Assembly (NCBI GenBank): GCA_036946625.1
Contig: JAQIIU010000002.1
Coordinates: 1,218,501 to 1,282,500, forward strand
Source: Methylorubrum populi
GTDB lineage: Bacteria > Pseudomonadota > Alphaproteobacteria > Rhizobiales > Beijerinckiaceae
Length of the DNA stretch: 64,000 nt
Direction of reading: 5' to 3'
Shown here piece after piece: positions 1 through 64,000 of the stretch. The notes beneath the pieces are model-generated. The model was not told the origin of the DNA, ran no database searches, and saw only the letters and a list, made by a program, of their open reading frames with translations. The translations under genes were made by a program, and so were the position numbers. Numbering within the stretch: the first letter of the stretch is position 1; each line of letters begins with the position of its first letter.

Positions 1-34
1 ACGGTCCCCCGGCCTCTGGCCCGGTTCGTCCCGC

Positions 35-1321
35 TCAGGAATGTCCGCTCGCGCTGCCGGCGGCGGACGTGCCGCCCGAGCCGGTGCCGCCGGCGCTGGT
101 GCCGCCCTCGCTGGTGCTGCCCTTGGCCTTCTCGAAGGCGCGGCGGACCAGATCCGTGCCGACTTCCAGCGCCGCGTCGAGCGCCCGCTGCGACAGGGTG
201 CCCGCTTCCACCGTCTCCCCGGCATAGAGCGGCTGCTCCAGGGCGAGAGAATCGCCGCGGGTGACGCGCAGGCGGGCGACCTCGCGGCCCTGCTCGACGG
301 GGGCGACGAGCGGCCCCTGGTAGACCACCTTGGCGGTCACCCGGTCGGAGGTGCCGCGGGGCAGGAGCAGGCGCACGGGCCTGTTGGCCACGACCGGCAC
401 CGAGCCCTTTTCGCCGCCGAACACCGAGACCTCGGCCACGGTCTCGTTCGCCGCGAAGACCTGCCGCGGCTCGAAAGCGCGGAAGCCCCATTCCATCAGC
501 TTGCGGGCCTCGGCCGCGCGGTCGCGGGCGGTCTTCAGGCCCGAGACCACCATGATCAGCCGCTGCCCGTTCTGCACCGCCGAGCCGGTCAGCGCGTAGC
601 CGGATTCTTCGAGGTAGCCGGTCTTCAGGCCGTCGGCGCCGATATCGAGGGTCAGGAGCGGGTTGCGGTTCTGCTGCTTGATCTTGTTCCAGGTGAACTC
701 GCGCTCGGAGTAGATCTTGTAGAATTCCGGATAGGTCTCGATCAGGTACTGGGCGATCCGCGCCAGGTCGCGGGCGGTCACCTTCTGGTCGGGCGCCGAG
801 TAGCCGGTCGCGTTGCGGAAGGTCGAGTGCGTCATCCCGATCTCCTTCGCGCGCTGGTTCATCATGCCGGCGAAGGCTTCCTCGGTGCCGGCCATGTTCT
901 CGGCGATGGTGATCGCCGCGTCGTTGCCCGACTGCACGATCAGGCCGCGCAGCAGGTCGGAGAGCTTGATGCGGCTGTTGACCTGCGCGAACATCGAGGA
1001 GCCGCCGCCCCCCGCTCCGCCGCGGCGCCACGCGTCCTCGGTCACCGTGAATTCGGTGTCCATGGAGAGCCGCCCCTCCTTGATGGCGCGGAACACGATC
1101 TCCGCCGTCATCAGCTTGGCCATGCTCGCCGGGGAGAAGGGCTCGTCGGCGGCTTTCTCGAACAGCACCGAGCCGGATTCGGCATCGATCAGAATCGCGT
1201 GGACGGCCGCCGTCTGGAAGGCCTGGGCGCGGGCAGGGCCCGGATACGAGGCGGCGGCGAGCACCACGGACAGCAGGGCCGCCACCGCCCGACATGCCGT
1301 TGAAAACCGTTGCCCACGCAT
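35..1321 (-). CDS. D-alanyl-D-alanine carboxypeptidase (penicillin-binding protein 5/6 family)
   Basis: Predicted secreted 428-residue serine DD-carboxypeptidase that trims the terminal D-Ala from peptidoglycan stem peptides in the periplasm. Residues 1-32 form a signal peptide with an A-R-A type cleavage site. The three penicillin-binding motifs are present in order: SxxK as S66-M-A-K69, SGN at 131-133 and KTG at 233-235. A PBP5-type C-terminal domain follows, then a Gly/Ser/Thr-rich tail from about residue 405 in place of a clear amphipathic anchor. The start is the ATG at 1319-1321. Family assignment is firm; which dac paralogue it is cannot be decided from the sequence alone. Confidence 0.93.
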
Positions 1322-1756
1322 CGTCGCCTCTCCCGTGATCCCGTCTTCCGCCCGCTCTCGCCAAGCGTGACCTTAGACTGGATAGAATGCGATTTCGAAG
1401 ACAAAGTTCGCTTCTTCACCGCGTCACGAACGCGCCTTCGGGGCCGGCCGCGACGTGTGGAAGAACCGGCCGATCCCTGCATCGAACCCATGGATTTCCG
1501 GGACTTTTACCCCAACGAGGAGCGGTCCGCCCGCCATCGCCCGCCGGCCGACGCGCCCGGCGGGCGCAGCCGGTCGAGACCGGCATTCTCGATCGGCTGC
1601 TCGCCCGGGGCGAGGCCCGGCGCCGGGTCCGCGGAGGCCGTTCGTCCCGTCAGGCCGCGTGAGCGGGCGAAGTTTCCGTCGCCGCGCGCAATCGTATGGG
1701 GACAAGCGCCCTCTCGTCGTCTCGCGATAGCGCACGACCTTCGGTATAGCCGGTTC
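1322..1756. other. intergenic region, divergent promoters expected
   Basis: 435 bases between the divergently transcribed carboxypeptidase and RNase D genes. Both promoters should lie here. I saw no convincing small gene, hairpin terminator or exact GGAAC-N16/17-CGTT stress promoter. Open frames crossing it are extensions of the neighbouring genes with composition unlike coding sequence. Confidence 0.5.
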
Positions 1757-2911
1757 ATGGAACTGATCTCCGCAACGCAGGCCCTGTCCGACGCCTGTGC
1801 CCGGCTCGCCGCGCAGCCCTTCGTGACCGTCGATACGGAGTTCATGCGCGAGACGACCTATTATCCGAAGCTCTGCCTGATCCAGATGGCCGGGCCGGAC
1901 GGATTCGTCTGCCTCGTCGATCCCCTCGCCCAGGATCTCGATCTCCGGCCGTTCTTCGAATTGATGGCGGACGAGGGCACCGTGAAGGTGTTTCACTCGG
2001 CCCGGCAGGATCTGGAGATCATCTGGCTGCTCGGCGGGCTCCTGCCGCATCCGTTCTTCGACACGCAGGTCGCCGCGATGGTCTGCGGCTACGGCGACTC
2101 GGTCTCCTACGAGCAGCTCGTCAACGACGTCGCCAAGGCGCGCATCGACAAGTCGTCCCGCTTCACCGACTGGTCGCGCCGCCCCCTCTCCGAGGCGCAG
2201 CTCGCCTACGCGCTCTCCGACGTCACCCATCTCGTGACGATCTATCAGATGCTCGCCGCCGAACTGGTGCGGACCGACCGCGGCCTCTGGCTCGACGAGG
2301 AGATGGCGGTCCTCACCTCGCCCGAGACCTATCAGGCCGAGCCCGCCCAGGCGTGGCGCCGGCTCTCGGGGCGGATGCGCAAGCCGCGCGAGATCGCCGT
2401 GCTGATGGAGGTGGCCGGCTGGCGCGAGGCGGAGGCGCAGAGCCGCAACGTGCCCCGCGGGCGCATCCTCAAGGACGAGGCGGTGATCGACATCGCCACC
2501 GCGGCGCCCCGCAGTGTCGAGGCGCTGGGACGGCTGCGGACGATCCCCGCGGGCTTCGAGCGCTCGCGTACCGGCTCCGAGATCCTCGCGGCGGTCGAGC
2601 GGGGCTTTGCCCGCGACCTGTCGCAGATCGCCGTGCCCGAGCGCAGCCGCTCGCGCGGCAGCGGCAGCGGCGCCCTGGTCGACCTCCTCAAGGTGCTGCT
2701 CAAGGCGGTGGCCGAGGCCGAGGGCGTGGCGCCCAAGATCATCGCCACGGTGGACGACCTGGAGGCGCTCGCCGAGGACGACGGGGCCGATGTGCCCGTG
2801 CTCCAGGGCTGGCGCCGCGGATTGTTCGGCGAGAAGGCGCTCGCGCTCAAGCACGGCCGGATGGCGCTGGCGGTGGAGCGGGGCCGGGTCACCGTGCGCG
2901 CCCTGCCGTAG
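1757..2911 (+). CDS. rnd: ribonuclease D
   Basis: 384-residue 3'-5' exoribonuclease of the DEDDy family, acting in tRNA 3'-end maturation and RNA turnover. The exonuclease domain is at about residues 1-170, with the metal/catalytic residues D26, E28, D85, Y151 and D155 (the Y-x3-D arrangement typical of RNase D). An HRDC-type helical domain follows at about 200-290, then a less conserved C-terminal region. The frame is open further upstream, but the ATG at 1757 was chosen because conserved sequence begins directly after it and the upstream extension is not protein-like. It is monocistronic as far as can be seen. Confidence 0.93.
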
Positions 2912-3190
2912 CCCATGGCCGACACCTTCCTGTGACGGAGGGCGTTGCTCACGGTCATGCCCTTGGCGACGGAGCGGAAGCATCGTAATTCGGGAACAAG
3001 CTAGGAGCCCTGCGCCCGCTCCGGCTCACGCCGGACGCGACGCTGCCTCTGAAGGAGGGCCGGAATCTTGCCGTCTCGCCGACCGACCGCGTCGGTGAAA
3101 CGGCCGAGTTCGGGAGCATCGGCCCGGTTGCGCCGGCCTGACGCCCGCCCGAAAGTGGGCCCGATTTTCCCGTCAGCGTCTCTCCCAACG

Positions 3191-4126
3191 ATGCCGCCCG
3201 ACACGTCCGCCGCCCCGGAGGCCGGCACCTGCTACAGGCTCGCCTGGCATCCGCCCTACGACTGGGGTCATCTCGAACGGTTCTTCGCCGACCATGCGAG
3301 CCCCGGCATCGAGACGGTCACGCCGGGCCGCTACGCCCGCACTTTCGTCCTCGACGGGCGCCGCGGCACGCTCGCCGTCACGCCCGCGGCGGGGGCTCTC
3401 TCGGTCCGCATCCGCTGCCCGGCCCCTGGGGAAACCCACGAAGGAATCCTGGCGCGGCTGCGGGCGATGTTCGATCTCGATACCGACCCGCGGGCGGTCG
3501 CGGCCGGCCTCGCCCGCGATCCGCTGACGGCGGCCCTCGTGGCGCGACGGCCGGGCCTGCGCAGGCCGGGCGCCTTCGACGGGTTCGAACTCGCGGTGCG
3601 GGCGATCCTCGGTCAGCAGGTTTCCGTCGCCGCCGCGACGCGGCTCGCCGGCCGGCTGGTCTCGACCTTCGGCACGCCGCTGGCGCCGGAGGAGCGCGGG
3701 GCCGAACCCGGCCTGACCCATCTGTTCCCCAGGCCGGAACAGCTCGTGGAGGCGGAGGTGTCGCTGGTGCTGAACATGCCCCGCGCCCGCGGCCGGGCGA
3801 TCCAGGGCCTCGCCGCCGCGATGCGGGCGACGCCCGGCCTGTTCACCCCCGTCGGCGGCCTCGACGAAACGGTGGCGCGGCTGAAGGCGCTGCCGGGCAT
3901 CGGCGACTGGACCGCGCACTACGTCGCCATGCGGGCGCTGGCGCAGGACGACGCCTTCCCGGCCGGCGATGTCGGCCTGATGCGGGCGCTCGATGTCGGG
4001 GCCGGACGGCCGAACCGGCCGCAACTCCTCGACCGGGCAGCGGCGTGGCGGCCCTGGCGCGCCTACGCCGCGGTGCATCTCTGGGCGGAGGACGCCGCCC
4101 GGCGGGAACCGGGGAGCAAGCCATGA
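3191..4126 (+). CDS. alkA: DNA-3-methyladenine glycosylase II (AlkA-type, HhH-GPD)
   Basis: 311-residue base-excision repair glycosylase that removes alkylated purines. An AlkA N-terminal-like domain occupies about residues 12-110 and is followed by the HhH-GPD fold: the helix-hairpin-helix L234-P-G-I-G-D-W-T-A242 and the catalytic Asp D260 within F-P-A-G-D-V-G-L. In many bacteria this module is fused to Ada; here it stands alone. The start is the ATG at 3191. The stop overlaps an ATG (ATGA at 4123-4126) that opens only a 19-codon frame ending at 4182, probably without function. Substrate range beyond the AlkA family cannot be read from the sequence. Confidence 0.9.
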   Translation: MPPDTSAAPEAGTCYRLAWHPPYDWGHLERFFADHASPGIETVTPGRYARTFVLDGRRGTLAVTPAAGALSVRIRCPAPGETHEGILARLRAMFDLDTDPRAVAAGLARDPLTAALVARRPGLRRPGAFDGFELAVRAILGQQVSVAAATRLAGRLVSTFGTPLAPEERGAEPGLTHLFPRPEQLVEAEVSLVLNMPRARGRAIQGLAAAMRATPGLFTPVGGLDETVARLKALPGIGDWTAHYVAMRALAQDDAFPAGDVGLMRALDVGAGRPNRPQLLDRAAAWRPWRAYAAVHLWAEDAARREPGSKP

Positions 4127-4237
4127 CGACCCGCGATCCCGGCGCCGCCGACGATTTCGGCCGCGACCGCCTCGTCCCGTGAGCGTTAACGTCTCGTTTA
4201 CCATAACCGCCCACGGTCGGTCTCAGGAGAGAGAGCC

Positions 4238-4456
4238 ATGATCCGACGAGTCGGCCGTAGTTTCGATGTCCTCAGCGAGGCGCAGATCGTGGCCGGCCGC
4301 ACCGCCGGCCGCCGCGTCGCCCCGGACGTCCTGGCGCCCGCGCCGAGCCCGCGGCCGATCACCCAGCTTCTCGACACCATCCAGCACGTCGCCGAGGCCG
4401 CGACCGGTGAGCGCAGCTTCCTGCATGTCGGCGGCTCCGCGCACCGGAACGGCTGA
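4238..4456 (+). CDS. hypothetical protein, 72 residues
   Basis: Small protein preceded by a purine-rich ribosome binding site (GGAGAGAGAG, ending about 3 bases before the ATG at 4238). It has a basic N-terminal third, a Pro/Ala linker and an amphipathic C-terminal stretch (T-Q-L-L-D-T-I-Q-H-V). There is no signal peptide or membrane segment and I recognise no family. The good ribosome site and coding-like third positions support a real gene; the function is unknown. Confidence 0.6.
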   Translation: MIRRVGRSFDVLSEAQIVAGRTAGRRVAPDVLAPAPSPRPITQLLDTIQHVAEAATGERSFLHVGGSAHRNG

Positions 4457-4471
4457 GCGAGGAGACGAGGG

Positions 4472-5380
4472 TCAGGCGGCGGGCGCGCCCAGCTCGATCA
4501 GCACGATCTCCGGCGGAACGCCGAAGCGGACGCCGACCCCGCTGACGCCGAGGCCGCCGGAGACGATCAGGTGGTGCCCCTCCTCGACGACGTGACCGTA
4601 GGCGAAGCGCTGGCCGAAGCGCGAGTTCAGCACCGGCGAGTAGCCCAGCACGCGGATCTGGCCGCCATGGGTGTGGCCCGCCAGCGTGAGGGAGATGCGG
4701 GGCGGCACCTTCACGAAGATGTCGGGCTCGTGTGCCATGAGGATCACCGGCGCGTCGTCGCCGACCTGCGCCAGCGTCGCCGGGATGTCGGCGAGACTGC
4801 GGCGGCTGCCGACCGGCAGGAACGGCTCCTGATCCGCGAGCCCGGCGATCCAGAACGGGCGGCCGTCATGAACGAGCCGTACGGCGTCGTTTTCCAGAAC
4901 CGGGATGCCGCGTGCCTCCAGCAGGCGACGCACTTCGACCGGCCCCTTGCCGGCTCGCATCGCCTCGCGGTCGTCCCACCAATCGTGGTTGCCGAGCACG
5001 GCGTAGGTGCCGAGCGGCGCGCGCAGCTCCGCGGCGAGCCGGGCGAAATCGGGCAGCGGCACCGGCTGCCACGTCACCTTCCGTCCCGCCGGATAGTCGC
5101 CGAGCAGCAGGATCAGGTCGGGTGCGAGGGCGTTCGTCGCCGCCACGATCTCCGCGACCCGGCCGAGCGGCATGTAGGGTTCGCAGACATGGATGTCGGC
5201 GAGCACCGCGATCCGCAGGCGCAGGCCCGGGGTCCAGCCCGGCGGGGTCAGGGCGTAGCGGGTCAGCGCCAGCCGGAACCGGGGCTCGACGACGAAGGCG
5301 TAGGCGCCGCCCGAACCCAGGGTGAGCCCGGTGGCACCGAGGCCGCCCAGGACCTGCCTGCGGGTGGGGAGGATGAGCAT
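4472..5380 (-). CDS. metallophosphoesterase (YkuE/YaeI-like), TAT-exported
   Basis: 302-residue calcineurin-like phosphoesterase. The N-terminus (P-T-R-R-Q-V-L-G-G) is a twin-arginine signal followed by a short hydrophobic stretch. The dimetal site motifs are complete: D62-x-H64, G94-D95, G-N-H-D at 130-133, a His in M-A-H-E-P-D, and the C-terminal G-H-T-H-G-G-Q. Homologues of the YaeI/YkuE group are membrane-associated phosphodiesterases, some acting on UDP-diacylglucosamine or other lipids; the substrate here is not decidable. It converges with the 72-residue gene only 15 bases away. Confidence 0.88.
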   Translation of the reverse strand: MLILPTRRQVLGGLGATGLTLGSGGAYAFVVEPRFRLALTRYALTPPGWTPGLRLRIAVLADIHVCEPYMPLGRVAEIVAATNALAPDLILLLGDYPAGRKVTWQPVPLPDFARLAAELRAPLGTYAVLGNHDWWDDREAMRAGKGPVEVRRLLEARGIPVLENDAVRLVHDGRPFWIAGLADQEPFLPVGSRRSLADIPATLAQVGDDAPVILMAHEPDIFVKVPPRISLTLAGHTHGGQIRVLGYSPVLNSRFGQRFAYGHVVEEGHHLIVSGGLGVSGVGVRFGVPPEIVLIELGAPAA

Positions 5381-5466
5381 GCCGCCAGAGCCTACGACGC
5401 GGCCGCGGCGTCAAGCCTCGATCGCAGGCCCGGTCGCAAGGTCTCAGAGCCTGTTTGACTGCGGTG

Positions 5467-5601
5467 CTCCCATCTCGACCCTCATCCTGAGGTGCCGCGT
5501 GAGCGGCCTCGAAGGGTGCTCCAGGGATCGCGCGGGATCTGGAGCACCCTTCGAGGCCTCCGCTGCGCTCCGGCACCTCAGGATGAGGGTCGGGATGGGA
5601 G
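5467..5601. repeat. long imperfect palindrome (dispersed intergenic repeat)
   Basis: A 135-base inverted repeat. The left arm begins CTCCCATCTCGACCCTCATC and the right arm is its near-exact reverse complement, ending in GGGTCGGGATGGGAG. The centre, around 5530, contains GGGTGCTCCAG and CTGGAGCACCC. It lies between the phosphoesterase promoter and the end of the 71-residue gene. This type of palindrome containing CCTCATCCTGAGG is a common dispersed element in Methylobacterium-like genomes; a degenerate piece recurs at 29873. It could fold as a long hairpin in RNA and may terminate transcription. Confidence 0.85.
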
Positions 5602-5664
5602 TCATGGCTTTCCTCTCGCCTTGCCGTGGCCTGACGAAGACACGTCGACCGGCCGAACAGGCTC

Positions 5665-5880
5665 TTAGTCGACGGGCTCGTCCTCGTGGACGAAACGGAA
5701 CGCGTTCCGGGCCTCCGCCTTGGCGCGGGCCGCCTTCAGGGCGGCGGCGTTGACGTGGACGGCGGCGGCGAGCGCCGGCAGGGCCACGGGGCGGAAGTTC
5801 TCGCGATCCCCGGCCACGGTCACCGGGGCGACGTTGCCCGGTTCTGCCGCGAAGGTCGGGGTTCGGCTGGGGGCGTACAT
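5665..5880 (-). CDS. hypothetical protein, 71 residues
   Basis: Start at the ATG in 5878-5880, preceded by GGACAGGA on the minus strand, a good ribosome site at about 5 bases spacing. The product is an Ala-rich, probably soluble protein with an acidic C-terminus (H-E-D-E-P-V-D); no signal peptide and no recognisable domain. The frame is open upstream, but the extension is Arg/Pro-rich and lacks its own ribosome site. Function unknown. Confidence 0.6.
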   Translation of the reverse strand: MYAPSRTPTFAAEPGNVAPVTVAGDRENFRPVALPALAAAVHVNAAALKAARAKAEARNAFRFVHEDEPVD

Positions 5881-6218
5881 GGTTCCTGTCCTGTCTGGTC
5901 TTCGGGGCGGCCGGTGCGGGGCCGCGGCAATGCGATTCGACGCCTCACGGGACACGAGGTCGGCGCTTCGACGATCCCTTCGACCATGCCTTGATGGCAG
6001 GATTGCGAGGATGCCGTCCGCCCTGTGATCGATCCTTCCACATGAACGGAAGCTTAAGGCTGCGCGGGAGTCCCCTTTTTCAGCAGGCCGTCAAATCGGG
6101 CACCTTGCCGGGCCATGTTTTCGTTGGGCGATAGTGCAGAGCAGCAAGCCCGATCTTGCTATGCACGCAGGAACATTACACCGCACGGTCTCTGTCACCC
6201 TTTCGGACCCGGGACACT
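5881..6218. other. intergenic region, no gene seen
   Basis: 338 bases between the 71-residue gene and the convergent end of the aminotransferase gene. It should hold the promoter of the minus-strand small gene. I see no further gene, and no clear terminator hairpin for the aminotransferase. Confidence 0.4.
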
Positions 6219-7610
6219 TCAAGGGGCAGGCGCAGCCTCCAGCCCTTGCTCGGCGATCCACGCCGCGGTCCGGTCGAGGGCGCGAGCCAAGCGCTCGAAC
6301 AGGGTGTCGATCTCGTCCGGCTGGATCACCAGCGGCGGGCATACGGCGATGCGGTCGCCGGCCAGGAAGCGCACGATCAGGCCCTCGGCCTGGGCGAAGG
6401 CGACGCAGCGGGCGGCCACCCCGGCCTTCGGATCGAACGGCCGCTTCGAAGCCTTGTCGGCGACGATCTCGATGCCGCCGATCAGTCCCATGCCCCGCGC
6501 CTCGCCGACGAGCGGATGGTCCGAGAGTCGCGCCAGCGCCGCCTGGAATTGCGGCGCCCGTTCGGCCGCCCGCTCGACGATGCGGTCGCGCCGGTAGATG
6601 TGGAGCGCACGGCTGGCCACGGCGCAGGCGACCGGGTGGCCTGAATAGGTGGTGCCGTGGCCGAAGCCGCCGAGCTTGGCGCTCTCGTCGAGCATCGCCC
6701 GGTAGAGCGGCTCGTCGATGCCGATGCCGCCGAGCGGCAGGTAGCCGGAGGTCAGCGCCTTGGCGAAGGACAGCGTGTGCGGGCGAAGGCCCACCGCCTC
6801 GCTGCCGAACCACGTGCCGAGCCGGCCGAAGCCGCAGATCACCTCGTCGGCGATCAGGCGCACGTCGTAGCGGTCGAGCACGGCGGAGATCGCCGCGAAA
6901 TAGCCCGCGGGCGGCACGATCACCCCGCCCGCGCCCATCACCGGCTCGGCGAAGAAGGCGGCCACCGTATCGGGGTCTTCGGCGAGGATCTGCGCTTCGA
7001 GTTCGGCGGCCAGCCGCTGCGAGAAGGCCTCCTCGCTCTCGCCGGCCTCCGCGCCGCGGTAGTGGTGCGGGCAGGCGGCGTGCAGGAAACCCGCGATCGG
7101 CAGGTCCCAGTCGGTGTGGTTGGCGGGAAGTCCGGTGAGCGAGGCGGTCGCCACCGTGACGCCGTGATAGCCCTTCACGCGGCCGATGATCTTCTTCTTG
7201 CGCGGGCGCCCGAGCGCATTGTTCATGTACCAGACGAGCTTGATCTGTGCGTCGTTGGCCTCCGACCCCGAGGACGTGAAGAAGATCTTCGAGGTCGGGA
7301 CCGGCATCAGTTCCTTCAGCGTCTCGGCGAGTTCGATCGCCGGATCGTGGCTGCGGCCCGAGAACAGGTGGGCGAAGGGCAGCCGGCCCATCTGCTCGGC
7401 GGCGGCCTCGACCAGTTCCTCGTTGTCGTAGCCGAGCGCGGTGCACCACAGCCCGGCCATGCCTTCGAGATAGGGGCGCCCGTCGGTGTCGTAGACCCAG
7501 ACGCCGTGGCCCCGCTCCAGCACCAGCGGGCCCGTGTCCCGGAAGCTCGCGAGGTTGGTATAGGGGTGGATCAGGGTCTCGACGTCGCGGGCGGCGATGT
7601 TCGACAACAT
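6219..7610 (-). CDS. class III (omega) aminotransferase, PLP-dependent
   Basis: 463-residue cytosolic fold-type I PLP enzyme of the aspartate-aminotransferase-like class III group (relatives include putrescine-pyruvate and beta-alanine-pyruvate aminotransferases). Visible landmarks: S-S-G-S-E-A-N at 113-119 for PLP phosphate binding, K-G-Y-H-G at 146-150, the D-E-V at 255-257 that contacts the pyridine nitrogen, and the Schiff-base lysine K284 in F-A-K-A-L-T-S-G. The start at 7608-7610 (M-L-S-N-I-A-A-R-D) was preferred over an upstream in-frame ATG because family homology begins there. The amine substrate cannot be fixed; polyamine or omega-amino acid use is the usual prediction. Confidence 0.88.
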   Translation of the reverse strand: MLSNIAARDVETLIHPYTNLASFRDTGPLVLERGHGVWVYDTDGRPYLEGMAGLWCTALGYDNEELVEAAAEQMGRLPFAHLFSGRSHDPAIELAETLKELMPVPTSKIFFTSSGSEANDAQIKLVWYMNNALGRPRKKKIIGRVKGYHGVTVATASLTGLPANHTDWDLPIAGFLHAACPHHYRGAEAGESEEAFSQRLAAELEAQILAEDPDTVAAFFAEPVMGAGGVIVPPAGYFAAISAVLDRYDVRLIADEVICGFGRLGTWFGSEAVGLRPHTLSFAKALTSGYLPLGGIGIDEPLYRAMLDESAKLGGFGHGTTYSGHPVACAVASRALHIYRRDRIVERAAERAPQFQAALARLSDHPLVGEARGMGLIGGIEIVADKASKRPFDPKAGVAARCVAFAQAEGLIVRFLAGDRIAVCPPLVIQPDEIDTLFERLARALDRTAAWIAEQGLEAAPAP

Positions 7611-7720
7611 GATGCGGGCAGCCGATGAGACTTCACCGACGGGAGCGCGTCGGCAGCCCCGCCACACTAACGGCCGCAATCCCCGTCAGGAAGGCACCGC
7701 CCTCGTCTCGAAACGCGCCC

Positions 7721-8269
7721 ATGCCCGCGATGCTCGACCCCGCCACCATCGTCGCCGTGCCCGCGCGGGGTCGGGCCTGCGGGCCCTGCACGCTGTGCTG
7801 CAAGGTCTACGCGGTGCCGGCGGTGGAAAGCCCGGCCGGGCGCTGGTGCCGGCACGTCCGTTCCGGCGGCGGTTGCGGGATTCACGCGGAGCGCCCCGAT
7901 CATTGCCGGGCCTTCCACTGCCTCTGGATGACCGAGAGCTGGATCGGCCCGGAATGGCGGCCCGACCGCGCCAAGATGGTCTTGAGCCTCGACCCCGTGA
8001 CCCGCTTCCTCAACGTGCAGGTCGATCCAGGGCAAGCGGGAGCGTGGAAGCGGGCGCCCTATCACGAACAACTGCGCCGCTGGGCGGCGGCCTCGCTGCC
8101 GCTGCGGCGCTACGTGCTCGTCCACGTCAACACCGGCACCACCGTCGTGTTGCCGGATCGGGACGTGCCGCTCGGCGTGTTCGGTCCCGGGGACCGGCTC
8201 GTGGCCCGCGAGCGGATGACACCGGCGGGCCCGACGGCCGATGTCGAGAAGGTCTCGCGGCCGGCTTGA
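7721..8269 (+). CDS. cysteine-cluster protein (YkgJ-like zinc/iron-binding family)
   Basis: 182-residue protein with an N-terminal cluster of eight cysteines: C20-x2-C23-x2-C26-C27, C43, C52, C62 and C67. This matches the spacing of the YkgJ/UPF0153 family, thought to bind zinc or an iron-sulfur centre. The C-terminal half has no recognised domain. Start at the ATG 7721; the frame is open earlier but that part lies in the divergent promoter of the aminotransferase gene. The biochemical role of this family is not established. Confidence 0.75.
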   Translation: MPAMLDPATIVAVPARGRACGPCTLCCKVYAVPAVESPAGRWCRHVRSGGGCGIHAERPDHCRAFHCLWMTESWIGPEWRPDRAKMVLSLDPVTRFLNVQVDPGQAGAWKRAPYHEQLRRWAAASLPLRRYVLVHVNTGTTVVLPDRDVPLGVFGPGDRLVARERMTPAGPTADVEKVSRPA

Positions 8270-8291
8270 ACGTCGCCTGGGTCCGTCGTTC

Positions 8292-8654
8292 TCAGGTCAT
8301 GCAGCGGCCGGGCACCATCCTGCGCGCTTCCGGGCCGACGAGCGAACTCAGCGGAGCCTCGCAGCCCTCACGCGTCAGCCGTCGCGGCTTGACCGGAAGC
8401 TCCTCCTGGGCCGAGCGGGTCGGGGCCGCCTCGCTGCGGCCGGCCGGGCGGGGCGCGGTGGCGACGCGGACCGGGCTGAGCGCGGTGGAGTAGGGCCGCA
8501 TGCCCGGCAGGGGCGTCGCAGGGGCTTCGTAGGCGACGCGCGGGGCGCTCGGCGCCGCCATCGCATCGGCCTCCTGCCGAACGACCGGCAGAAGAAGCAG
8601 GGTCAGGATCGCAGCGGGGGCACTCACACCGAGGATGAAGCCGGGCCGAAGCAT
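8292..8654 (-). CDS. hypothetical membrane-anchored or secreted protein, stress-promoter controlled
   Basis: 120-residue protein with an N-terminal hydrophobic segment (about residues 6-25) and a Pro/Ala/Arg-rich periplasmic-type remainder that has only two cysteines, both near the C-terminus. No known domain is recognised. Its support comes from position: an exact sigma-EcfG promoter (GGAAC-N17-CGTT) lies on the same strand at 8695-8720, which would give a short leader of about 35 bases. It is therefore likely a member of the general stress regulon encoded by the adjacent phyR/nepR genes. Confidence 0.65.
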   Translation of the reverse strand: MLRPGFILGVSAPAAILTLLLLPVVRQEADAMAAPSAPRVAYEAPATPLPGMRPYSTALSPVRVATAPRPAGRSEAAPTRSAQEELPVKPRRLTREGCEAPLSSLVGPEARRMVPGRCMT

Positions 8655-8694
8655 CTTCGCGATCTCCGATGGGAGCTTGACAGGTTGTCAGCAC

Positions 8695-8720
8695 AACGCG
8701 GTCTTGCGATGGCCGGTTCC
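8695..8720 (-). promoter_or_regulatory. sigma-EcfG (general stress) promoter
   Basis: On the minus strand the sequence reads GGAAC, 17 bases, CGTT (forward AACG at 8695-8698 and GTTCC at 8716-8720). This is the published consensus for EcfG sigma factors of alphaproteobacteria. It points to the 120-residue gene ending at 8292, with the start codon about 41 bases downstream of the -10 element. Confidence 0.75.
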
Positions 8721-8863
8721 TTCACTGTCCCGCTTCGGGTCAAATCAGTATTCTTCTCCTCCACAGCGTTCCGCCCGCGTCGCCGGAACCGGCGTCGGCT
8801 CCGGGCCTATCGTGATAAAAAAGCACCTGTGGATGAAAAACGCGCCGTCCCGAACCGAAATCC

Positions 8864-8888
8864 GGAACCCGAGCGGCACATATTCGTT
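8864..8888 (+). promoter_or_regulatory. sigma-EcfG promoter of candidate small RNA
   Basis: Exact GGAAC (8864-8868), 16-base spacer, CGTT (8885-8888) on the plus strand. No plus-strand protein gene follows before the strong terminator at 8954-8983, so the expected product is a short untranslated transcript starting near 8895. Confidence 0.75.
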
Positions 8889-8894
8889 GAGTGA

Positions 8895-8983
8895 GCACCC
8901 GGCCATCTGGTCCTCCCCGCATTCCCCTTGTGCATCGGCCGGAACCTCTCCCACGGGTCGGACCATGGTCCGGCCCGTTTTTT
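8895..8983 (+). ncRNA. candidate general-stress small RNA, about 90 nt (GsrN-like)
   Basis: Predicted from three linked features: the exact sigma-EcfG promoter at 8864-8888, a Rho-independent terminator at 8954-8983, and no open frame between. The 5' part can form a hairpin through CCGGCC (8899-8904) and GGCCGG (8937-8942). Its 32-base loop carries TCCTCCCC (8911-8918) and a second C-rich run, which are anti-Shine-Dalgarno-like; another C-rich run, CCTCTCCC, lies before the terminator stem. This architecture (stress sigma promoter, C-rich exposed loop, terminator, next to phyR/nepR) resembles GsrN, the sigma-T dependent sRNA of Caulobacter. Homology itself is not shown. Transcription start inferred to within a few bases. 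Confidence 0.6.
8954..8983 (+). terminator. Rho-independent terminator
   Basis: Stem CGGGTCGGACC / GGTCCGGCCCG with a 2-base loop (one G-U pair), followed by six T on the plus strand. It ends the candidate small RNA. Confidence 0.85.
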
Positions 8984-9025
8984 CGTGCACACTCCCGTCG
9001 AACGCGCCATCGCCGATCCGGTCAC

Positions 9026-9061
9026 GAAAAAGGGCGCCGGCCTCGGAGGCCGGCGCCCTTT
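9026..9061 (-). terminator. terminator of phyR (possibly bidirectional)
   Basis: Perfect GC-rich stem GGGCGCCGGCCTC / GAGGCCGGCGCCC with a short loop. On the minus strand it is followed by five T (forward AAAAA at 9027-9031). It lies 25 bases beyond the phyR stop codon and separates phyR from the convergent small RNA. Confidence 0.85.
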
Positions 9062-9085
9062 CGTCCGTGCCGACGCGTGGTCGGC

Positions 9086-9889
9086 TCAGGCGGTGCGTGC
9101 CTCGCGGCGGCGGGCGCTCTGCTGGAAGAACAGCGCCTGGCTGATCACGGCCGACACGTTGGCGGGCTGGAACGGCTTGGCGATCAGGAAGGCCGGCTCC
9201 GGACGCTCGCCGGTGAGGAAGCGCTCGGGGTACGCGGTGATGAAGATCACCGGCACCTCGAAGGTCTTCAGGAGATCGTTGACGGCGTCCAGGCCGGAGG
9301 ACCCATCGGCGAGCTGGATGTCGGCGAGGATCAGGCCGGGGCGCTTGCTCTCCGCGGCGATCTTCACCGCCTCGCTGCGGGTGCGCGCCACGCCGATGAC
9401 GTTGTGGCCGAGGCCTTCGACCAGCGCTTCGAGATCCATGGCGATCAGCGGCTCGTCCTCGATGATGAGGATCTCGGTCGCCATGTCGGCGGCGAGTTCG
9501 CGGCCCGCCTCGTCCACGAGGTCGCGGACCTTGGCGACGTCCACGTCGAGAATCACGCCGGCATCCTCCTCCGAGAAGCCTTCGAGGCACGACAACAGGA
9601 AGGCCTGGCGGGGCAGCGGGGTGATCTGGCCGAGCCGCACCTCGGCCGGCAGGTCGTGCTGCACCTGATCGCTGGCGCCGTTGACCGAAAGCGAGTTCCA
9701 GATGCGCGTGAAGACGCGGAAGAGGTCGGCCTTGACGTTCGTGCTGCGGCCGAGGGTCTCGGGTTCGTTGACCAGCGTTTCGAGCGTGGCCGCGACATAG
9801 GCGTCGCCCGCCACCTGACTGCCCGTGAGCGCGCGCGCGTAACGGCGCAGGTACGGCAGGTGCTGCACGACCAGTTGTGCTGTGGACAT
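9086..9889 (-). CDS. phyR: PhyR, anti-anti-sigma response regulator of the general stress response
   Basis: 267-residue cytosolic regulator. Residues 1-130 are a sigma-factor-like domain that mimics EcfG; residues 138-258 are a receiver domain with acidic residues E144/D145, the phospho-acceptor D190 in L-I-L-A-D-I-Q, the I-T-A-Y-P-E-R-F-L motif typical of PhyR, and K238. When phosphorylated, PhyR binds the anti-sigma factor NepR and frees sigma-EcfG. The Asp190 numbering equals that of the Methylobacterium extorquens protein. It is divergent from nepR, and an exact EcfG promoter at 9943-9967 drives it, so the locus is self-activating. Neither ecfG nor a PhyK-type kinase is in the window. Confidence 0.97.
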   Translation of the reverse strand: MSTAQLVVQHLPYLRRYARALTGSQVAGDAYVAATLETLVNEPETLGRSTNVKADLFRVFTRIWNSLSVNGASDQVQHDLPAEVRLGQITPLPRQAFLLSCLEGFSEEDAGVILDVDVAKVRDLVDEAGRELAADMATEILIIEDEPLIAMDLEALVEGLGHNVIGVARTRSEAVKIAAESKRPGLILADIQLADGSSGLDAVNDLLKTFEVPVIFITAYPERFLTGERPEPAFLIAKPFQPANVSAVISQALFFQQSARRREARTA

Positions 9890-9942
9890 GAGTTCCCCTG
9901 AGCCTCTTCGCTCTTACTTGTCGATCCGATCGATGCGCCCCT

Positions 9943-9967
9943 AACGCGGGGGCTCGGTGTCCGTTCC
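9943..9967 (-). promoter_or_regulatory. sigma-EcfG promoter of phyR
   Basis: Minus-strand GGAAC-N16-CGTT (forward AACG at 9943-9946, GTTCC at 9963-9967). The leader to the phyR ATG would be about 47 bases. Its -35 element is only 10 bases from that of the divergent nepR promoter. Confidence 0.85.
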
Positions 9968-9977
9968 TAGCAGCCGC

Positions 9978-10002
9978 GGAACCGAAGCCGCATGGCGGCG
10001 TT
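9978..10002 (+). promoter_or_regulatory. sigma-EcfG promoter of nepR
   Basis: Plus-strand GGAAC (9978-9982), 16 bases, CGTT (9999-10002). The leader to the nepR ATG at 10077 would be about 68 bases. Arranged back to back with the phyR promoter. Confidence 0.85.
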
Positions 10003-10076
10003 GCTGCTGCAGCCATGACTCATGTCAAGCCGCAAGACAATCGCGGCAGATCTGGCGCCAAGGGGATCTTGAAAGC

Positions 10077-10298
10077 ATGAACGAGGACGAGTCGGCCGGC
10101 ATGTTCCCATCCGGGGACCGGCCCACTCGGGTGCGTGGGGACAGCGGGCTGAACGACCAGACCCAGAAGCGCATCGGCAACCACTTGCGTACAGTCTACG
10201 ATTCCGTCGTACGGCAACCGATCCCGGATCGCTTCCGCGATTTGATCGCGCGTCTCGATGAGGCCGACTCGAAGCCTGACGATCCGGCTGGCGCCTGA
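10077..10298 (+). CDS. nepR: NepR, anti-sigma factor for sigma-EcfG
   Basis: 73-residue protein with the NepR core at about residues 25-64: the L-N-D-Q-T-Q-K-R-I-G-N-H-L-R helix, then Y-D-S-V-V-R-Q-P-I-P-D-R-F and a second helix ending L-I-A-R-L-D-E. NepR sequesters EcfG and is itself captured by phosphorylated PhyR. The N- and C-terminal tails are disordered-looking, as in the family. The ATG at 10077 was chosen over an upstream in-frame ATG at 9957, which would place the EcfG promoter inside the coding region. The ribosome site is weak. ecfG is not adjacent, unlike in many rhizobia. Confidence 0.93.
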   Translation: MNEDESAGMFPSGDRPTRVRGDSGLNDQTQKRIGNHLRTVYDSVVRQPIPDRFRDLIARLDEADSKPDDPAGA

Positions 10299-10320
10299 CC
10301 GGCCGGGCTCCGCAATGGTC

Positions 10321-10348
10321 GAGCCGCTCCCGTCGCCGGGGGCGGCTC
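10321..10348. terminator. hairpin between nepR and the DUF1328 gene
   Basis: GAGCCGCTCCCG / CCGGGGGCGGCTC inverted repeat in the 61-base gap between two convergent genes. It has no clear T-run, so termination is probable rather than certain. Confidence 0.45.
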
Positions 10349-10359
10349 GCCCGTCCGCG

Positions 10360-10536
10360 TCAGAGCGTCGGCGAACGCCCGCGCATCAGGCCGATCACGG
10401 CCGAGACCGCGAACAGAACGATCGCCACGAAGAAGACGAGCTTGGCGGCCTCCATGGCCGTGCCGGCAATGCCGCCGAAGCCCAGCAGGGCCGCGACGAG
10501 AGCAACCACCAGGAACGTAACAGCCCAACCGAGCAT
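10360..10536 (-). CDS. DUF1328 small membrane protein
   Basis: 58-residue protein with two hydrophobic segments (about residues 4-22 and 30-50) and the typical DUF1328 core [11 protein letters not shown] followed by A-K-L-V-F-F. Family members (YtjA-like) are inner-membrane proteins of unknown function often linked to stress. Start at 10534-10536, preceded by GGAAGGA on the minus strand; an in-frame ATG nine codons earlier is less likely because the family begins M-L-x-W. An exact EcfG promoter at 10593-10618 lies upstream. Confidence 0.9.
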
Positions 10537-10592
10537 GGCGAAGATCCTTCCAAGAACTGGCACGGCCGATGCAGCCGCCTCTCGGGTTCAAT

Positions 10593-10618
10593 AACGTCAA
10601 GTTTTCGCTCCCGGTTCC
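10593..10618 (-). promoter_or_regulatory. sigma-EcfG promoter of the DUF1328 gene
   Basis: Minus-strand GGAAC-N17-CGTT (forward AACG at 10593-10596, GTTCC at 10614-10618), about 57 bases upstream of the start codon of the DUF1328 gene. Confidence 0.8.
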
Positions 10619-10680
10619 TTTGAGGTTCCTCGCCATCCAAAGACTTCATGACGAGCAGAGACCGAGGCTGGGCACCGGCC

Positions 10681-10706
10681 GGAACCGACTGGCAAAGCCG
10701 ACCGTT
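10681..10706 (+). promoter_or_regulatory. sigma-EcfG promoter of a 48-residue protein gene
   Basis: Plus-strand GGAAC (10681-10685), 17 bases, CGTT (10703-10706). A small gene with a perfect ribosome site starts at 10763. Confidence 0.8.
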
Positions 10707-10762
10707 CGTTACCATCTCGTGCGTGACGATCAGGTTTCGGAGATATGAAGGAGGCGTTCGGC

Positions 10763-10909
10763 GTGCCTGCACGGAAAAAGCCCGCAGCCCTCGGTACCGC
10801 CCTGACGAAAGCCGCCCTTGCCGCTGCGGCGCGGCTCGTCTCGGTGCTCTCGCCGCAGCCGGTGCTGCAACCCGTTCCCGTCCGCGTGAAATCGGGCCGT
10901 CGCCGCTGA
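10763..10909 (+). CDS. small basic stress-associated protein, 48 residues
   Basis: A short gene supported by its signals: an exact EcfG promoter at 10681-10706, a perfect AAGGAGG ribosome site at 10748-10754, an 8-base spacer, a GTG start at 10763, TGA at 10907-10909 and a strong terminator at 10946-10977. The product starts M-P-A-R-K-K-P, has an Ala/Leu-rich helix (about residues 10-30) and ends in V-K-S-G-R-R-R. It is strongly basic with no cysteines and no clear signal peptide; the middle could be an amphipathic or short membrane helix. I recognise no family. An ATG six codons earlier is in frame but lies before the ribosome site. Confidence 0.75.
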   Translation: MPARKKPAALGTALTKAALAAAARLVSVLSPQPVLQPVPVRVKSGRRR

Positions 10910-10945
10910 GGTGCCGCGCTTCGCCGAGCCTGCGCGATCACGTCG

Positions 10946-10977
10946 AGCGCCGCCCCTCGACCGGGCGGTGCTTTTTT
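10946..10977 (+). terminator. Rho-independent terminator
   Basis: Stem AGCGCCGCCC / GGGCGGTGCT with a short loop followed by six T on the plus strand, 37 bases after the stop of the 48-residue gene. Between here and 11175 I see no gene. Confidence 0.85.
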
Positions 10978-11174
10978 CTGGCCGTTTCCCGTCCACAGGC
11001 TTCATCGTCCAGGACACGAGATCGTCTTGACGAAGCGGACGGCACCGATGCGGCTTCGTGCCGGTTCGGGTGGTATTGCCCTCACCCGTCGGGGGCAAGG
11101 CGCATCGCCCGCGAGTTGGCGAACGCGCCGCGCTGTCGTAGGCGGGCGGCACCGTCGCCGCCCGAAGCATCCTC

Positions 11175-12107
11175 ATGAGTGAATCCACCGCGGAAGCGTC
11201 AACCGCCGCTCCGGATTTCGAGAACGCCCTGCCCGAGCCCGGGCGCATGGAGCGCTTGAGTCCCCTCGTGCGGCGACGGATCTGCCCCAATGGCGGTCCC
11301 TTCACCGCGAGCGGCACCTGCAGCTACGTCGTCGGGCGCGGCCGCGTCGCCGTGATCGATCCGGGCCCGGCGGATGCCGTCCACGTCGATGCGTTGCTTG
11401 CCGCGCTCGACGGCGAGCGGGTCGAGGCGATCGTCGTCACCCATACCCACCGCGACCACTCCCCGGGCGCGCGCCTGCTCCAGGCCCGAACGGGCGCACC
11501 GATCGTCGGCTGCGGTCCGCACCGCCCGGCCCGGCAACTCGCCGCGAACGAACTGCCCGCCCTCGACGCCAGTGCCGACCGGGAGCACCGGCCCGACCGC
11601 GAGCTTGCGGACGGCCGGAGCCTGGAAGGAGACGGCTGGACCCTGACCGCGGTGGCGACGCCCGGCCACACCATGAACCATCTCGCCTTCGCGCTTCCCC
11701 AGGAGAACGTGCTGTTCTCCGGCGATCACGTGATGGCGTGGTCGACCTCGATCGTCGCACCGCCCGACGGCTCGATGCGGGCCTACATGGCGTCGCTGGA
11801 ACGCCTGCGGGAGCGAGGCGAGACGCTCTACTGGCCGGGGCACGGCGGGCCGGTGCGCGATCCGCGCCGCTTCGTGCGCGGGCTCGCCGCCCATCGGCGC
11901 CAGCGCGAGGCCGCGATCCGCGCCCGGCTCGCGGCGGGCGACCACGACATCGGGACGATCGTCCGTACGGTCTACCAGGGTCTCGCGCCGCACCTGCTCG
12001 GGGCGGCGGCGCTTTCGGTCTTCGCCCATCTGGAGGATCTGGTGGAACGCGGCCTCGCCGTCACCGACGGGCCGCCCCTGCTCGACGGGACCTTTCGTCC
12101 AGCCTGA
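11175..12107 (+). CDS. MBL-fold metallo-hydrolase (LACTB2-like)
   Basis: 310-residue protein of the metallo-beta-lactamase fold. The metal motif T-H-T-H-R-D-H-S is at about residues 93-100, the P-G-H-T Zn-ligand His at about 170, S-G-D-H at about 188 and the Y-W-P-G-H-G His at about 225, so the dinuclear site is complete. A C-terminal winged-helix-like extension of about 60 residues matches LACTB2-type members, whose human homologue is an endoribonuclease. The substrate here is unknown. It converges with the DUF1499 gene, four bases apart. Confidence 0.85.
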   Translation: MSESTAEASTAAPDFENALPEPGRMERLSPLVRRRICPNGGPFTASGTCSYVVGRGRVAVIDPGPADAVHVDALLAALDGERVEAIVVTHTHRDHSPGARLLQARTGAPIVGCGPHRPARQLAANELPALDASADREHRPDRELADGRSLEGDGWTLTAVATPGHTMNHLAFALPQENVLFSGDHVMAWSTSIVAPPDGSMRAYMASLERLRERGETLYWPGHGGPVRDPRRFVRGLAAHRRQREAAIRARLAAGDHDIGTIVRTVYQGLAPHLLGAAALSVFAHLEDLVERGLAVTDGPPLLDGTFRPA

Positions 12108-12111
12108 ATAC

Positions 12112-12891
12112 CTACTTGAGTGCGATGGCGAGGTTGGCGACCTCGTCGAGGTAGGAGCGGATCCGGTCGGCGTTGTCGCCGAAGTCGCGGTCGCCGATCC
12201 GGGAGGCCGAGCGCACGTCGATGCGCGCCCCATCCGCGCGCGGGTGGACGCGCACGGTGATGTCGGCGGGCAGGTTCAGGATGCGGGTATGGGCGACCGC
12301 CTCGATGCGGCCGTTGCCGATCCGCCCGCCCGGCCGGATCGCCTCGACGATCTGCCACTTGCGATTCACCGCGGCCTTGCGCGCCAGTTCGAAGGCTTCG
12401 TCGGCCCCCACGTCCAGGGTCAGCGGTGCGATCTGCGGATAGGCCGTTCGCTGCGCCTCCCGCGTCGCCGGACCGGGCTCGGGCGGGTAGCGTCCCTCCC
12501 GCGCGGCGAAGGCGAGGCGCGAACGCGAGAAGGCCGGCGGACGCTCGATATCCGTCGTGACGTCGGTGAGGGCCGGGAGGCGCACGCCCTTCAGGGCGGC
12601 GTAGGCCGGATAGGCCAGGACGAGGCTCGCCACGAACAGGCCGCCGATGGCCGCGCCCAGTCCGCCCGCGCCCTCGCGCCAGACCCGCACGACCGCGAAC
12701 AGGGCGAAGGCCACCGCGACGACGGACAGCGCGATTCCGCTGCCGAGCACGGCCAGGGCCGGCGCCGCATCCGCGGATGGGCTGCGCACGATCAGCACCG
12801 CCATGCCGGTGACGATGAGGGAGAACAGGGCCAGCGTCCGGGCGTAGCGGCCGGCCCGCGTCACGGGTTCGTCGAGAAGCTGGCGGCGCAT
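12112..12891 (-). CDS. DUF1499 domain membrane protein
   Basis: 259-residue protein with three predicted membrane segments (about residues 17-36, 44-68 and 78-98) and a soluble DUF1499 domain from about 130 to 255 (Q-I-A-P-L-T-L-D-V, followed by the I-E-A-V-A-H-T-R and R-S-A-S-R-I-G-x-x-D-F-G-D-N-A-x-R-I-R-x-Y motifs). DUF1499 proteins are widespread in alphaproteobacteria and plastids, but their function is not established. Start at the ATG in 12889-12891. Confidence 0.85.
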   Translation of the reverse strand: MRRQLLDEPVTRAGRYARTLALFSLIVTGMAVLIVRSPSADAAPALAVLGSGIALSVVAVAFALFAVVRVWREGAGGLGAAIGGLFVASLVLAYPAYAALKGVRLPALTDVTTDIERPPAFSRSRLAFAAREGRYPPEPGPATREAQRTAYPQIAPLTLDVGADEAFELARKAAVNRKWQIVEAIRPGGRIGNGRIEAVAHTRILNLPADITVRVHPRADGARIDVRSASRIGDRDFGDNADRIRSYLDEVANLAIALK

Positions 12892-12998
12892 GGCCTCTGG
12901 AACGGCGAAGGGAAGTCGAACCGCCAGTCTACAGGCTGGGGGTGATGCGCGCCACTCGGCTGCCGACGCCTTGCGGCTCTGCTACAAGCGGGTCGACC

Positions 12999-13472
12999 AT
13001 GTCCGAGCGTCAAGCCCGCCCCGCCCCGATCGCCGAGCCTGCCGATCCGTTGCGGGTCTGGTTTCGCTTCATCCGCCTCAGCCGGCGTGTCACCGCGGCG
13101 GTCGCCGCGGAACTGCGCGGACTCGGCCTCTCGATCCCGCAATTCGACGTCCTCTCGACGCTCACCGAGCGCGAGGGATTGACGCAGCAGGAACTGGCCG
13201 CACGGCTGTACGTGACCAAAGGCAACGTGTCGGGCTTGGTCGATCGCTTGGTCGAGGCCGGCTGGGTCGAGCGCCGGCCGATCCCCGGAGACCGCCGCTC
13301 GCATGCGCTCCATCTCACGCCCGACGGGGCAGAGCTTGCAAGGCAGGGCATTACGGCACAGGCGGCTTACGTGTCTCGCACGCTCGGCCAACTCGGCGGG
13401 ACCGATCTCCGCGCCTTCGAAGAACTGGTCATACGGTGGCGCGAACTCGCCCGTGCCGACGCGGCATCCTGA
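12999..13472 (+). CDS. MarR-family transcriptional regulator
   Basis: 157-residue winged-helix regulator. The wHTH runs from about residue 45 to 115: Q-F-D-V-L-S-T-L, the recognition-helix region G-L-T-Q-Q-E-L-A-A-R-L-Y-V-T-K-G-N-V-S, and the wing with D-R-R-S-H-A-L-H-L-T. Flanking helices form the dimer interface. Start at the ATG 12999 because family similarity begins soon after and upstream sequence is promoter-like. It is divergent from the DUF1499 gene, a possible target; the ligand is unknown. Confidence 0.9.
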   Translation: MSERQARPAPIAEPADPLRVWFRFIRLSRRVTAAVAAELRGLGLSIPQFDVLSTLTEREGLTQQELAARLYVTKGNVSGLVDRLVEAGWVERRPIPGDRRSHALHLTPDGAELARQGITAQAAYVSRTLGQLGGTDLRAFEELVIRWRELARADAAS

Positions 13473-13563
13473 CGCCACGGAATCGAGCGAGGATCGACCT
13501 CTTCCGACGATGGAGCCGGGCGGTCGAGCCGCGGATTCCGCGTCCCGGACCGCCGCGGCTGGA

Positions 13564-13752
13564 TCAGGCCTCGCCGGTGCGGCCGGTCGATTGACCGCCC
13601 TTGCGGCCGGCGGACGAGGCCAGCTCGCGATCCTGCGAGAACGAGCGCTTCTCGGCGGGAACCGAACGACCGCCCTTGCTGGCGATCTCACGCTGCCGCT
13701 CGATATTCATGGAAGCGAAACCTCGCTTCGAGGTGGAATTACCAGATGCCAT
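13564..13752 (-). CDS. KGG-motif stress protein
   Basis: 62-residue hydrophilic protein with two copies of the KGG stress motif (I-A-S-K-G-G-R-S-V and A-G-R-K-G-G-Q-S), the signature of the stress-induced bacterial acidophilic repeat/Con-10 family (YciG-like). Start at 13750-13752, preceded by GAGGAGG on the minus strand; a longer in-frame reading begins at 13860 but lacks homology and a ribosome site. A near-match to the EcfG promoter lies upstream (13789-13813). Such proteins are usually abundant in stationary phase and desiccation. Confidence 0.9.
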   Translation of the reverse strand: MASGNSTSKRGFASMNIERQREIASKGGRSVPAEKRSFSQDRELASSAGRKGGQSTGRTGEA

Positions 13753-13788
13753 CAGCGCCTCCTCAGGCTTTGTCTGCACATCCTGATC

Positions 13789-13813
13789 AACCTTCAGCGC
13801 ACTCGATTGTTCC
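13789..13813 (-). promoter_or_regulatory. near-match to the sigma-EcfG promoter
   Basis: Minus-strand GGAAC-N16-GGTT, one mismatch in the -10 element (consensus CGTT), 37 bases upstream of the KGG-protein start codon. Plausible because KGG genes are often EcfG targets, but weaker than the six exact matches in 8.7-10.7 kb. Confidence 0.4.
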
Positions 13814-13944
13814 TTGGCCGTACCGACTGCCGATGCGGGGGAAACCCCTGTTCGATCCAAACGTTAGCCGCTCTCGGCGAGGGATTTGCGCGAAGTTGTG
13901 AACAGGCCCTCCACAGGCCCCGTCACATCCGAGAGGAGCCGGAC

Positions 13945-14175
13945 ATGACCAATCGCCATATGGTGAAGCCTTCGCTCGCGGCCAAGTCCGCCGATCGGTC
14001 CGCCGATCAGGCAGAGCCGAACCGGACGCCCCTGCCGCCGATGCCGGCCCCGGAGGACAGCCGGACGGCCGCCACCCGCGAGGAGCCGATCGATTCGCCG
14101 CAGCCCAATGCCGGCGCCGAGCGCGAGCCGCCGCCGAAGGGAGAGATCGGGCTCGCCACCCGCCGGACTTGGTGA
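13945..14175 (+). CDS. hypothetical Pro/Glu-rich protein, 76 residues
   Basis: Preceded by GAGAGGAG at 13931-13938 and starting at the ATG 13945. The product is rich in Pro, Ala, Glu and Arg with no hydrophobic segment, so it is probably intrinsically disordered; it ends L-A-T-R-R-T-W. No domain is recognised. A sequence close to the EcfG consensus (GAAAC-N16-CGTT, 13841-13865) lies upstream, back to back with that of the KGG gene, so stress control is possible but not shown. Confidence 0.6.
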   Translation: MTNRHMVKPSLAAKSADRSADQAEPNRTPLPPMPAPEDSRTAATREEPIDSPQPNAGAEREPPPKGEIGLATRRTW

Positions 14176-14448
14176 AACCGGCGGCATGATGCAGGAATCC
14201 GGTGCGCGTTTGCCGTTGATCCCGATACCTCTACCAAGCTGCCTGGAAGCCGACCGATGGTCGTATCCCTTGCGTCCGGCGGACGCCCGCCGCCGCGCCT
14301 TCGCGCGGGCAACCGGCGATGAGTCGGGATCATCGACGGTTGGTAAAGGCTGAGCCGAAGACCGGCCACCTCTTTGACAGGCGGCGCCGACGCGGCTACC
14401 GGCGGCGCCTTTCCGCCCGCCATCCGGGAGGTGCATCGGAGTGAAGCC

Positions 14449-14898
14449 ATGACCCTCGATACCGAGGTGATGTCGCTACGGCAGGTGCCGCTGTTTCGGG
14501 AGGTCGAGCCGTCGCGTCTCAAGCTCCTCGCCTTCGCCAGCGAGCGGGTGCATTTCGAGGCCGGCCAGACCTTCTTCGTCCGCGGCGAGGCGGCGGACGC
14601 GGCCTATCTCATCCTCGAAGGTTCGGCCGCCGTCTCCATCGACGGCCCCGTCGGCCCCTTGCGCCTCGCCCTGCTCGGACCGAACGCCCTGGTCGGGGAG
14701 ATGGGCATCCTCGCCGATCAGCCGCGCTCGGCGACCGTGACCGCCGATGGCGCGACGACGGCGCTGCGCATCGATCGCGACGTGTTCCTGGAACTGCTCG
14801 CCCAGTTTCCGCAGATCGGCATCGCCGTGATGCGCGACCTGGCGCTGCGCCTCGAACAGACCAACCAGCGGCTCGCCGAGCGCAACGGCAGCGCGTGA
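14449..14898 (+). CDS. cyclic-nucleotide-binding domain protein
   Basis: 149-residue single-domain protein with a cyclic-nucleotide-binding fold (about residues 12-130): V-P-L-F-R-E-V, the G-x-x-x-x-x-R-G-E region, and the phosphate-binding cassette G-E-M-G-I-L-A-D-Q-P-R-S-A-T-V, including the conserved Glu and Arg. There is no DNA-binding or effector domain, so it may act as a small regulatory subunit. The ATG at 14449 is preceded by CGGAG. The 273 bases upstream hold no other gene that I can support. Confidence 0.85.
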   Translation: MTLDTEVMSLRQVPLFREVEPSRLKLLAFASERVHFEAGQTFFVRGEAADAAYLILEGSAAVSIDGPVGPLRLALLGPNALVGEMGILADQPRSATVTADGATTALRIDRDVFLELLAQFPQIGIAVMRDLALRLEQTNQRLAERNGSA

Positions 14899-14920
14899 CG
14901 TAGAGCGCCGCCGCGGCGGG

Positions 14921-15181
14921 TCAGCGGTACTTCCACCCCCACTCGCCGTAGATCGGGTAGCCCCGCCGCCGCGCCTCGTAGGCTGCCCCGGGATCGTTCG
15001 GGCGGTAGCCGCCGCGGTAGGCGTAGGGGCTCGGCTCGATGTCGTCGGGGTTCTGCAGTTGCTGGCGCAGGTCGTCGTCGCCCTCGCCCGAGGAGCCGCC
15101 CGCGCCGAAGGCCCAGGCGGAGCCAGCCGGCAGCACCAGGGCGGTCAGGACCGCCGCGCCTCCGATCAGCCTGCGCTTCAT
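14921..15181 (-). CDS. small secreted protein, 86 residues
   Basis: Signal peptide at about residues 1-24 (M-K-R-R-L-I-G-G, hydrophobic core, then G-S-A-W-A-F), followed by a short mature region with an acidic stretch and a Tyr/Gly/Pro-rich C-terminus (Y-A-Y-R-G-G-Y, Y-G-E-W-G-W-K-Y-R). No domain recognised. Upstream on the minus strand is GCAAC-N17-CGTT (15211-15236), one mismatch from the EcfG consensus. Confidence 0.7.
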   Translation of the reverse strand: MKRRLIGGAAVLTALVLPAGSAWAFGAGGSSGEGDDDLRQQLQNPDDIEPSPYAYRGGYRPNDPGAAYEARRRGYPIYGEWGWKYR

Positions 15182-15258
15182 CGCCGGTCTCCGTGCGCCA
15201 CCGACCCGTCAACGGCGACGGCCCGCCGCCGGTTGCGGTCCGCAGCGTCGCAAACGGC

Positions 15259-15702
15259 CTACGGCGTCGGATAGGTGATGAATTCCATCAGCGAGCCGTC
15301 CGGGTCGCGGAAGTAGACGCTGATCCCCGCTCCGGCCGCGCCGCTGCGCTCGACCGGGCCGAGTTCGACCGGGACACCGTGGGCTTCGAGATGCGCCCTC
15401 GCCTCCTCGATCGGTCCGGACCAGCGGAAGCACAGGTCGCTGTTGCCGGGCATCACCGGCTCCCGCGCCCGCGGCGTGCCGATCTGGCCCGGGCCGTGGA
15501 CGTTGAGCTGCACGCCGCCGAAGCGGAACACCACGCCCTTGCCGAACGGGATCACCTCCGCCCGCAGCACGTCGCGGTAGAAGGCCGTCGAGCGCTCCCA
15601 ATCGGAGACGTGGATGACGCAATGGTCGAGGTGGATCGCCGGGGCCAGCGCCGCCGCGTCGGTGTCGCCTCCCTCGGCGAGCTGGGTCTCCGTCTCGGGC
15701 AT
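15259..15702 (-). CDS. VOC-family (glyoxalase/extradiol dioxygenase fold) protein
   Basis: 147-residue protein with the paired beta-alpha-beta-beta-beta VOC fold. Candidate metal ligands are H25 in L-D-H-C-V-I-H-V, H68 in L-N-V-H-G-P-G and E140 in S-L-M-E-F-I-T-Y-P. The motif Y-F-R-D-P-D-G-S-L-M-E-F is typical of the FosA/glyoxalase-like branch. The substrate is unknown. Confidence 0.85.
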   Translation of the reverse strand: MPETETQLAEGGDTDAAALAPAIHLDHCVIHVSDWERSTAFYRDVLRAEVIPFGKGVVFRFGGVQLNVHGPGQIGTPRAREPVMPGNSDLCFRWSGPIEEARAHLEAHGVPVELGPVERSGAAGAGISVYFRDPDGSLMEFITYPTP

Positions 15703-15891
15703 GCGTCTCTCCTCCGAATGCGGTTGCGCCGCCCAGATAAGGCGGCCCGCCGTCGCGGCGAGGCGCCCTCACGGCAACGTTCCTGGCTCGATGCGGCCTC
15801 GAAGTCACACCCGACCCGCCTCGGGACGGGTAGTCATAGAGCCATGACATGCAACCTCGACCCGACCCCGGGAGCGACGACAGGAGCCCCT

Positions 15892-16560
15892 ATGGCAGCC
15901 CGCAAGACCGCCCTCCTGACCACCCGCCGGGTGATGCTCGCCGCGCTCTGCCTCGTGCCGCTCGCCGCCTGCCAATCCGCGAAGCCGGGCCTGATGGCCG
16001 GGGCCGACGACGACGCGGCCTGGTACATCGGCACGATGCCCGACAAGCCGTTCGACGTGCCGCTGGTCGACAGGTCCCGCATCGATCCGAAGTACCGCCG
16101 GCAGGAGGTCGCCTATAACGGCCCCGAGGCGCCGGGAACGATCGTCGTCGATATCGACAAGCGCCAGCTCGCCCTGGTGCAGGAGGGCGGCACCGCGCTC
16201 CAGTACGGCGTCGGCGTCGGCAAGGCCGGCTTCTCGTGGAAGGGCGACGCACGGGTCGGGCGCAAGGGGGTGTGGCCCGATTGGAGCCCGACCACGACCA
16301 TGGTCTCGCTCAATCCCGGCATCGAGCGCTCGCGCAAGGGCGGCATCGACAACCCGCTCGGCGCGCGCGCGCTCTACCTCTACCAGGGCAACCGCGACAC
16401 GTTGTTCCGCATCCACGGCACCAACGAGCCCTGGAGCATCGGCGAGCAGATGTCCTCGGGCTGCGTGCGCCTGCTCAACGAGGACATCGTCGATCTCTAC
16501 GAGCGCGTTCCCGTAGGCGCTCGGGTGATCGTGAGGCGCAGCGGAAAGTACCGCGCCTGA
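15892..16560 (+). CDS. L,D-transpeptidase (YkuD domain), lipoprotein
   Basis: 222-residue envelope protein. The N-terminus has a T-T-R-R start and a lipobox L24-A-A-C27, so it is probably a lipoprotein (an overlapping TAT-like pattern is present). The YkuD catalytic domain spans about residues 80-220, with H175-G-T-N and the S-G-C-V-R motif around the catalytic C191. Such enzymes make 3-3 cross-links or attach proteins to peptidoglycan. The ATG at 15892 was preferred over 15844 because AGGAG at 15882-15886 sits five bases upstream. Confidence 0.92.
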   Translation: MAARKTALLTTRRVMLAALCLVPLAACQSAKPGLMAGADDDAAWYIGTMPDKPFDVPLVDRSRIDPKYRRQEVAYNGPEAPGTIVVDIDKRQLALVQEGGTALQYGVGVGKAGFSWKGDARVGRKGVWPDWSPTTTMVSLNPGIERSRKGGIDNPLGARALYLYQGNRDTLFRIHGTNEPWSIGEQMSSGCVRLLNEDIVDLYERVPVGARVIVRRSGKYRA

Positions 16561-16603
16561 TCGGACCGCGCAGGGAACTTTTCGCGCCCGCCGAACGTCC
16601 TCA

Positions 16604-16629
16604 TCCCGCGGTCAAGCTTGATCGCGGGA
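16604..16629. repeat. 26-base near-perfect palindrome
   Basis: TCCCGCG-G-TCAAGCTTGA-T-CGCGGGA between the L,D-transpeptidase stop and the DUF3096 start. It has no T-run. It could be a transcription-termination or RNA-stability element, or an operator. A sequence one base from the EcfG consensus (GGAAC-N17-CGTC, 16574-16599) precedes it. Confidence 0.6.
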
Positions 16630-16651
16630 TCGACGCCGCACGAACCTGCCC

Positions 16652-16804
16652 ATGACCCTCTCCATCACGAACCTTCAGCCGATCATCGCGATCCTGGCCG
16701 GCATCCTGATCCTGATCGCCCCGCGGCTGCTCAACTACATCGTGGCGATCTATCTCATCGTCGTCGGGCTGATCGGGCTGGGTGTGCTGCGGCACTTGTC
16801 CTGA
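16652..16804 (+). CDS. DUF3096 small membrane protein, 50 residues
   Basis: Encodes a 50-residue, almost entirely hydrophobic protein with two membrane segments (about residues 9-25 and 28-46) and the DUF3096 pattern L-Q-P-I-I-A-I-L-A-G followed by R-L-L-N-Y-I-V-A-I-Y-L-I. Start at the ATG 16652, stop at 16802-16804. The ribosome site is poor. The family function is unknown; members are often found in stress regulons. Confidence 0.85.
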   Translation: MTLSITNLQPIIAILAGILILIAPRLLNYIVAIYLIVVGLIGLGVLRHLS

Positions 16805-17082
16805 GCCCCACCGCCGATCCGGAGGCTGCGGCGATGGCCGCGTTCGGGCGCGATGAAACGTGCCTGAAACCGGCGGTCGCACGGCGATCTTCGTCATCCC
16901 GTGCCCTTCGGCGCCGGGATGCCATCCCCTTTTTCGGATGGTGCTCCAGCCTCTGACAGAGCGATCACATCGTCACTCCTCCTCACGGAGCGACGCGAAG
17001 CTTATCCTTGCACTGCGACATGAGATGCGCCACGCCCGCGTGAGCGGCGCTTGGTCGCCACGTCCGTCCAGCGGAGAGACTG

Positions 17083-19749
<2,667 letters not shown>

Positions 19750-19762
19750 GACCGATGCCGCA

Positions 19763-19795
19763 AGACCCCGCGGGCCATGGCTCGCGGGGGCTTCG
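19763..19795 (+). terminator. terminator hairpin downstream of ppdK
   Basis: AGACCCCGCGGGCC / GGCTCGCGGGGGCT, with two mismatches, 14 bases after the ppdK stop. No long T-run, so moderate strength is assumed. Confidence 0.6.
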
Positions 19796-19939
19796 GGGAA
19801 GAGGCGACAAGCTTCGCAATTATTTTGCGGACAGCCCCCTGAACCCGTGTCGCGCGGGCACGTTACCTGCTAGCGGAAGACCTCAGCGCGGCGCGCGCCG
19901 ATCGGCCTTCCGACCAGGGCACCCGCGGGACTTCCAGCC

Positions 19940-20197
19940 ATGTCGAATCCCGACTCCCCTTCCGCCCTTCTCGATCATCGCACCATCGTTCCCGGCCACC
20001 GGGCGATGCAGGCCGCCTATCTCTGGATCATCGCGACGTTCGCCGCGGCGACCGGCGTGGTCGGGCTGGTCTATCTCGAAGCCGACCGCAACGGACGCGA
20101 GGCGGGCCGGATGATCGTGACGGCGCAGGGCGGCACCGGCTACGTCGCCGTCCTGGTCGACGGCATGGCCCGGCGCCACGGCCGCCCGGCGCCTTAA
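19940..20197 (+). CDS. hypothetical membrane protein, 85 residues
   Basis: Single predicted transmembrane segment at about residues 27-47 (Y-L-W-I-I-A-T-F-A-A-A-T-G-V-V-G) with a short hydrophilic N-terminus and a C-terminal region of about 38 residues. No known domain. Start at the ATG 19940. Codon composition is coding-like, but function is unknown. Confidence 0.6.
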   Translation: MSNPDSPSALLDHRTIVPGHRAMQAAYLWIIATFAAATGVVGLVYLEADRNGREAGRMIVTAQGGTGYVAVLVDGMARRHGRPAP

Positions 20198-20295
20198 CCG
20201 TCCGGCAACCACGTTCGCGATTAAACTCCACGCCGTGAGGAACGGTCGCATCGGCCTGCGCTAGGCTGGGGCTTCCGGCCGCTCGTGAGCGTGGA

Positions 20296-21207
20296 GTGTC
20301 GGCGTTGCGTACGAGACGCGTTCGAGGTCTGGGGCTCGGCCCCCGCTGGATCGTCTCGGCCGTCGTGCCGTGGATGCTGGCGAGCGGGCTTCTCATCTCC
20401 TTCACCGCGACGGCCGGCACCGACGCGACGCTGCGGCCGGGCCGACTATCCGAGCGAGATGTCGCCGCCGGTCCGCTCGCCGCCTCCACGACGTGGAGCC
20501 CGGACGTGATCGATGCCGGGCTGGTGGCGCCCGGCAGCGCGCACGAGGCCGAGCCGGGGGAGGACGGGCTGCCGGCGCCGGCCGACTCGGACGGCGCCAC
20601 GCCCGCCACACCCCGCGCCGTTGCCCTGTCCTCCGTGACGCCCGCCCCCGCCGACGCGACGCCGATCGAGGTCGCCGCCGCGAACCTCGTGCTGCCCGGC
20701 TTCTCCGCGCGCCTCGATCACGGGCCGTCCGTCCTCGACCCGCAGACGTCCACGCCGGAGGCCAAATCCCACTACGCCGACCTGATCGAACCGGAGGCGA
20801 TGGACCGCGAGCAGCGCTGCCTCGCCGAGGCGGTCTATTTCGAGGCCCGCAGCGAGTCCGAGGAAGGTCAGGCTGCGGTGGCGCAGGTGGTGCTCAACCG
20901 CGTCAAGAGCGGGCTCTATCCGTCCTCCGTCTGCGGCGTCGTCTACCAGAACCGCCACCGCTTCATGGGCTGCCAGTTCTCCTTCGCCTGCGAGGGCAAG
21001 TCGCTGCGCATCACCGACGCCGAATCCTGGCGCACCGCGACCCGCGTCGCCGGCGCGGTGATCGAGGGCCGCACCTATGTCAGCGAAGTCGGTGGCGCGA
21101 CCCACTACCACGCCGACTACGTCCGCCCCGGCTGGTCCCGCCGGCTCAAGCGCAAGGACATGATCGGCCGGCATATCTTCTATCAGTTGAAGCCGAACCA
21201 GACGTGA
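20296..21207 (+). CDS. cell wall hydrolase, SleB family
   Basis: 303-residue protein with an N-terminal membrane anchor or signal (about residues 19-40), a Pro/Ala-rich linker to about 160, and a SleB/CwlJ hydrolase domain at about 170-300: R-C-L-A-E-A-V-Y-F-E-A-R-S-E with the catalytic Glu, then V-A-Q-V-V-L-N-R-V, C-Q-F-S-F and the H-Y-H-A-D-Y-V-x-P-x-W motif. In alphaproteobacteria these are lytic-transglycosylase-like peptidoglycan enzymes rather than spore proteins. The start codon is GTG at 20296; the ribosome site is modest. Confidence 0.9.
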   Translation: MSALRTRRVRGLGLGPRWIVSAVVPWMLASGLLISFTATAGTDATLRPGRLSERDVAAGPLAASTTWSPDVIDAGLVAPGSAHEAEPGEDGLPAPADSDGATPATPRAVALSSVTPAPADATPIEVAAANLVLPGFSARLDHGPSVLDPQTSTPEAKSHYADLIEPEAMDREQRCLAEAVYFEARSESEEGQAAVAQVVLNRVKSGLYPSSVCGVVYQNRHRFMGCQFSFACEGKSLRITDAESWRTATRVAGAVIEGRTYVSEVGGATHYHADYVRPGWSRRLKRKDMIGRHIFYQLKPNQT

Positions 21208-21389
21208 GGGGCGGCGGACGGCACCGCGCCGCGGGCCGAGACTTGCCGGTGGATCGGAGACCGTTCTTGGAGCCGTCGCGGTCCTGGAGCGATCCAGGGC
21301 GCCGCATTTTCCGAAAAAAGTCGCGCCGCTGGGTCGCTTCGCCATCACTCGCGAACGACGGCTTGGCAAAAGTCACCAGACGTGCCCGC

Positions 21390-23424
<2,035 letters not shown>

Positions 23425-24106
23425 TCACGCCTCGGAGCCGGAGCGGACGTTCAGGACCGACGGGTTTTTCCTCAATCGCCCGGCGATGGCCTCGACGCTC
23501 GTCCGAGAGAGCCGCACGAAGGCGATGCTCACCTCCTCAAGGCCCTCCTCCTCGCCCGGGCGCACCACGAACTGGCGCACCCGCGAGGCCCGCTCGCCCG
23601 TGACCTCCTGCAGCGTGTCGATCGAGAGGCTGCCGGCCTTGACCGTGAGGTGGAGCGCGCGCGTCTGCATCCGGTCGCGCCAGCTCTCCTCGATCGGCTT
23701 CACCCCGGCCAGAATGCCGACGACGAGGACGGTGGCGGCGATGGCGGCGACGTAGAGACCGCCGCCGACCGCGAGTCCGATCGCCGCCACCGCCCACAGG
23801 CTCGCGGGCGGTGGTGAGGCCCTTCACCACCTCGCCGCGCAGCAGGATCGTGCCCGCGCCGAGGAAGCCGATGCCGGAGACGACCTGCGCGGCCACGCGG
23901 GAGGGATCGAGCACGACATCCTTCTGCCCGAGCACGTCGGAGAAGCCGAAGGCCGAGACCAGCATGAACAGGCAGGCGCCGACGCAGACCAGCATGTGCG
24001 TGCGCAGGCCCGCGGCCCAGAGCAGCCGCTCCCGCTCGAAGCCGATCACGCTGCCCATGGCGCCCGCGAGCACCAGCCGCGCCACCATCTCCCCGTTGCC
24101 GAGCAT
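23425..24106 (-). pseudogene. MgtC/SapB-family membrane protein gene, interrupted by a frameshift
   Basis: The N-terminal part (start 24104-24106, after GAGGAGGG) carries the MgtC core: G-x-x-I-G-F-E-R-E, G-L-R-T-H-M-L-V-C-V-G-A, G-I-G-F-L-G-A-G-T-I and V-K-G-L-T-T-A. There the frame is lost. The C-terminal part continues in another frame from about 23800 (A-A-I-G-L-A-V-G-G-G-L-Y, then a soluble ACT-like domain to 23425). At 23800-23815 the coding strand reads ACCACCGCCCGCGAGC where ACCACCGCCGCGAGC would keep the frame, so a single extra C in a run of three explains it. It is either a recent mutation or a sequencing error; both halves look otherwise intact. Confidence 0.85.
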
Positions 24107-24236
24107 CGCCCTCCTCGTATCCGCCGCGGCGTCGAGACTGCGCCCGGCGCTTCCAGGGTGCAACGCGTCCGAGCCTTGACGCTTCCGGCCGCGCGGGTCC
24201 AATGCGGCGCGAGTTTCAAGCCGTCACGGGCCGTCG

Positions 24237-25127
24237 ATGCCGCCGCTTCTCGCCCTGCCCTTCCCGGCCATCGATCCGGTCGCGGTCTCGATCGGACCGG
24301 TCGAGATCAAGTGGTACGCGCTGTCCTACATCGCCGGGCTGATCGGCGGCTGGTTCTACGCCCGCCGGCTGGCCGCGGCCGATTCCCTCTGGGGCGTGGT
24401 CAGGCGTCCGACGCTCGCCGACATCGACGACCTGATCGTCTGGGTGGCGCTCGGCGTCGTGCTCGGCGGGCGCATCGGCTACGTGCTGTTCTACAACCTG
24501 CCGCTCTACCTCGATCACCCGATGGAGATCCTGGCGATCCGCAACGGCGGCATGTCGTTCCACGGCGGCTTCCTCGGCGCGATCCTGGCGCTGCTGCTGT
24601 TCGCCCGCGCGCGGAGCCTCAACGGCTACACCATGCTCGACCTCGCCGCGGTGGTGGTGCCGATCGGCCTGTTCTTCGGGCGCATCGCCAATTTCGTGAA
24701 CGGCGAGCTGTGGGGCCGACCCGCGCCCGACTTTCCCTACGCCATCGTGTTCCCGACCGGGGGCGACGTGCCGCGCTATCCCAGCCAGTTGTTCGAGGCG
24801 GGCACGGAAGGGCTCCTGCTCTTCATCGTCATGGCTCTCGCCGTGCGGCGCTTCGGCTTCCGCAAGCCGGGCCTGCTCGGCGGCATCTTCGTGCTCGGCT
24901 ACGCGCTGACGCGCACCTTCTGCGAGTTCTTCCGCGAGCCGGACCGGCAGCTCGGCTTTCTGTTCGGCCAGGACGTGAACGCGCTGGGCGGCGGCGTCAC
25001 CATGGGCATGCTGCTCTGCGTGCCGATGGCGTTGGTCGGGCTCGTCTACATCGTGCTCGCCGCCCGCGGGGTGACGCGGCCACGGCCGAAAGGGCCGGAA
25101 ATCCAGGCCGAAGCCGGGCAGATCTGA
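24237..25127 (+). CDS. lgt: prolipoprotein diacylglyceryl transferase
   Basis: 296-residue inner-membrane enzyme that adds diacylglycerol to the lipobox cysteine of prolipoproteins. Seven hydrophobic segments are visible, with the H-G-G motif (M-S-F-H-G-G-F-L-G) and the Lgt signature G-R-I-A-N-F-V-N-G-E-L-W-G-R. The C-terminal Y-x-x-x-R-x-x-x-E-F-F-R-E-P-D region is also typical. The gene is followed after two bases by the MidA-like gene and then pgeF, a conserved order in alphaproteobacteria. Confidence 0.96.
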   Translation: MPPLLALPFPAIDPVAVSIGPVEIKWYALSYIAGLIGGWFYARRLAAADSLWGVVRRPTLADIDDLIVWVALGVVLGGRIGYVLFYNLPLYLDHPMEILAIRNGGMSFHGGFLGAILALLLFARARSLNGYTMLDLAAVVVPIGLFFGRIANFVNGELWGRPAPDFPYAIVFPTGGDVPRYPSQLFEAGTEGLLLFIVMALAVRRFGFRKPGLLGGIFVLGYALTRTFCEFFREPDRQLGFLFGQDVNALGGGVTMGMLLCVPMALVGLVYIVLAARGVTRPRPKGPEIQAEAGQI

Positions 25128-25129
25128 GC

Positions 25130-26218
25130 GTGGAGCCCGGGGCGACACCGCTTTTCGCGATCCTCGCGCGGGAGATCCGCGAGAGCGGGCCGATCGGGCT
25201 CGACCGCTACATGGCGCTCTGCCTCGGCCATCCGCGCCACGGCTACTACGCCACGCGCGATCCCTTCGGGGCGGCCGGCGACTTCGTCACCGCGCCGGAG
25301 ATCAGCCAGATGTTCGGCGAGCTGATCGGCGCCTGGGCCGCCGCGGTTCTGGCGACAATGCCGGGCGAGCGCCCTTGCCTGGTGGAACTCGGGCCCGGCC
25401 GCGGCACGCTGATGGCCGACGCGCTGCGGGCGCTCCGCGCGGCCGGCGCCGCCTTCGACCTCCACCTCGTCGAGACGAGCCCGGTCCTGCGCCGGCTCCA
25501 GGCCGAGCGGCTCGCCGGGGCCGCGCCGACCTTCCACGATTCGGTGGCGAGCCTGCCCGACGCGCCGCTCCTCGTGATCGCCAACGAGTTCTTCGACGCC
25601 CTGCCCGCCCGTCAGTTCGTGCGCACGGGGCGAGGCTGGCGCGAGCGCCGCGTCGGCCTCGCGCCGGGGGGCGATGCGCTGGCCTTCGGCCTCGATCCGG
25701 AGCCCGACCCGCGCCTCTCGGCGGAGGCGCCCGAGGGCGCCGTGCTCACCCTGCCGAGTCAAGGGCTCGCCGTGATGCGCGACCTCTGCCGACGCCTCGT
25801 CGCCCGGGGCGGTGCCCTGCTCGCCATCGATTACGGTCACGACCGATCCCGTTTCGGCGATACCTTTCAGGCCCTCGCCGACCATCGCTTCGCCGATCCG
25901 CTGGCCCGACCGGGCGCGGCGGATCTGACCCTTCACGTCGATTTCGGAGCGCTCGCCCGCGCCGCCCTCGTGGAGGGCGCGGCGGTGCACGGACCCGTCA
26001 CGCAGCGCGATTTCCTGTTTGGGCTCGGGCTGGCGGCCCGCGCCGAGCGGCTCTCGGCCCGTGCGACGCCGGCCCAGGCCGAGGCGATCGGAGCTGCCTT
26101 CGCCCGCCTGACCGATCCCGATCCGCACGGCATGGGGGCCCTGTTCAAGGTGCTCGGCGTGAGCCATCCGGCGCTGGGCCCCCTGCCGGCGCTCCCGCCT
26201 CCCGTCGAGAGACCCTGA
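25130..26218 (+). CDS. SAM-dependent methyltransferase, MidA/NDUFAF7 family (DUF185)
   Basis: 362-residue homologue of NDUFAF7/MidA, which in mitochondria dimethylates an arginine of complex I subunit NDUFS2 during assembly. Features: N-terminal G-P-I-G-L-D-R-Y-M and H-P-x-H-G-Y-Y substrate-side motifs, D-F-V-T-A-P-E-I-S-Q-M-F-G-E, the SAM loop V-E-L-G-P-G-R-G-T-L at about residues 82-91, and I-A-N-E-F-F-D-A-L-P. The start is GTG at 25130, two bases after the lgt stop, so it is translated with lgt. The bacterial role in complex I assembly is inferred from family. Confidence 0.88.
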   Translation: MEPGATPLFAILAREIRESGPIGLDRYMALCLGHPRHGYYATRDPFGAAGDFVTAPEISQMFGELIGAWAAAVLATMPGERPCLVELGPGRGTLMADALRALRAAGAAFDLHLVETSPVLRRLQAERLAGAAPTFHDSVASLPDAPLLVIANEFFDALPARQFVRTGRGWRERRVGLAPGGDALAFGLDPEPDPRLSAEAPEGAVLTLPSQGLAVMRDLCRRLVARGGALLAIDYGHDRSRFGDTFQALADHRFADPLARPGAADLTLHVDFGALARAALVEGAAVHGPVTQRDFLFGLGLAARAERLSARATPAQAEAIGAAFARLTDPDPHGMGALFKVLGVSHPALGPLPALPPPVERP

Positions 26219-26224
26219 GAGCCC

Positions 26225-26992
26225 ATGTTCATCGAAGCGCCCGAACTCAGCTCGCACTCTTACGTGCGGCACGCCTTCTTCACTCGGCAGGGCGGCGTCT
26301 CGGAAGGGCTCTACGCGTCGCTGAACGGCGGGATCGGCTCGCAGGACGAGGCGGCGCGGGTCGGCGAGAATCGGGCGCGGATGTGCGCGCAGCTCGGACT
26401 GCCGAGCGGGAATCTCGTCAGCCTCTATCAGGTCCACTCGGCCGAGGTGGTCACCGTCGAAGCGCCCTTCCCCCTCGCCGAGCGTCCGAAGGCGGATGCC
26501 ATGGTGACCCGCGTTCCCGGCCTCGCGCTCGGCATCGCCACCGCCGATTGCGGCCCGATCCTGTTCGCCGATCCGGAGAATCGGGTCGTCGGCGCCGCCC
26601 ATGCCGGATGGAAGGGCGCACTCGGCGGTGTCGTCGAGGCGACGGTGACGGCAATGGAGGTGCTCGGCGCGCAGCGCGAAAACATCGTCGCCGTCCTCGG
26701 GCCGACGATCTCGCAGCCCTCCTACGAAGTCGGCGCCGAGTTCGTGGATCGCTTCCGTGCCGAGGTGCCCGATTCCGAGCGGTTCTTCGCGGGGGGGCGG
26801 CCGGGCCATGCCCAGTTCGACCTTCCAGCCTTCATTCTCGATCGGCTGGCGCAGGCGGGCATCGGCGAGGCGGCCTCGCTCGGCCTGTGCACCTATGCCG
26901 ACTCCGACCGATTCTACAGCTTCCGGCGCACCACACACCGGAAAGAGCCCGATTACGGCCGACTGATCTCGGCGATTGCACTGACGCCCTGA
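26225..26992 (+). CDS. pgeF: peptidoglycan editing factor / purine nucleoside phosphorylase family (YfiH/PgeF)
   Basis: 255-residue protein of the multicopper-polyphenol-oxidoreductase (YfiH) family. The metal-binding residues appear as Q-V-H-S, T-A-D-C-G-P and A-A-H-A-G-W-K-G, in the normal order. Family members prevent misincorporation of L-Ser for L-Ala in peptidoglycan and also have purine nucleoside phosphorylase/deaminase activity. It lies six bases after the MidA-like gene, third in an lgt operon. The ATG at 26225 has GAGA upstream. Confidence 0.92.
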   Translation: MFIEAPELSSHSYVRHAFFTRQGGVSEGLYASLNGGIGSQDEAARVGENRARMCAQLGLPSGNLVSLYQVHSAEVVTVEAPFPLAERPKADAMVTRVPGLALGIATADCGPILFADPENRVVGAAHAGWKGALGGVVEATVTAMEVLGAQRENIVAVLGPTISQPSYEVGAEFVDRFRAEVPDSERFFAGGRPGHAQFDLPAFILDRLAQAGIGEAASLGLCTYADSDRFYSFRRTTHRKEPDYGRLISAIALTP

Positions 26993-27391
26993 CGGTTTAT
27001 CTTACAGAATTCACAAAAATCGTTGCATCGATGCAACGCCCGCCGCAAGGGCACCCACGGCCAGGCTTTTGTGCGCTGAAGCACTCGCATCCCGCGCCGC
27101 ATCCATCGTAAGCCTTCCGACGTCGCGGAACGCCGTGGTTGTATCCCTGCGACAATCTGTCCGGAACCGTCACCAAAAAAGCTCGGCCGTAAGTGAACCT
27201 TGGCCGTTTGGCGGCGTTTCCCGGTTGGCAACGACGGCAGTCTAAAGACCACTGCCACAAAGGGGCCGCCTTCTGGACGGTCGGCGTGGTCGAGCCGCAA
27301 CAGCATCTTCCGGGATGCTGCAATAGATACGGGGCACCGTGCCGCTCCGCTTCCCTGGAGGCGGCGGCACAGTCTAAAGAGGATCAGAGTG
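26993..27391. other. intergenic region: promoter region of the outer-membrane protein gene
   Basis: 399 bases, AT-richer near its left end. It holds the promoter and long leader of the porin gene. I see no small gene with a credible ribosome site and no exact stress promoter. Confidence 0.5.
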
Positions 27392-28279
27392 ATGAAATCC
27401 TTCCTTCGCGCCGGTACGGCCATGGCCGGCATCGCCTTCGCCGGTTCGGCGCTCGCCGCCGACCTCCCGCGCCGCGCGGCTCCCCCGCCGGTGTTCCAGC
27501 CGGTGCCGGTCTTCACCTGGACGGGCTTCTACGCCGGTTTCAACGCCGGTTACGGCTTCGGCACCGGTAACGACAACAACACCCCGACCGTGATCGGCGT
27601 CGGCCCCGCCAGCGGCCTCGTCGGCGCCGGCACCACCGCGGTTGTCGCCTTCAACAACCGCCGCAGCGACGAAGGCTTCGTCGGCGGTGGTCAGATCGGC
27701 TACAACTACCAGTTCACCCCGGGCTCCGGTGTCGTGATCGGTGTCGAGGCCGACGCCCAGTACGTCGATTTCGGCCGTGACCGGAACCGCTTCGCCCTGG
27801 CCGGCGGCCCGCTCCTGGCCGGCACCCAGGTGTTCAACCCGAACGGCCTGTCGGGCCTCGACTTCTTCGGCACCGTCCGCGGCCGCCTCGGCTACGCCTT
27901 CGACCGCACCCTCGTGTACGGCACCGGCGGCTTCGCCTACGGCTCCGGCGGCGGCTCCGACTTCGGCCTGCCCGGCGGTTCCTCCGACGACTTCCGCACC
28001 GGCTGGGCCGCCGGTGGTGGTATCGAGTACGCTCTCCCGACCGACTCGTTCCTGAACTTCTTCAAGTCCTCGGCCGTCACGCTGAAGGTCGAAGGTCTGT
28101 ACGTGAACCTCGATCGCGGCAACCGTCTGAACGGCGCCTTCGGTGCCACCCCGGCCGGCAACCTCGTCTACACGAACAGCCCGGGCGTCGTGCTCGCCTC
28201 CGGCAGCGTTGCCCGTCAGCGCGAGACCGAGTTCGCCGTCGTCCGCGCCGGCCTGAACTACAAGTTCGGCTCGTACTGA
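27392..28279 (+). CDS. outer-membrane beta-barrel protein (Omp25/RopB-like porin family)
   Basis: 295-residue protein with a signal peptide (about residues 1-22, A-L-A-A-D) and an eight-strand barrel of the alphaproteobacterial Omp25/31 type: W-T-G-F-Y-A-G-F-N-A-G-Y-G-F, G-F-V-G-G-G-Q-I-G-Y-N-Y-Q, F-F-G-T-V-R-G-R-L-G-Y-A and a C-terminal V-R-A-G-L-N-Y-K-F. It is an abundant structural surface protein in related bacteria. The ATG at 27392 follows AGAGGA. The strong ribosome site, long leader and dedicated terminator fit high expression. Confidence 0.92.
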   Translation: MKSFLRAGTAMAGIAFAGSALAADLPRRAAPPPVFQPVPVFTWTGFYAGFNAGYGFGTGNDNNTPTVIGVGPASGLVGAGTTAVVAFNNRRSDEGFVGGGQIGYNYQFTPGSGVVIGVEADAQYVDFGRDRNRFALAGGPLLAGTQVFNPNGLSGLDFFGTVRGRLGYAFDRTLVYGTGGFAYGSGGGSDFGLPGGSSDDFRTGWAAGGGIEYALPTDSFLNFFKSSAVTLKVEGLYVNLDRGNRLNGAFGATPAGNLVYTNSPGVVLASGSVARQRETEFAVVRAGLNYKFGSY

Positions 28280-28326
28280 GACCCAATAGCCGGCGGTTCC
28301 TCAGCGAACCGCCGGACATCGTTCGG

Positions 28327-28356
28327 AAAAGCCCGGCCTCGCGGCCGGGCTTTTTT
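28327..28356 (+). terminator. Rho-independent terminator
   Basis: AAAAGCCCGGCC / GGCCGGGCTTTT stem with a 4-base loop and six T. It ends the porin transcript. A second, weaker hairpin (CGGCGGTTC / GAACCGCCG) lies just before it at 28290-28315. Confidence 0.93.
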
Positions 28357-28502
28357 GTCGTCCGCTGAAGACAAACCGACCGATTCCGGCCGCGGCGAGA
28401 ACGGACAATCGCTGGACGCCCCCTGACAAAAGCTCGACCGGCCCCCATCTCGTAACCGCCGTGCGGTGACGACGCCGTCGGCGCCTTCAGGAGGACGGCT
28501 CC

Positions 28503-29228
28503 ATGAACAGCGAAGAACGCGACATCATCAACGGCATCTTCCAGCGCCTCGAACAGGCCTCCGGCCAGCCCCGTGACGCCGATGCCGAGCGCTTCATCGC
28601 CGAGAAGCTGCGCAGCCAGCCCTACGCCCCCTACGCGATGGCCCAGTTGATCTACGTGCAGGAGGAGGCGATCAAGAGTCTCAACCAGCAGCTCGAGCAG
28701 GCCCGCAGCCAAGCCCAGTCCCAGCCCTCGGGCGGCGGCTTCCTATCGAGCATCTTCGGCGGCGGCCAGCGCTCCGAGCCGCAGCGCCCGGCCGGCCAGC
28801 CCTGGGGCCAGCAGGGCGGATACGGCGGTCCGCAGCAGGGTTACGGCCAGCCCGGCGGGTACGGCAGTGCACCTCAAGGCGGCCCCTGGGGTGGCCAGCC
28901 GCAGCAGCCGGCCCGCGGCGGCGGCGGCTTCCTCGCCACCGCCCTGCCGATGGCGGCCGGTGCGGCCGGCGGCATGCTGCTCGGCAGCGCCCTCTCCAAC
29001 GCCTTCGCAGGCGGCCATTCCGCCCTCGGCAGCGCCGCCGCGGCAGGCCTCGGCGGGGGCGGCGAGACGATCGTCGAGAACAACGACTTCGGCGGCGGGG
29101 GCGACCAGGATCTCGGCTCGGCGCTGGGCGGCAGCGACGGCGGCTTCCAGGATGCCTCGTTCGGCGGCGATTCCGGCGGTGACTTCGGCGGCGATCTCGG
29201 CGACGGCGGCGACGACGACTGGGCCTGA
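28503..29228 (+). CDS. DUF2076 domain protein
   Basis: 241-residue protein. Residues 1-80 match the DUF2076 pattern: M-N-S-E-E-R-D-I-I, then I-F-Q-R-L, D-A-E-R-F-I-A-E, Y-A-M-A-Q-L-I-Y-V-Q-E and a helix with L-N-Q-Q-L-E-Q-A. A long Gly/Gln/Pro-rich segment follows, with a short hydrophobic glycine-zipper-like stretch (A-L-P-M-A-A-G-A-A-G-G-M-L-L-G) at about 150-170, and a highly acidic Gly/Asp-rich tail. Function is not established; the hydrophobic region suggests membrane association. Followed by a terminator at 29258-29290. Confidence 0.88.
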   Translation: MNSEERDIINGIFQRLEQASGQPRDADAERFIAEKLRSQPYAPYAMAQLIYVQEEAIKSLNQQLEQARSQAQSQPSGGGFLSSIFGGGQRSEPQRPAGQPWGQQGGYGGPQQGYGQPGGYGSAPQGGPWGGQPQQPARGGGGFLATALPMAAGAAGGMLLGSALSNAFAGGHSALGSAAAAGLGGGGETIVENNDFGGGGDQDLGSALGGSDGGFQDASFGGDSGGDFGGDLGDGGDDDWA

Positions 29229-29257
29229 TCCCGCCTGATCTGCCCCGACGGATCGAA

Positions 29258-29290
29258 AAGCCCGGAGCCGGTGGAACCGGTGCCGGGCTT
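29258..29290 (+). terminator. Rho-independent terminator of the DUF2076 gene
   Basis: AAGCCCGG-AGCCGGT / ACCGGT-GCCGGGCTT hairpin with a 3-base loop, 30 bases after the stop. Confidence 0.8.
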
Positions 29291-29383
29291 CTTCGCTCGA
29301 GTCTGTCGGTGTGTGCGGAAGCGGGAAGTGTATCGGCAATAGAGTGAACCGGGTCGGGTTTCCCGGAGGCCGTTTGATTTGGG

Positions 29384-29872
<489 letters not shown>

Positions 29873-29880
<8 letters not shown>

Positions 29881-29896
29881 TGAGGCTCTCGAAGGA
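29873..29896. repeat. degenerate copy of the dispersed palindrome
   Basis: CCTCATCCTGAGG followed by CTCTCGAAGGA resembles the left arm of the palindrome at 5467-5601. It sits exactly where the transposase remnant loses its normal N-terminus, so the element may mark the insertion or recombination junction. Confidence 0.5.
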
Positions 29897-30094
29897 CGGC
29901 CCCGTAGGTCGATGGGGTTGGTCCGTCTTCGGATCCCCCGGTGAGCGGTGAGCGCCTCCTTGCGCGTGAGCCGTGAAGGTCAGCGTCTTGTCGGCGTCTT
30001 GGATGTGGATCGTCGGCTCCGGCACCGATGGCTTGGCCACGTTCGGCCCGGCAGCGCGTTATCCGCATCAGTCGATCTCGAACGGAGCCGTCCC

Positions 30095-30406
30095 GTGTCC
30101 GCACGTGCCGCCTTGTTTCTCCTGACCCTCGTATCGGCCGCGGAGGCCGCTCCCTTCGACAACCTGAAAGAGGATCTCGCATCCTGTCTGCGCTTCGAGT
30201 CGGCCGGGGCGAGGGCGCAGAGATCGATGCCGATGAAGGACAGAGCGGGACTGGCGCTTCAGCGCTGCGCCGTCGAGTTCGAAAGGCTGGATCGCGCCGA
30301 CGGCCGCCGCCTGCGGAGCGATCAAGGCCTCAGTCCTTCGACCTGGTCGGTGCTCAGAAGCGTCTTCGGTTCTGGCAGCCGTGGACGCAGCCCGGTGCCG
30401 AGGTAG
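30095..30406 (+). CDS. small exported protein with two cysteines, 103 residues
   Basis: Starts at a GTG (30095) with AACGGAG about eight bases upstream. The N-terminus is a signal peptide (A-A-L-F-L-L-T-L-V-S-A-A-E-A-A), and the mature part has two cysteines (C-L-R-F and Q-R-C-A) separated by about 31 residues, which could form a disulfide. No known family. The frame is open upstream, but without a signal or ribosome site. Between 29881 and 30094 I see no gene. Confidence 0.55.
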   Translation: MSARAALFLLTLVSAAEAAPFDNLKEDLASCLRFESAGARAQRSMPMKDRAGLALQRCAVEFERLDRADGRRLRSDQGLSPSTWSVLRSVFGSGSRGRSPVPR

Positions 30407-31577
30407 CGATCGATCGTACCACCGAGTGTTTTCCTTTGGGTTCACCGGTGAATCGACGACCTTGGTTGGGGCCTGCCGGATTGCCATGTCGCTCTATGCC
30501 GACATGAGAAGGAGGGCGGCTCGTGTACGCCGAGGACGCAATCGGTCTGCTCGCGTCCGAAGCGGAGGGGCGGAGCAACCCGTTCCCGTGGCGAACCGCA
30601 TCAATTCCGTGAAGATGTGTGCAGCAGCACTGACGGATGCCTGACAGGATCGGTCGATAACCGCGACTGCCGTCCGAGTGCGTCCCTGTTGCGCGGTCCG
30701 GCCCGGTAGGATGTCGGCCGTCACGTCTCGACGGGACCGGCCATTCGCAGCGGCGGCACTCAGGACTGGACTGGTGCTTGGCCAGATAGCGCCGCATCCT
30801 GGCGGCTCCCTGTCTCTCGAAGGCCGGCAGCAGCCGCGGCAGAATCCACGGGAAGAAGGCGCAGAGGCGAGAGAGAAAGCCGTCGCCATAGGGCGCGTAA
30901 TACTCCAACCCGCCCTCCCGGATCGCCCGCATGATACCCTTGACGACCGTTTCGGGCGCCAACGGTTCCGCGAGGAAGTTCAGGGGCGATCCCCCGGCAC
31001 GGGCCTCGGCCAGCAGCATCTTCGTGTCGACCGAGGAGGGATAGACGCCCGAGACGGCGATTCCGCGCTCGCGCATCTCGAGCGCCAGGGCCAGCGTGAG
31101 GCCGCGCAGGCCGAACTTGCCGGCCGAGTAGATCGCGCTGTTCTTCAGCGGCAAGATACCCGCCATCGAGACGACGTTGACGATGGATCCGCCCGTCGAG
31201 ACCTGTGGCAGAAAGGCCGCCAGCACGCGGATCGGGCCGAGGAGATTGATCTCCATCTGCCGCTCGATCGCCCCGGAACTCGCCCTGCGGAACGGTCCGG
31301 GCACGATGCAGCCGGCGTTGTTGACGATCGCATGGACACAGGGGAAGCGAGCCTGGGTCGCGGCGGCCGCCTCCGCCACGGAGGCGGGATCGGTCACGTC
31401 GCACCGCAGGGTCGTCACCTCGTCGCCGAACGCGCGCTGGCAGTCCGCGAGCCCGGCGTCATCGATGTCCAGCATCACCACGTGGAAATGACCTTCGATC
31501 AGACGTCGAGTCAGAACGCGGCCGATCCCGCCGGCCGCTCCCGTGACGATGGCGATTCTGCTCAAAGGGTTGCTCAC
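30354..31577 (-). CDS. short-chain dehydrogenase/reductase (SadH-like) with an unusual C-terminal read-through
   Basis: Start GTG at 31575-31577 overlaps the stop of the upstream permease-monooxygenase gene (GTGA), so the two are translationally coupled. The Rossmann motif T-G-A-A-G-G-I-G, N-N-A-G, the catalytic Ser region (V-V-S-M-A-G) and Y-S-A-G-K are all present. Homology of SDR type ends at about residue 280, near 30760, but no stop follows; the frame continues to 30354 with about 120 residues of low-complexity sequence. A TGA one base out of frame lies directly after the conserved end. Role: probably NAD(P)-dependent oxidation of an alcohol or reduction of a carbonyl in the same pathway as the fused monooxygenase. 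Confidence 0.8.
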   Translation of the reverse strand: MSNPLSRIAIVTGAAGGIGRVLTRRLIEGHFHVVMLDIDDAGLADCQRAFGDEVTTLRCDVTDPASVAEAAAATQARFPCVHAIVNNAGCIVPGPFRRASSGAIERQMEINLLGPIRVLAAFLPQVSTGGSIVNVVSMAGILPLKNSAIYSAGKFGLRGLTLALALEMRERGIAVSGVYPSSVDTKMLLAEARAGGSPLNFLAEPLAPETVVKGIMRAIREGGLEYYAPYGDGFLSRLCAFFPWILPRLLPAFERQGAARMRRYLAKHQSSPECRRCEWPVPSRRDGRHPTGPDRATGTHSDGSRGYRPILSGIRQCCCTHLHGIDAVRHGNGLLRPSASDASRPIASSAYTSRPPSHVGIERHGNPAGPNQGRRFTGEPKGKHSVVRSIATSAPGCVHGCQNRRRF

Positions 31578-34477
31578 TCCACCGCTCCAACTGCTCGAGT
31601 TCGGCTGACGTTCGCCGCTGCCGGGCCGGCTTTGTCCGGACGCGGCGTGAACGCCTGCACGTGGTCGTGGTCGCGACGGAGCCCCTCGAAAGACGCATCG
31701 TCGAGATCCGGCCAGCCGAGCCGGCGGCGGACCTCCGACATCAGCCTCCGGAAGGTCGCGGTGTGAACGTAGTTGGTGTGGCGGGGAGATTCGACGTAGG
31801 TCCTGCCCCCGCGCAGATCCGGGAAATGGTCCCTGCGGCGTCCGTCGAGCCAGTCGCGGCCGTGGCCGGTCTCGGTCGCGTGGATGTCGGCGACGATCAA
31901 CTGCGCCATCTCGTCGAAACGACGGTAGGCCGCGTCCGCGAACTCGGTGAAGCCGAGGACGTAGAGGCCACGCCGCTGGCGGTGGAGCACGTTGAGGTAG
32001 AGCTGAGGACGGCCTCCGTTCCAGGCGAACAGAGCGGGGTCGAAGAAGGGCATGGCGTAGACGTAGCCGGTGGCGAGCACCACCACGTCGACCGCCTCCT
32101 CCGAGCCGTCGCGGAAAACCACGCCGTCGGCGCGGAAGGCCGCGATGTCGGGCTTCGCGATCAGGTCGCCGTGGCTGAGATGGTGCAGGATCTGCGTGTT
32201 CATGATCGGGTGGCTGGACAGCGCATCGTGATCCGGCTTCGGCAGGCCGAGGCGGGTCAGGTCGCCGTTCAGCGTGTCGAGCATGGCCCCGACATCGCCC
32301 GACACGGCGATGCCCCGCGGTGGAGGAACCTGCCCGCTCATCATCAGGTCGGTCGGCACGCCGAAGAGGTGCTTGGGGATGAAGCGGTAGCCGCGCCGCA
32401 CGCTGAAGAAGGCGCTGCGGCCGAACTTCGCGGCGTCGCAGGCGATGTCGACGCCCGAATTGCCGGCGCCGACGACGAGCACGCGCTTGCCGGCGAAGGA
32501 TTGCGGCCGGGTATACGCCACCGAGTGGAGAACCTCGCCGCGGAACGCGCTGCGACCGGGGATCTCCGGCAGATTCGGATGCCACGTCACGCCGGGGCAG
32601 GCGATGACGCCGGCGTAGCGGCGCACCTCGCCCGTCGACAGCGTGACCCGCCAGCCGCCCTCGGCCGGCTCGGCCGACGTCACCGCGGTGTTCAGGGTCA
32701 CGTGCTCGTAGAGCCCGTAGGCGCGGGCGAAGCTGCGGATGTAGTCGAGGATCTGCCGGCAGGACGGGTAGTCCGGGTAGTGCTCCGGCATCGGGAAGCC
32801 GTAGAAGTACGAGGTCCACTTCGACGAGATGAAGTGGGCGCTCTCGTAGATCGGCGTGCCGGGGTTGTCGGGATCCCACAATCCGCCCACGTCGCCGTGC
32901 CGTTCGAAGCAATCGAACGGAACGCCTTCCGCGAGGAGGGCCCGCGCCATGATGAGACCGCTCGGCCCGGCGCCGACGATGCAGTAGCGGTTGCGGTAGG
33001 TCTCCACCGGCACGGCCGCGCGCGTGCGCACCGGGCGGTACTCGGTCGCGGCGATCTGCGCGTAGGCGCCCGGCCGCTTCCGCTTCAGCCAGCGGGCATA
33101 GCCGACCGCGACGGCGGCGAGCGGCAGGAACAGCCAGGGCAGGCTGTTGACGACCGGATTGTCGGTGCCGGTCAGCGTGCCGTAGTTCAGCGTGACCAGC
33201 ACGAGGAAGGCCGTCAGGCCCAGGGCCGCGACCGCGGGCAGGATCTTCGTGGCGAGCGGTCGTGACGGGCGCACAGTCCGGAAGAAGCCGATCACGGCGA
33301 GCGCGCAGGCGATCTGCATGGCGATGATGCCGATCGTTCCGAGACCGATCATTGACGATGCGATGCCGAGATACGGGCTGACGCCGCAGAGGCCGAGACC
33401 GATCACCAGCGCGGTCTCGAGCCCCGTCATTGCGATGCTCGCGACGTGGGGCGAGTGGTGATCGGGATGGAAGCGCGCGAACGTCGTCGGCAACAGGCGG
33501 TCGCTGGCCAGCGCGAACACGTAACGGCTCGCGGCGTTGTGGACCGCCAGGAAGCTTGCCAGGATGCTCAGGACCAGGAGGATGCCGAAGGTCGCGGCCA
33601 GCCCCTCGCCGCCGTAGGCGGTCGCCAGGGTGAACAGGAAGTTGCCCGACTCGCGCTGCGCGAGCGCGCGGACCGCCTCGGGACCGGCCGCGCCGATGAT
33701 GATCCAGACGGAGGCGAGATAGAACACGCCGACGAGGCCGAGCGCCGCGTAGGTCGCCTGCGGGATGGCGCGCCGCGGATCGCGCGTCTCCTCGCCGTAG
33801 AGCGCCACGGCCTCGAAGCCGACGAAGCAGACGATGGCGAAGGGGATGACGGCGCCGATGCCCGGATCGGCGAGGTGGGCGAGGCTCCAGACATCCGGCG
33901 GGAACGCGCCCAGGCCCTTCTGCGCGATCACGAGAGCCTCGAAGACCAAGAGGACGGCGAACTCCGCCGACAGCAGCCAGGTCAGGAGCTTGGCCGAGAG
34001 ATCGAGCGAGCGGTATCCGAGCAGGCCGATGAGGCCGATGCCCGCCGCGGCGCAGGCGAGCCAGGAGACCTCGATGCCGGCCTCGTGCAGGACCAGCGCG
34101 GCGAAGTAGCCGAACCCGGCCGCGGTCCCGACGGCGTAGGCCGCGTAGGCGATCGCCGCCGCATAGGCCGCGACGACGCCGGCGGGCCGGCCCAGGCCCT
34201 GGCCCACCTGCGTGTAGAAGGCGCCCCTGCTGACGATCTCGCGGCTGAGCGCGGTGTAGCCGACGGCGAAGCAGGCCAGCGTTAGGCCGACCAGCGCGAA
34301 GGCCCCGGGCATGGACAGCCCCGCTTCCCGCGACAGGGCGAGCGGCATGTTGCCGATCAGGGCCGCCAGCGGGGCGGCGGCGGCGACCACCAACACGACG
34401 ACGCGGCCGGGACCGATCAACGCGGCGCGCCTGTGGGCGGTCGGGTAGATCTCGGACGTGCGGTTCGGCCGATTCAT
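31574..34477 (-). CDS. fusion: APC-superfamily permease + flavin-containing monooxygenase
   Basis: 967-residue protein with no stop or frameshift between its two halves. Residues 1-480 form an amino acid-polyamine-organocation (APC) transporter with about 12 hydrophobic segments. Residues about 495-967 form a class B flavoprotein monooxygenase: FAD motif G502-A-G-P-S-G, the FMO identifying motif F-R-G-E-V-L-H-S-V-A-Y, NADPH motif V-V-G-A-G-N-S-G and the downstream A-T-G-Y. The start at 34475-34477 follows GAGAAGG; the open extension upstream is not protein-like. Expected to sit in the inner membrane, importing a substrate and oxygenating it on the cytosolic side. The sequence shows the fusion directly; the coupled function is inference. 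Confidence 0.88.
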   Translation of the reverse strand: MNRPNRTSEIYPTAHRRAALIGPGRVVVLVVAAAAPLAALIGNMPLALSREAGLSMPGAFALVGLTLACFAVGYTALSREIVSRGAFYTQVGQGLGRPAGVVAAYAAAIAYAAYAVGTAAGFGYFAALVLHEAGIEVSWLACAAAGIGLIGLLGYRSLDLSAKLLTWLLSAEFAVLLVFEALVIAQKGLGAFPPDVWSLAHLADPGIGAVIPFAIVCFVGFEAVALYGEETRDPRRAIPQATYAALGLVGVFYLASVWIIIGAAGPEAVRALAQRESGNFLFTLATAYGGEGLAATFGILLVLSILASFLAVHNAASRYVFALASDRLLPTTFARFHPDHHSPHVASIAMTGLETALVIGLGLCGVSPYLGIASSMIGLGTIGIIAMQIACALAVIGFFRTVRPSRPLATKILPAVAALGLTAFLVLVTLNYGTLTGTDNPVVNSLPWLFLPLAAVAVGYARWLKRKRPGAYAQIAATEYRPVRTRAAVPVETYRNRYCIVGAGPSGLIMARALLAEGVPFDCFERHGDVGGLWDPDNPGTPIYESAHFISSKWTSYFYGFPMPEHYPDYPSCRQILDYIRSFARAYGLYEHVTLNTAVTSAEPAEGGWRVTLSTGEVRRYAGVIACPGVTWHPNLPEIPGRSAFRGEVLHSVAYTRPQSFAGKRVLVVGAGNSGVDIACDAAKFGRSAFFSVRRGYRFIPKHLFGVPTDLMMSGQVPPPRGIAVSGDVGAMLDTLNGDLTRLGLPKPDHDALSSHPIMNTQILHHLSHGDLIAKPDIAAFRADGVVFRDGSEEAVDVVVLATGYVYAMPFFDPALFAWNGGRPQLYLNVLHRQRRGLYVLGFTEFADAAYRRFDEMAQLIVADIHATETGHGRDWLDGRRRDHFPDLRGGRTYVESPRHTNYVHTATFRRLMSEVRRRLGWPDLDDASFEGLRRDHDHVQAFTPRPDKAGPAAANVSRTRAVGAVE

Positions 34478-34918
34478 CGAACAAGCCTTCTCGGCAGGGA
34501 ACGCGCCCGGATGTGCGCAGATGCGAGCGGGCCGCCGGGTCGGGCGGATGCCCGTGGGGAGAGGGCGCCGGCGATGCGGCCCGTCCCGTCGAGGATCTGG
34601 CGGATTTCCGGGATCAGCAGGTCCCGCCTGCCCGCTTGGACCGGGACGGGCGGGAGCGCCGGCTCCTCCTCCGCGATCGGGATCGAGCCGGCGAACGCCG
34701 CTGGCCCTGATCATCCAGTCCGGGGCGCCGATCTGCTCCCGCCGCACAGCACGCATCGCGGCCAGGGCCGCCCGTGAAGACCGCAACGGGAGTCAGGGCG
34801 GCGGCAACGGGAATCGGCACAACGGCGTCGTATCCGGATCCCGGGTCTCCCGGCAGCAGGGCGAGGATAAGCCCCGCTTCCGGCGGGGGGCATGCGGGCG
34901 GGATACGGCAAGCGGCAT
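34478..34918. other. intergenic region between esterase and permease-monooxygenase genes
   Basis: 441 bases with no gene I can support. A GC-rich inverted repeat (CCCGCCTGCCCG / CGGGACGGGCGGG, about 34625-34655) could terminate or attenuate transcription from the upstream esterase gene. A separate promoter for the fusion gene may lie here. Confidence 0.4.
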
Positions 34919-36058
34919 TTAGGCCGTGAGGCGGATCGGGGCCGCCTCCGTCGTGGCCGCTCCGGAGCCAGCCGTCCTGCGGGCTCTGGCCATCGTGATC
35001 AGCACGCCGAGGGCGCCACAGACCTCCAGGCTCATGTCGCGCGCGAGCGTGCCTACCGCGTGCGCGTTGATCAGGGCATGCGTCGCGCCGGGGAAGCGGC
35101 GCAGCATCACCGGCACGCCGGCGTCCTCCAGCCGTTTGGCATAGGCCTCTCCCTCGTCGCGCAGCGGATCGAAGGCGGCCACGCCGACATAGGCCGGCGG
35201 CAGACCCTCGACCGTCTCCGCCAGGAGCGGCGACACCCTCGGGTCCAGGGCCTCGGACGGATCGGACAGGTAGTGGTTCTTGTACCAGCGCATCTGGGCC
35301 GCGGTGAGGAAGAAGCCTTCCTTGAACAGCTCGTAGGACCCGCTTTCCCTGGACAGGTCGGTGACGGGCATCAGCATCGCTTGGAAGGCGGGAACCGGCA
35401 TCTCCTTGCGGGTACGGGCGCGCTCCGCCGCGATCTGGCAGACCACCGCCGTCAGGTTGCCGCCCGCGCTCTCGCCGCTCACGCCGACGAGATCCGGGTC
35501 GCAGCCCCAGGACGCCGCGTTCGCGACCGCGAAGTCGAAGGCCGCGAGCGAGTCGTCCAGCCCCTTGGGGAACTTGTGCTCGGGCGCGAGCCGGTAATCG
35601 ACCGAGAGGACGCAAACCCCGGCTTCGGCGACCAGGAAGCGGACGAGCGAGTCACAGGACTCGAAGCCGCCGAGCACCCAGCCGCCGCCGTGATAGTAGA
35701 CGACGAGAGGCAGGTCCTTGCCGGCCGCCTCGGGCTTGTAGAGACGAACCGGGACCGGGCCATGTGGTCCCGGGGCCGTGAGATCCTGGACCGAGCCGAC
35801 CGGGCGCGGGTCGCCGAATACCCAGGCCTCGACCGCGATCTCCTTGCGTCCCTCCGGCAAGGGCTTGGTCTCGAAGGTATCGCCCCCGACCAGCTTGATC
35901 AGCCGTATCCCGAGCTGGACCGTCGGATGCAGCGTCTGACCGTCGATCCGGATCGGGGTGCCTGCCAGCAGGCGCTGGATGCCGGTCGGCAGGCTCCCGA
36001 GCGTGCGCATGACGGTGCGGGCGATGCGATCGCCGAAGGTGATGAAGGATGGTGTCAT
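34919..36058 (-). CDS. alpha/beta hydrolase, HSL (hormone-sensitive lipase/LipR-like) esterase
   Basis: 379-residue carboxylesterase. The oxyanion-hole motif H123-G-G-G and the nucleophile elbow G-E-S197-A-G-G are typical of the HSL family; the D of D-P-L-R-D-E and the H of F-P-G-A-T-H-A complete the triad. There is no signal peptide, so it is cytosolic. In a pathway with a flavin monooxygenase it could hydrolyse an ester made by Baeyer-Villiger oxidation, or another ester. It lies upstream of the fusion gene on the same strand. Confidence 0.9.
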   Translation of the reverse strand: MTPSFITFGDRIARTVMRTLGSLPTGIQRLLAGTPIRIDGQTLHPTVQLGIRLIKLVGGDTFETKPLPEGRKEIAVEAWVFGDPRPVGSVQDLTAPGPHGPVPVRLYKPEAAGKDLPLVVYYHGGGWVLGGFESCDSLVRFLVAEAGVCVLSVDYRLAPEHKFPKGLDDSLAAFDFAVANAASWGCDPDLVGVSGESAGGNLTAVVCQIAAERARTRKEMPVPAFQAMLMPVTDLSRESGSYELFKEGFFLTAAQMRWYKNHYLSDPSEALDPRVSPLLAETVEGLPPAYVGVAAFDPLRDEGEAYAKRLEDAGVPVMLRRFPGATHALINAHAVGTLARDMSLEVCGALGVLITMARARRTAGSGAATTEAAPIRLTA

Positions 36059-36109
36059 CGAATCCTCGACATGGCGAACGGTGCAGGAGGGTCGGGCCGC
36101 GGGCGGACT

Positions 36110-37291
36110 TCAGAAGTCCAGCAGGTACGAGAGGCCAGTCACGACGGCGTAGCCGGGTCCCGCCGTGCCGTCGACCGTCGCACCGGCGGCGAACGTCTGC
36201 GATCCGCCGGACAAGCGCGCGAGCAGGACGCCGGAGGCGATCTTGCCGTAATCGGTCTTGTATTCGAGACCCAGGCCGACGCCGACGCTGGCCGGCAGGA
36301 TGAAGGCCGCGCTTCCGGTCTTGGTGTCCCAATTCAGGTTGACCGTGCCGGACAGGCGGTCGGTGAAGGCGTGACCGACGCCGACCTGCGTGGTGAAGCC
36401 ATCCCGCAGGCCCAGGATCTTGCTGGACGGTCCGAGCTGGTCGATGGTGAAGCCGAATTGCGGCAGCACGCTCCAGTTGACCCAGGTGAACGCGCCGTAG
36501 ACGAGCCATTGCGGGGCGATGCCGGTCTGCGCGTAGACCCGGACGGATTGCGGCAGCGTCCCCGCGCCCGTGGCGACGAGCGGTCCGCCGGACAGCCCGA
36601 TCGCCGAGGCCAGCGGTCCCAGGGTGAAATTGCCGGTCAGCGCGTGATCCACCGCGGAGCGATACATCACCTGCATGCGCATCGCGTATTCGGGTACCGC
36701 GTAGGCCAGGCCGACGCGGTACCCGGCCTTCGCGTCCTGTTCGAGGTTCAGCGTGCCGAGCCGGGTGTTCTCCCGGTACTGCACGCCCTCCAGGAAGCCG
36801 CCGCCGAGCACGTAGAGCTTGCCGGGCCCGACATTGGCGCTGGCGGCGCAGGTGGTGCCGTATTCCTGGGTCGTCAGCCGGATGCTGCGCGTCGCGTTGG
36901 GCAGCAGGCCGACCTCCGCGAACGAGAGTGCCTGAGCATTCTGCGCGGCGAGGTTGTAGCTCGCCTCGATGCCGTACGGGTACGAGAAGTGGAAGGCGCA
37001 GGAGAGCTCCGGCGCGATCCGGAACTTGACGGCGAAGCTCGGCGCGGGAATCGGATCCACGTAGTTGGCGTATCCGACCCGCTGCCCCCGGATCGTCGAG
37101 AAGCTCTGGTTCGGGAAGATCCCGAGGGCGCCGATTCGGATGCTGAAGTTCCCTTCCGTGAACAGGATGTCCGTGTCGGCGACCGGCAGCGAGAAACCGC
37201 CGGCATGGGCCGGCGCGGCACTCAGCCAGCCGAGCGCGCAGAGAATGGCAGAATACTTTCTCAGAGTCGCGCCGTTATTAATACCGATCAT
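36110..37291 (-). CDS. FadL/TodX-type outer-membrane hydrophobic compound channel
   Basis: 393-residue protein with a signal peptide (L-G-W-L-S-A-A-P-A-H-A-G) and the long beta-barrel pattern of the FadL/MetA-phenol-channel family, ending Y-L-L-D-F. Start at 37289-37291, with AGGGGA upstream on the minus strand, rather than seven codons earlier. Such proteins move fatty acids, aromatics or terpenes across the outer membrane, which suits the rest of the cluster (esterase, monooxygenase, dehydrogenases). The exact substrate is unknown. Confidence 0.82.
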   Translation of the reverse strand: MIGINNGATLRKYSAILCALGWLSAAPAHAGGFSLPVADTDILFTEGNFSIRIGALGIFPNQSFSTIRGQRVGYANYVDPIPAPSFAVKFRIAPELSCAFHFSYPYGIEASYNLAAQNAQALSFAEVGLLPNATRSIRLTTQEYGTTCAASANVGPGKLYVLGGGFLEGVQYRENTRLGTLNLEQDAKAGYRVGLAYAVPEYAMRMQVMYRSAVDHALTGNFTLGPLASAIGLSGGPLVATGAGTLPQSVRVYAQTGIAPQWLVYGAFTWVNWSVLPQFGFTIDQLGPSSKILGLRDGFTTQVGVGHAFTDRLSGTVNLNWDTKTGSAAFILPASVGVGLGLEYKTDYGKIASGVLLARLSGGSQTFAAGATVDGTAGPGYAVVTGLSYLLDF

Positions 37292-37430
37292 TGCCCGATG
37301 TCCCCTCAGCAAAAACTGTCTATACTACTATATCACTGGAAGCCCGCGCATGTAAAATCTGCATTCTCAAAACATGGAAATGATCCTGTGCTGTTGCATT
37401 TTTGTGCCGGTGCGGCGGGCCCGCAGCGGC

Positions 37431-38831
37431 TCACCGCATCATGAAGCGGGCAAGAAGCCGTGCGACCGGTCCGTAGGGAGGCGCGGCCAGGCGCGCCGGA
37501 TTGAAGCCCCGCACCCGGGTGATGCCCCGGGCGTGGGAGAATCGGCGGAAGCCGTCGCGGCCGTGGTAGGCACCGATCCCGCTCGGCCCGACACCGCCGA
37601 AGGGCAGGTCGCCCTGGACGATGTGCAGCAGCGTCCCGTTGATGGTGACGTTGCCCGACAGCGTCCCGTCCAGGACCGCCGTCCGGACCGCGCGGCTCTG
37701 GGTGAAGAGGTAGAGGGCGAGCGGGCGCGGCCGCGCCTGGACGAATCGGATGGCGTCTTCGACCCGGTCGTAGGGAAGGATCGGCAGGATCGGCCCGAAG
37801 ATCTCCTCGCGCATCAGCAGCGCGTCCGTGGGCGGGTCGAGCACGATGGTCGGGGCCATCCGGGTCGCCTCGCCCGCGGCGACGGCATCGTAGCTGAGGA
37901 CGCGCACACCGCGCTCCCGGCATTCCGCGAGCATGCGGGCGAGGCGGGTGTGGTTGTGCGCGCCGACGAGGCTCGTGTAGTCGCCCTCCCGTCCGCGGGG
38001 ATAGCAGGACGCGATCTCGGCCAGGATGCGCTCGGCCAGGGCGTCGATGCGCTCGCGCGGCGCCAGGACGTAGTCCGGAGCGATGCAGGTCTGACCGGCA
38101 TTCATCATCTTGCCGAAGACGAGGTCGCGCGCCGCGCCGGCCAGGGGATAGTCCGGTGCGACGATCGCCGGGGACTTGCCGCCGAGTTCGAGCGTCACCG
38201 GCGTCAGGTTCTCGGCGGCCGCAGCCATCACCTTGCGGCCCACCGCCGTCGAGCCGGTGAAGACGAGGTGGTCGAACGGCAGGCGCGAGAAGGCCTCCGC
38301 CGTCTCGACGCCGCCCGTGACGACGCAGACCTCTTCGAGGTCGAAGACCTCGGAGACCGCCTCCTGCAGAACCTCCGCCGTCCGCGGCAGCAGTTCGGAC
38401 GGTTTGATCATCGCGCGGTTGCCGGCCGCCAGCACGTCGACCAGCGGTCCGAGTGCCAGCAGCAGCGGATAGTTCCACGGCACCATGATGCCGACGACGC
38501 CCAGGGGCTGGTAGATCACCTGATTGCGGAACGGCCAGAATTCGAGCGCGGTGGCGCGGCGCTCCGGCGCCATCCAGCGTTTCAGCGCGCTCCGCGCATG
38601 GGCGATCGCCCGGAGCAGCGGCGCGAGTTCGAGCAGCGCCGTCTCGTGCGCCGAGCGGCCCGAGAAATCCTGCGCGATCGCCGCGCACAGGTCACGATTC
38701 CGGGACCGGATCAGGGTCTCGAGGCGCTTCAGTCGATCGCGCCTGACCGAGGGCGGCGGAGATCCGTCCCGCATGAAGGCCGCGCGTTGCGCATCGAGCA
38801 ACGGGGCGAACGGCGGGACGGCGGTCGACAT
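37431..38831 (-). CDS. aldehyde dehydrogenase (coniferyl-aldehyde dehydrogenase-like)
   Basis: 466-residue NAD(P)-dependent enzyme of the ALDH superfamily. Features: P-W-N-Y-P at about residue 120, the F-T-G-S-T cofactor loop, the catalytic Glu in L-E-L-G-G-K-S-P, the catalytic Cys in N-A-G-Q-T-C-I-A-P and E-I-F-G-P. The shorter N-terminus and C-terminal membrane-type tail (A-R-L-L-A-R-F-M-M-R) fit the CalB/AlkH-like branch that oxidises aliphatic or aromatic aldehydes. The start at 38829-38831 is by homology; an upstream in-frame ATG exists at 38897. It is the first gene of the minus-strand cluster and faces the AraC regulator. Confidence 0.92.
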   Translation of the reverse strand: MSTAVPPFAPLLDAQRAAFMRDGSPPPSVRRDRLKRLETLIRSRNRDLCAAIAQDFSGRSAHETALLELAPLLRAIAHARSALKRWMAPERRATALEFWPFRNQVIYQPLGVVGIMVPWNYPLLLALGPLVDVLAAGNRAMIKPSELLPRTAEVLQEAVSEVFDLEEVCVVTGGVETAEAFSRLPFDHLVFTGSTAVGRKVMAAAAENLTPVTLELGGKSPAIVAPDYPLAGAARDLVFGKMMNAGQTCIAPDYVLAPRERIDALAERILAEIASCYPRGREGDYTSLVGAHNHTRLARMLAECRERGVRVLSYDAVAAGEATRMAPTIVLDPPTDALLMREEIFGPILPILPYDRVEDAIRFVQARPRPLALYLFTQSRAVRTAVLDGTLSGNVTINGTLLHIVQGDLPFGGVGPSGIGAYHGRDGFRRFSHARGITRVRGFNPARLAAPPYGPVARLLARFMMR

Positions 38832-39025
38832 GGCGTCAGATCCGGGGACGGAGGCCGGAGCCGCCGTGGCAGCGCGGGTCCGCGCCGTGGATCGCATCGC
38901 GCCGGCGGCCCGCCGCCGTCTCCGGCAACGAAACCGTATCGATCGAGCGATGTCGTGCCCAGGGATTCATGCGGCTCACCGAAAGCATCTTGCGCGACGA
39001 CCGTGTTTCTTCGCCTTGAGCAATC

Positions 39026-40297
39026 ATGGAAAAGAGCCTAAGCTCGAAATATCATCGAGACCGACAAGCATCGTCTTATGTTTCACGTTCGGACGTTAGG
39101 ACTGGTGATCCGGCTCAGAAAGGTGCCGGTCGTGACAATCACGGGTCACATTCGGCCAAACGGGGCGAGCCGGACGCGCCGCGATCCGAGACAAGCGCCG
39201 TGATCGAGCCGGCCGCGACACCGAGGGGCGAACCGGCCGAATCCCGCGCGGCCCCGGACGAGACCGCGGATGCGCGCTACGTGACCGCGAACATCCCGGT
39301 CTTCCTGCTCCGCTGCCTGGCGGCCACGCTCGAAGACCTGGGCTTCAACCCGTCGCGCATCACCCTCGGGTTCGGGCTGACCCTGGACGATCTCGCCGAT
39401 CCGAGCTGCCGCGTCTCCTTCCGCCAGGGGCACGAGATCATCCGCCGCGCGCTCAGGCTGGCCAAGGGATACGCCCTCGGGCTGGAGACCGGCAGCCGCG
39501 AGACGATCACCTCCATCGGCCTCGTCGGCTACGCCATGATCACCAGCCGCACCGTCGGCGCGGCGATCGACCTCGGGCTCGCGCTGCAGAAGGACACCGG
39601 CAGCATGCTGGAGTTCGACAAGCGGATCTCCGGCCGGGACGTGATCGTCTCGGCCAGCAGCCGGTTCCACGCCCCCGACATCAACATCTTCCTGGTCGAA
39701 GAGGCGTTCGCGAGCTTCCTGCAGATCGGGCGCGGGCTCGTGGGCGAGCGCTTCCGGCCGCGGCGGATCGAGCTGGCCTATCCGCCCCCTGCCTGCGCGG
39801 AGGCCTATCGCCGGATCTTCGACTGCGAGATCCGCTTCGGGTGCACCGAGAATCTCTTCGTCTACGACGCGGAGGAACGGGCCAGACCGCTGACGACTTC
39901 GGATCCCCTGAGTCACCGCGAGGTGATGAGCTTCCTCGAACGCAATCGTGTCCGCTGCCGCGAGGCGCAGGAGATCATCGACTCGGTCGAGCGCGTGCTG
40001 CGGCAGAACCTTCGGCAGGCACCGAACTGCGAGCGCGTCGCTCAGGAACTCGGCCTGTCCGAGCGGACCCTGCGGCGGCGGCTGGCGGAGTTCGACACCT
40101 CGTTCCAGGATCTCCTCGATCGGCAGCGGCGGAACCGGGCCCTGGAACTCCTGGCCAATGCCGGGCTGACGCTCGACGAGATCGCCCTCGCCGTCGGGTT
40201 CACGGACGCTCACAACTTCCGCCGTGCGTTCCGGCGCTGGACCGGCAGCACGCCGGGCGCGGTTCGCTCGGACGCCGCCAGATTATGGCCGGAATAG
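39026..40297 (+). CDS. AraC-family regulator with arabinose-binding-like N-terminal domain (VirS/ArgR-OruR type)
   Basis: Up to 423 residues. About residues 85-280 are the PF12625-type ligand domain (F-L-L-R-C-L-A-A-T-L, then G-L-E-T-G-S-R and later E-L-A-Y-P-P-P), and residues 330-420 are the double helix-turn-helix (C-E-R-V-A-Q-E-L-G-L-S-E-R-T-L-R-R-R-L and G-F-T-D-A-H-N-F-R-R-A-F-R-R-W). The first 60-80 residues look non-conserved and the true start may be later, for example the GTG at 39200. It is divergent from the aldehyde dehydrogenase gene and is the likely activator of that cluster. Confidence 0.85.
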   Translation: MEKSLSSKYHRDRQASSYVSRSDVRTGDPAQKGAGRDNHGSHSAKRGEPDAPRSETSAVIEPAATPRGEPAESRAAPDETADARYVTANIPVFLLRCLAATLEDLGFNPSRITLGFGLTLDDLADPSCRVSFRQGHEIIRRALRLAKGYALGLETGSRETITSIGLVGYAMITSRTVGAAIDLGLALQKDTGSMLEFDKRISGRDVIVSASSRFHAPDINIFLVEEAFASFLQIGRGLVGERFRPRRIELAYPPPACAEAYRRIFDCEIRFGCTENLFVYDAEERARPLTTSDPLSHREVMSFLERNRVRCREAQEIIDSVERVLRQNLRQAPNCERVAQELGLSERTLRRRLAEFDTSFQDLLDRQRRNRALELLANAGLTLDEIALAVGFTDAHNFRRAFRRWTGSTPGAVRSDAARLWPE

Positions 40298-40387
40298 ACC
40301 CTGGTTTGGGTCCATGCGGCCCTTAGAGAACGCTAGGGTGCCGGCTATCGTCGTGGCTCGATCGTCAAAGCCTCGAACGGACGCACG

Positions 40388-42004
40388 GTGCAGCCCACCG
40401 ACCACAACAACGGCGACGCCTATATCCTGTCGCTCGATCTGGGAACGAGCGGCTGCAAGGTCGGCCTCGTCTCCCTGACCGGCGTCGTCGTCGACTGGGC
40501 CTTCCGTCCGGTGCCGCTCGTCGTGGTCGATCAGGTCGGCGCCGAGCAGGATCCCGGCGAGTGGTGGAAGGCCTTCGTCTCGGCGACCCGGGAGGTTCTC
40601 GGACGCGGCACGGTTCCGCGCTCGCATATCCGCTCCGTGTGCTCGTCGACGCAAGGGGAGGGAACGATCCCGGTCGACCGGGACGGCGAGCCCCTGATGA
40701 ACGCCGTGCTCTGGATGGACATGCGGGGGGCACAGCCGCTGGCCAAGCAGTTCGGCGGCCGCTTCACCGTCGCCGGCTACGATCCGTTCAGGCTGCAGCG
40801 CTGGATCCGGCTGTGCGGGGGGGCGCCCGCCCTGTCCGGAAAGGACCCGGCCGGGCACATGCTCTTCATCCGGGATCATCGCCCGGCCGTCTACGAGCGG
40901 ACCTACAAATTCCTGAACGTCCTCGACTATTTCAACCTGAAGATGACCGGGCGCTTCGTGGCGACCCAGGACTCGATCCTGACCTCCTGGGTCACGGACA
41001 ACCGCTCCCCCGACGCGATCCGCTACCACGACGGCCTGATCGCCGGCAGCGGCATCGCCCGCGAAAAGTTCCCGGACCTCGTGCGCTGCACCGACGTCAT
41101 CGGAACGCTCCGCCCGGCCGTGGCGGCGGAGCTCGGCCTGTCGCCGGAGACGGTGGTCGTGGCCGGGGCGATCGACAACACGGCGGCGGCGATCGGGGCG
41201 GGGACGATCGCGGACTACGACGCGCATCTCTACGTCGGCTCGTCGTCCTGGATCGGCGCCCACGTCCCCTTCAAGAAGACCAACATCCTCGATCAGATCG
41301 GCTCGGTGCCGTGCGCGCTGTCCGCGCGCTACATGATGATCGCCCTTCAGACGAGCGGCGCGAACAACGTCGCCTTCCTGAAGGACCGCATCATCTTCCA
41401 CGACGACGGGCTGATCGCGTCGGAGCCCGCGCCGGACGTCTACGAGATCCTCGACCAGATCGTCGCCCGCACCCCGCCCGGCAGCGACGGCGCCATGTAC
41501 CTGCCCTGGCTGTTCGGCGAGCGCTGCCCCGTCGACGACCGCTCGCTGCGCGCCTGCCTGTTCAACCTCAGCATGGAGCACACCCGCGAGACGGTGGCGC
41601 GGGCGGTGTTCGAGGGAACGGCGCTCAACACCCGCTGGATGATGAAGCCGGTGCGACGCTTCCTCGGGCGCCGGACCGAGCACCTGACGATCCTGGGCGG
41701 CGGCGCCCTCTCGGACGCGTGGTGCCAGATCTTCGCCGATACATTGGATCTGCCCATCCGCCGCCTGCACGAGCCGCTCAAGGCCAACGCGGTCGGCGCA
41801 GGCATCATCGGCGGCGTCGGGCTCGGCCTGACGGACTTTCCCGAGGCGGCCCGGCACATCCGGATCGCCCGCGTCTTCGAGCCGAACCCGGCCCTGCGCC
41901 GGCTCTACGACGACCGGTTCGCACTCTTCACCGATCTCCACCAGCGACTGGGCCCACTCTACCGCCGGCTCAACGGCACGAGGACTCCTCAGCACCATGC
42001 CTGA
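40388..42004 (+). CDS. FGGY-family carbohydrate kinase (xylulokinase-like)
   Basis: 538-residue sugar/polyol kinase. The N-terminal phosphate loop L-D-L-G-T-S-G-C-K-V-G is at about residues 16-26, S-T-Q-G-E-G and W-M-D-M-R at about 85-120, A-G-A-I-D-N-T-A-A-A-I-G-A-G at about 258-271, and the C-terminal FGGY signature G-G-G-A-L-S-D-A-W-C-Q near residue 440. The start is GTG at 40388. Its end overlaps the following aldolase gene by eight bases. The substrate is probably a polyol or a ketose, but the sequence does not settle which. Confidence 0.87.
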   Translation: MQPTDHNNGDAYILSLDLGTSGCKVGLVSLTGVVVDWAFRPVPLVVVDQVGAEQDPGEWWKAFVSATREVLGRGTVPRSHIRSVCSSTQGEGTIPVDRDGEPLMNAVLWMDMRGAQPLAKQFGGRFTVAGYDPFRLQRWIRLCGGAPALSGKDPAGHMLFIRDHRPAVYERTYKFLNVLDYFNLKMTGRFVATQDSILTSWVTDNRSPDAIRYHDGLIAGSGIAREKFPDLVRCTDVIGTLRPAVAAELGLSPETVVVAGAIDNTAAAIGAGTIADYDAHLYVGSSSWIGAHVPFKKTNILDQIGSVPCALSARYMMIALQTSGANNVAFLKDRIIFHDDGLIASEPAPDVYEILDQIVARTPPGSDGAMYLPWLFGERCPVDDRSLRACLFNLSMEHTRETVARAVFEGTALNTRWMMKPVRRFLGRRTEHLTILGGGALSDAWCQIFADTLDLPIRRLHEPLKANAVGAGIIGGVGLGLTDFPEAARHIRIARVFEPNPALRRLYDDRFALFTDLHQRLGPLYRRLNGTRTPQHHA

Positions 42005-42652
42005 TTTCCTGACGGAACGGCAGGCGGTCGTCGATACCTGCCGCGACCTGTCGGCCCGGGGCTTCCTGGCCGGCACCGGCGGCAACGTCGCCCTGCGCGT
42101 GGACGAGCGGCACTTCGCGATCACGCCTTCGGCCACCGACTACGCCGCCATGGCGGCGGCGGATATCGCCGTGCTCCGGCTCGACACGCGCGAGCAGATT
42201 GCGGGCACGCGGCCGGCCTCGGTCGAGCGCGGCCTGCACGCGGCGCTGCTCGCCGCCCGCCCGGACCGACGCGCGAGCGTACACACCCACCAGCCGGTCG
42301 CCAGCGCCGTCGCGGTGCTGCACGAGCGCCTCGCGTGGCGGCCGGGCACGGACCGCGCCCTGTACGGCGACCATGTCGGCCTCGTCCCCTACCGGCCCTC
42401 CGGGACCGGCCTGCTGGTCAAGGCGCTGGCCCGGAGCCTGCGCCCCGACATCCACGCCTTCCTGCTGGCGAGCCACGGCGTGATCTGCGCCGCGCCGACC
42501 CTCGCCGACGCCGCCGCCATGGTGGCCGAGGTCGAGGCGTCCGCCGCCGCGCACCTGCGCGACGCCATCGCCTCCCGCCCCGGCCTCGATGCCGGCCTGC
42601 GGGAACTCGCACTCACCTGTCTGGACGGAATCCGAGCGGAGGAAGCACGCGC

Positions 42653-42656
<4 letters not shown>
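41997..42656 (+). CDS. class II aldolase/adducin-family protein (fuculose-phosphate-aldolase-like)
   Basis: 219-residue zinc aldolase. Features: G-T-G-G-N-V at about residues 26-31, the phosphate/substrate loop I-T-P-S-A-T, the zinc histidine pair V-H-T-H-Q-P at about 97-101, and the third His in A-S-H-G-V. It likely cleaves a phosphorylated substrate made by the preceding kinase, giving a C2 or C3 carbonyl and dihydroxyacetone phosphate or a similar product. It overlaps the kinase (8 bases) and the aminotransferase gene (ATGA). Confidence 0.87.
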
Positions 42657-44113
<1,457 letters not shown>

Positions 44114-44115
44114 CG

Positions 44116-44757
44116 ATGACCATGGAGAGCCGGGATTCGGTGGCGGAGACCTTGCGCCACGCCGCAGGGCGCCTCGCCGCCAAGGGGCTGATGCAACCCG
44201 AGGATACGCTCTCGCAGCGCATCCCCGAGCGTGCCGAGATCGTGCGGATTACCCGCCCTGCGGACGGCGGTCCGGCGCAGGACGTGGTTTGGGAGTCTCT
44301 CGACCGGTCGGTCGCGCGCGACCCGCACCACGCGGTCTACGCCGCGCGCCGCGATGTCGGCGCGATCCTCGAGGGCCGCCAGCGCTGGGGCGCGGCCATC
44401 GGCCGGCTCGGGCGGCCGATGCCGGCCCTGTTCGACGAGCAGGTGCGCCATCTGGGCAGCGAGGTCCCGCTCGCGGCCGGTCCGGTTCCGACCGTGCCCG
44501 GCGCGAGTACGAACGCCCTCGTCTGGGGTGACCGCGTGCTGTGTTTCGGCATGGGCCTGGAGCGCCTGCTGCTGAATGCCGAACTCTTGGAGAAGTGCGC
44601 CCAGGCCTTCGTGCTGTCGGCCGCCACGGGACGGCGGGTGAGACGGGTTCCGTGGTGGGTGCGTCTCATCGCGAACCGGCGCCTGTCCCGCGACGAGGGC
44701 GAGGCGGCCGAGCGCCATGGACGCGGCGAGCGCTCCGTCATGAAGGCGGGCTACTGA
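44116..44757 (+). CDS. class II aldolase-like protein lacking the zinc-binding histidines
   Basis: 213-residue protein with the overall class II aldolase pattern: N-terminal helices, A-V-Y-A-A-R-R-D-V-G-A-I-L, then a C-terminal helix L-L-L-N-A-E-L-L-E-K-C-A. At the place of the usual H-T-H zinc motif after D-V-G-A-I it reads L-E-G-R-Q-R, and the third histidine region reads W-G-D-R-V-L-C-F-G. So the metal site is missing. It follows the aminotransferase gene by two bases and belongs to the same operon. It could be a regulatory subunit, a non-metal enzyme, or inactive. The start is the ATG at 44116 (or 44122). Confidence 0.75.
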   Translation: MTMESRDSVAETLRHAAGRLAAKGLMQPEDTLSQRIPERAEIVRITRPADGGPAQDVVWESLDRSVARDPHHAVYAARRDVGAILEGRQRWGAAIGRLGRPMPALFDEQVRHLGSEVPLAAGPVPTVPGASTNALVWGDRVLCFGMGLERLLLNAELLEKCAQAFVLSAATGRRVRRVPWWVRLIANRRLSRDEGEAAERHGRGERSVMKAGY

Positions 44758-44985
44758 GCGAAGCGGCGGAGCGCAGGTGGCCGATCCCGCCGCGCGACGG
44801 TACGTCCGCGGGGTGGCCGGCGACGTTCGGATGGTGCCGGCGGAGGCCGCCCCGCCGTGCCGGACCCGAAAGGGTCGTCATCGCGGCCGTCCGGTGCCGC
44901 GGCCTCGCGGTTCGACGACTGCCGGAAGGCAGCGTCTTCCATGCCGGCATTTGTCGGTGAATCTGAGTTGTGGCAGGGGGGATCG

Positions 44986-45747
44986 ATGGACTTTGCGGGC
45001 AAGGTGATCCTCGTCGTCGGAGCTTCTTCCGGCATGGGACGCGGCACGGCGGTCGAACTGGCGCGACAGGGAGCCACCATCGTTGCGACGGCACGGCGCC
45101 AAGCGCTCCTCGATGAGCTGGCTGCCGAGATCGTGGCAAAGGGGGGACGATGCCTACCGATGGCCGCGGATGCCACGGACGATGCCGCCGCCGCCGCCAT
45201 CGTCGCGGCGACCATCGAGAAGTTCGGGCGCATCGACTTGGTGTTCCTGAATGCGGGCGGCGCGCCCGCATTGGATCTCACCAAGATGAATGCGATCAAT
45301 GTCAATCAGTACATGCGGAACAACTACGACGTCGTCGTCAACTATCTCATGCCGACGTTGCAGCAGATGATGAAACAGGGCGGAGGACTGGTGGCGCATA
45401 CGAATTCGCTCGCCGGCTTCCTCGGCATTCCGCTCCAGGGCCCCTATTCGGCCGCCAAGGGTGCGGCACGGCTGCTGATCGATACGTGCCGCATCGAGTT
45501 TGCCCCGCACGGCATTCGATTTGTTACCGTCTATCCCGGTTTCGTCGCGACGGCCGTCACCGCCAACGACGGCATGCCGGCCCCACTGGAGATCTCCGAG
45601 GAAAAGGCCGTGCAGCACATCATCTATGCGCTTCGCAAGGAGAAGCCTGACTATCTATTCCCGATGATCATGCGCTGGATCATCAAGCTGCCTCACGTCC
45701 TGCCGAAACGTGTGACGAATTGGATTCTTTCCAAGTCCATGCCATGA
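44986..45747 (+). CDS. short-chain dehydrogenase/reductase
   Basis: 253-residue SDR with cofactor loop G-A-S-S-G-M-G, N-A-G-G, catalytic Ser in T-N-S-L-A-G and Y-S-A-A-K. The start is the ATG at 44986 after AGGGGGG, seven bases upstream. Codon use is less GC-biased than in the kinase/aldolase genes just before, suggesting a different origin. The C-terminus is hydrophobic and basic (M-I-M-R-W-I-I-K-L), perhaps membrane-associated. The 228 bases before it hold no gene that I can support. Substrate unknown. Confidence 0.85.
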   Translation: MDFAGKVILVVGASSGMGRGTAVELARQGATIVATARRQALLDELAAEIVAKGGRCLPMAADATDDAAAAAIVAATIEKFGRIDLVFLNAGGAPALDLTKMNAINVNQYMRNNYDVVVNYLMPTLQQMMKQGGGLVAHTNSLAGFLGIPLQGPYSAAKGAARLLIDTCRIEFAPHGIRFVTVYPGFVATAVTANDGMPAPLEISEEKAVQHIIYALRKEKPDYLFPMIMRWIIKLPHVLPKRVTNWILSKSMP

Positions 45748-45801
45748 CAGGCCGGTCGCCATGCCGCTGCTGTTCGTCCAGCACGGCCTGATGAAGGCAA
45801 C

Positions 45802-46420
45802 GTGACCGGACGCCCGGCCGACGCCGCTCCCGTAGACGGAAGCGGCGCGCTGCGCGGCTCGGAACGCTCCTACGGCCGCGTCGCCCGCGCATTCCACTGG
45901 ACCACCGCCGCGCCGTTCCTTTGCGTCTATTGCGCGGTCTATTACCGGCACCGGTTCACCGATCGCCGGACCCCGGCGAACTGGACCGCGCCCCAGTTCC
46001 ACCTCTCCTTCGGGATCAGCATCTCGGGGCTCACCACGCTGCGCGTGACGTGGATGCTGGTCGATCGCCGGCCCGCCCCGGAACCCGACACGAAGCTGGC
46101 GCAGCGCGCCGCGCATATGGGCCACCTGCTGCTCTATGCGGTGCTGATCGTCATGCCGGGACCGGCTATCTCGGCACGTCGGTGCCGACCGAATGGTTCT
46201 TCGTGCTCGACATCCCCATGTTCCAGGACACGCGCGCCTTTACCACGCTGGTCGGGCGAGGGCTGGGCATGAGCTTTCACGAATGGGGGCGCCGATGGAC
46301 TTCATCCACAAGAACGGCGGCGCTTACCGCGTCTGGCCGCTCAACCTCGGCCATGCCATCGCCGCCCTGTACCATCATTATGTGCTGCGGGACCGGACCC
46401 TCCTCAAGATGGCGGGATGA
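45802..46420 (+). pseudogene. cytochrome b561-family gene with two frameshifts
   Basis: The reading runs from 45802 (R-S-Y-G-R-V-A-R-A-F-H-W-T-T, then H-L-S-F-G-I-S-I-S-G-L-T-T-L-R-V-T-W, and A-H-M-G-H-L-L-L-Y) to about 46160, then continues in a second frame (T-G-Y-L-G-T-S-V-P-T-E-W-F-F-V-L-D-I-P) to about 46285 and in a third (P-M-D-F-I-H-K-N-G-G-A-Y, then A-A-L-Y-H-H-Y-V-L-R-D-R-T-L-L) to 46420. The haem-ligand histidines survive in pieces. Two independent shifts make sequencing error unlikely; this is a decaying gene. Confidence 0.85.
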
Positions 46421-46594
46421 GCCCGGGTCGTCAGTGTCCCGAGCCCAGGCGCCCGGCGACCAGGATCAGCGTCACTATGACGGTCCCCGATATCCGGTCG
46501 ACCACGCCGGCCACCTGCGTCCTGCTTCTCGACACGGCGCGCGAGCCGCAGGCCATCCCATGCCGGAGCGCGGCATAGTGCTGAACGGCGCTCG

Positions 46595-46766
46595 TCAGAC
46601 TTTCGTCGTCCGGGCGAAATCGAAGGCGCGGAGCACCGGGCGCATCGGATCGCGGCTCGGGTAGTGGAGGAAGCAGCCGGGAATGGCAGGGCACCAGTCC
46701 TCCAGCACCCGCTAACGCAGCCTCGGCGATCAGCCGGTCGTTGTCGAAGACGAGCGGCCCGCGCAT
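46595..46766 (-). pseudogene. LysR-family regulator, C-terminal fragment
   Basis: Minus-strand fragment showing L-V-F-D-N-D-R-L-I-A-E-A-A-L-A-G and, in another frame, V-L-E-D-W-C-P-A-I-P-G-C-F-L-H-Y-P-S-R-D-P-M-R-P-V-L-R-A-F, the usual end of the LysR effector domain. The DNA-binding half is absent and a frameshift splits the rest. Confidence 0.75.
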
Positions 46767-46774
46767 GCAGCAGG

Positions 46775-46882
46775 ATGCCGGTGTGGTCGGCCAAAGCGCT
46801 GCGCGACTTCCCGTCGCGAGGCTCCCTCCTCGATCGCAGCCACAACACGCTCGCGCAGATCGGCGGACAGGGCAGACACCAT
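46775..46882 (-). pseudogene. IS630-type transposase N-terminal fragment
   Basis: Starting at 46880-46882 it encodes S-A-L-S-A-D-L-R-E-R-V-V-A-A-I-E-E-G-A-S-R-R-E-V-A-Q-R-F, split here only for reading, which is the helix-turn-helix start of IS630-family transposases, then runs directly into the LysR fragment. It is a leftover of an insertion that removed most of both genes. Confidence 0.7.
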
Positions 46883-47278
46883 CGGCTCTCCTCCTCGGAA
46901 AGCCGGGAATCGAATCGGATTCCCGCCCGCGTCAAAGCCCCAGGCATTCAATCCGGTCGGTTGACGCTCTAGCCAATACGGGAAGCGCGCTGGCAACTGT
47001 GTTGCCAACATCGAGATCAAACATCTGATGTACATCGCGGAAGTTCTACAGAAACAGCAATAATCCGATCAAATTGCTCGATAATGACCCCTTCTGCATA
47101 AAAAAGGGGCGTCGCTTCGAGTGCAAGTTTTTTCACCGATCGGGCTTGTTGCATCTGCGGCTTTGTGACATCGTTGTATAGACAATTAGGAGAAGCGCCA
47201 CAGCCCGAACGGAGACGCGGGCGATTTCTCCGGCGCGGCATCCGCTGGCGCGATGAGTCTGAAGGGTAAGATGACCGA
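46883..47278. other. intergenic region upstream of the ABC importer, AT-rich
   Basis: 396 bases, clearly lower in GC than the surroundings. It contains a CCCCTT / AAGGGG hairpin near 47088-47109 and a HutC-like operator at 47174-47185. No gene is apparent; an ATG at 47271 opens only a three-codon frame. Confidence 0.5.
47174..47185. promoter_or_regulatory. HutC-type operator upstream of the ABC importer
   Basis: TTGTATAGACAA, a near-palindrome that matches the TTGTATATACAA-like operators described for HutC repressors, about 94 bases before the importer start codon. It resembles the element before hutF (53722-53735), the only other place where I found it. Confidence 0.6.
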
Positions 47279-48394
47279 ATGATCGTCTTCGATAGCGTCA
47301 TCAAGCATTATCCGGGCATGACGGCGGCGGTTGGAGGCTTGTCGCTTACCGCGCCGACCGGTCAACTGACAGCCCTTGTCGGTCCTTCAGGCTGCGGGAA
47401 GACGACATTACTGCGAATGGTCAACCGACTGATCGTTCCATCCTCTGGTCAGATCCTGCTCGATGGAGAATCAACGGACAACATCGACGTTGTCCGCTTG
47501 CGCCGAAGGATCGGTTACGTGATCCAGCATGCCGGCCTGTTTCCCCATCGGACCGTCGTCCAGAACATCGCGACCACCGCACGTCTCAACGGATTGCCGA
47601 AGGACAAGGCCCTCCGGGTTGCCCATGAACTTCTCGAGCGCGTCGGCCTAACCGCCGACTTCGCGAGCCGCTATCCCTGGCAGTTGTCGGGAGGCCAGCA
47701 GCAACGTGTCGGCGTAGCCCGTGCTCTGGCCTCTGATCCGAAGTTCATGCTGATGGACGAGCCGTTCAGCGCCGTCGATCCAGTGGTGCGCGGGCAACTC
47801 CAGGACGAGTTCCTGAGGCTCCAGCGGGACATCGGCAAGACCATCATCATGGTCACGCACGATATAGACGAAGCTTTGAAGCTCGGCGATCAGGTCGCCG
47901 TCCTCAGGACGGGCGGCACGCTGGCTCAGGTCGCGACGCCCCAAAATCTTTTGGCGCGCCCGGCCGACGCTTTTGTGGCCGACTTCCTCGGAAGGGACCG
48001 AGGGTATCGTCATCTGGGATTCTCCGACTTCGATGCAGCCTTGCCGCTCTGCGCCGAGCCGACGGTATCGCTCGGCACGACGCCTGACGCCGCTCGGAGG
48101 GTGGCGCTAGACCGTTGGATTCTGGTGGCAGACGCGGCAGGCCAGCCGCTCGGCTGGGCAGACGTCGAGACGCTCAGACAACCGCTGCGAGAGGGCGATC
48201 TCTATCTCGGCGGGACGCTTGCATCGAAAGGCGGCTCCCTGCGGCAGTTCCTGGACGCGGTTCTCAGCTCACCTTCCGGTCGCGGGGTCGTCGTTCACGC
48301 ATCCGGCGAGCTTGCCGGCACCGCTACGATGGCGCGCGTCGTTGAGGCGATCGAGGGCGTTCGTGGTGGTCATGCCGGCGGAGCCCGGCCATGA
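47279..48394 (+). CDS. ABC importer ATP-binding protein, quaternary-amine type (OpuCA/ProV/HutV-like)
   Basis: 371-residue ATPase. Walker A G-P-S-G-C-G-K-T-T at about residues 37-45, Q-loop, signature L-S-G-G-Q-Q-Q-R-V, Walker B L-M-D-E-P-F-S-A-V-D and the switch His in V-T-H-D. A degenerate CBS-like C-terminal portion follows (about 260-360), as in the osmoprotectant branch. First gene of a four-gene importer. It lies downstream of a HutC-like operator, so histidine, urocanate or a related amine is a plausible substrate; HutXWV histidine importers belong to the same transporter family. Confidence 0.9.
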   Translation: MIVFDSVIKHYPGMTAAVGGLSLTAPTGQLTALVGPSGCGKTTLLRMVNRLIVPSSGQILLDGESTDNIDVVRLRRRIGYVIQHAGLFPHRTVVQNIATTARLNGLPKDKALRVAHELLERVGLTADFASRYPWQLSGGQQQRVGVARALASDPKFMLMDEPFSAVDPVVRGQLQDEFLRLQRDIGKTIIMVTHDIDEALKLGDQVAVLRTGGTLAQVATPQNLLARPADAFVADFLGRDRGYRHLGFSDFDAALPLCAEPTVSLGTTPDAARRVALDRWILVADAAGQPLGWADVETLRQPLREGDLYLGGTLASKGGSLRQFLDAVLSSPSGRGVVVHASGELAGTATMARVVEAIEGVRGGHAGGARP

Positions 48395-49035
48395 TTTGGG
48401 GCTGGCTCTACCAAGAATCTGGCCGCATCTCGGAACTCTTCGCCTGGCATCTCGGCCTGTCCACGCTCCCGGTCATCATCGGGCTCCTGCTGGCGATTCC
48501 GCTCGGTTGGCTCGCCCGGCATCTCGGCCTGTTCCAGGCGGCTTTTCTCGGCGGCGCGGGCCTCCTCTATACGATTCCTTCGCTGGCGCTGTTCGTCCTG
48601 CTTCCGCTGGTGCTCGGCACCCGGATCCTCGATCCGCTCAACGTCGTCGTCGCGCTGACGCTCTACTCGCTGGCGCTCCTCGTGCGGACGGTCAGCGACG
48701 GACTCGGCGCGGTCCCACCGGCCGTGTTGCAGGCGGCCAGCGCCATGGGCTACCGGCCCGCCGCGCGCTTCCTTCTCGTGGAGCTGCCGCTGGCCGTTCC
48801 GGTCATCGCGGCGGGCCTGCGCGTCGCCGTCGTCTCCAACGTCAGCATCGTCTCGGTGGCCGCCCTGGTGGGCACGCCTCAGCTCGGGCTGCTCTTCACG
48901 CAGGGGCTGCAGCTTCACTTCCTCACACCGATCATCGTCGGCATCGTCCTGTGCGTGCTTCTGGCGGCGCTGCTGGATGGCTTGGTGCAGTTGCTCGCCA
49001 ACCGTCTCACCCCCTGGCAAAGGAAAGGGCCCTGA
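48391..49035 (+). CDS. ABC importer permease (OpuCB/YehY-like)
   Basis: 214-residue inner-membrane protein with about five to six hydrophobic segments and the permease coupling motif A-A-S-A-M-G-Y-R-P. It overlaps the ATPase gene by four bases (ATGA). The osmoprotectant branch of the family uses two different permeases, and the second one follows. Confidence 0.9.
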   Translation: MIWGWLYQESGRISELFAWHLGLSTLPVIIGLLLAIPLGWLARHLGLFQAAFLGGAGLLYTIPSLALFVLLPLVLGTRILDPLNVVVALTLYSLALLVRTVSDGLGAVPPAVLQAASAMGYRPAARFLLVELPLAVPVIAAGLRVAVVSNVSIVSVAALVGTPQLGLLFTQGLQLHFLTPIIVGIVLCVLLAALLDGLVQLLANRLTPWQRKGP

Positions 49036-49037
49036 CC

Positions 49038-49724
49038 ATGGTGTCCTGGTTCATGGATCCAGAGCACTGGGGTGGGCCGGACGGCGTTCCCGTCCTCCTC
49101 GCCCAGCATCTCGCCTATAGCGGCATCGCCCTCTTCGTCGCCTGCCTGATCGCGATGCCGATCGGCCTCTATGTCGGCCATACGCGTCGCGGCGTGGTCG
49201 TGGTTGCGGGGGTCGCCAACGCCCTGAGAGCGCTGCCTACTCTCGGGCTGATTGTCCTGCTCGTCATCCTGCTGGGGCCGAGCTTCGCATCCGACCTCGC
49301 TTTCGTCTTACCGAGCCTGATCGTCCTCGTACTGCTGGCGGTCCCGCCGATCATGGCTGCGACCTATGCAGGTATCGGGGCCGTGGAGCCGGAGGCGGTG
49401 GATGCGGCCCGCGGCATGGGTCAGCGGCCTCTGCAGATTCTCTTCGGTGTCGAACTGCCCTGCGCCCTGCCCCTGATCTTCTCAGGCCTGCGCAGCGCAA
49501 CCCTACAGATCATCTCGACCGCGACGATCGCGGCCTACGTCTCGCTCGGCGGTCTCGGCCGGCTGATCATCGATGGGCGCGCGCAGAACGACTATCAACA
49601 GATGGCGGCCGGAGCGATCCTCGTCGGTCTCCTCGCATTCGCCGTCGATCTGCTGATCGGGCTCCTGTCCCACCTCTTCGTCTCGCCAGGGCTGAAGCGT
49701 CATTCAAGACGCTCACCCCTGTGA
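49038..49724 (+). CDS. ABC importer permease, second subunit
   Basis: 228-residue membrane protein with about six hydrophobic segments and the coupling motif D-A-A-R-G-M-G-Q-R-P. The ATG at 49038 follows AGGAAAGGG, and the gene begins two bases after the first permease stop. The pair forms the heterodimeric channel of an OpuC/OsmU-type importer. Confidence 0.9.
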   Translation: MVSWFMDPEHWGGPDGVPVLLAQHLAYSGIALFVACLIAMPIGLYVGHTRRGVVVVAGVANALRALPTLGLIVLLVILLGPSFASDLAFVLPSLIVLVLLAVPPIMAATYAGIGAVEPEAVDAARGMGQRPLQILFGVELPCALPLIFSGLRSATLQIISTATIAAYVSLGGLGRLIIDGRAQNDYQQMAAGAILVGLLAFAVDLLIGLLSHLFVSPGLKRHSRRSPL

Positions 49725-49773
49725 GCGTCCCCGCATCCCGATCTCCGGCCCACACGTCTAGGAGTACAACGGC

Positions 49774-50688
49774 ATGGTCATCAAGACACTCGCGGCGGTA
49801 GGCGCCTGCGCCATCCTTGCTCTTTCAGGCCTCTCGACAACCGCCGTGAGCCAGCCTGCATCGGGAGTCCCAACCGGGCAAGGCGTCACAACGATCGTAA
49901 TCGGCTCGGGCGACTTTCCCGAGAGCCAGCTAATTGCGACGATCTACGCCAAAGCTCTGACGGCGAAGGGAATCGTCACCACATTGCGAACCAACATCGG
50001 CAGTCGCGAAGTCTACATGCCGGCGCTGCTCGACGGGTCGATCGACTTGCTTCCGGAGTATGCCGGTGCCCTATTAAGCTACCTCGACAAGAAGGCAACC
50101 GCGCATTCCTCAACCGATGTGGAGGCTGCCCTCAAGGTCGCACTGCCCTCGGGCATTTCCATTCTGACGCCGTCGACGGCCCAGAATGCCGATACGCTGG
50201 TCGTAACGCGCTCCACGGCGACGAAGTACAACCTAAAGACAATCGCTGATCTCGCTCCGGTCGCTGGTGAGTTCGTCCTCGGCGGACCGCCGGAATGGAA
50301 GACCCGTAAGGAAGGAGTTGTCGGCCTGAAGACTGTCTACAATCTCAAATTCAAGTCATTCAAGGGATTGGACGCCGGCGGTCCGCTAACCCTTTCTGCC
50401 TTGAAGAACGGACAGATACAGGTTGCCGATCTGTTCACCAGCGATCCAGAAATCACCACGCAGGATCTCGTCGCATTGGAAGATGTAAAGAATCTCTTCC
50501 CCGCCCAAAACATCGTTCCATTGATTGCAACATCGAAGTCTAACGCCATCGTTGCCAAAACATTGGATGCCGTTTCCGCATCTCTGTCGACGCAAGATCT
50601 CATTAAGATGAACGAGCGTCTCGCAAAACATGCGTCCTTCGATGATGTGGCTAACGATTGGATTGCCGCAAAAGGCCTGAATCACTGA
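49774..50688 (+). CDS. periplasmic substrate-binding protein of the ABC importer (OpuAC/OsmF-like)
   Basis: 304-residue protein with a signal peptide (about residues 1-28) and the OpuAC-type binding fold: I-V-I-G-S-G-D-F-P-E-S-Q-L, then L-R-T-N-I-G-S-R-E-V, L-L-P-E-Y-A-G-A-L-L, and E-W-K-T-R in the second lobe. Its coding sequence is noticeably less GC-rich than the permease genes before it. Ligand residues cannot be read reliably, so betaine, choline and histidine are all possible. Confidence 0.88.
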   Translation: MVIKTLAAVGACAILALSGLSTTAVSQPASGVPTGQGVTTIVIGSGDFPESQLIATIYAKALTAKGIVTTLRTNIGSREVYMPALLDGSIDLLPEYAGALLSYLDKKATAHSSTDVEAALKVALPSGISILTPSTAQNADTLVVTRSTATKYNLKTIADLAPVAGEFVLGGPPEWKTRKEGVVGLKTVYNLKFKSFKGLDAGGPLTLSALKNGQIQVADLFTSDPEITTQDLVALEDVKNLFPAQNIVPLIATSKSNAIVAKTLDAVSASLSTQDLIKMNERLAKHASFDDVANDWIAAKGLNH

Positions 50689-51274
50689 TCGAATATGGCT
50701 GAAGTCCGAGGATCGGGCTCCCGGCGGATTGCAGGACAGTTCAGCCCCGCCGGGAGCCTCTCACAAAGCTCCTGATCACCGGGATTTTTCCTTCTGCACC
50801 AACCGTGCACCGGAATTTGTCGGGCCGATCTTGAGAAGGGGCGACTGCGGTCGTGGAGGCCGAACAGTCTGGTTCTCCAACATGCGGATGGGTCACCAAG
50901 CTTCGTCCACAAGTACAAAGCCCGGGCGGAAGATAGCTGCGGAATGCCACTGCTAGCAATCTTGGAGTGAGCCTTCGCAATCTTGAAGTTGCGCCTCCAA
51001 GCATTGCGGTAATGATTTGGCCTCTGATAATACCGAATTCGAACGCCGCCTGGGATAAATATTGTGAATATCTATATATAATTGGAATATAAATATCAGC
51101 TCTATTGATTATTTTTTATATTAAAAATTATACAACATCAGACAACACAAGAAAAATCAGCAATAATTCAGTTTTATATAGTTATTTATTCGATTGTCAG
51201 GTCAAAATATATATTAGGCCAATTTTACACAATACGAAAATGGTCCCTCGATTTTGAAGAAGGAAAGACACATC
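50689..51274. other. intergenic region with a very AT-rich block
   Basis: 586 bases. The part from about 51040 to 51250 is mostly A and T, in sharp contrast to the chromosome, and holds the promoter of the porin gene. A HutC half-site (GTTGTATA on the minus strand, 51129-51136) is present but not palindromic. I see no gene. The composition suggests DNA from another source, or a silenced or bent promoter region. Confidence 0.6.
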
Positions 51275-52648
51275 ATGAGCAATCGGATCATGACCTTCAG
51301 GCGGCGGAGTCTGACGCTTGGCTGCTGCCTCGTCGTGAGCGGGGCCAGTGGTGTGGTGGCCCAACCGCAGGAGCTCGATGCAGAGCCGACGCAGTTGAAC
51401 CGCACCCAACCCGTGACCGTACCGGAACCCAAGCGCAAGAAGATCCGCGTGGCGCCTCCCGCGGCCGTGACGCCGACGGCCCTGTCCGGGCCACCGGTCG
51501 CGCTCGACGGCAAATGGACTTTCGGCGGTGCCCTGCGAGCCCGGATCGACGTGAACTTCGATGCGGCGAATGCACGGACCGGTGCCCCCGACACCCGAAG
51601 CTATATCGGCTTCGACACGCTCATCCTGAAAGCCGCCTATGATTCCAGCACCTTCTTCGGCGCGGCCCAATACCGTATCCACGGAGGTGCCTTCCCCTAC
51701 ACTCGCGTGGCCGGTTACAAGGGCTATCTCGGCGAATTCAGTTTCCTGCAATTCGCCTATGCGGGCGTCAAGCTCAACGCCAACGACAGCGTCTCGATCG
51801 GCCTGCAGCAGGTGCCGTTCGGTCTGTTGCCGTACTTCAGTACGACGTTCTTCGAGACGATCGGTTTCGTCAATGGTATCGAAGATTTATACAATGTCGG
51901 AGTGAAATACAATCACACGGAAGCTGACCTCAATTATCAATTCGGTTATTTTCCGTCCGATGGCGGCAATTACTTCGGAATCAGTCGCAACAGTGCCCGC
52001 TACTCCACCAATATCGTCAAAGCAGACGGCTACCTCGCGGGTGGGACCAACAATGTCGAGCAGCACATGCTCGTCGGTCGTGGTGAATATACCTTCTTCA
52101 ATTCTGGGGATGCAACGGCTACCGTCGGCGCCTCGATCCTGCGTTCGAGCATCTACAACTACGATACGCAGGAATACGGTTCGAAGCAGCAGGAGGCCCT
52201 TCACCTCGTGGGGACCTATGGCCCATGGACCTTGCGCACGCTCGGTGCGCGGATCGATATCGATCCGCGCAATCCCGGGGGCGCCAACAGCCTGATTTCC
52301 GTTGGCGGCTATGATGGTTCCTATAATCTCGCGACGAAAGGGTGGTTTGTTTCCGGCGATCTGTCCTATAAACTTTCCCCCGAGCACGGTCCGTTCTCGG
52401 AATTGACACCTTATGTGAACTACAGCGCTCTGTACAAGGATCGCGCCGATTTCCGGGATACCGAGCGGTACATGGTCGGTTGCGTCTGGGTGCTCCGTGA
52501 GATCCCGGAAATCTACATCTATACCGAGGCACGTTTCGGCCGAAATGACCCCTATACTGGGGCTGGGCAATACGCTCAAGGTCTTGGCGCAGGTGGCGAC
52601 AACAAATTCAAGACCAGCTTCTATACCAACATCGGATATTATTTTTGA
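51275..52648 (+). CDS. outer-membrane porin
   Basis: 457-residue protein with a signal peptide (T-F-R-R-R-S-L-T-L-G-C-C-L-V, then A-S-G-V-V-A-Q), a Pro/Lys-rich linker and a beta-barrel of alternating strands (A-L-R-A-R-I-D-V-N-F-D, Y-I-G-F-D-T-L, G-V-K-Y-N-H), ending in I-G-Y-Y-F with the terminal Phe recognised by the barrel-assembly machinery. Start at the ATG 51275, with AAGGAAAG upstream. It sits between the importer and hutC, so it probably supplies the outer-membrane step for the same nutrient. It resembles substrate-specific porins, but I cannot name a subfamily. Confidence 0.8.
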   Translation: MSNRIMTFRRRSLTLGCCLVVSGASGVVAQPQELDAEPTQLNRTQPVTVPEPKRKKIRVAPPAAVTPTALSGPPVALDGKWTFGGALRARIDVNFDAANARTGAPDTRSYIGFDTLILKAAYDSSTFFGAAQYRIHGGAFPYTRVAGYKGYLGEFSFLQFAYAGVKLNANDSVSIGLQQVPFGLLPYFSTTFFETIGFVNGIEDLYNVGVKYNHTEADLNYQFGYFPSDGGNYFGISRNSARYSTNIVKADGYLAGGTNNVEQHMLVGRGEYTFFNSGDATATVGASILRSSIYNYDTQEYGSKQQEALHLVGTYGPWTLRTLGARIDIDPRNPGGANSLISVGGYDGSYNLATKGWFVSGDLSYKLSPEHGPFSELTPYVNYSALYKDRADFRDTERYMVGCVWVLREIPEIYIYTEARFGRNDPYTGAGQYAQGLGAGGDNKFKTSFYTNIGYYF

Positions 52649-52877
52649 TACGAGGTCTCTATGACGACGGTTCAGTGGCGTCCGTCCCACGACCGTGGGG
52701 CAGTGGGAGGCCAGTGAGCCGCTTGTCCGATCCGATGCTTGGTCGAAAAATCCGATCGATGGGAAGTACGGAAGGCTGTCCCTTCCTCGGCGGACGTTGG
52801 ACCTCCGGTATGACGTCCGCCCGAACGTTTAGGACTTTCGGCGGACATGCGGCGGCGGTCCTGCCCATGCAATAGCG

Positions 52878-53627
52878 TTACTTTGAAAACCCGCTTTGGA
52901 GGCGGTATCGACTTCCCGGATAGAGCAGACGAACCGTTGATACGGGCCCCTCAGCAGACCAGGTTCGTCGCCTGATCAGCAGGCAGGGATCGATTTTGGA
53001 GATCGCTAGAAGCTTGCATTCCCACGGCAAAGCGTTCGTGGCCTCCACATATTGCTCAGCCTTCACGATGGGGGCCACCTCGGACAGATAAGCGTTCGAC
53101 GTTGTCGTCATGAAATCTTGATGGATGTAGTCGGGAGCTCGCTTGGGATTGACGAATCTATCCTCGAGCTGGATCGGGAGTTCATCTTCGCGATGGACGA
53201 TAATGGTGTGGAAGAGAAGGCTCCCGAGCGGCAGCTCGAGCAGGTCCGCCAGTTCGGGCCCGCAGGCTTCTCCCTGGATGAAAACGATGGTCGCGCTGTG
53301 CCGGCTGCCGCGTTGTCGGATTTCGTCGGCGATGTTCGGCACCGTTTCGAACTGGGAGGCGCGCTTCTTCGCCGCGACGAACGACCCCTTTCCCCGCACA
53401 CGATCGACCAGCCCCTCCGCCGCCAGTTCACGCAAGGCACGGTTGGCGGTCATCCGGCTCACGCCCAGGCTGTCGACCAATTCGTTTTCCGAGGGAACCC
53501 GATGGCCGACGCTCAACTCGCCGCTCTCGATGCGGCTGCGTATGTAGGCTTTCAGCTTCTCGTATAGAGGTGCCGTGAGGTCGTCGACATCCTGCGTCTC
53601 ACTCGGACTTGCTTCGGTCGATGACAT
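52878..53627 (-). CDS. hutC: HutC, GntR-family repressor of histidine utilisation
   Basis: 249-residue regulator with an N-terminal GntR winged helix (about residues 20-85: P-L-Y-E-K-L-K-A-Y-I, R-V-P-S-E-N-E-L-V, V-S-R-M-T-A-N-R-A-L-R-E-L) and a UTRA ligand domain (about 100-240: D-E-I-R-Q-R-G, E-D-R-F-V-N, A-P-D-Y-I-H-Q-D-F). HutC is released from DNA by urocanate. Start at 53625-53627; M20 of a longer reading (53657) is an alternative. It is divergent from hutF, with a HutC-type operator between them, so it is probably autoregulated. Confidence 0.92.
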   Translation of the reverse strand: MSSTEASPSETQDVDDLTAPLYEKLKAYIRSRIESGELSVGHRVPSENELVDSLGVSRMTANRALRELAAEGLVDRVRGKGSFVAAKKRASQFETVPNIADEIRQRGSRHSATIVFIQGEACGPELADLLELPLGSLLFHTIIVHREDELPIQLEDRFVNPKRAPDYIHQDFMTTTSNAYLSEVAPIVKAEQYVEATNALPWECKLLAISKIDPCLLIRRRTWSAEGPVSTVRLLYPGSRYRLQSGFSK

Positions 53628-53721
53628 GCCGGTTCCGTACTGCGTATGCTCCGGCATCTTATAGCCACGGACCACATGGCGCTGCCAGCCTCGGCTTGTG
53701 TTTCCCCTCAACATGCCCCAT

Positions 53722-53735
53722 GTTGTATATGCAAC
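53722..53735. promoter_or_regulatory. HutC-type operator in the hutC-hutF divergent promoter
   Basis: GTTGTATATGCAAC, a palindrome with one mismatched pair, 22 bases before the hutF ATG. It matches the TTGTATATACAA pattern known for HutC sites and would let HutC block the hut operon until urocanate accumulates. Confidence 0.7.
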
Positions 53736-53756
53736 TTGATCGGAGCGGGCCTACCT

Positions 53757-55124
53757 ATGCAACCGCGGTCCCTCTTTTCCCCGTCCGCCCTGCTTCCCGA
53801 GGGCTGGATGCGCGACGTCGTGATTCATGTCGATGGTGCCGGATGCATCTCTGATATCGTCCCGGGCGCATCGCCCATCGGTTGTCAGGGCCTCGGTGGC
53901 CCGGTCGTGCCGGCTCTGTCCAATCTCCATTCCCACGCCTTCCAGCGCGCGATGGCAGGTTTGGCGGAGACGGCCGGCAGCGAGGACGACAGTTTCTGGA
54001 CATGGCGGACGCAGATGTACCGGACCGTGTCCAAGGTGGACCCGGACGACGTGGAGGCGATCGCCGCCAAGGTTTATGTCGAGATGCTGAAGGGCGGCTT
54101 CGCCCGCGTCGCCGAGTTCCATTACCTGCACCATGGTCCCGGCGGGGACCGGTATGCCGACCCGGCCGAAACCTCGCTCCGGATCCTCCGCGCCGCGTCG
54201 CAGGCCGGCATCGGGCTGACGCATCTTCCCGTCTTCTACGCCCATGCGAATTTCGGCGGCATCGCACCCGGCGAGGGCCAGCGTCCGTTCCTCCACGAGG
54301 TCGACGGCTATCTCGCGCTCCTGGAACGGCTCGCACCGGCTTGTGCGAGGCAGGACGCGAAGCTCGGTCTGGCGATCCATTCCCTGCGGGCGGCGACGCC
54401 CGACGAGATCCGCGCGATCCTCGAAGCCGAGCGGACCGGCGGACCGATCCACATCCATGTCGCCGAGCAGGAGCAGGAAGTCGCCGATTGCCTCGCCTGG
54501 AGCGGGCGCCGTCCGGTGCAATGGCTGCTCGACGAGCTTCCGATCGACGATCGCTGGTGCGCGATCCATGCGACGCACATGGACAAGGACGAGACGGCCC
54601 GGCTCGCCGCCTCGGGCGCCGTCGCCGGCCTCTGTCCGGCGACCGAGGCCAATCTCGGGGACGGCCTCTTCCCCGCAACCGCCTTCCTTGAGGCCGGCGG
54701 TCGCATCGGCATCGGCACCGACAGCCACGTGGCGACGAGCGTTGCCGAGGAGTTGCGCCTCCTCGAGTACGGCCAGCGCCTGCGGGACCGGCGGCGCTCA
54801 CGTTTGGCGGCCGGACCCGGCGCCTCGGTCGGGCGCACGATGCTCGATGCCGCCCTCGCCGGCGGGGCGCAGGCCGCCGGTCTCCGGACCTGCGGCCTCC
54901 GGCGGGGCGCGCCGGCCGACCTGATCGTGCTCGACGGGGCCAACCCGTTCATCGCGGCGGCGCAGGAGGACGCCATCCTTGGCCGCTGGCTCTTTGCGCT
55001 CGGCGGCGACGTGGTGCGCGACGTCCTGGTCGGCGGGCGCTTCGTGATCCGAGCGGGGCGGCACGAGGCGGACGAGGCCATCGACCGCGCCTTCCTGAAG
55101 ACGCTTCGGAGACTGCACGCGTGA
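53757..55124 (+). CDS. hutF: formimidoylglutamate deiminase
   Basis: 455-residue amidohydrolase that converts N-formimidoyl-L-glutamate to N-formyl-L-glutamate and ammonia. Zinc motif N-L-H-S-H-A-F-Q-R-A is at about residues 52-61, H-I-H-V-A-E-Q in the middle, H-A-T-H and the catalytic Asp in G-I-G-T-D-S-H. The ATG at 53757 has GGAG 11 bases upstream. First gene of the operon. The presence of HutF together with HutG selects the two-step N-formylglutamate route. Confidence 0.94.
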   Translation: MQPRSLFSPSALLPEGWMRDVVIHVDGAGCISDIVPGASPIGCQGLGGPVVPALSNLHSHAFQRAMAGLAETAGSEDDSFWTWRTQMYRTVSKVDPDDVEAIAAKVYVEMLKGGFARVAEFHYLHHGPGGDRYADPAETSLRILRAASQAGIGLTHLPVFYAHANFGGIAPGEGQRPFLHEVDGYLALLERLAPACARQDAKLGLAIHSLRAATPDEIRAILEAERTGGPIHIHVAEQEQEVADCLAWSGRRPVQWLLDELPIDDRWCAIHATHMDKDETARLAASGAVAGLCPATEANLGDGLFPATAFLEAGGRIGIGTDSHVATSVAEELRLLEYGQRLRDRRRSRLAAGPGASVGRTMLDAALAGGAQAAGLRTCGLRRGAPADLIVLDGANPFIAAAQEDAILGRWLFALGGDVVRDVLVGGRFVIRAGRHEADEAIDRAFLKTLRRLHA

Positions 55125-56656
55125 AACCAGTTGCTGTCGGGATTGTCGCCGAGCCTGCCGGCGACATCCTCCGGATCGATGGGCCGCCCAGTCCAGAGTG
55201 CATCGTCGCCGTCGCGCGCGGGGCGCAGATCGCCCTGGCGGAGACCGCCTGCGCCCGCGTTGCGCGAGGGCGGCGCATCGTCGAGGCGGTTTCGGAGCAG
55301 GGCATTCGCGGCTACGGCATCAACACCGGCGTCGGTGCGTTCAGCGACGTCATCATCGACCGGTCCCGACAGCGGGCGCTGTCGCGCAACATCCTGCTCA
55401 GCCATGCCTGCGGTCTCGGCGATCCGCTCGGTCGGCCGGAGACGCGAGCCGTGATGGCGGCCGAGATCGCGAGCTTCGCCAGCGGCGCATCCGGCGTGCG
55501 GCTCGAGGTGGTCGATGGCCTGGTCGCGCTGCTGAATGCCGACATCCTGCCCGTCATCCCCTCGCGCGGTTCGGTGGGCTATCTCACCCACGCCGCCGCC
55601 ATCGGCTTGGTCCTCATCGGGCAGGGCGAGGCAATCGCCGGAGGTGAGCGGATCAGCGGCGCGCAGTCGCTCGCGCGGATCGGCTTCGCCCCGCTCGTCC
55701 TGGAGGCCAAGGAAGGTCTCAGCCTCGTCAACGGGACCCCCTGCTCGACCGGCCTCGCCTGCCTAGCCCTCGTCCGGTTCGCCGAACTGCTCGACTGGGC
55801 CGATGCCGCAGCGGCCATGACCTATGAGAACCTGGGTGCGCAGGCCGGGGTCTTCGACGCGGTGACGCTGTCGCTGCGCCGTTCCAACGGACTCCAGACG
55901 GTCGGCCAGCGCTTGCGTCGGCTTCTCGACGCAAGTCCGCTTCTGCGGCGGCGTACCGGAAGCCGCACGCAGGATCCGCTCAGCTTGCGAGCGATCCCCC
56001 AGATCCATGGTGCGGCGCGTGACGTGCTCGCCAGCGCACGCGTCGTCGTCGAGAGCGAACTCGGGAGCGTCACCGACAACCCCTCGATCGGCGGCACGCC
56101 CGATGCGCCGCAGGTTCGCTCGCAAGCCCATGCCGTGGCGGCGGCCCTGGGTCTCGCCCTGGATGCGCTCGCGGTCGCGGCGGCCGAGGTTGCGGCGATC
56201 TCCGAGCGACGGATCGACCGGCTGGTCAATCCGCTCGTCAGCGGCCTGCCCGCCTTCCTTGCACCCGAAGAGGGGGTTTTCTCGGGCTTCATGATCGCGC
56301 AGTACTCCGCCGCGGCGCTCGTTGCCGAGAACCATCGGCTGTCGATGCCTGCGAGCCTCGGCGGCGGCATCACCTCCGCCCTGCAGGAAGATATGCTGAC
56401 GCACGCCACACCGGCGGCCACGAAGCTGCTGTCCATCCTCGACAACCTGCGCGACATCCTGGTCATCGAGCTTCTCGCCGCCGCGCAGGCCTACGACCTG
56501 CAGCCGGGCGTGGAGCTCGCGCCCGGCACCGAGGCGCTGCGGGCTCGCATCCGAGCCTTCGTGCCGGCCTATGCCGACGACCGTCCGCTCAACCGCGATA
56601 TCACGATGCTCACGTCGCTCCTGTCCACACCGGCCTTCGCGGAGGATACCGCATGA
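55121..56656 (+). CDS. hutH: HutH-like aromatic amino acid lyase without the MIO triad
   Basis: 511-residue member of the histidine/phenylalanine ammonia-lyase superfamily in the position of hutH. Conserved: [37 protein letters not shown] and L-Q-E-D. But where all characterised lyases have G-S-V-G-A-S-G-D-L, this protein reads G150-S-V-G-Y154-L-T-H, so the Ala-Ser-Gly that cyclises into the MIO electrophile is absent. The catalytic Tyr in D-P-Y-S-L-R is also Leu (L287), and the F-H-A-E-P-V region is altered. GTG start overlaps the hutF stop. It is either an enzyme with different chemistry, or a partner of a true HutH elsewhere. Confidence 0.85.
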
Positions 56657-57870
56657 AAAGGCTCCTGACGCGGGCCCGGCTCGCCACGCTTGCGCCTGAC
56701 CGGCCGGGCCTCGGTCTCGTGGAAGACGGGGCGATCCTCATCGAGGATGGACGCATCGCCTTCGCCGGCGCGGCGCAGGACCTGCCGGCTCACAGCGCCG
56801 CCGGGGCCGAGACGCGCGACCTCGAAGGCCGTTGGGTGACCCCGGCGCCGATCGACTGCCACACCCATCTCATCCATGGTGGCGACCGGGCGCGCGAGTT
56901 CGAGATGCGGCTCGCCGGTGCAACTTACGAGGAGATTGCCCGGGCGGGCGGCGGCATCGTCGCCTCCATCGCGGCGACCCGGGCGCTCTCCGTCGAGGCT
57001 CTCGTCGCGTCCGCACTGCCGCGCCTCGACGCTCTCCTGGCGGAGGGGACGACGACGGTCGAGATCAAGTCCGGCTACGGTCTCGCGATCGAGGCCGAAC
57101 TCCGGATGCTCGCCGCCGCCCGACGTCTGTCCGAACTCCGGCCGATCCGGATTGCAACGACCTGGCTCGCCGCCCACGCGACGCCGCCCGAATACAGCGG
57201 CCGCAACGGCGCCTACCTCGGCGAGGTGGTGATCCCCGGCCTGCATCTGGCGGCGGAGCGCGGGCTGGTCGATGCCGTGGACGGCTTCTGCGAGGGCATC
57301 GCTTTCTCCGCCGACGAAATCGAGCGGGTCTTCGCGGCGGCGCGGGCTCTTGGACTGCCGGTCAAGCTGCATGCCGAACAGCTCTCGCATGCGGGCGGTG
57401 CGGCGCTGGCCGCCCGCTTCGGCGCGCTCTCCGCCGATCATCTCGAATATTGCGATGCCGCGGATGCGCGGCTCATGGCCGAGGCCGGTACGGTCGCCGT
57501 GCTGCTGCCGGGCGCCTATTACTTCCTTCGCGAGACGCAGGTGCCGCCGGTTGACTTGCTTCGTGCCGCCGGCACGCGGATGGCGCTCGCCACCGACTGC
57601 AATCCGGGCACCTCGCCCCTCACCTCACTGCTTCTGACCATGAACATGGGCGCCACGCTCTTCCGCATGACCGTCGCGGAGTGCCTGGCAGGGGTGACGC
57701 GCGAAGCGGCGCGGGCCCTCGGCCTGCTCGGAGAGACCGGCACGCTCGAGTCCGGCAAGTCCGCCGACCTCGCCGTTTGGGACATCGGTCAGCCGGCGGA
57801 ACTCGTCTACCGCATCGGCTTCAACCCCTTGCACGCGCGCTTCTTCCGCGGCGAGGAGACCTCTGCATGA
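56653..57870 (+). CDS. hutI: imidazolonepropionase
   Basis: 405-residue amidohydrolase opening imidazolone-5-propionate to N-formimidoyl-L-glutamate. The metal motif [10 protein letters not shown] is at about residues 72-81, followed by [26 protein letters not shown] and D-C-N-P-G-T-S complete the family pattern. The ATG overlaps the hutH stop (ATGA). All residues expected for activity look intact, in contrast to the preceding HutH. Confidence 0.95.
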
Positions 57871-58694
57871 ACCCCGTCGAGATCCGCTGGGGTTCGTCCC
57901 CCATCATTCTCGGCCTGCCGCATGCGGGGACCGACGTTCCCTCGGGCATCGCGGCCCGCCTGAACGCCGATGGTGCCCGCCTGCGCGACACCGACTGGCA
58001 CATCGATCGGCTCTACGAGGGCTTGCTCCCGAACCTGACCACGGTGCGCGCGACCTTTCACCGCTACGTCCTCGATGCCAATCGCGATCCCCGCGGAGTC
58101 AGCCTGTATCCGGGCCAGAACACCACCGGGCTGATCCCCGAGACGGATTTCGACGGCGAGCCGATCTGGCATGCGAGTGCGGGACCGACGGAGGAGGACG
58201 TCGCCGAGAGGCTGGCCCGCTTCCACGCCCCCTATCACGCCGCGCTCGCCGCCGAGATCGCTCGTGTGAAGGCCCTCCATGGCGTCGTGATCCTCTACGA
58301 TTGCCATTCGATCCGGTCACGCATCCCGTTCCTCTTCGACGGCGTGCTTCCGGATCTCAATGTCGGCACTGCTGGCGGCGCGACCTGCGATCCGCGCGTC
58401 GAGGCCCTGGTCACGGCGGCCTGCCGAGCGGAGGAGGCCAGCTATACCACGATCCTCAACGGGCGCTTCCGCGGCGGTTGGACGACGCGGCATTACGGAC
58501 GCCCCGCCGATGGCGTGCATGCGATCCAGATGGAGATCGCCCAGTCCGCCTACCTCGCCACCGAGCACGCCCCGTTCGCCTACGACGACGGCAGGGCGGA
58601 GCGCTTGCGCGCGCTCCTCGCCACCATCCTGTCCGGCCTCGAAACCCTCGCCCCCACGCTTGCCGCTCCCCTTGCACAAGGCCCCGTCCGATGA
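57867..58694 (+). CDS. hutG: N-formylglutamate deformylase
   Basis: 275-residue zinc hydrolase of the N-formylglutamate amidohydrolase family, releasing L-glutamate and formate. P-H-A-G-T-D-V-P-S is at about residues 18-26, [11 protein letters not shown] in the centre, D-C-H-S-I-R-S at about 145 and Q-M-E-I-A-Q-S-A-Y at about 215. Its ATG overlaps the hutI stop. In a methylotroph the released formate could be oxidised for energy or assimilated. Confidence 0.94.
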
Positions 58695-60364
58695 GCCCGA
58701 TCGACCGCCTCCACAATGCACGCCCCGTCCGCTCACCGCGGGGAACCGAGCGCAGTGCGAAGTCCTGGCTGACCGAGGCGCCGCTGCGGATGCTGATGAA
58801 CAACCTCGACCCTGACGTCGCGGAGAACCCCAACGAGCTCGTCGTCTATGGCGGCATCGGCCGAGCCGCGCGCAGTTGGGGCGATTTCGACCGGATCGTC
58901 GCATCGCTGCGGGATCTGGAAGCCGACGAGACGCTGATCGTGCAATCCGGCAAGCCGGTCGGCGTGTTCCGCACGCACAAGGATGCGCCGCGAGTCTTGA
59001 TCGCCAATTCCAACCTCGTTCCCCATTGGGCCCACTGGGACCACTTCAACGAGCTCGATAAGAAGGGCCTCGCGATGTACGGCCAGATGACGGCCGGCTC
59101 CTGGATCTACATCGGCACGCAGGGAATCGTTCAAGGCACCTACGAGACCTTCGTCGAGGCCGGCCGCCAGCACTATGGCGGCGATCTTGCGGGGCGTTGG
59201 GTGCTGACCGGCGGATTGGGCGGCATGGGCGGCGCCCAGCCGCTTGCGGCCGTGATGGCCGGCGCCTCGTGTCTCGCCATCGAGTGCAACCCGGATTCCA
59301 TCGAATTCCGCCTGCGCACCCGCTATGTCGATGAGAAGGCCGAGACGCTGGACGAGGCGATGGCGATGATCGACGCCTGGACCCGGGGCGGCGAGGCCAA
59401 GTCCGTCGCCCTCCTCGGCAACTGCGCCGAGATCCTCCCCGAGATGGTCAAGCGCGGTATCCGGCCGGACATGGTCACCGATCAGACCTCCGCGCATGAT
59501 CCCGTCAACGGCTACCTGCCGATCGGCTGGACGATGGCTCGGTGGCGCGAGATGCGCGAGAGTGATCCAAAGGCGGTTGCTGTCGCCTCGCGCGCCGCCA
59601 TGCGGATCCATGTGCAGGCGATGCTTGACTTCCAGGCACAAGGTATCCCGACCTTTGATTACGGCAACAACATCCGTCAGGTCGCCCTTGACGAGGGCCT
59701 GCGGAACGCCTTCGACTTCCCCGGTTTCGTACCGGCCTACATCCGCCCGCTCTTCTGTCGGGGCATCGGTCCGTTCCGCTGGGCGGCCTTGTCGGGGGAT
59801 CCGGAGGACATTTACAGGACCGACGCCAAGGTGCGGGAGCTTCTGCCCGAGAACACCCATCTCCACCGCTGGCTGGACATGGCGCGCGAGCGCATCGCCT
59901 TCCAGGGATTGCCGGCGCGCATCTGCTGGGTCGGCCTGGGCGATCGGCATCGGCTCGGCCTTGCCTTCAACGAGATGGTGCGGAACGGCGCGTTGAAGGC
60001 ACCGATCGTCATTGGCCGCGACCATCTCGACTCCGGCTCCGTCGCCTCGCCCAACCGCGAGACGGAAGCGATGAAGGACGGCTCGGATGCGGTCTCCGAC
60101 TGGCCTCTCCTCAACGCTCTGCTCAACACGGCGTCGGGTGCGACCTGGGTCTCGCTCCACCATGGCGGGGGCGTGGGCATGGGCTTCAGCCAGCATTCCG
60201 GCATGGTCGTCTGCGCCGACGGCACCGACGACGCGGCGCGGCGCCTGGAGCGTGTGCTCTGGAACGATCCCGCAACCGGCGTGATGCGCCATGCCGATGC
60301 CGGCTACGAGATCGCCCGCGCGTGCGCGCGCGAACACGGCCTCAACCTGCCGGCCATCCTCTAA
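58691..60364 (+). CDS. hutU: urocanate hydratase
   Basis: 557-residue enzyme adding water to urocanate to give 4-imidazolone-5-propionate, with tightly bound NAD+ as the electrophile. The Gly-rich NAD site [10 protein letters not shown] is at about residues 176-185, [12 protein letters not shown] in the centre, and [12 protein letters not shown] and [13 protein letters not shown] in the C-terminal part. Full length for the family. Its ATG overlaps the hutG stop, so hutF through hutU are all coupled by 4-base overlaps. Confidence 0.96.
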
Positions 60365-60430
60365 CGGAAAAGCCGGCACCGGGTTGCCTCCCTGAGGACC
60401 GGCCCCGTACATCACCGAAGGAGCCCGGCG

Positions 60431-61006
60431 ATGCGCCTCCTAAGACAAGCCGAACGGAGACGCATGCCGTGGAAGAACGGCGGAGGCACGTCCATCGAGA
60501 TCGCGGTCCATCCGCCCGGATCCGATTTGGCGCACTTCGACTGGCGCCTCTCGATGGCGACAGTGACGGACGATGGTCCCTTTTCGATTTTTGATGAGGT
60601 TGACCGGACGTTGTGCCTCCTCGAAGGCGCATCCCTTGATCTTGAAATCGCCGGCCAGGAACACCATCGGCTGACGCCCGATTCTCCCCCCTTGTCCTTC
60701 CCCGCCGACGCCGTGGCGACGGCGCGCCTGGAGAACGGCGCGATCTCCGATCTCAACGTCATGACGCGCCGCGGCGTCTGTCGGCATCGCGTCGTCGAAA
60801 GGACGTTGTCTGGCCGGACTGAGATCGACTTGTCAGGCACTTGGAATGCAATCTTCCTAACAGGGCGCTGCTTCATCGAAGCCCAGACCTTCTGTGAAGA
60901 AGCCGTAGCCAATGATGTGCTCGTCAGTAACAGCGCGATCTCATCGGTTGTTGCACCATCCCATGAATCACTGAAAATCTACATGATTGAGATATTTAAT
61001 CTATAA
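60431..61006 (+). CDS. hutD: HutD-family protein
   Basis: 191-residue cupin-fold protein of the HutD family. The typical start M-P-W-K-N-G-G-G-T-S-I-E-I appears at about residues 12-24, with F-D-W-R-L-S-M-A-T-V, G-P-F-S-I-F-x-x-V-D-R-T and L-N-V-M-T-R-R downstream. In Pseudomonas HutD is thought to limit hut expression, perhaps by binding N-formylglutamate. It follows hutU by 66 bases. The C-terminal third is AT-richer than the rest. Confidence 0.9.
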   Translation: MRLLRQAERRRMPWKNGGGTSIEIAVHPPGSDLAHFDWRLSMATVTDDGPFSIFDEVDRTLCLLEGASLDLEIAGQEHHRLTPDSPPLSFPADAVATARLENGAISDLNVMTRRGVCRHRVVERTLSGRTEIDLSGTWNAIFLTGRCFIEAQTFCEEAVANDVLVSNSAISSVVAPSHESLKIYMIEIFNL

Positions 61007-61127
61007 AATCATATTTTTTAAAAATTATTACTGAAACAATATTGTATTACATTGAGAAATATTTATAATGACAGTTGCGGAGGCTAAGCCATGATTTTCT
61101 TTTTAGGTTTGGTACCCGCGCTTCCAG

Positions 61128-61760
61128 CTCACACCCTGCTGTTTGGTCCCGGTATTTGGTGGAGCGGATTGAGCCTGAAGGGGCCGGGCTCAGCGGACCA
61201 TGCCTTGCAGATGGCCTCGAACGGGGTGAGCCCGCGCAAGGTCTTGAGGCGGCGGCCGTAGTTGTAGGCGGCAATGAAATCGGCCAGATGCGCGCGCAGC
61301 TGCTCATGGCCGTCATAGTAGTAGCGCCGGACGGCTGCGTCCTTGATCGTGCGGTTCATTCGCTCGACCTGACATTCGTCCAGGGATGGCGCGGTTTGGT
61401 CAGACGGTGCTCCACGTCGTTGCGGGCGCAGGCTGACTCGAAGCTGTGGGCGCGGCAGGCCTCGCCAGCGGCGATCGCCTCCTTGATGAGTGGGGCTGCC
61501 GAGGCGACGTTGCCGGGCGTGGTGAAGTGGGTGCCGTTATCGGTGAGCACCGTGTGAACCCGGTAGGGCACGGCCGCGATCAGGTGGCGCAGGAAATCGC
61601 CCGCCACCCGGCGCGTGGCGCGCTCGTGCCGCTCGACGAAGGCGAACTTGGTCGTGCGGTCGATGGCCACGAACAGGTAGAGCCGGCCTTCAGACGTGTG
61701 CACCTCGGCGAGATCGATGTGGAAGTAGCCGGATCGCCGATGGCGTCGCCGGCGGATCAA
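61128..61760 (-). pseudogene. IS481-family transposase remnant
   Basis: Two overlapping minus-strand pieces of an rve-type transposase: G-Y-F-H-I-D-L-A-E-V-H-T, F-V-A-I-D-R-T-T-K-F-A-F-V-E and V-L-T-D-N-G-T-H-F-T in the first (to 61356), then Q-V-E-R-M-N-R-T-I-K-D-A-A-V, H-L-A-D-F-I-A-A-Y-N-Y and L-K-T-L-R-G-L-T-P-F-E in another frame (61360-61128). The N-terminal helix-turn-helix is missing. The frameshift lies near 61358. Confidence 0.85.
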
Positions 61761-62017
61761 GCAGCCGAGATCGCACGGTTGCGCCGTGAGCTGGACCGTG
61801 CGCGCATGGAGCGCGCCATCCTAAAAAAAGCCGTCGGCACCTGTGCGGAGATGCCGCGGTGAAGGTCGAACGCGTCCATCGGTGTCGATGGAAGACGCAC
61901 GCCGAGGCCCGCCAGGCGGTGTTCGGATACAGCGAAGGCTACTACAACCGGCATCGCATGCACTCGGTCATCGGGGACCTCACCCCCGAACAAGCCGACC
62001 AGCGCATGACCGGCTAA
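61738..62017 (+). pseudogene. IS3-family remnant: OrfA C-terminus joined to OrfB C-terminus
   Basis: Plus-strand pieces: D-Q-A-A-E-I-A-R-L-R-R-E-L-D-R-A-R-M-E-R (the OrfA leucine-zipper end) to about 61860, then in a shifted frame K-T-H-A-E-A-R-Q-A-V-F-G-Y and Y-N-R-H-R-M-H-S-V-I-G-D-L-T-P-E-Q-A to 62017 (the OrfB end). The catalytic middle is deleted. Confidence 0.8.
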
Positions 62018-62046
62018 CCCTGCGTGGCCGCCAAACCGAGGGATGA

Positions 62047-62103
62047 TCAGATCAGTCGAACCGCCTCGATCTTGAACTCACGCCCGAACTTGCGGCGCTG
62101 CAT
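62047..62103 (-). pseudogene. IS3-family OrfA N-terminal scrap
   Basis: 18 codons on the minus strand reading M-Q-R-R-K-F-G-R-E-F-K-I-E-A-V-R-L-I, the normal start of IS3/IS911 OrfA, ended by a premature TGA at 62047-62049. Confidence 0.65.
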
Positions 62104-62161
62104 GGAGCACCTCCGGCTTCATCATCACACCTAAACCGGGTGTCCGTGAAACCGGCAGCAG

Positions 62162-62380
62162 GCCAAACGGTTCAAGGAGATCCGCAGGCGCACCTGCGTC
62201 GTGCGCATCTTCCCCAACGCCGAAAGCTGCCGGCGCCTCGTGCGGGCGCTCGCGATCGAGACCCACGAGAACTGGATGGAGGCCAACCGCTACCTCAACA
62301 TGGACGACCTGCGCGAGCACAAGAAACTCGCCCTACGCCAAGCCAACAAGCCAGCAACACCGCCCTTTTGCAGAACTTGA
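62162..62380 (+). pseudogene. IS256-family transposase C-terminal remnant
   Basis: Reads K-R-F-K-E-I-R-R-R-T-C-V-V-R-I-F-P-N-A, then R-A-L-A-I-E-T-H-E-N-W-M-E-A-N-R-Y-L-N-M, the C-terminal part of mutator/IS256-type transposases. The rest of the gene is absent. It is the last of four different IS types stacked within 1.3 kb. Confidence 0.85.
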
Positions 62381-62507
62381 CGCACAAAACCTCCACCGTC
62401 TTGAGGCGTGGCCGGTCGGCATAGCCAGATTTCAACCTTCTGTTACGCCTTTTGCGGGTAAGGGCAGTACGCTTCAATCCGAAGCGTCCGATTCAGGCTC
62501 GTCCTTC

Positions 62508-64000
62508 ATGCGCCCATACCCGAGCACGGGGTCGCATCTCGACAAGCTGATCCGCCGCGATCAACTCGAAGCGGTGCGCGCGAGCGTGCGCCAGGCGCTG
62601 CCGGTCAACGTCCTGCTCGGCCTGGCCGGCTTCCTGGTGGCCGCGCAAGCCGGTCACGGCATGGCGGGCGGGCTGTGGTTCGCGGCCTCGAGCGCCGCCA
62701 ACCTCCTGCGGTTTGGACTTTGCCGTGCGCCGTGCCCGGGTCTCATGGCGTCGGCGGACGTTTCGTCGGCCCAGGCGGAGGAGGCCGCCCGCTCGGTCGA
62801 CCGGCATCTGAGCCTCGCCTGCCTCTTCGCTCTGCTCTCCGGCTCGGTCTGGGCCCTGCTGCCGGTGCTGTGCGACGGCTACACCTCGGCGCAGACCCTG
62901 TTCTACCTCACGGTCACCTGCGGCATCACGGCGGGCGCGGTGACCCACGGCACCGCCTACGCGCGCGTTCCGATCTGCTTCATCATGCTGCCGCTTCTCT
63001 CGGTCGCGGGCTGCCTGCTGGCCGCCGGGGATTTCGACCGGATCTGCCTCGCGGCCACCGTCCTTCTCTACCTGGCCGCCCTGAGCCGCAGCGCGGTCGC
63101 GACCGAGTGGAATTTTCGCGAGACGAGCCGCCTGAAGAACGAGGCGGCTGCGCTGGCCGAGGCGCGCAAGGCCGCGCATGCGAGCGCGAGCGCCCTGGCC
63201 GAGGAGATGCGAGAGCGGGCGACCCATGACGGCCTCACCGGCCTTCTGAACCGGGCAGGCTTCGTTCAGCGGGCGGAGGAGCGGCGGGCGGCGGGCGGCG
63301 CCGTCTGCCTGATGCTGCTCGATCTCGACGGCTTCAAGTCGGTCAACGACGTCTACGGCCACACCACGGGTGACCGCGTCCTCGTCGAGGTCGCCCGGCG
63401 CATCCGGGCCGCCCTGCCGCCGGACTGCGACGCCGCCCGGCTCGGTGGCGACGAGTTCGCCCTCGTCTTCGACGGGAACCACGTCGCCGAGAACCCGATC
63501 GCCCTGGCCGAGCGCCTCGTCCGGACCGTGGCCGGACCGTTCGAGGGGTTCGATGCGGGCCGGCTCGGCATGAGCGCCGGCGTCTGCGCCCGGCCGGCCG
63601 ACAGCCTCACCCACCTGTTGAGCTGTGCCGACGAGGCGCTCTACGCGGCCAAGCATTCGGGCCGGAACCAGGTCCGTCTGTTCGACGAGGGCCTGTGCAA
63701 GCGCCTGGAGATGCGGCGCGACTGCGAGCGCGACCTCTCACAGGCCCTGGCCGAGGGCGCGCTCGAAGTCTGGTTCCAGCCGATCTTCGGGCACGGCGGA
63801 CGCAGCGTCACCAGCCTGGAGGCGCTGGTGCGCTGGCAGCATCCGGTGCACGGCTGGGTGCCGCCGGCCGACCTCATCGCCGCCGCGGCCATGGCCGGGC
63901 TGACGGAATCCCTGCTGCGCTTCATCCTGGAGCAGGTCTGCACCATGCTGCGCGCCCTGCGCGTCCGGGGCTTCGACGATCTCTCGGTAGCGATGAACGT
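62508..64000 (+). CDS. membrane-anchored GGDEF-EAL protein (diguanylate cyclase/phosphodiesterase), partial
   Basis: Starts at the ATG 62508 and is cut by the window end after about 497 codons. Two to four hydrophobic segments lie in about residues 30-195, then a short coiled-coil helix. The GGDEF domain follows at about 240-390: D-G-L-T-G-L-L-N-R, D-L-D-G-F-K-S-V-N-D and an intact R-L-G-G-D-E-F active site. An EAL domain begins at about 415, with S-L-E-A-L-V-R-W intact. It probably makes or degrades cyclic di-GMP in response to a membrane signal; which activity dominates is unknown. The 127 bases upstream hold no other gene. Confidence 0.9.
   Translation, partial: MRPYPSTGSHLDKLIRRDQLEAVRASVRQALPVNVLLGLAGFLVAAQAGHGMAGGLWFAASSAANLLRFGLCRAPCPGLMASADVSSAQAEEAARSVDRHLSLACLFALLSGSVWALLPVLCDGYTSAQTLFYLTVTCGITAGAVTHGTAYARVPICFIMLPLLSVAGCLLAAGDFDRICLAATVLLYLAALSRSAVATEWNFRETSRLKNEAAALAEARKAAHASASALAEEMRERATHDGLTGLLNRAGFVQRAEERRAAGGAVCLMLLDLDGFKSVNDVYGHTTGDRVLVEVARRIRAALPPDCDAARLGGDEFALVFDGNHVAENPIALAERLVRTVAGPFEGFDAGRLGMSAGVCARPADSLTHLLSCADEALYAAKHSGRNQVRLFDEGLCKRLEMRRDCERDLSQALAEGALEVWFQPIFGHGGRSVTSLEALVRWQHPVHGWVPPADLIAAAAMAGLTESLLRFILEQVCTMLRALRVRGFDDLSVAMN

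Follow-up and report, generated by a model that had tools for sequence, protein, structure and literature searches.

Known relatives of the lyase and its transporter

In HAL, the MIO and Tyr280 handle the amino group of the substrate. The lyase encoded in the hut operon of the window (the whole 64,000-nucleotide stretch of Methylorubrum populi DNA that was analysed) shares its fold, its hut operon position and most of its active-site residues with Pseudomonas putida HAL (1b8f), but the MIO triad is deleted, Tyr280 is replaced by Leu and Phe329 by Ala. A characterised MIO-less relative of HAL is the ergothionase of Treponema denticola (PDB 6s7j), an ergothioneine trimethylamine-lyase that releases trimethylamine. 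The ergothionase and the window lyase share the HAL fold (Foldseek TM 0.86/0.89), the absence of MIO, the base Tyr and Glu414, and Leu at the Tyr280 position (QDPLSFR in 6s7j and QDPLSLR in the window lyase). In L098, a relative of 6s7j, the triad is also absent and the same Tyr is exchanged for Leu. However, the two enzymes are only 26–27% identical, and the loop has lost one residue in 6s7j (SSIGEGD) and three in the window lyase. Phe329 is kept in 6s7j and is Ala in the window lyase, whereas Asn195 is Ser in 6s7j and Asn in the window lyase. The same chemistry is proposed for both, acting on ergothioneine in 6s7j and, presumably, on hercynine in the window lyase.

In Agrobacterium tumefaciens, the lyase of an Ert-type cluster (L060) belongs to the same YLTH clade as the window lyase, with 61% identity, and has a betaine ABC transporter next to it. 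This lyase sits with an S-methyl thiourocanate hydratase, ErtD and ErtE, all over their curated cut-offs. In contrast, the window possesses canonical HutU, HutI, HutF and HutG, and its genome holds no thiourocanate-type hydratase, ErtD or ErtE over the cut-off. In Sinorhizobium meliloti (L028), a ProXWV-type transporter lies directly before a GSVGYLTH lyase, a locus that probably corresponds to hutXWV-hutH2. The hutXWV-hutH2 operon reportedly encodes a histidase and a histidine/betaine transporter. The L028 lyase is probably the product of hutH2, a gene named in PMC3410850. The ergothioneine transporter EgtU (PMC9732360) utilizes an OpuAC-type binding protein like that of the window, but the two binding proteins are only 26% identical.

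Active site and conservation of the loop

In an alignment with P. putida HAL and 11 further MIO enzymes (A-S-G in 11 of the 12, S-S-G in L056), the window lyase lacks the A-S-G triad after GSVG (comparison row GSVGASGDLAPLAHMSL). The earlier note read GSVGYLTH at residues 150–157 as a loop without the MIO triad, and the Tyr of DPYSLR as replaced by Leu287; both readings are borne out by the sequence and the alignment, Leu287 lying within DPLSLR. The same note took A-S-G to be exchanged for other residues. The triad is indeed lost, but by a deletion: the loop is three residues shorter, and Y-L-T is no substitute for A-S-G. Meanwhile, Tyr53, His83, Asn195, Gln277, Arg283 and Glu414 (HAL positions) are all kept in the alignment, and Phe329 is Ala.

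The lyase stays under the cut-offs of two hutH family models (TIGR01225, 449.9 bits against 539.15; NF006871, 466.2 against 524). The curated hutH cut-off is an unsure guide in this family, as the MIO-less Priestia lyase L097 scores over it. The predicted fold (pLDDT 88) matches both HAL and ergothionase in Foldseek; HALs rank above ergothionase, so that the fold cannot decide the function.

Two database searches, represented by the best 120 of 7537 and the best 120 of 2655 matches and hence covering near relatives, yielded 163 proteins, all with GxxGY[LIM] and none with ASGD. Since the set includes the window lyase itself (P0002), the loop is common to all 162 other homologues among the best matches listed, which answers in the affirmative the question whether the GSVGYLTH form marks a conserved subfamily and speaks against chance or error as the origin of the loop. 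The Leu of the QDxLSxR motif is present in at least 162 of the 163 (159 by a first pattern and three with LSVR), P0085 being the one protein without a clear reading. Both the A-S-G deletion and the change of Tyr280 to Leu occur in 27 of 27 aligned YLTH-type sequences, and Tyr53, His83, Gln277, Arg283 and Glu414 are likewise retained in all 27; the exceptions are Asn195, altered in four, and Phe329. Tyr280 is retained in all 12 MIO enzymes. Judged from these alignments, the MIO-less YLTH-type loop is a conserved subfamily trait.

Nine lyase pairs give Ka/Ks values of 0.08–0.23, indicating purifying selection. Among 55 loci from named genomes (57 less the MIO-type L056 and L057), the reading frame with its loop is intact in 54; the exception is L055, in which the lyase relative has no open frame and is split into three pieces. 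A degraded gene is rejected on the loop conservation and Ka/Ks, despite the broken L055 copy. Klebsiella plasmids carry a further MIO-less lyase, only distantly related (41% identical), adjoining the same transporter type, whose binding protein is 58% identical, and a canonical HutU. In the tree, the T. denticola ergothionase and the YLTH-type lyases occupy separate, long branches, and a single clade of all MIO-less rows is neither shown nor rejected (p-AU 0.271).

Operon, transporter and trimethylamine genes

Table 1. Coordinates of the features around the lyase, as positions in the window.
Feature	Position	Strand	Evidence
Operator-like palindrome GTTGTATAGACAAT upstream of the ABC transporter genes	47173..47186		
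ABC transporter ATP-binding protein, ProV/betaine type	47279..48394	+	TIGR01186 285.8 bits, under cut-off 326.6
ABC permease 1	48391..49035	+	PF00528
ABC permease 2, C-terminal part of the ORF only	48219..49724	+	relatives in betaine-type transporter operons
Substrate-binding protein, OpuAC family	49774..50688	+	PF04069 164.4 bits
hutC, GntR-type histidine utilisation repressor	52878..53714	-	TIGR02018 272.6 bits, cut-off 220
Operator-like palindrome GTTGTATATGCAAC before hutF	53722..53735		
hutF, formimidoylglutamate deiminase	53646..55124 (ORF)	+	TIGR02022 662.8 bits, cut-off 413.05
MIO-less HAL-family lyase, predicted hercynine trimethylamine-lyase	55121..56656	+	A-S-G deleted, Tyr280 (HAL numbering) to Leu287
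Loop GSVGYLTH, codons 150-157, site of the MIO triad deletion	55568..55591	+	
hutI, imidazolonepropionase	56653..57870	+	TIGR01224 430.6 bits, cut-off 298.15
hutG, N-formylglutamate deformylase	57867..58694, part of ORF 57681-58694	+	TIGR02017 355.7 bits, cut-off 278.75
hutU, urocanate hydratase	58301..60364 (ORF)	+	TIGR01228 958.4 bits, cut-off 375
HutD/Ves-like protein	60431..61006	+	NF008488 77.4 bits, under cut-off 292

HutU, HutI, HutF and HutG, which constitute the HutF-HutG route downstream of urocanate, all exceed their curated cut-offs. The neighbouring hut enzymes had been described earlier as intact, which holds for these four by the NCBIfam cut-offs; HutC also scores over its cut-off, and the HutD-like protein stays under. 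The family matches start at residue 42 of the hutF ORF, residue 51 of hutC and residue 143 of the hutU ORF; hence, the true starts lie probably near 53765 for hutF, probably near 53564 for hutC, and later than the start of the listed ORF for hutU. The window HutU reaches 672.6 and 697.2 bits against the thiourocanate hydratase models, under cut-offs of 930 and 880, and is the single urocanate hydratase of the genome, of the canonical type. The best genome matches to ErtD and ErtE reach 196.2 bits (cut-off 600) and 35.5 bits (cut-off 520), respectively. EgtB and EgtD are present, so that the host probably makes ergothioneine.

No second HAL-family gene was found among matches up to E 0.001 in the 99.99% complete genome; on the genomic side, the typical HutH elsewhere that the earlier note envisaged is thus missing. 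The note had named such a gene, along with a motif loss confined to this one protein, as refuting its reading, and on both of these points the result goes the other way. As the window lyase is the only HAL-family gene, the operon cannot use histidine via a normal histidase.

The C-terminal part of permease 2 has its relatives in the betaine-type transporter operons of L044, L048, L051, L059 and L062. By sequence, the closest solved structure to the binding protein is the ergothioneine binder EgtUC (PDB matches). The EgtUC cage residues Phe293, Tyr341, Tyr419, Tyr443 and Glu375 correspond to Tyr, Asp, Phe, Gln and Glu in the window protein, in a comparison made without the L044 binding-protein row. 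Two of the four cage aromatics are thus Asp and Gln despite the proximity to EgtUC, leaving the candidate ligand uncertain. In L027, a 32–33% identical relative near another hutU, Tyr is found at both of these positions.

Across the 55 loci, a betaine-type ABC transporter lies within 6 kb of the lyase in 43, the other 12 having none within that distance. HutC is present in 47 and canonical HutU in 14, and the L060-type hydratase in none. A MIO-type HutH lies at most 10 kb from the lyase in 13 loci, where the two usually belong to one run of hut genes. One lyase branch (L061 and L064) adjoins an amino-acid-type transporter, with a PF00497 binding protein in L061 and an 81% identical one in L064. 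Downstream of the lyase, no gene type is shared by three or more of the 10 loci inspected.

Two copies only of GTTGTATANNCAAY occur in the 4.79 Mb genome, one before hutF and one before the transporter. The operator pattern, derived from the same two sites that it later recovers, is matched in three of 14 other loci scanned, and the L059 transporter promoter carries only a looser form.

Elsewhere, the genome encodes a trimethylamine monooxygenase (832.8 bits, cut-off 675), a TMAO demethylase (1276.7 bits, cut-off 1100) and a TMAO permease (880.9 bits, cut-off 690), as well as DmmA-like and PF11927 proteins in one cluster, which includes dimethylamine monooxygenase-like genes. Across the class, the trimethylamine monooxygenase (match E at most 1e-180) is present in 5 of 9 genomes with the lyase (match E at most 1e-110), compared with 16 of 376 others; by genus, the figures are 2 of 4 with the lyase and 10 of 272 without (Fisher 0.0099). 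Four of the five genomes with both belong to one genus, so that the association gives mild support. G008, a genome of the same genus that lacks the lyase, also has the monooxygenase.

Proposed reaction and competing readings

Fungi, mycobacteria and further bacteria of the soil produce hercynine (N-alpha-trimethylhistidine), the precursor of ergothioneine, and no hercynine-degrading lyase was found in the open-access literature searched. The window lyase probably splits hercynine into urocanate and trimethylamine; the hut operon would thereby degrade a histidine betaine and not histidine. The ordinary HutU, HutI, HutF and HutG, together with the lack of thiourocanate-type enzymes, point to urocanate as the expected product and to hercynine as the expected substrate. 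Action on another substrate had been one option of the earlier note; it gains support here and becomes specific in the predicted trimethylated histidine.

Hercynine would be imported by the betaine-type ABC transporter, and its beta proton would be removed by the kept catalytic Tyr65. A quaternary ammonium would leave without needing electrophilic activation by MIO, and Leu287 and Tyr154 may fill the Tyr280/MIO space beside the trimethylammonium, as ergothionase chemistry and the alignment suggest. Urocanate would then pass through HutU, HutI, HutF and HutG to glutamate, a flux predicted from the enzyme families, and would relieve repression by HutC at the pair of operator-like sites common to the hut and transporter operons. 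The trimethylamine may be used via the trimethylamine monooxygenase, the TMAO demethylase and the dimethylamine monooxygenase-like genes.

We lean, by a small degree, towards a wider reading, in which a new activity, hercynine trimethylamine-lyase, converts hut operons to hercynine use not only across the Alphaproteobacteria but, in separate instances, also in Priestia and on plasmids of Klebsiella. Catalogues would list such enzymes, probably with S. meliloti hutH2 among them, under the name histidine ammonia-lyase. The A-S-G deletion and the exchange of Tyr for Leu may have had repeated origins, as the means of converting an ammonia-lyase into a trimethylamine-lyase. If true, the function given to many genes annotated 'HutH', in rhizobia as well as on plasmids, is wrong, a complete-looking hut operon is no predictor of growth on histidine, and trimethylamine gains a new source in bacteria. 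Loss of the MIO triad together with Leu at the Tyr of DPYSLR would be the sequence rule proposed for telling a trimethylamine-lyase from an ammonia-lyase.

The main rival to hercynine cleavage is an ergothionase, acting on ergothioneine, S-methyl-ergothioneine or ergothioneine sulfonate and giving thiourocanate or a 2-substituted urocanate. It has in its favour the activity of 6s7j, the proximity of the binding protein to EgtUC, the probable ergothioneine synthesis by the host, and the related L060 lyase within an Ert-type cluster; as that lyase is nested in the same clade, the clade does not tell the substrate. Furthermore, ergothionase activity is reported for Agrobacterium radiobacter (PMC7653990), and lyases of the window clade occur in Agrobacterium. 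However, the Asp and Gln in the cage of the binding protein argue against it, and the Ert-pathway form is made less likely by a single canonical HutU, under both thiourocanate cut-offs, and by the lack of ErtD and ErtE over the cut-off in the genome. A route through ergothioneine sulfonate, reportedly described by Yan in ACS Catal in 2022 (a reference in PMC13405746 and PMC9967237), finds no additional enzyme encoded by annotated genes in the hut and transporter operons, which share the operator-like site, and no downstream gene type recurring in at least three of the 10 inspected loci. On balance, an ergothionase is unlikely.

Less probable still is another N-methylated or cationic histidine derivative, such as N,N-dimethylhistidine, also giving urocanate. 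The canonical HutU demands only that urocanate be formed, and the Asp in the transporter pocket and the amino-acid-type transporters at L061 and L064 could fit less methylated substrates; yet tertiary and primary amines leave poorly without MIO, and it is a betaine-type transporter that is paired with the lyase in 43 of the 55 loci.

That the lyase is a non-catalytic partner or a decaying relic of HutH is very improbable. The loss of both the cofactor triad and Tyr280, the MIO HutH near the lyase in 13 loci and the broken L055 copy would fit, but are opposed by the low Ka/Ks, the nearly complete set of remaining active-site residues in the 27 sequences, the loop in all 162 other listed homologues and the frame intact at 54 loci. 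The partner of another HutH suggested by the earlier note has no counterpart in the window genome, although such a partnership is conceivable at the 13 loci with a MIO HutH nearby, where the catalytic residues mostly kept in the 27 sequences and the purifying selection in the nine pairs speak against it.

Deamination of histidine by MIO-independent chemistry, another option raised earlier, for which the HutH position of the lyase in an otherwise complete hut operon speaks, is scarcely credible: the lyase has lost both MIO and Tyr280, which in HAL handle the amino group; ergothionase, whose leaving group differs, shows an identical exchange of Tyr for Leu; and a MIO HutH is kept beside the lyase at 13 of the 55 named loci.

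Loss of the MIO triad and its conservation

The MIO-less lyase of the hut operon is encoded by an intact frame and belongs to the aromatic amino acid lyase family, with residues 150–157 reading GSVGYLTH and Leu287 replacing the catalytic Tyr of DPYSLR, giving DPLSLR. The earlier note had described both changes in an intact gene, and its account holds except that it had the Ala-Ser-Gly triad replaced; alignment with 12 MIO-type enzymes places a deletion there, GSVG being followed directly by a 10-residue stretch where HAL has ASGDLAPLAHMSL. The protein misses the curated hutH cut-off (449.9 vs 539.15). Its predicted structure (pLDDT 88) adopts the HAL fold, matching HAL (1gkj) with a TM of 0.89 and ergothionase with 0.86/0.89. 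In the whole host genome (99.99% complete, three contigs), it is the single HAL-family match; a second HutH, which the earlier note had proposed to seek, is not found there, so the operon cannot rest on a normal histidase. The only urocanate hydratase of the genome is the copy in this operon. Of four other listed genomes of the genus, a single one holds a match (41% identity), and the remaining three lack any.

Table. Features of the lyase locus and of related genes in the host genome
Feature	Position	Strand	Remarks
MIO-less lyase	55121-56656	+	GTG start, 511 aa, overlaps hutF stop
ABC transporter	47279-50688		OpuAC-type binding protein (PF04069)
Palindrome GTTGTATANNCAAY	53722		before hutF
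Palindrome GTTGTATANNCAAY	47173		before ABC transporter
Trimethylamine gene cluster	within C2:1938000-1957500 (contig C2)		monooxygenase, demethylase, permease, DmmA-like and PF11927 proteins, one cluster
EgtB and EgtD	G000:C3:1165860-1168128 (host genome, contig C3)		side by side

The lyase is no lone oddity, and its relatives form the conserved subfamily that the earlier note had asked about. Among 163 homologues (the overlapping best 120 of 7537 and best 120 of 2655 matches of two protein searches, one being the window's own), the GxxGY[LIM] loop is present in all 163, the Leu motif in 162, and ASGD in none. Of the 55 loci of this kind in named genomes, 54 hold an uninterrupted lyase frame that includes the GYL loop; at the exception, a Rhizobium sp. 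32-5/1 plasmid (L055), tblastn finds the lyase in three pieces with no single open frame, from either a broken gene or a sequencing error. Nine lyase pairs give Ka/Ks values of 0.08–0.23. In all 27 aligned sequences with the window-type loop (YLTH-type), the positions of HAL Tyr53, His83, Gln277, Arg283, and Glu414 are kept, Tyr280 is changed to Leu, and in place of Phe329 stands Ala, Gly, Cys or Thr, all of them small; 23 of the 27 also retain Asn195.

In a tree built without the trait columns, 24 rows make up a firm main YLTH clade (support 100/100), the Klebsiella-plasmid lyase and the second Aureimonas lyase form another firm pair, the Priestia lyase stands alone, and ergothionase groups with a Rhizobium johnstonii lyase (L098; 98/98), both on long branches. 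Topology tests reject neither one clade of all MIO-less rows (p-AU 0.271) nor one YLTH clade (p-AU 0.381), the deep branches being weakly fixed; MIO may have been lost once or several times.

Likeness to ergothionase and the possible fate of trimethylamine

Ergothionase is a characterised MIO-less enzyme of the HAL fold, which frees trimethylamine from ergothioneine. In the T. denticola enzyme (6s7j), the loop reads SSIGEGD in the alignment, one residue short, and QDPLSFR carries the same Tyr280 to Leu change as the window lyase. Because a quaternary ammonium leaves readily, with no need of an electrophile, Leu at this position together with MIO loss is taken as the mark of trimethylamine-lyases, and the window enzyme is very probably one. 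That ergothionase has no MIO cofactor is stated in PMC13405746. On the R. johnstonii plasmid pRlX5, an ergothionase-like lyase annotated hutH (L098:7959-9464; GSIGAADL and QDPLSYR), with 6s7j as its best PDB match, adjoins a glycine betaine binding protein and a gene annotated hutC.

Trimethylamine monooxygenase, TMAO demethylase, and TMAO permease are each represented in the host genome by a match above the curated cut-off. Among 385 genomes of the class, the monooxygenase occurs in 21, the lyase in 9, and both in 5; this co-occurrence supports the trimethylamine link mildly, because four of the five belong to one genus and a congener (G008) has the monooxygenase without the lyase.

Hercynine as the predicted substrate

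HutU, HutI, HutF, HutG, and HutC of the window each exceed their curated cut-offs, as expected from the earlier view of intact neighbours. HutU reaches 958 bits against the urocanate hydratase model but falls below the cut-offs of thiourocanate and S-methyl-thiourocanate hydratases. A different set is found on an A. tumefaciens plasmid (L060), where a lyase 61% identical to that of the window lies with an S-methyl-thiourocanate hydratase (975.8 bits, cut-off 880), ErtD (782.8, cut-off 600), and ErtE (576.1, cut-off 520); in the window genome, the highest scores for ErtD (196.2) and ErtE (35.5) both fall short of these cut-offs. Near the other hut-linked MIO-less lyases scanned (L027, L059, and L062), all three hydratases are canonical. 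Since the lyase would feed an ordinary HutU, its product would be urocanate, and the trimethylated substrate giving urocanate is hercynine, which is thus the likely substrate. The earlier suggestion of another substrate thereby gains a candidate, by way of the canonical HutU and the missing ErtD and ErtE. HutC is a urocanate-sensing repressor, which fits urocanate as the product. The host carries EgtB and EgtD and is therefore a probable producer of both hercynine and ergothioneine.

Within the open-access literature covered on hercynine (histidine betaine) breakdown, no description of a hercynine lyase was found. Ergothionase has been reported in Agrobacterium radiobacter (PMC7653990); Agrobacterium carries lyases of the window clade.

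Gene context, transporter, and palindrome

Context was counted at 55 of 57 loci, the two MIO-type loci being excluded. A betaine-type ABC transporter lies within 6 kb of the lyase at 43 loci; HutC, canonical HutU, and MIO-type HutH lie within 10 kb at 47, 14, and 13, respectively, and an L060-type hydratase is near the lyase at none of the 55. Among the 12 loci without such a transporter within 6 kb, L024 and L040 are short stretches and L048 has one about 9 kb off. The lyases of R. johnstonii L061 and R. tumorigenes L064 have an amino-acid-type transporter alongside instead, which does not fit neatly with a betaine substrate. At L064, the gene next after the MIO-less lyase encodes a SolA-type N-methyl-amino-acid oxidase (11469-12623; 422 bits, cut-off 257). 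At L048 (Aureimonas endophytica), two MIO-less lyases of different subfamilies share one locus, the second adjoining an OpuAC-type transporter.

In the case of a Klebsiella pneumoniae plasmid (L062, NZ_CP046646.1), a distinct MIO-less lyase (41% identical, GSVGYLIATA and DALSLR) is accompanied by a transporter of the same OpuAC type as that of the window and by canonical hut genes; its DNA occurs in 203 of 72,556 plasmid records, 163 of the 203 holding most of it. The MIO-less lyase of a Priestia aryabhattai plasmid (L097, Bacillota), GSLGYLNHQAHI, exceeds the hutH cut-off despite the absent triad; hutU and hutI are close to it, as are MFS transporters and an agmatinase-family protein.

The binding protein of the window transporter is nearest to the ergothioneine binder EgtUC. 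Compared with the EgtUC pocket, Tyr341 is replaced by Asp and Tyr443 by Gln, with Glu375 kept; binding proteins that adjoin MIO-less lyases in Aureimonas (L048, L051, L059) and Klebsiella (L062) share this combination of Asp, Gln, and Glu. This common pocket argues for a shared ligand, probably other than ergothioneine, which the residues themselves do not name.

The palindrome before hutF and the transporter has its only exact matches in 4.79 Mb at these two sites, from which the pattern was itself derived, and the reversed pattern has no match in the 4.79 Mb. Among 14 other loci scanned, GTTGTATAGGCAAC lies close to the corresponding hut or lyase promoter in three (Aureimonas L048, L051, and L059), whereas the remaining 11 lack a match.

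Positions 50690-52690, in the interval that separates the transporter from the hut genes, have a lower GC content (54% vs 68% for the window) and contain a 464-aa ORF (51254-52648) with no match in NCBIfam (E up to 0.001) or Pfam (E up to 1e-5). Just past the hut operon, an integrase core (rve) fragment (61356-61760, minus strand) suggests mobile DNA at the operon edge. Elsewhere in the window, a 1070-aa ORF (31574-34786, minus strand) joins an amino acid permease domain (residues 144–553) to a flavin monooxygenase-like domain (600–949), forming a transporter–enzyme fusion.
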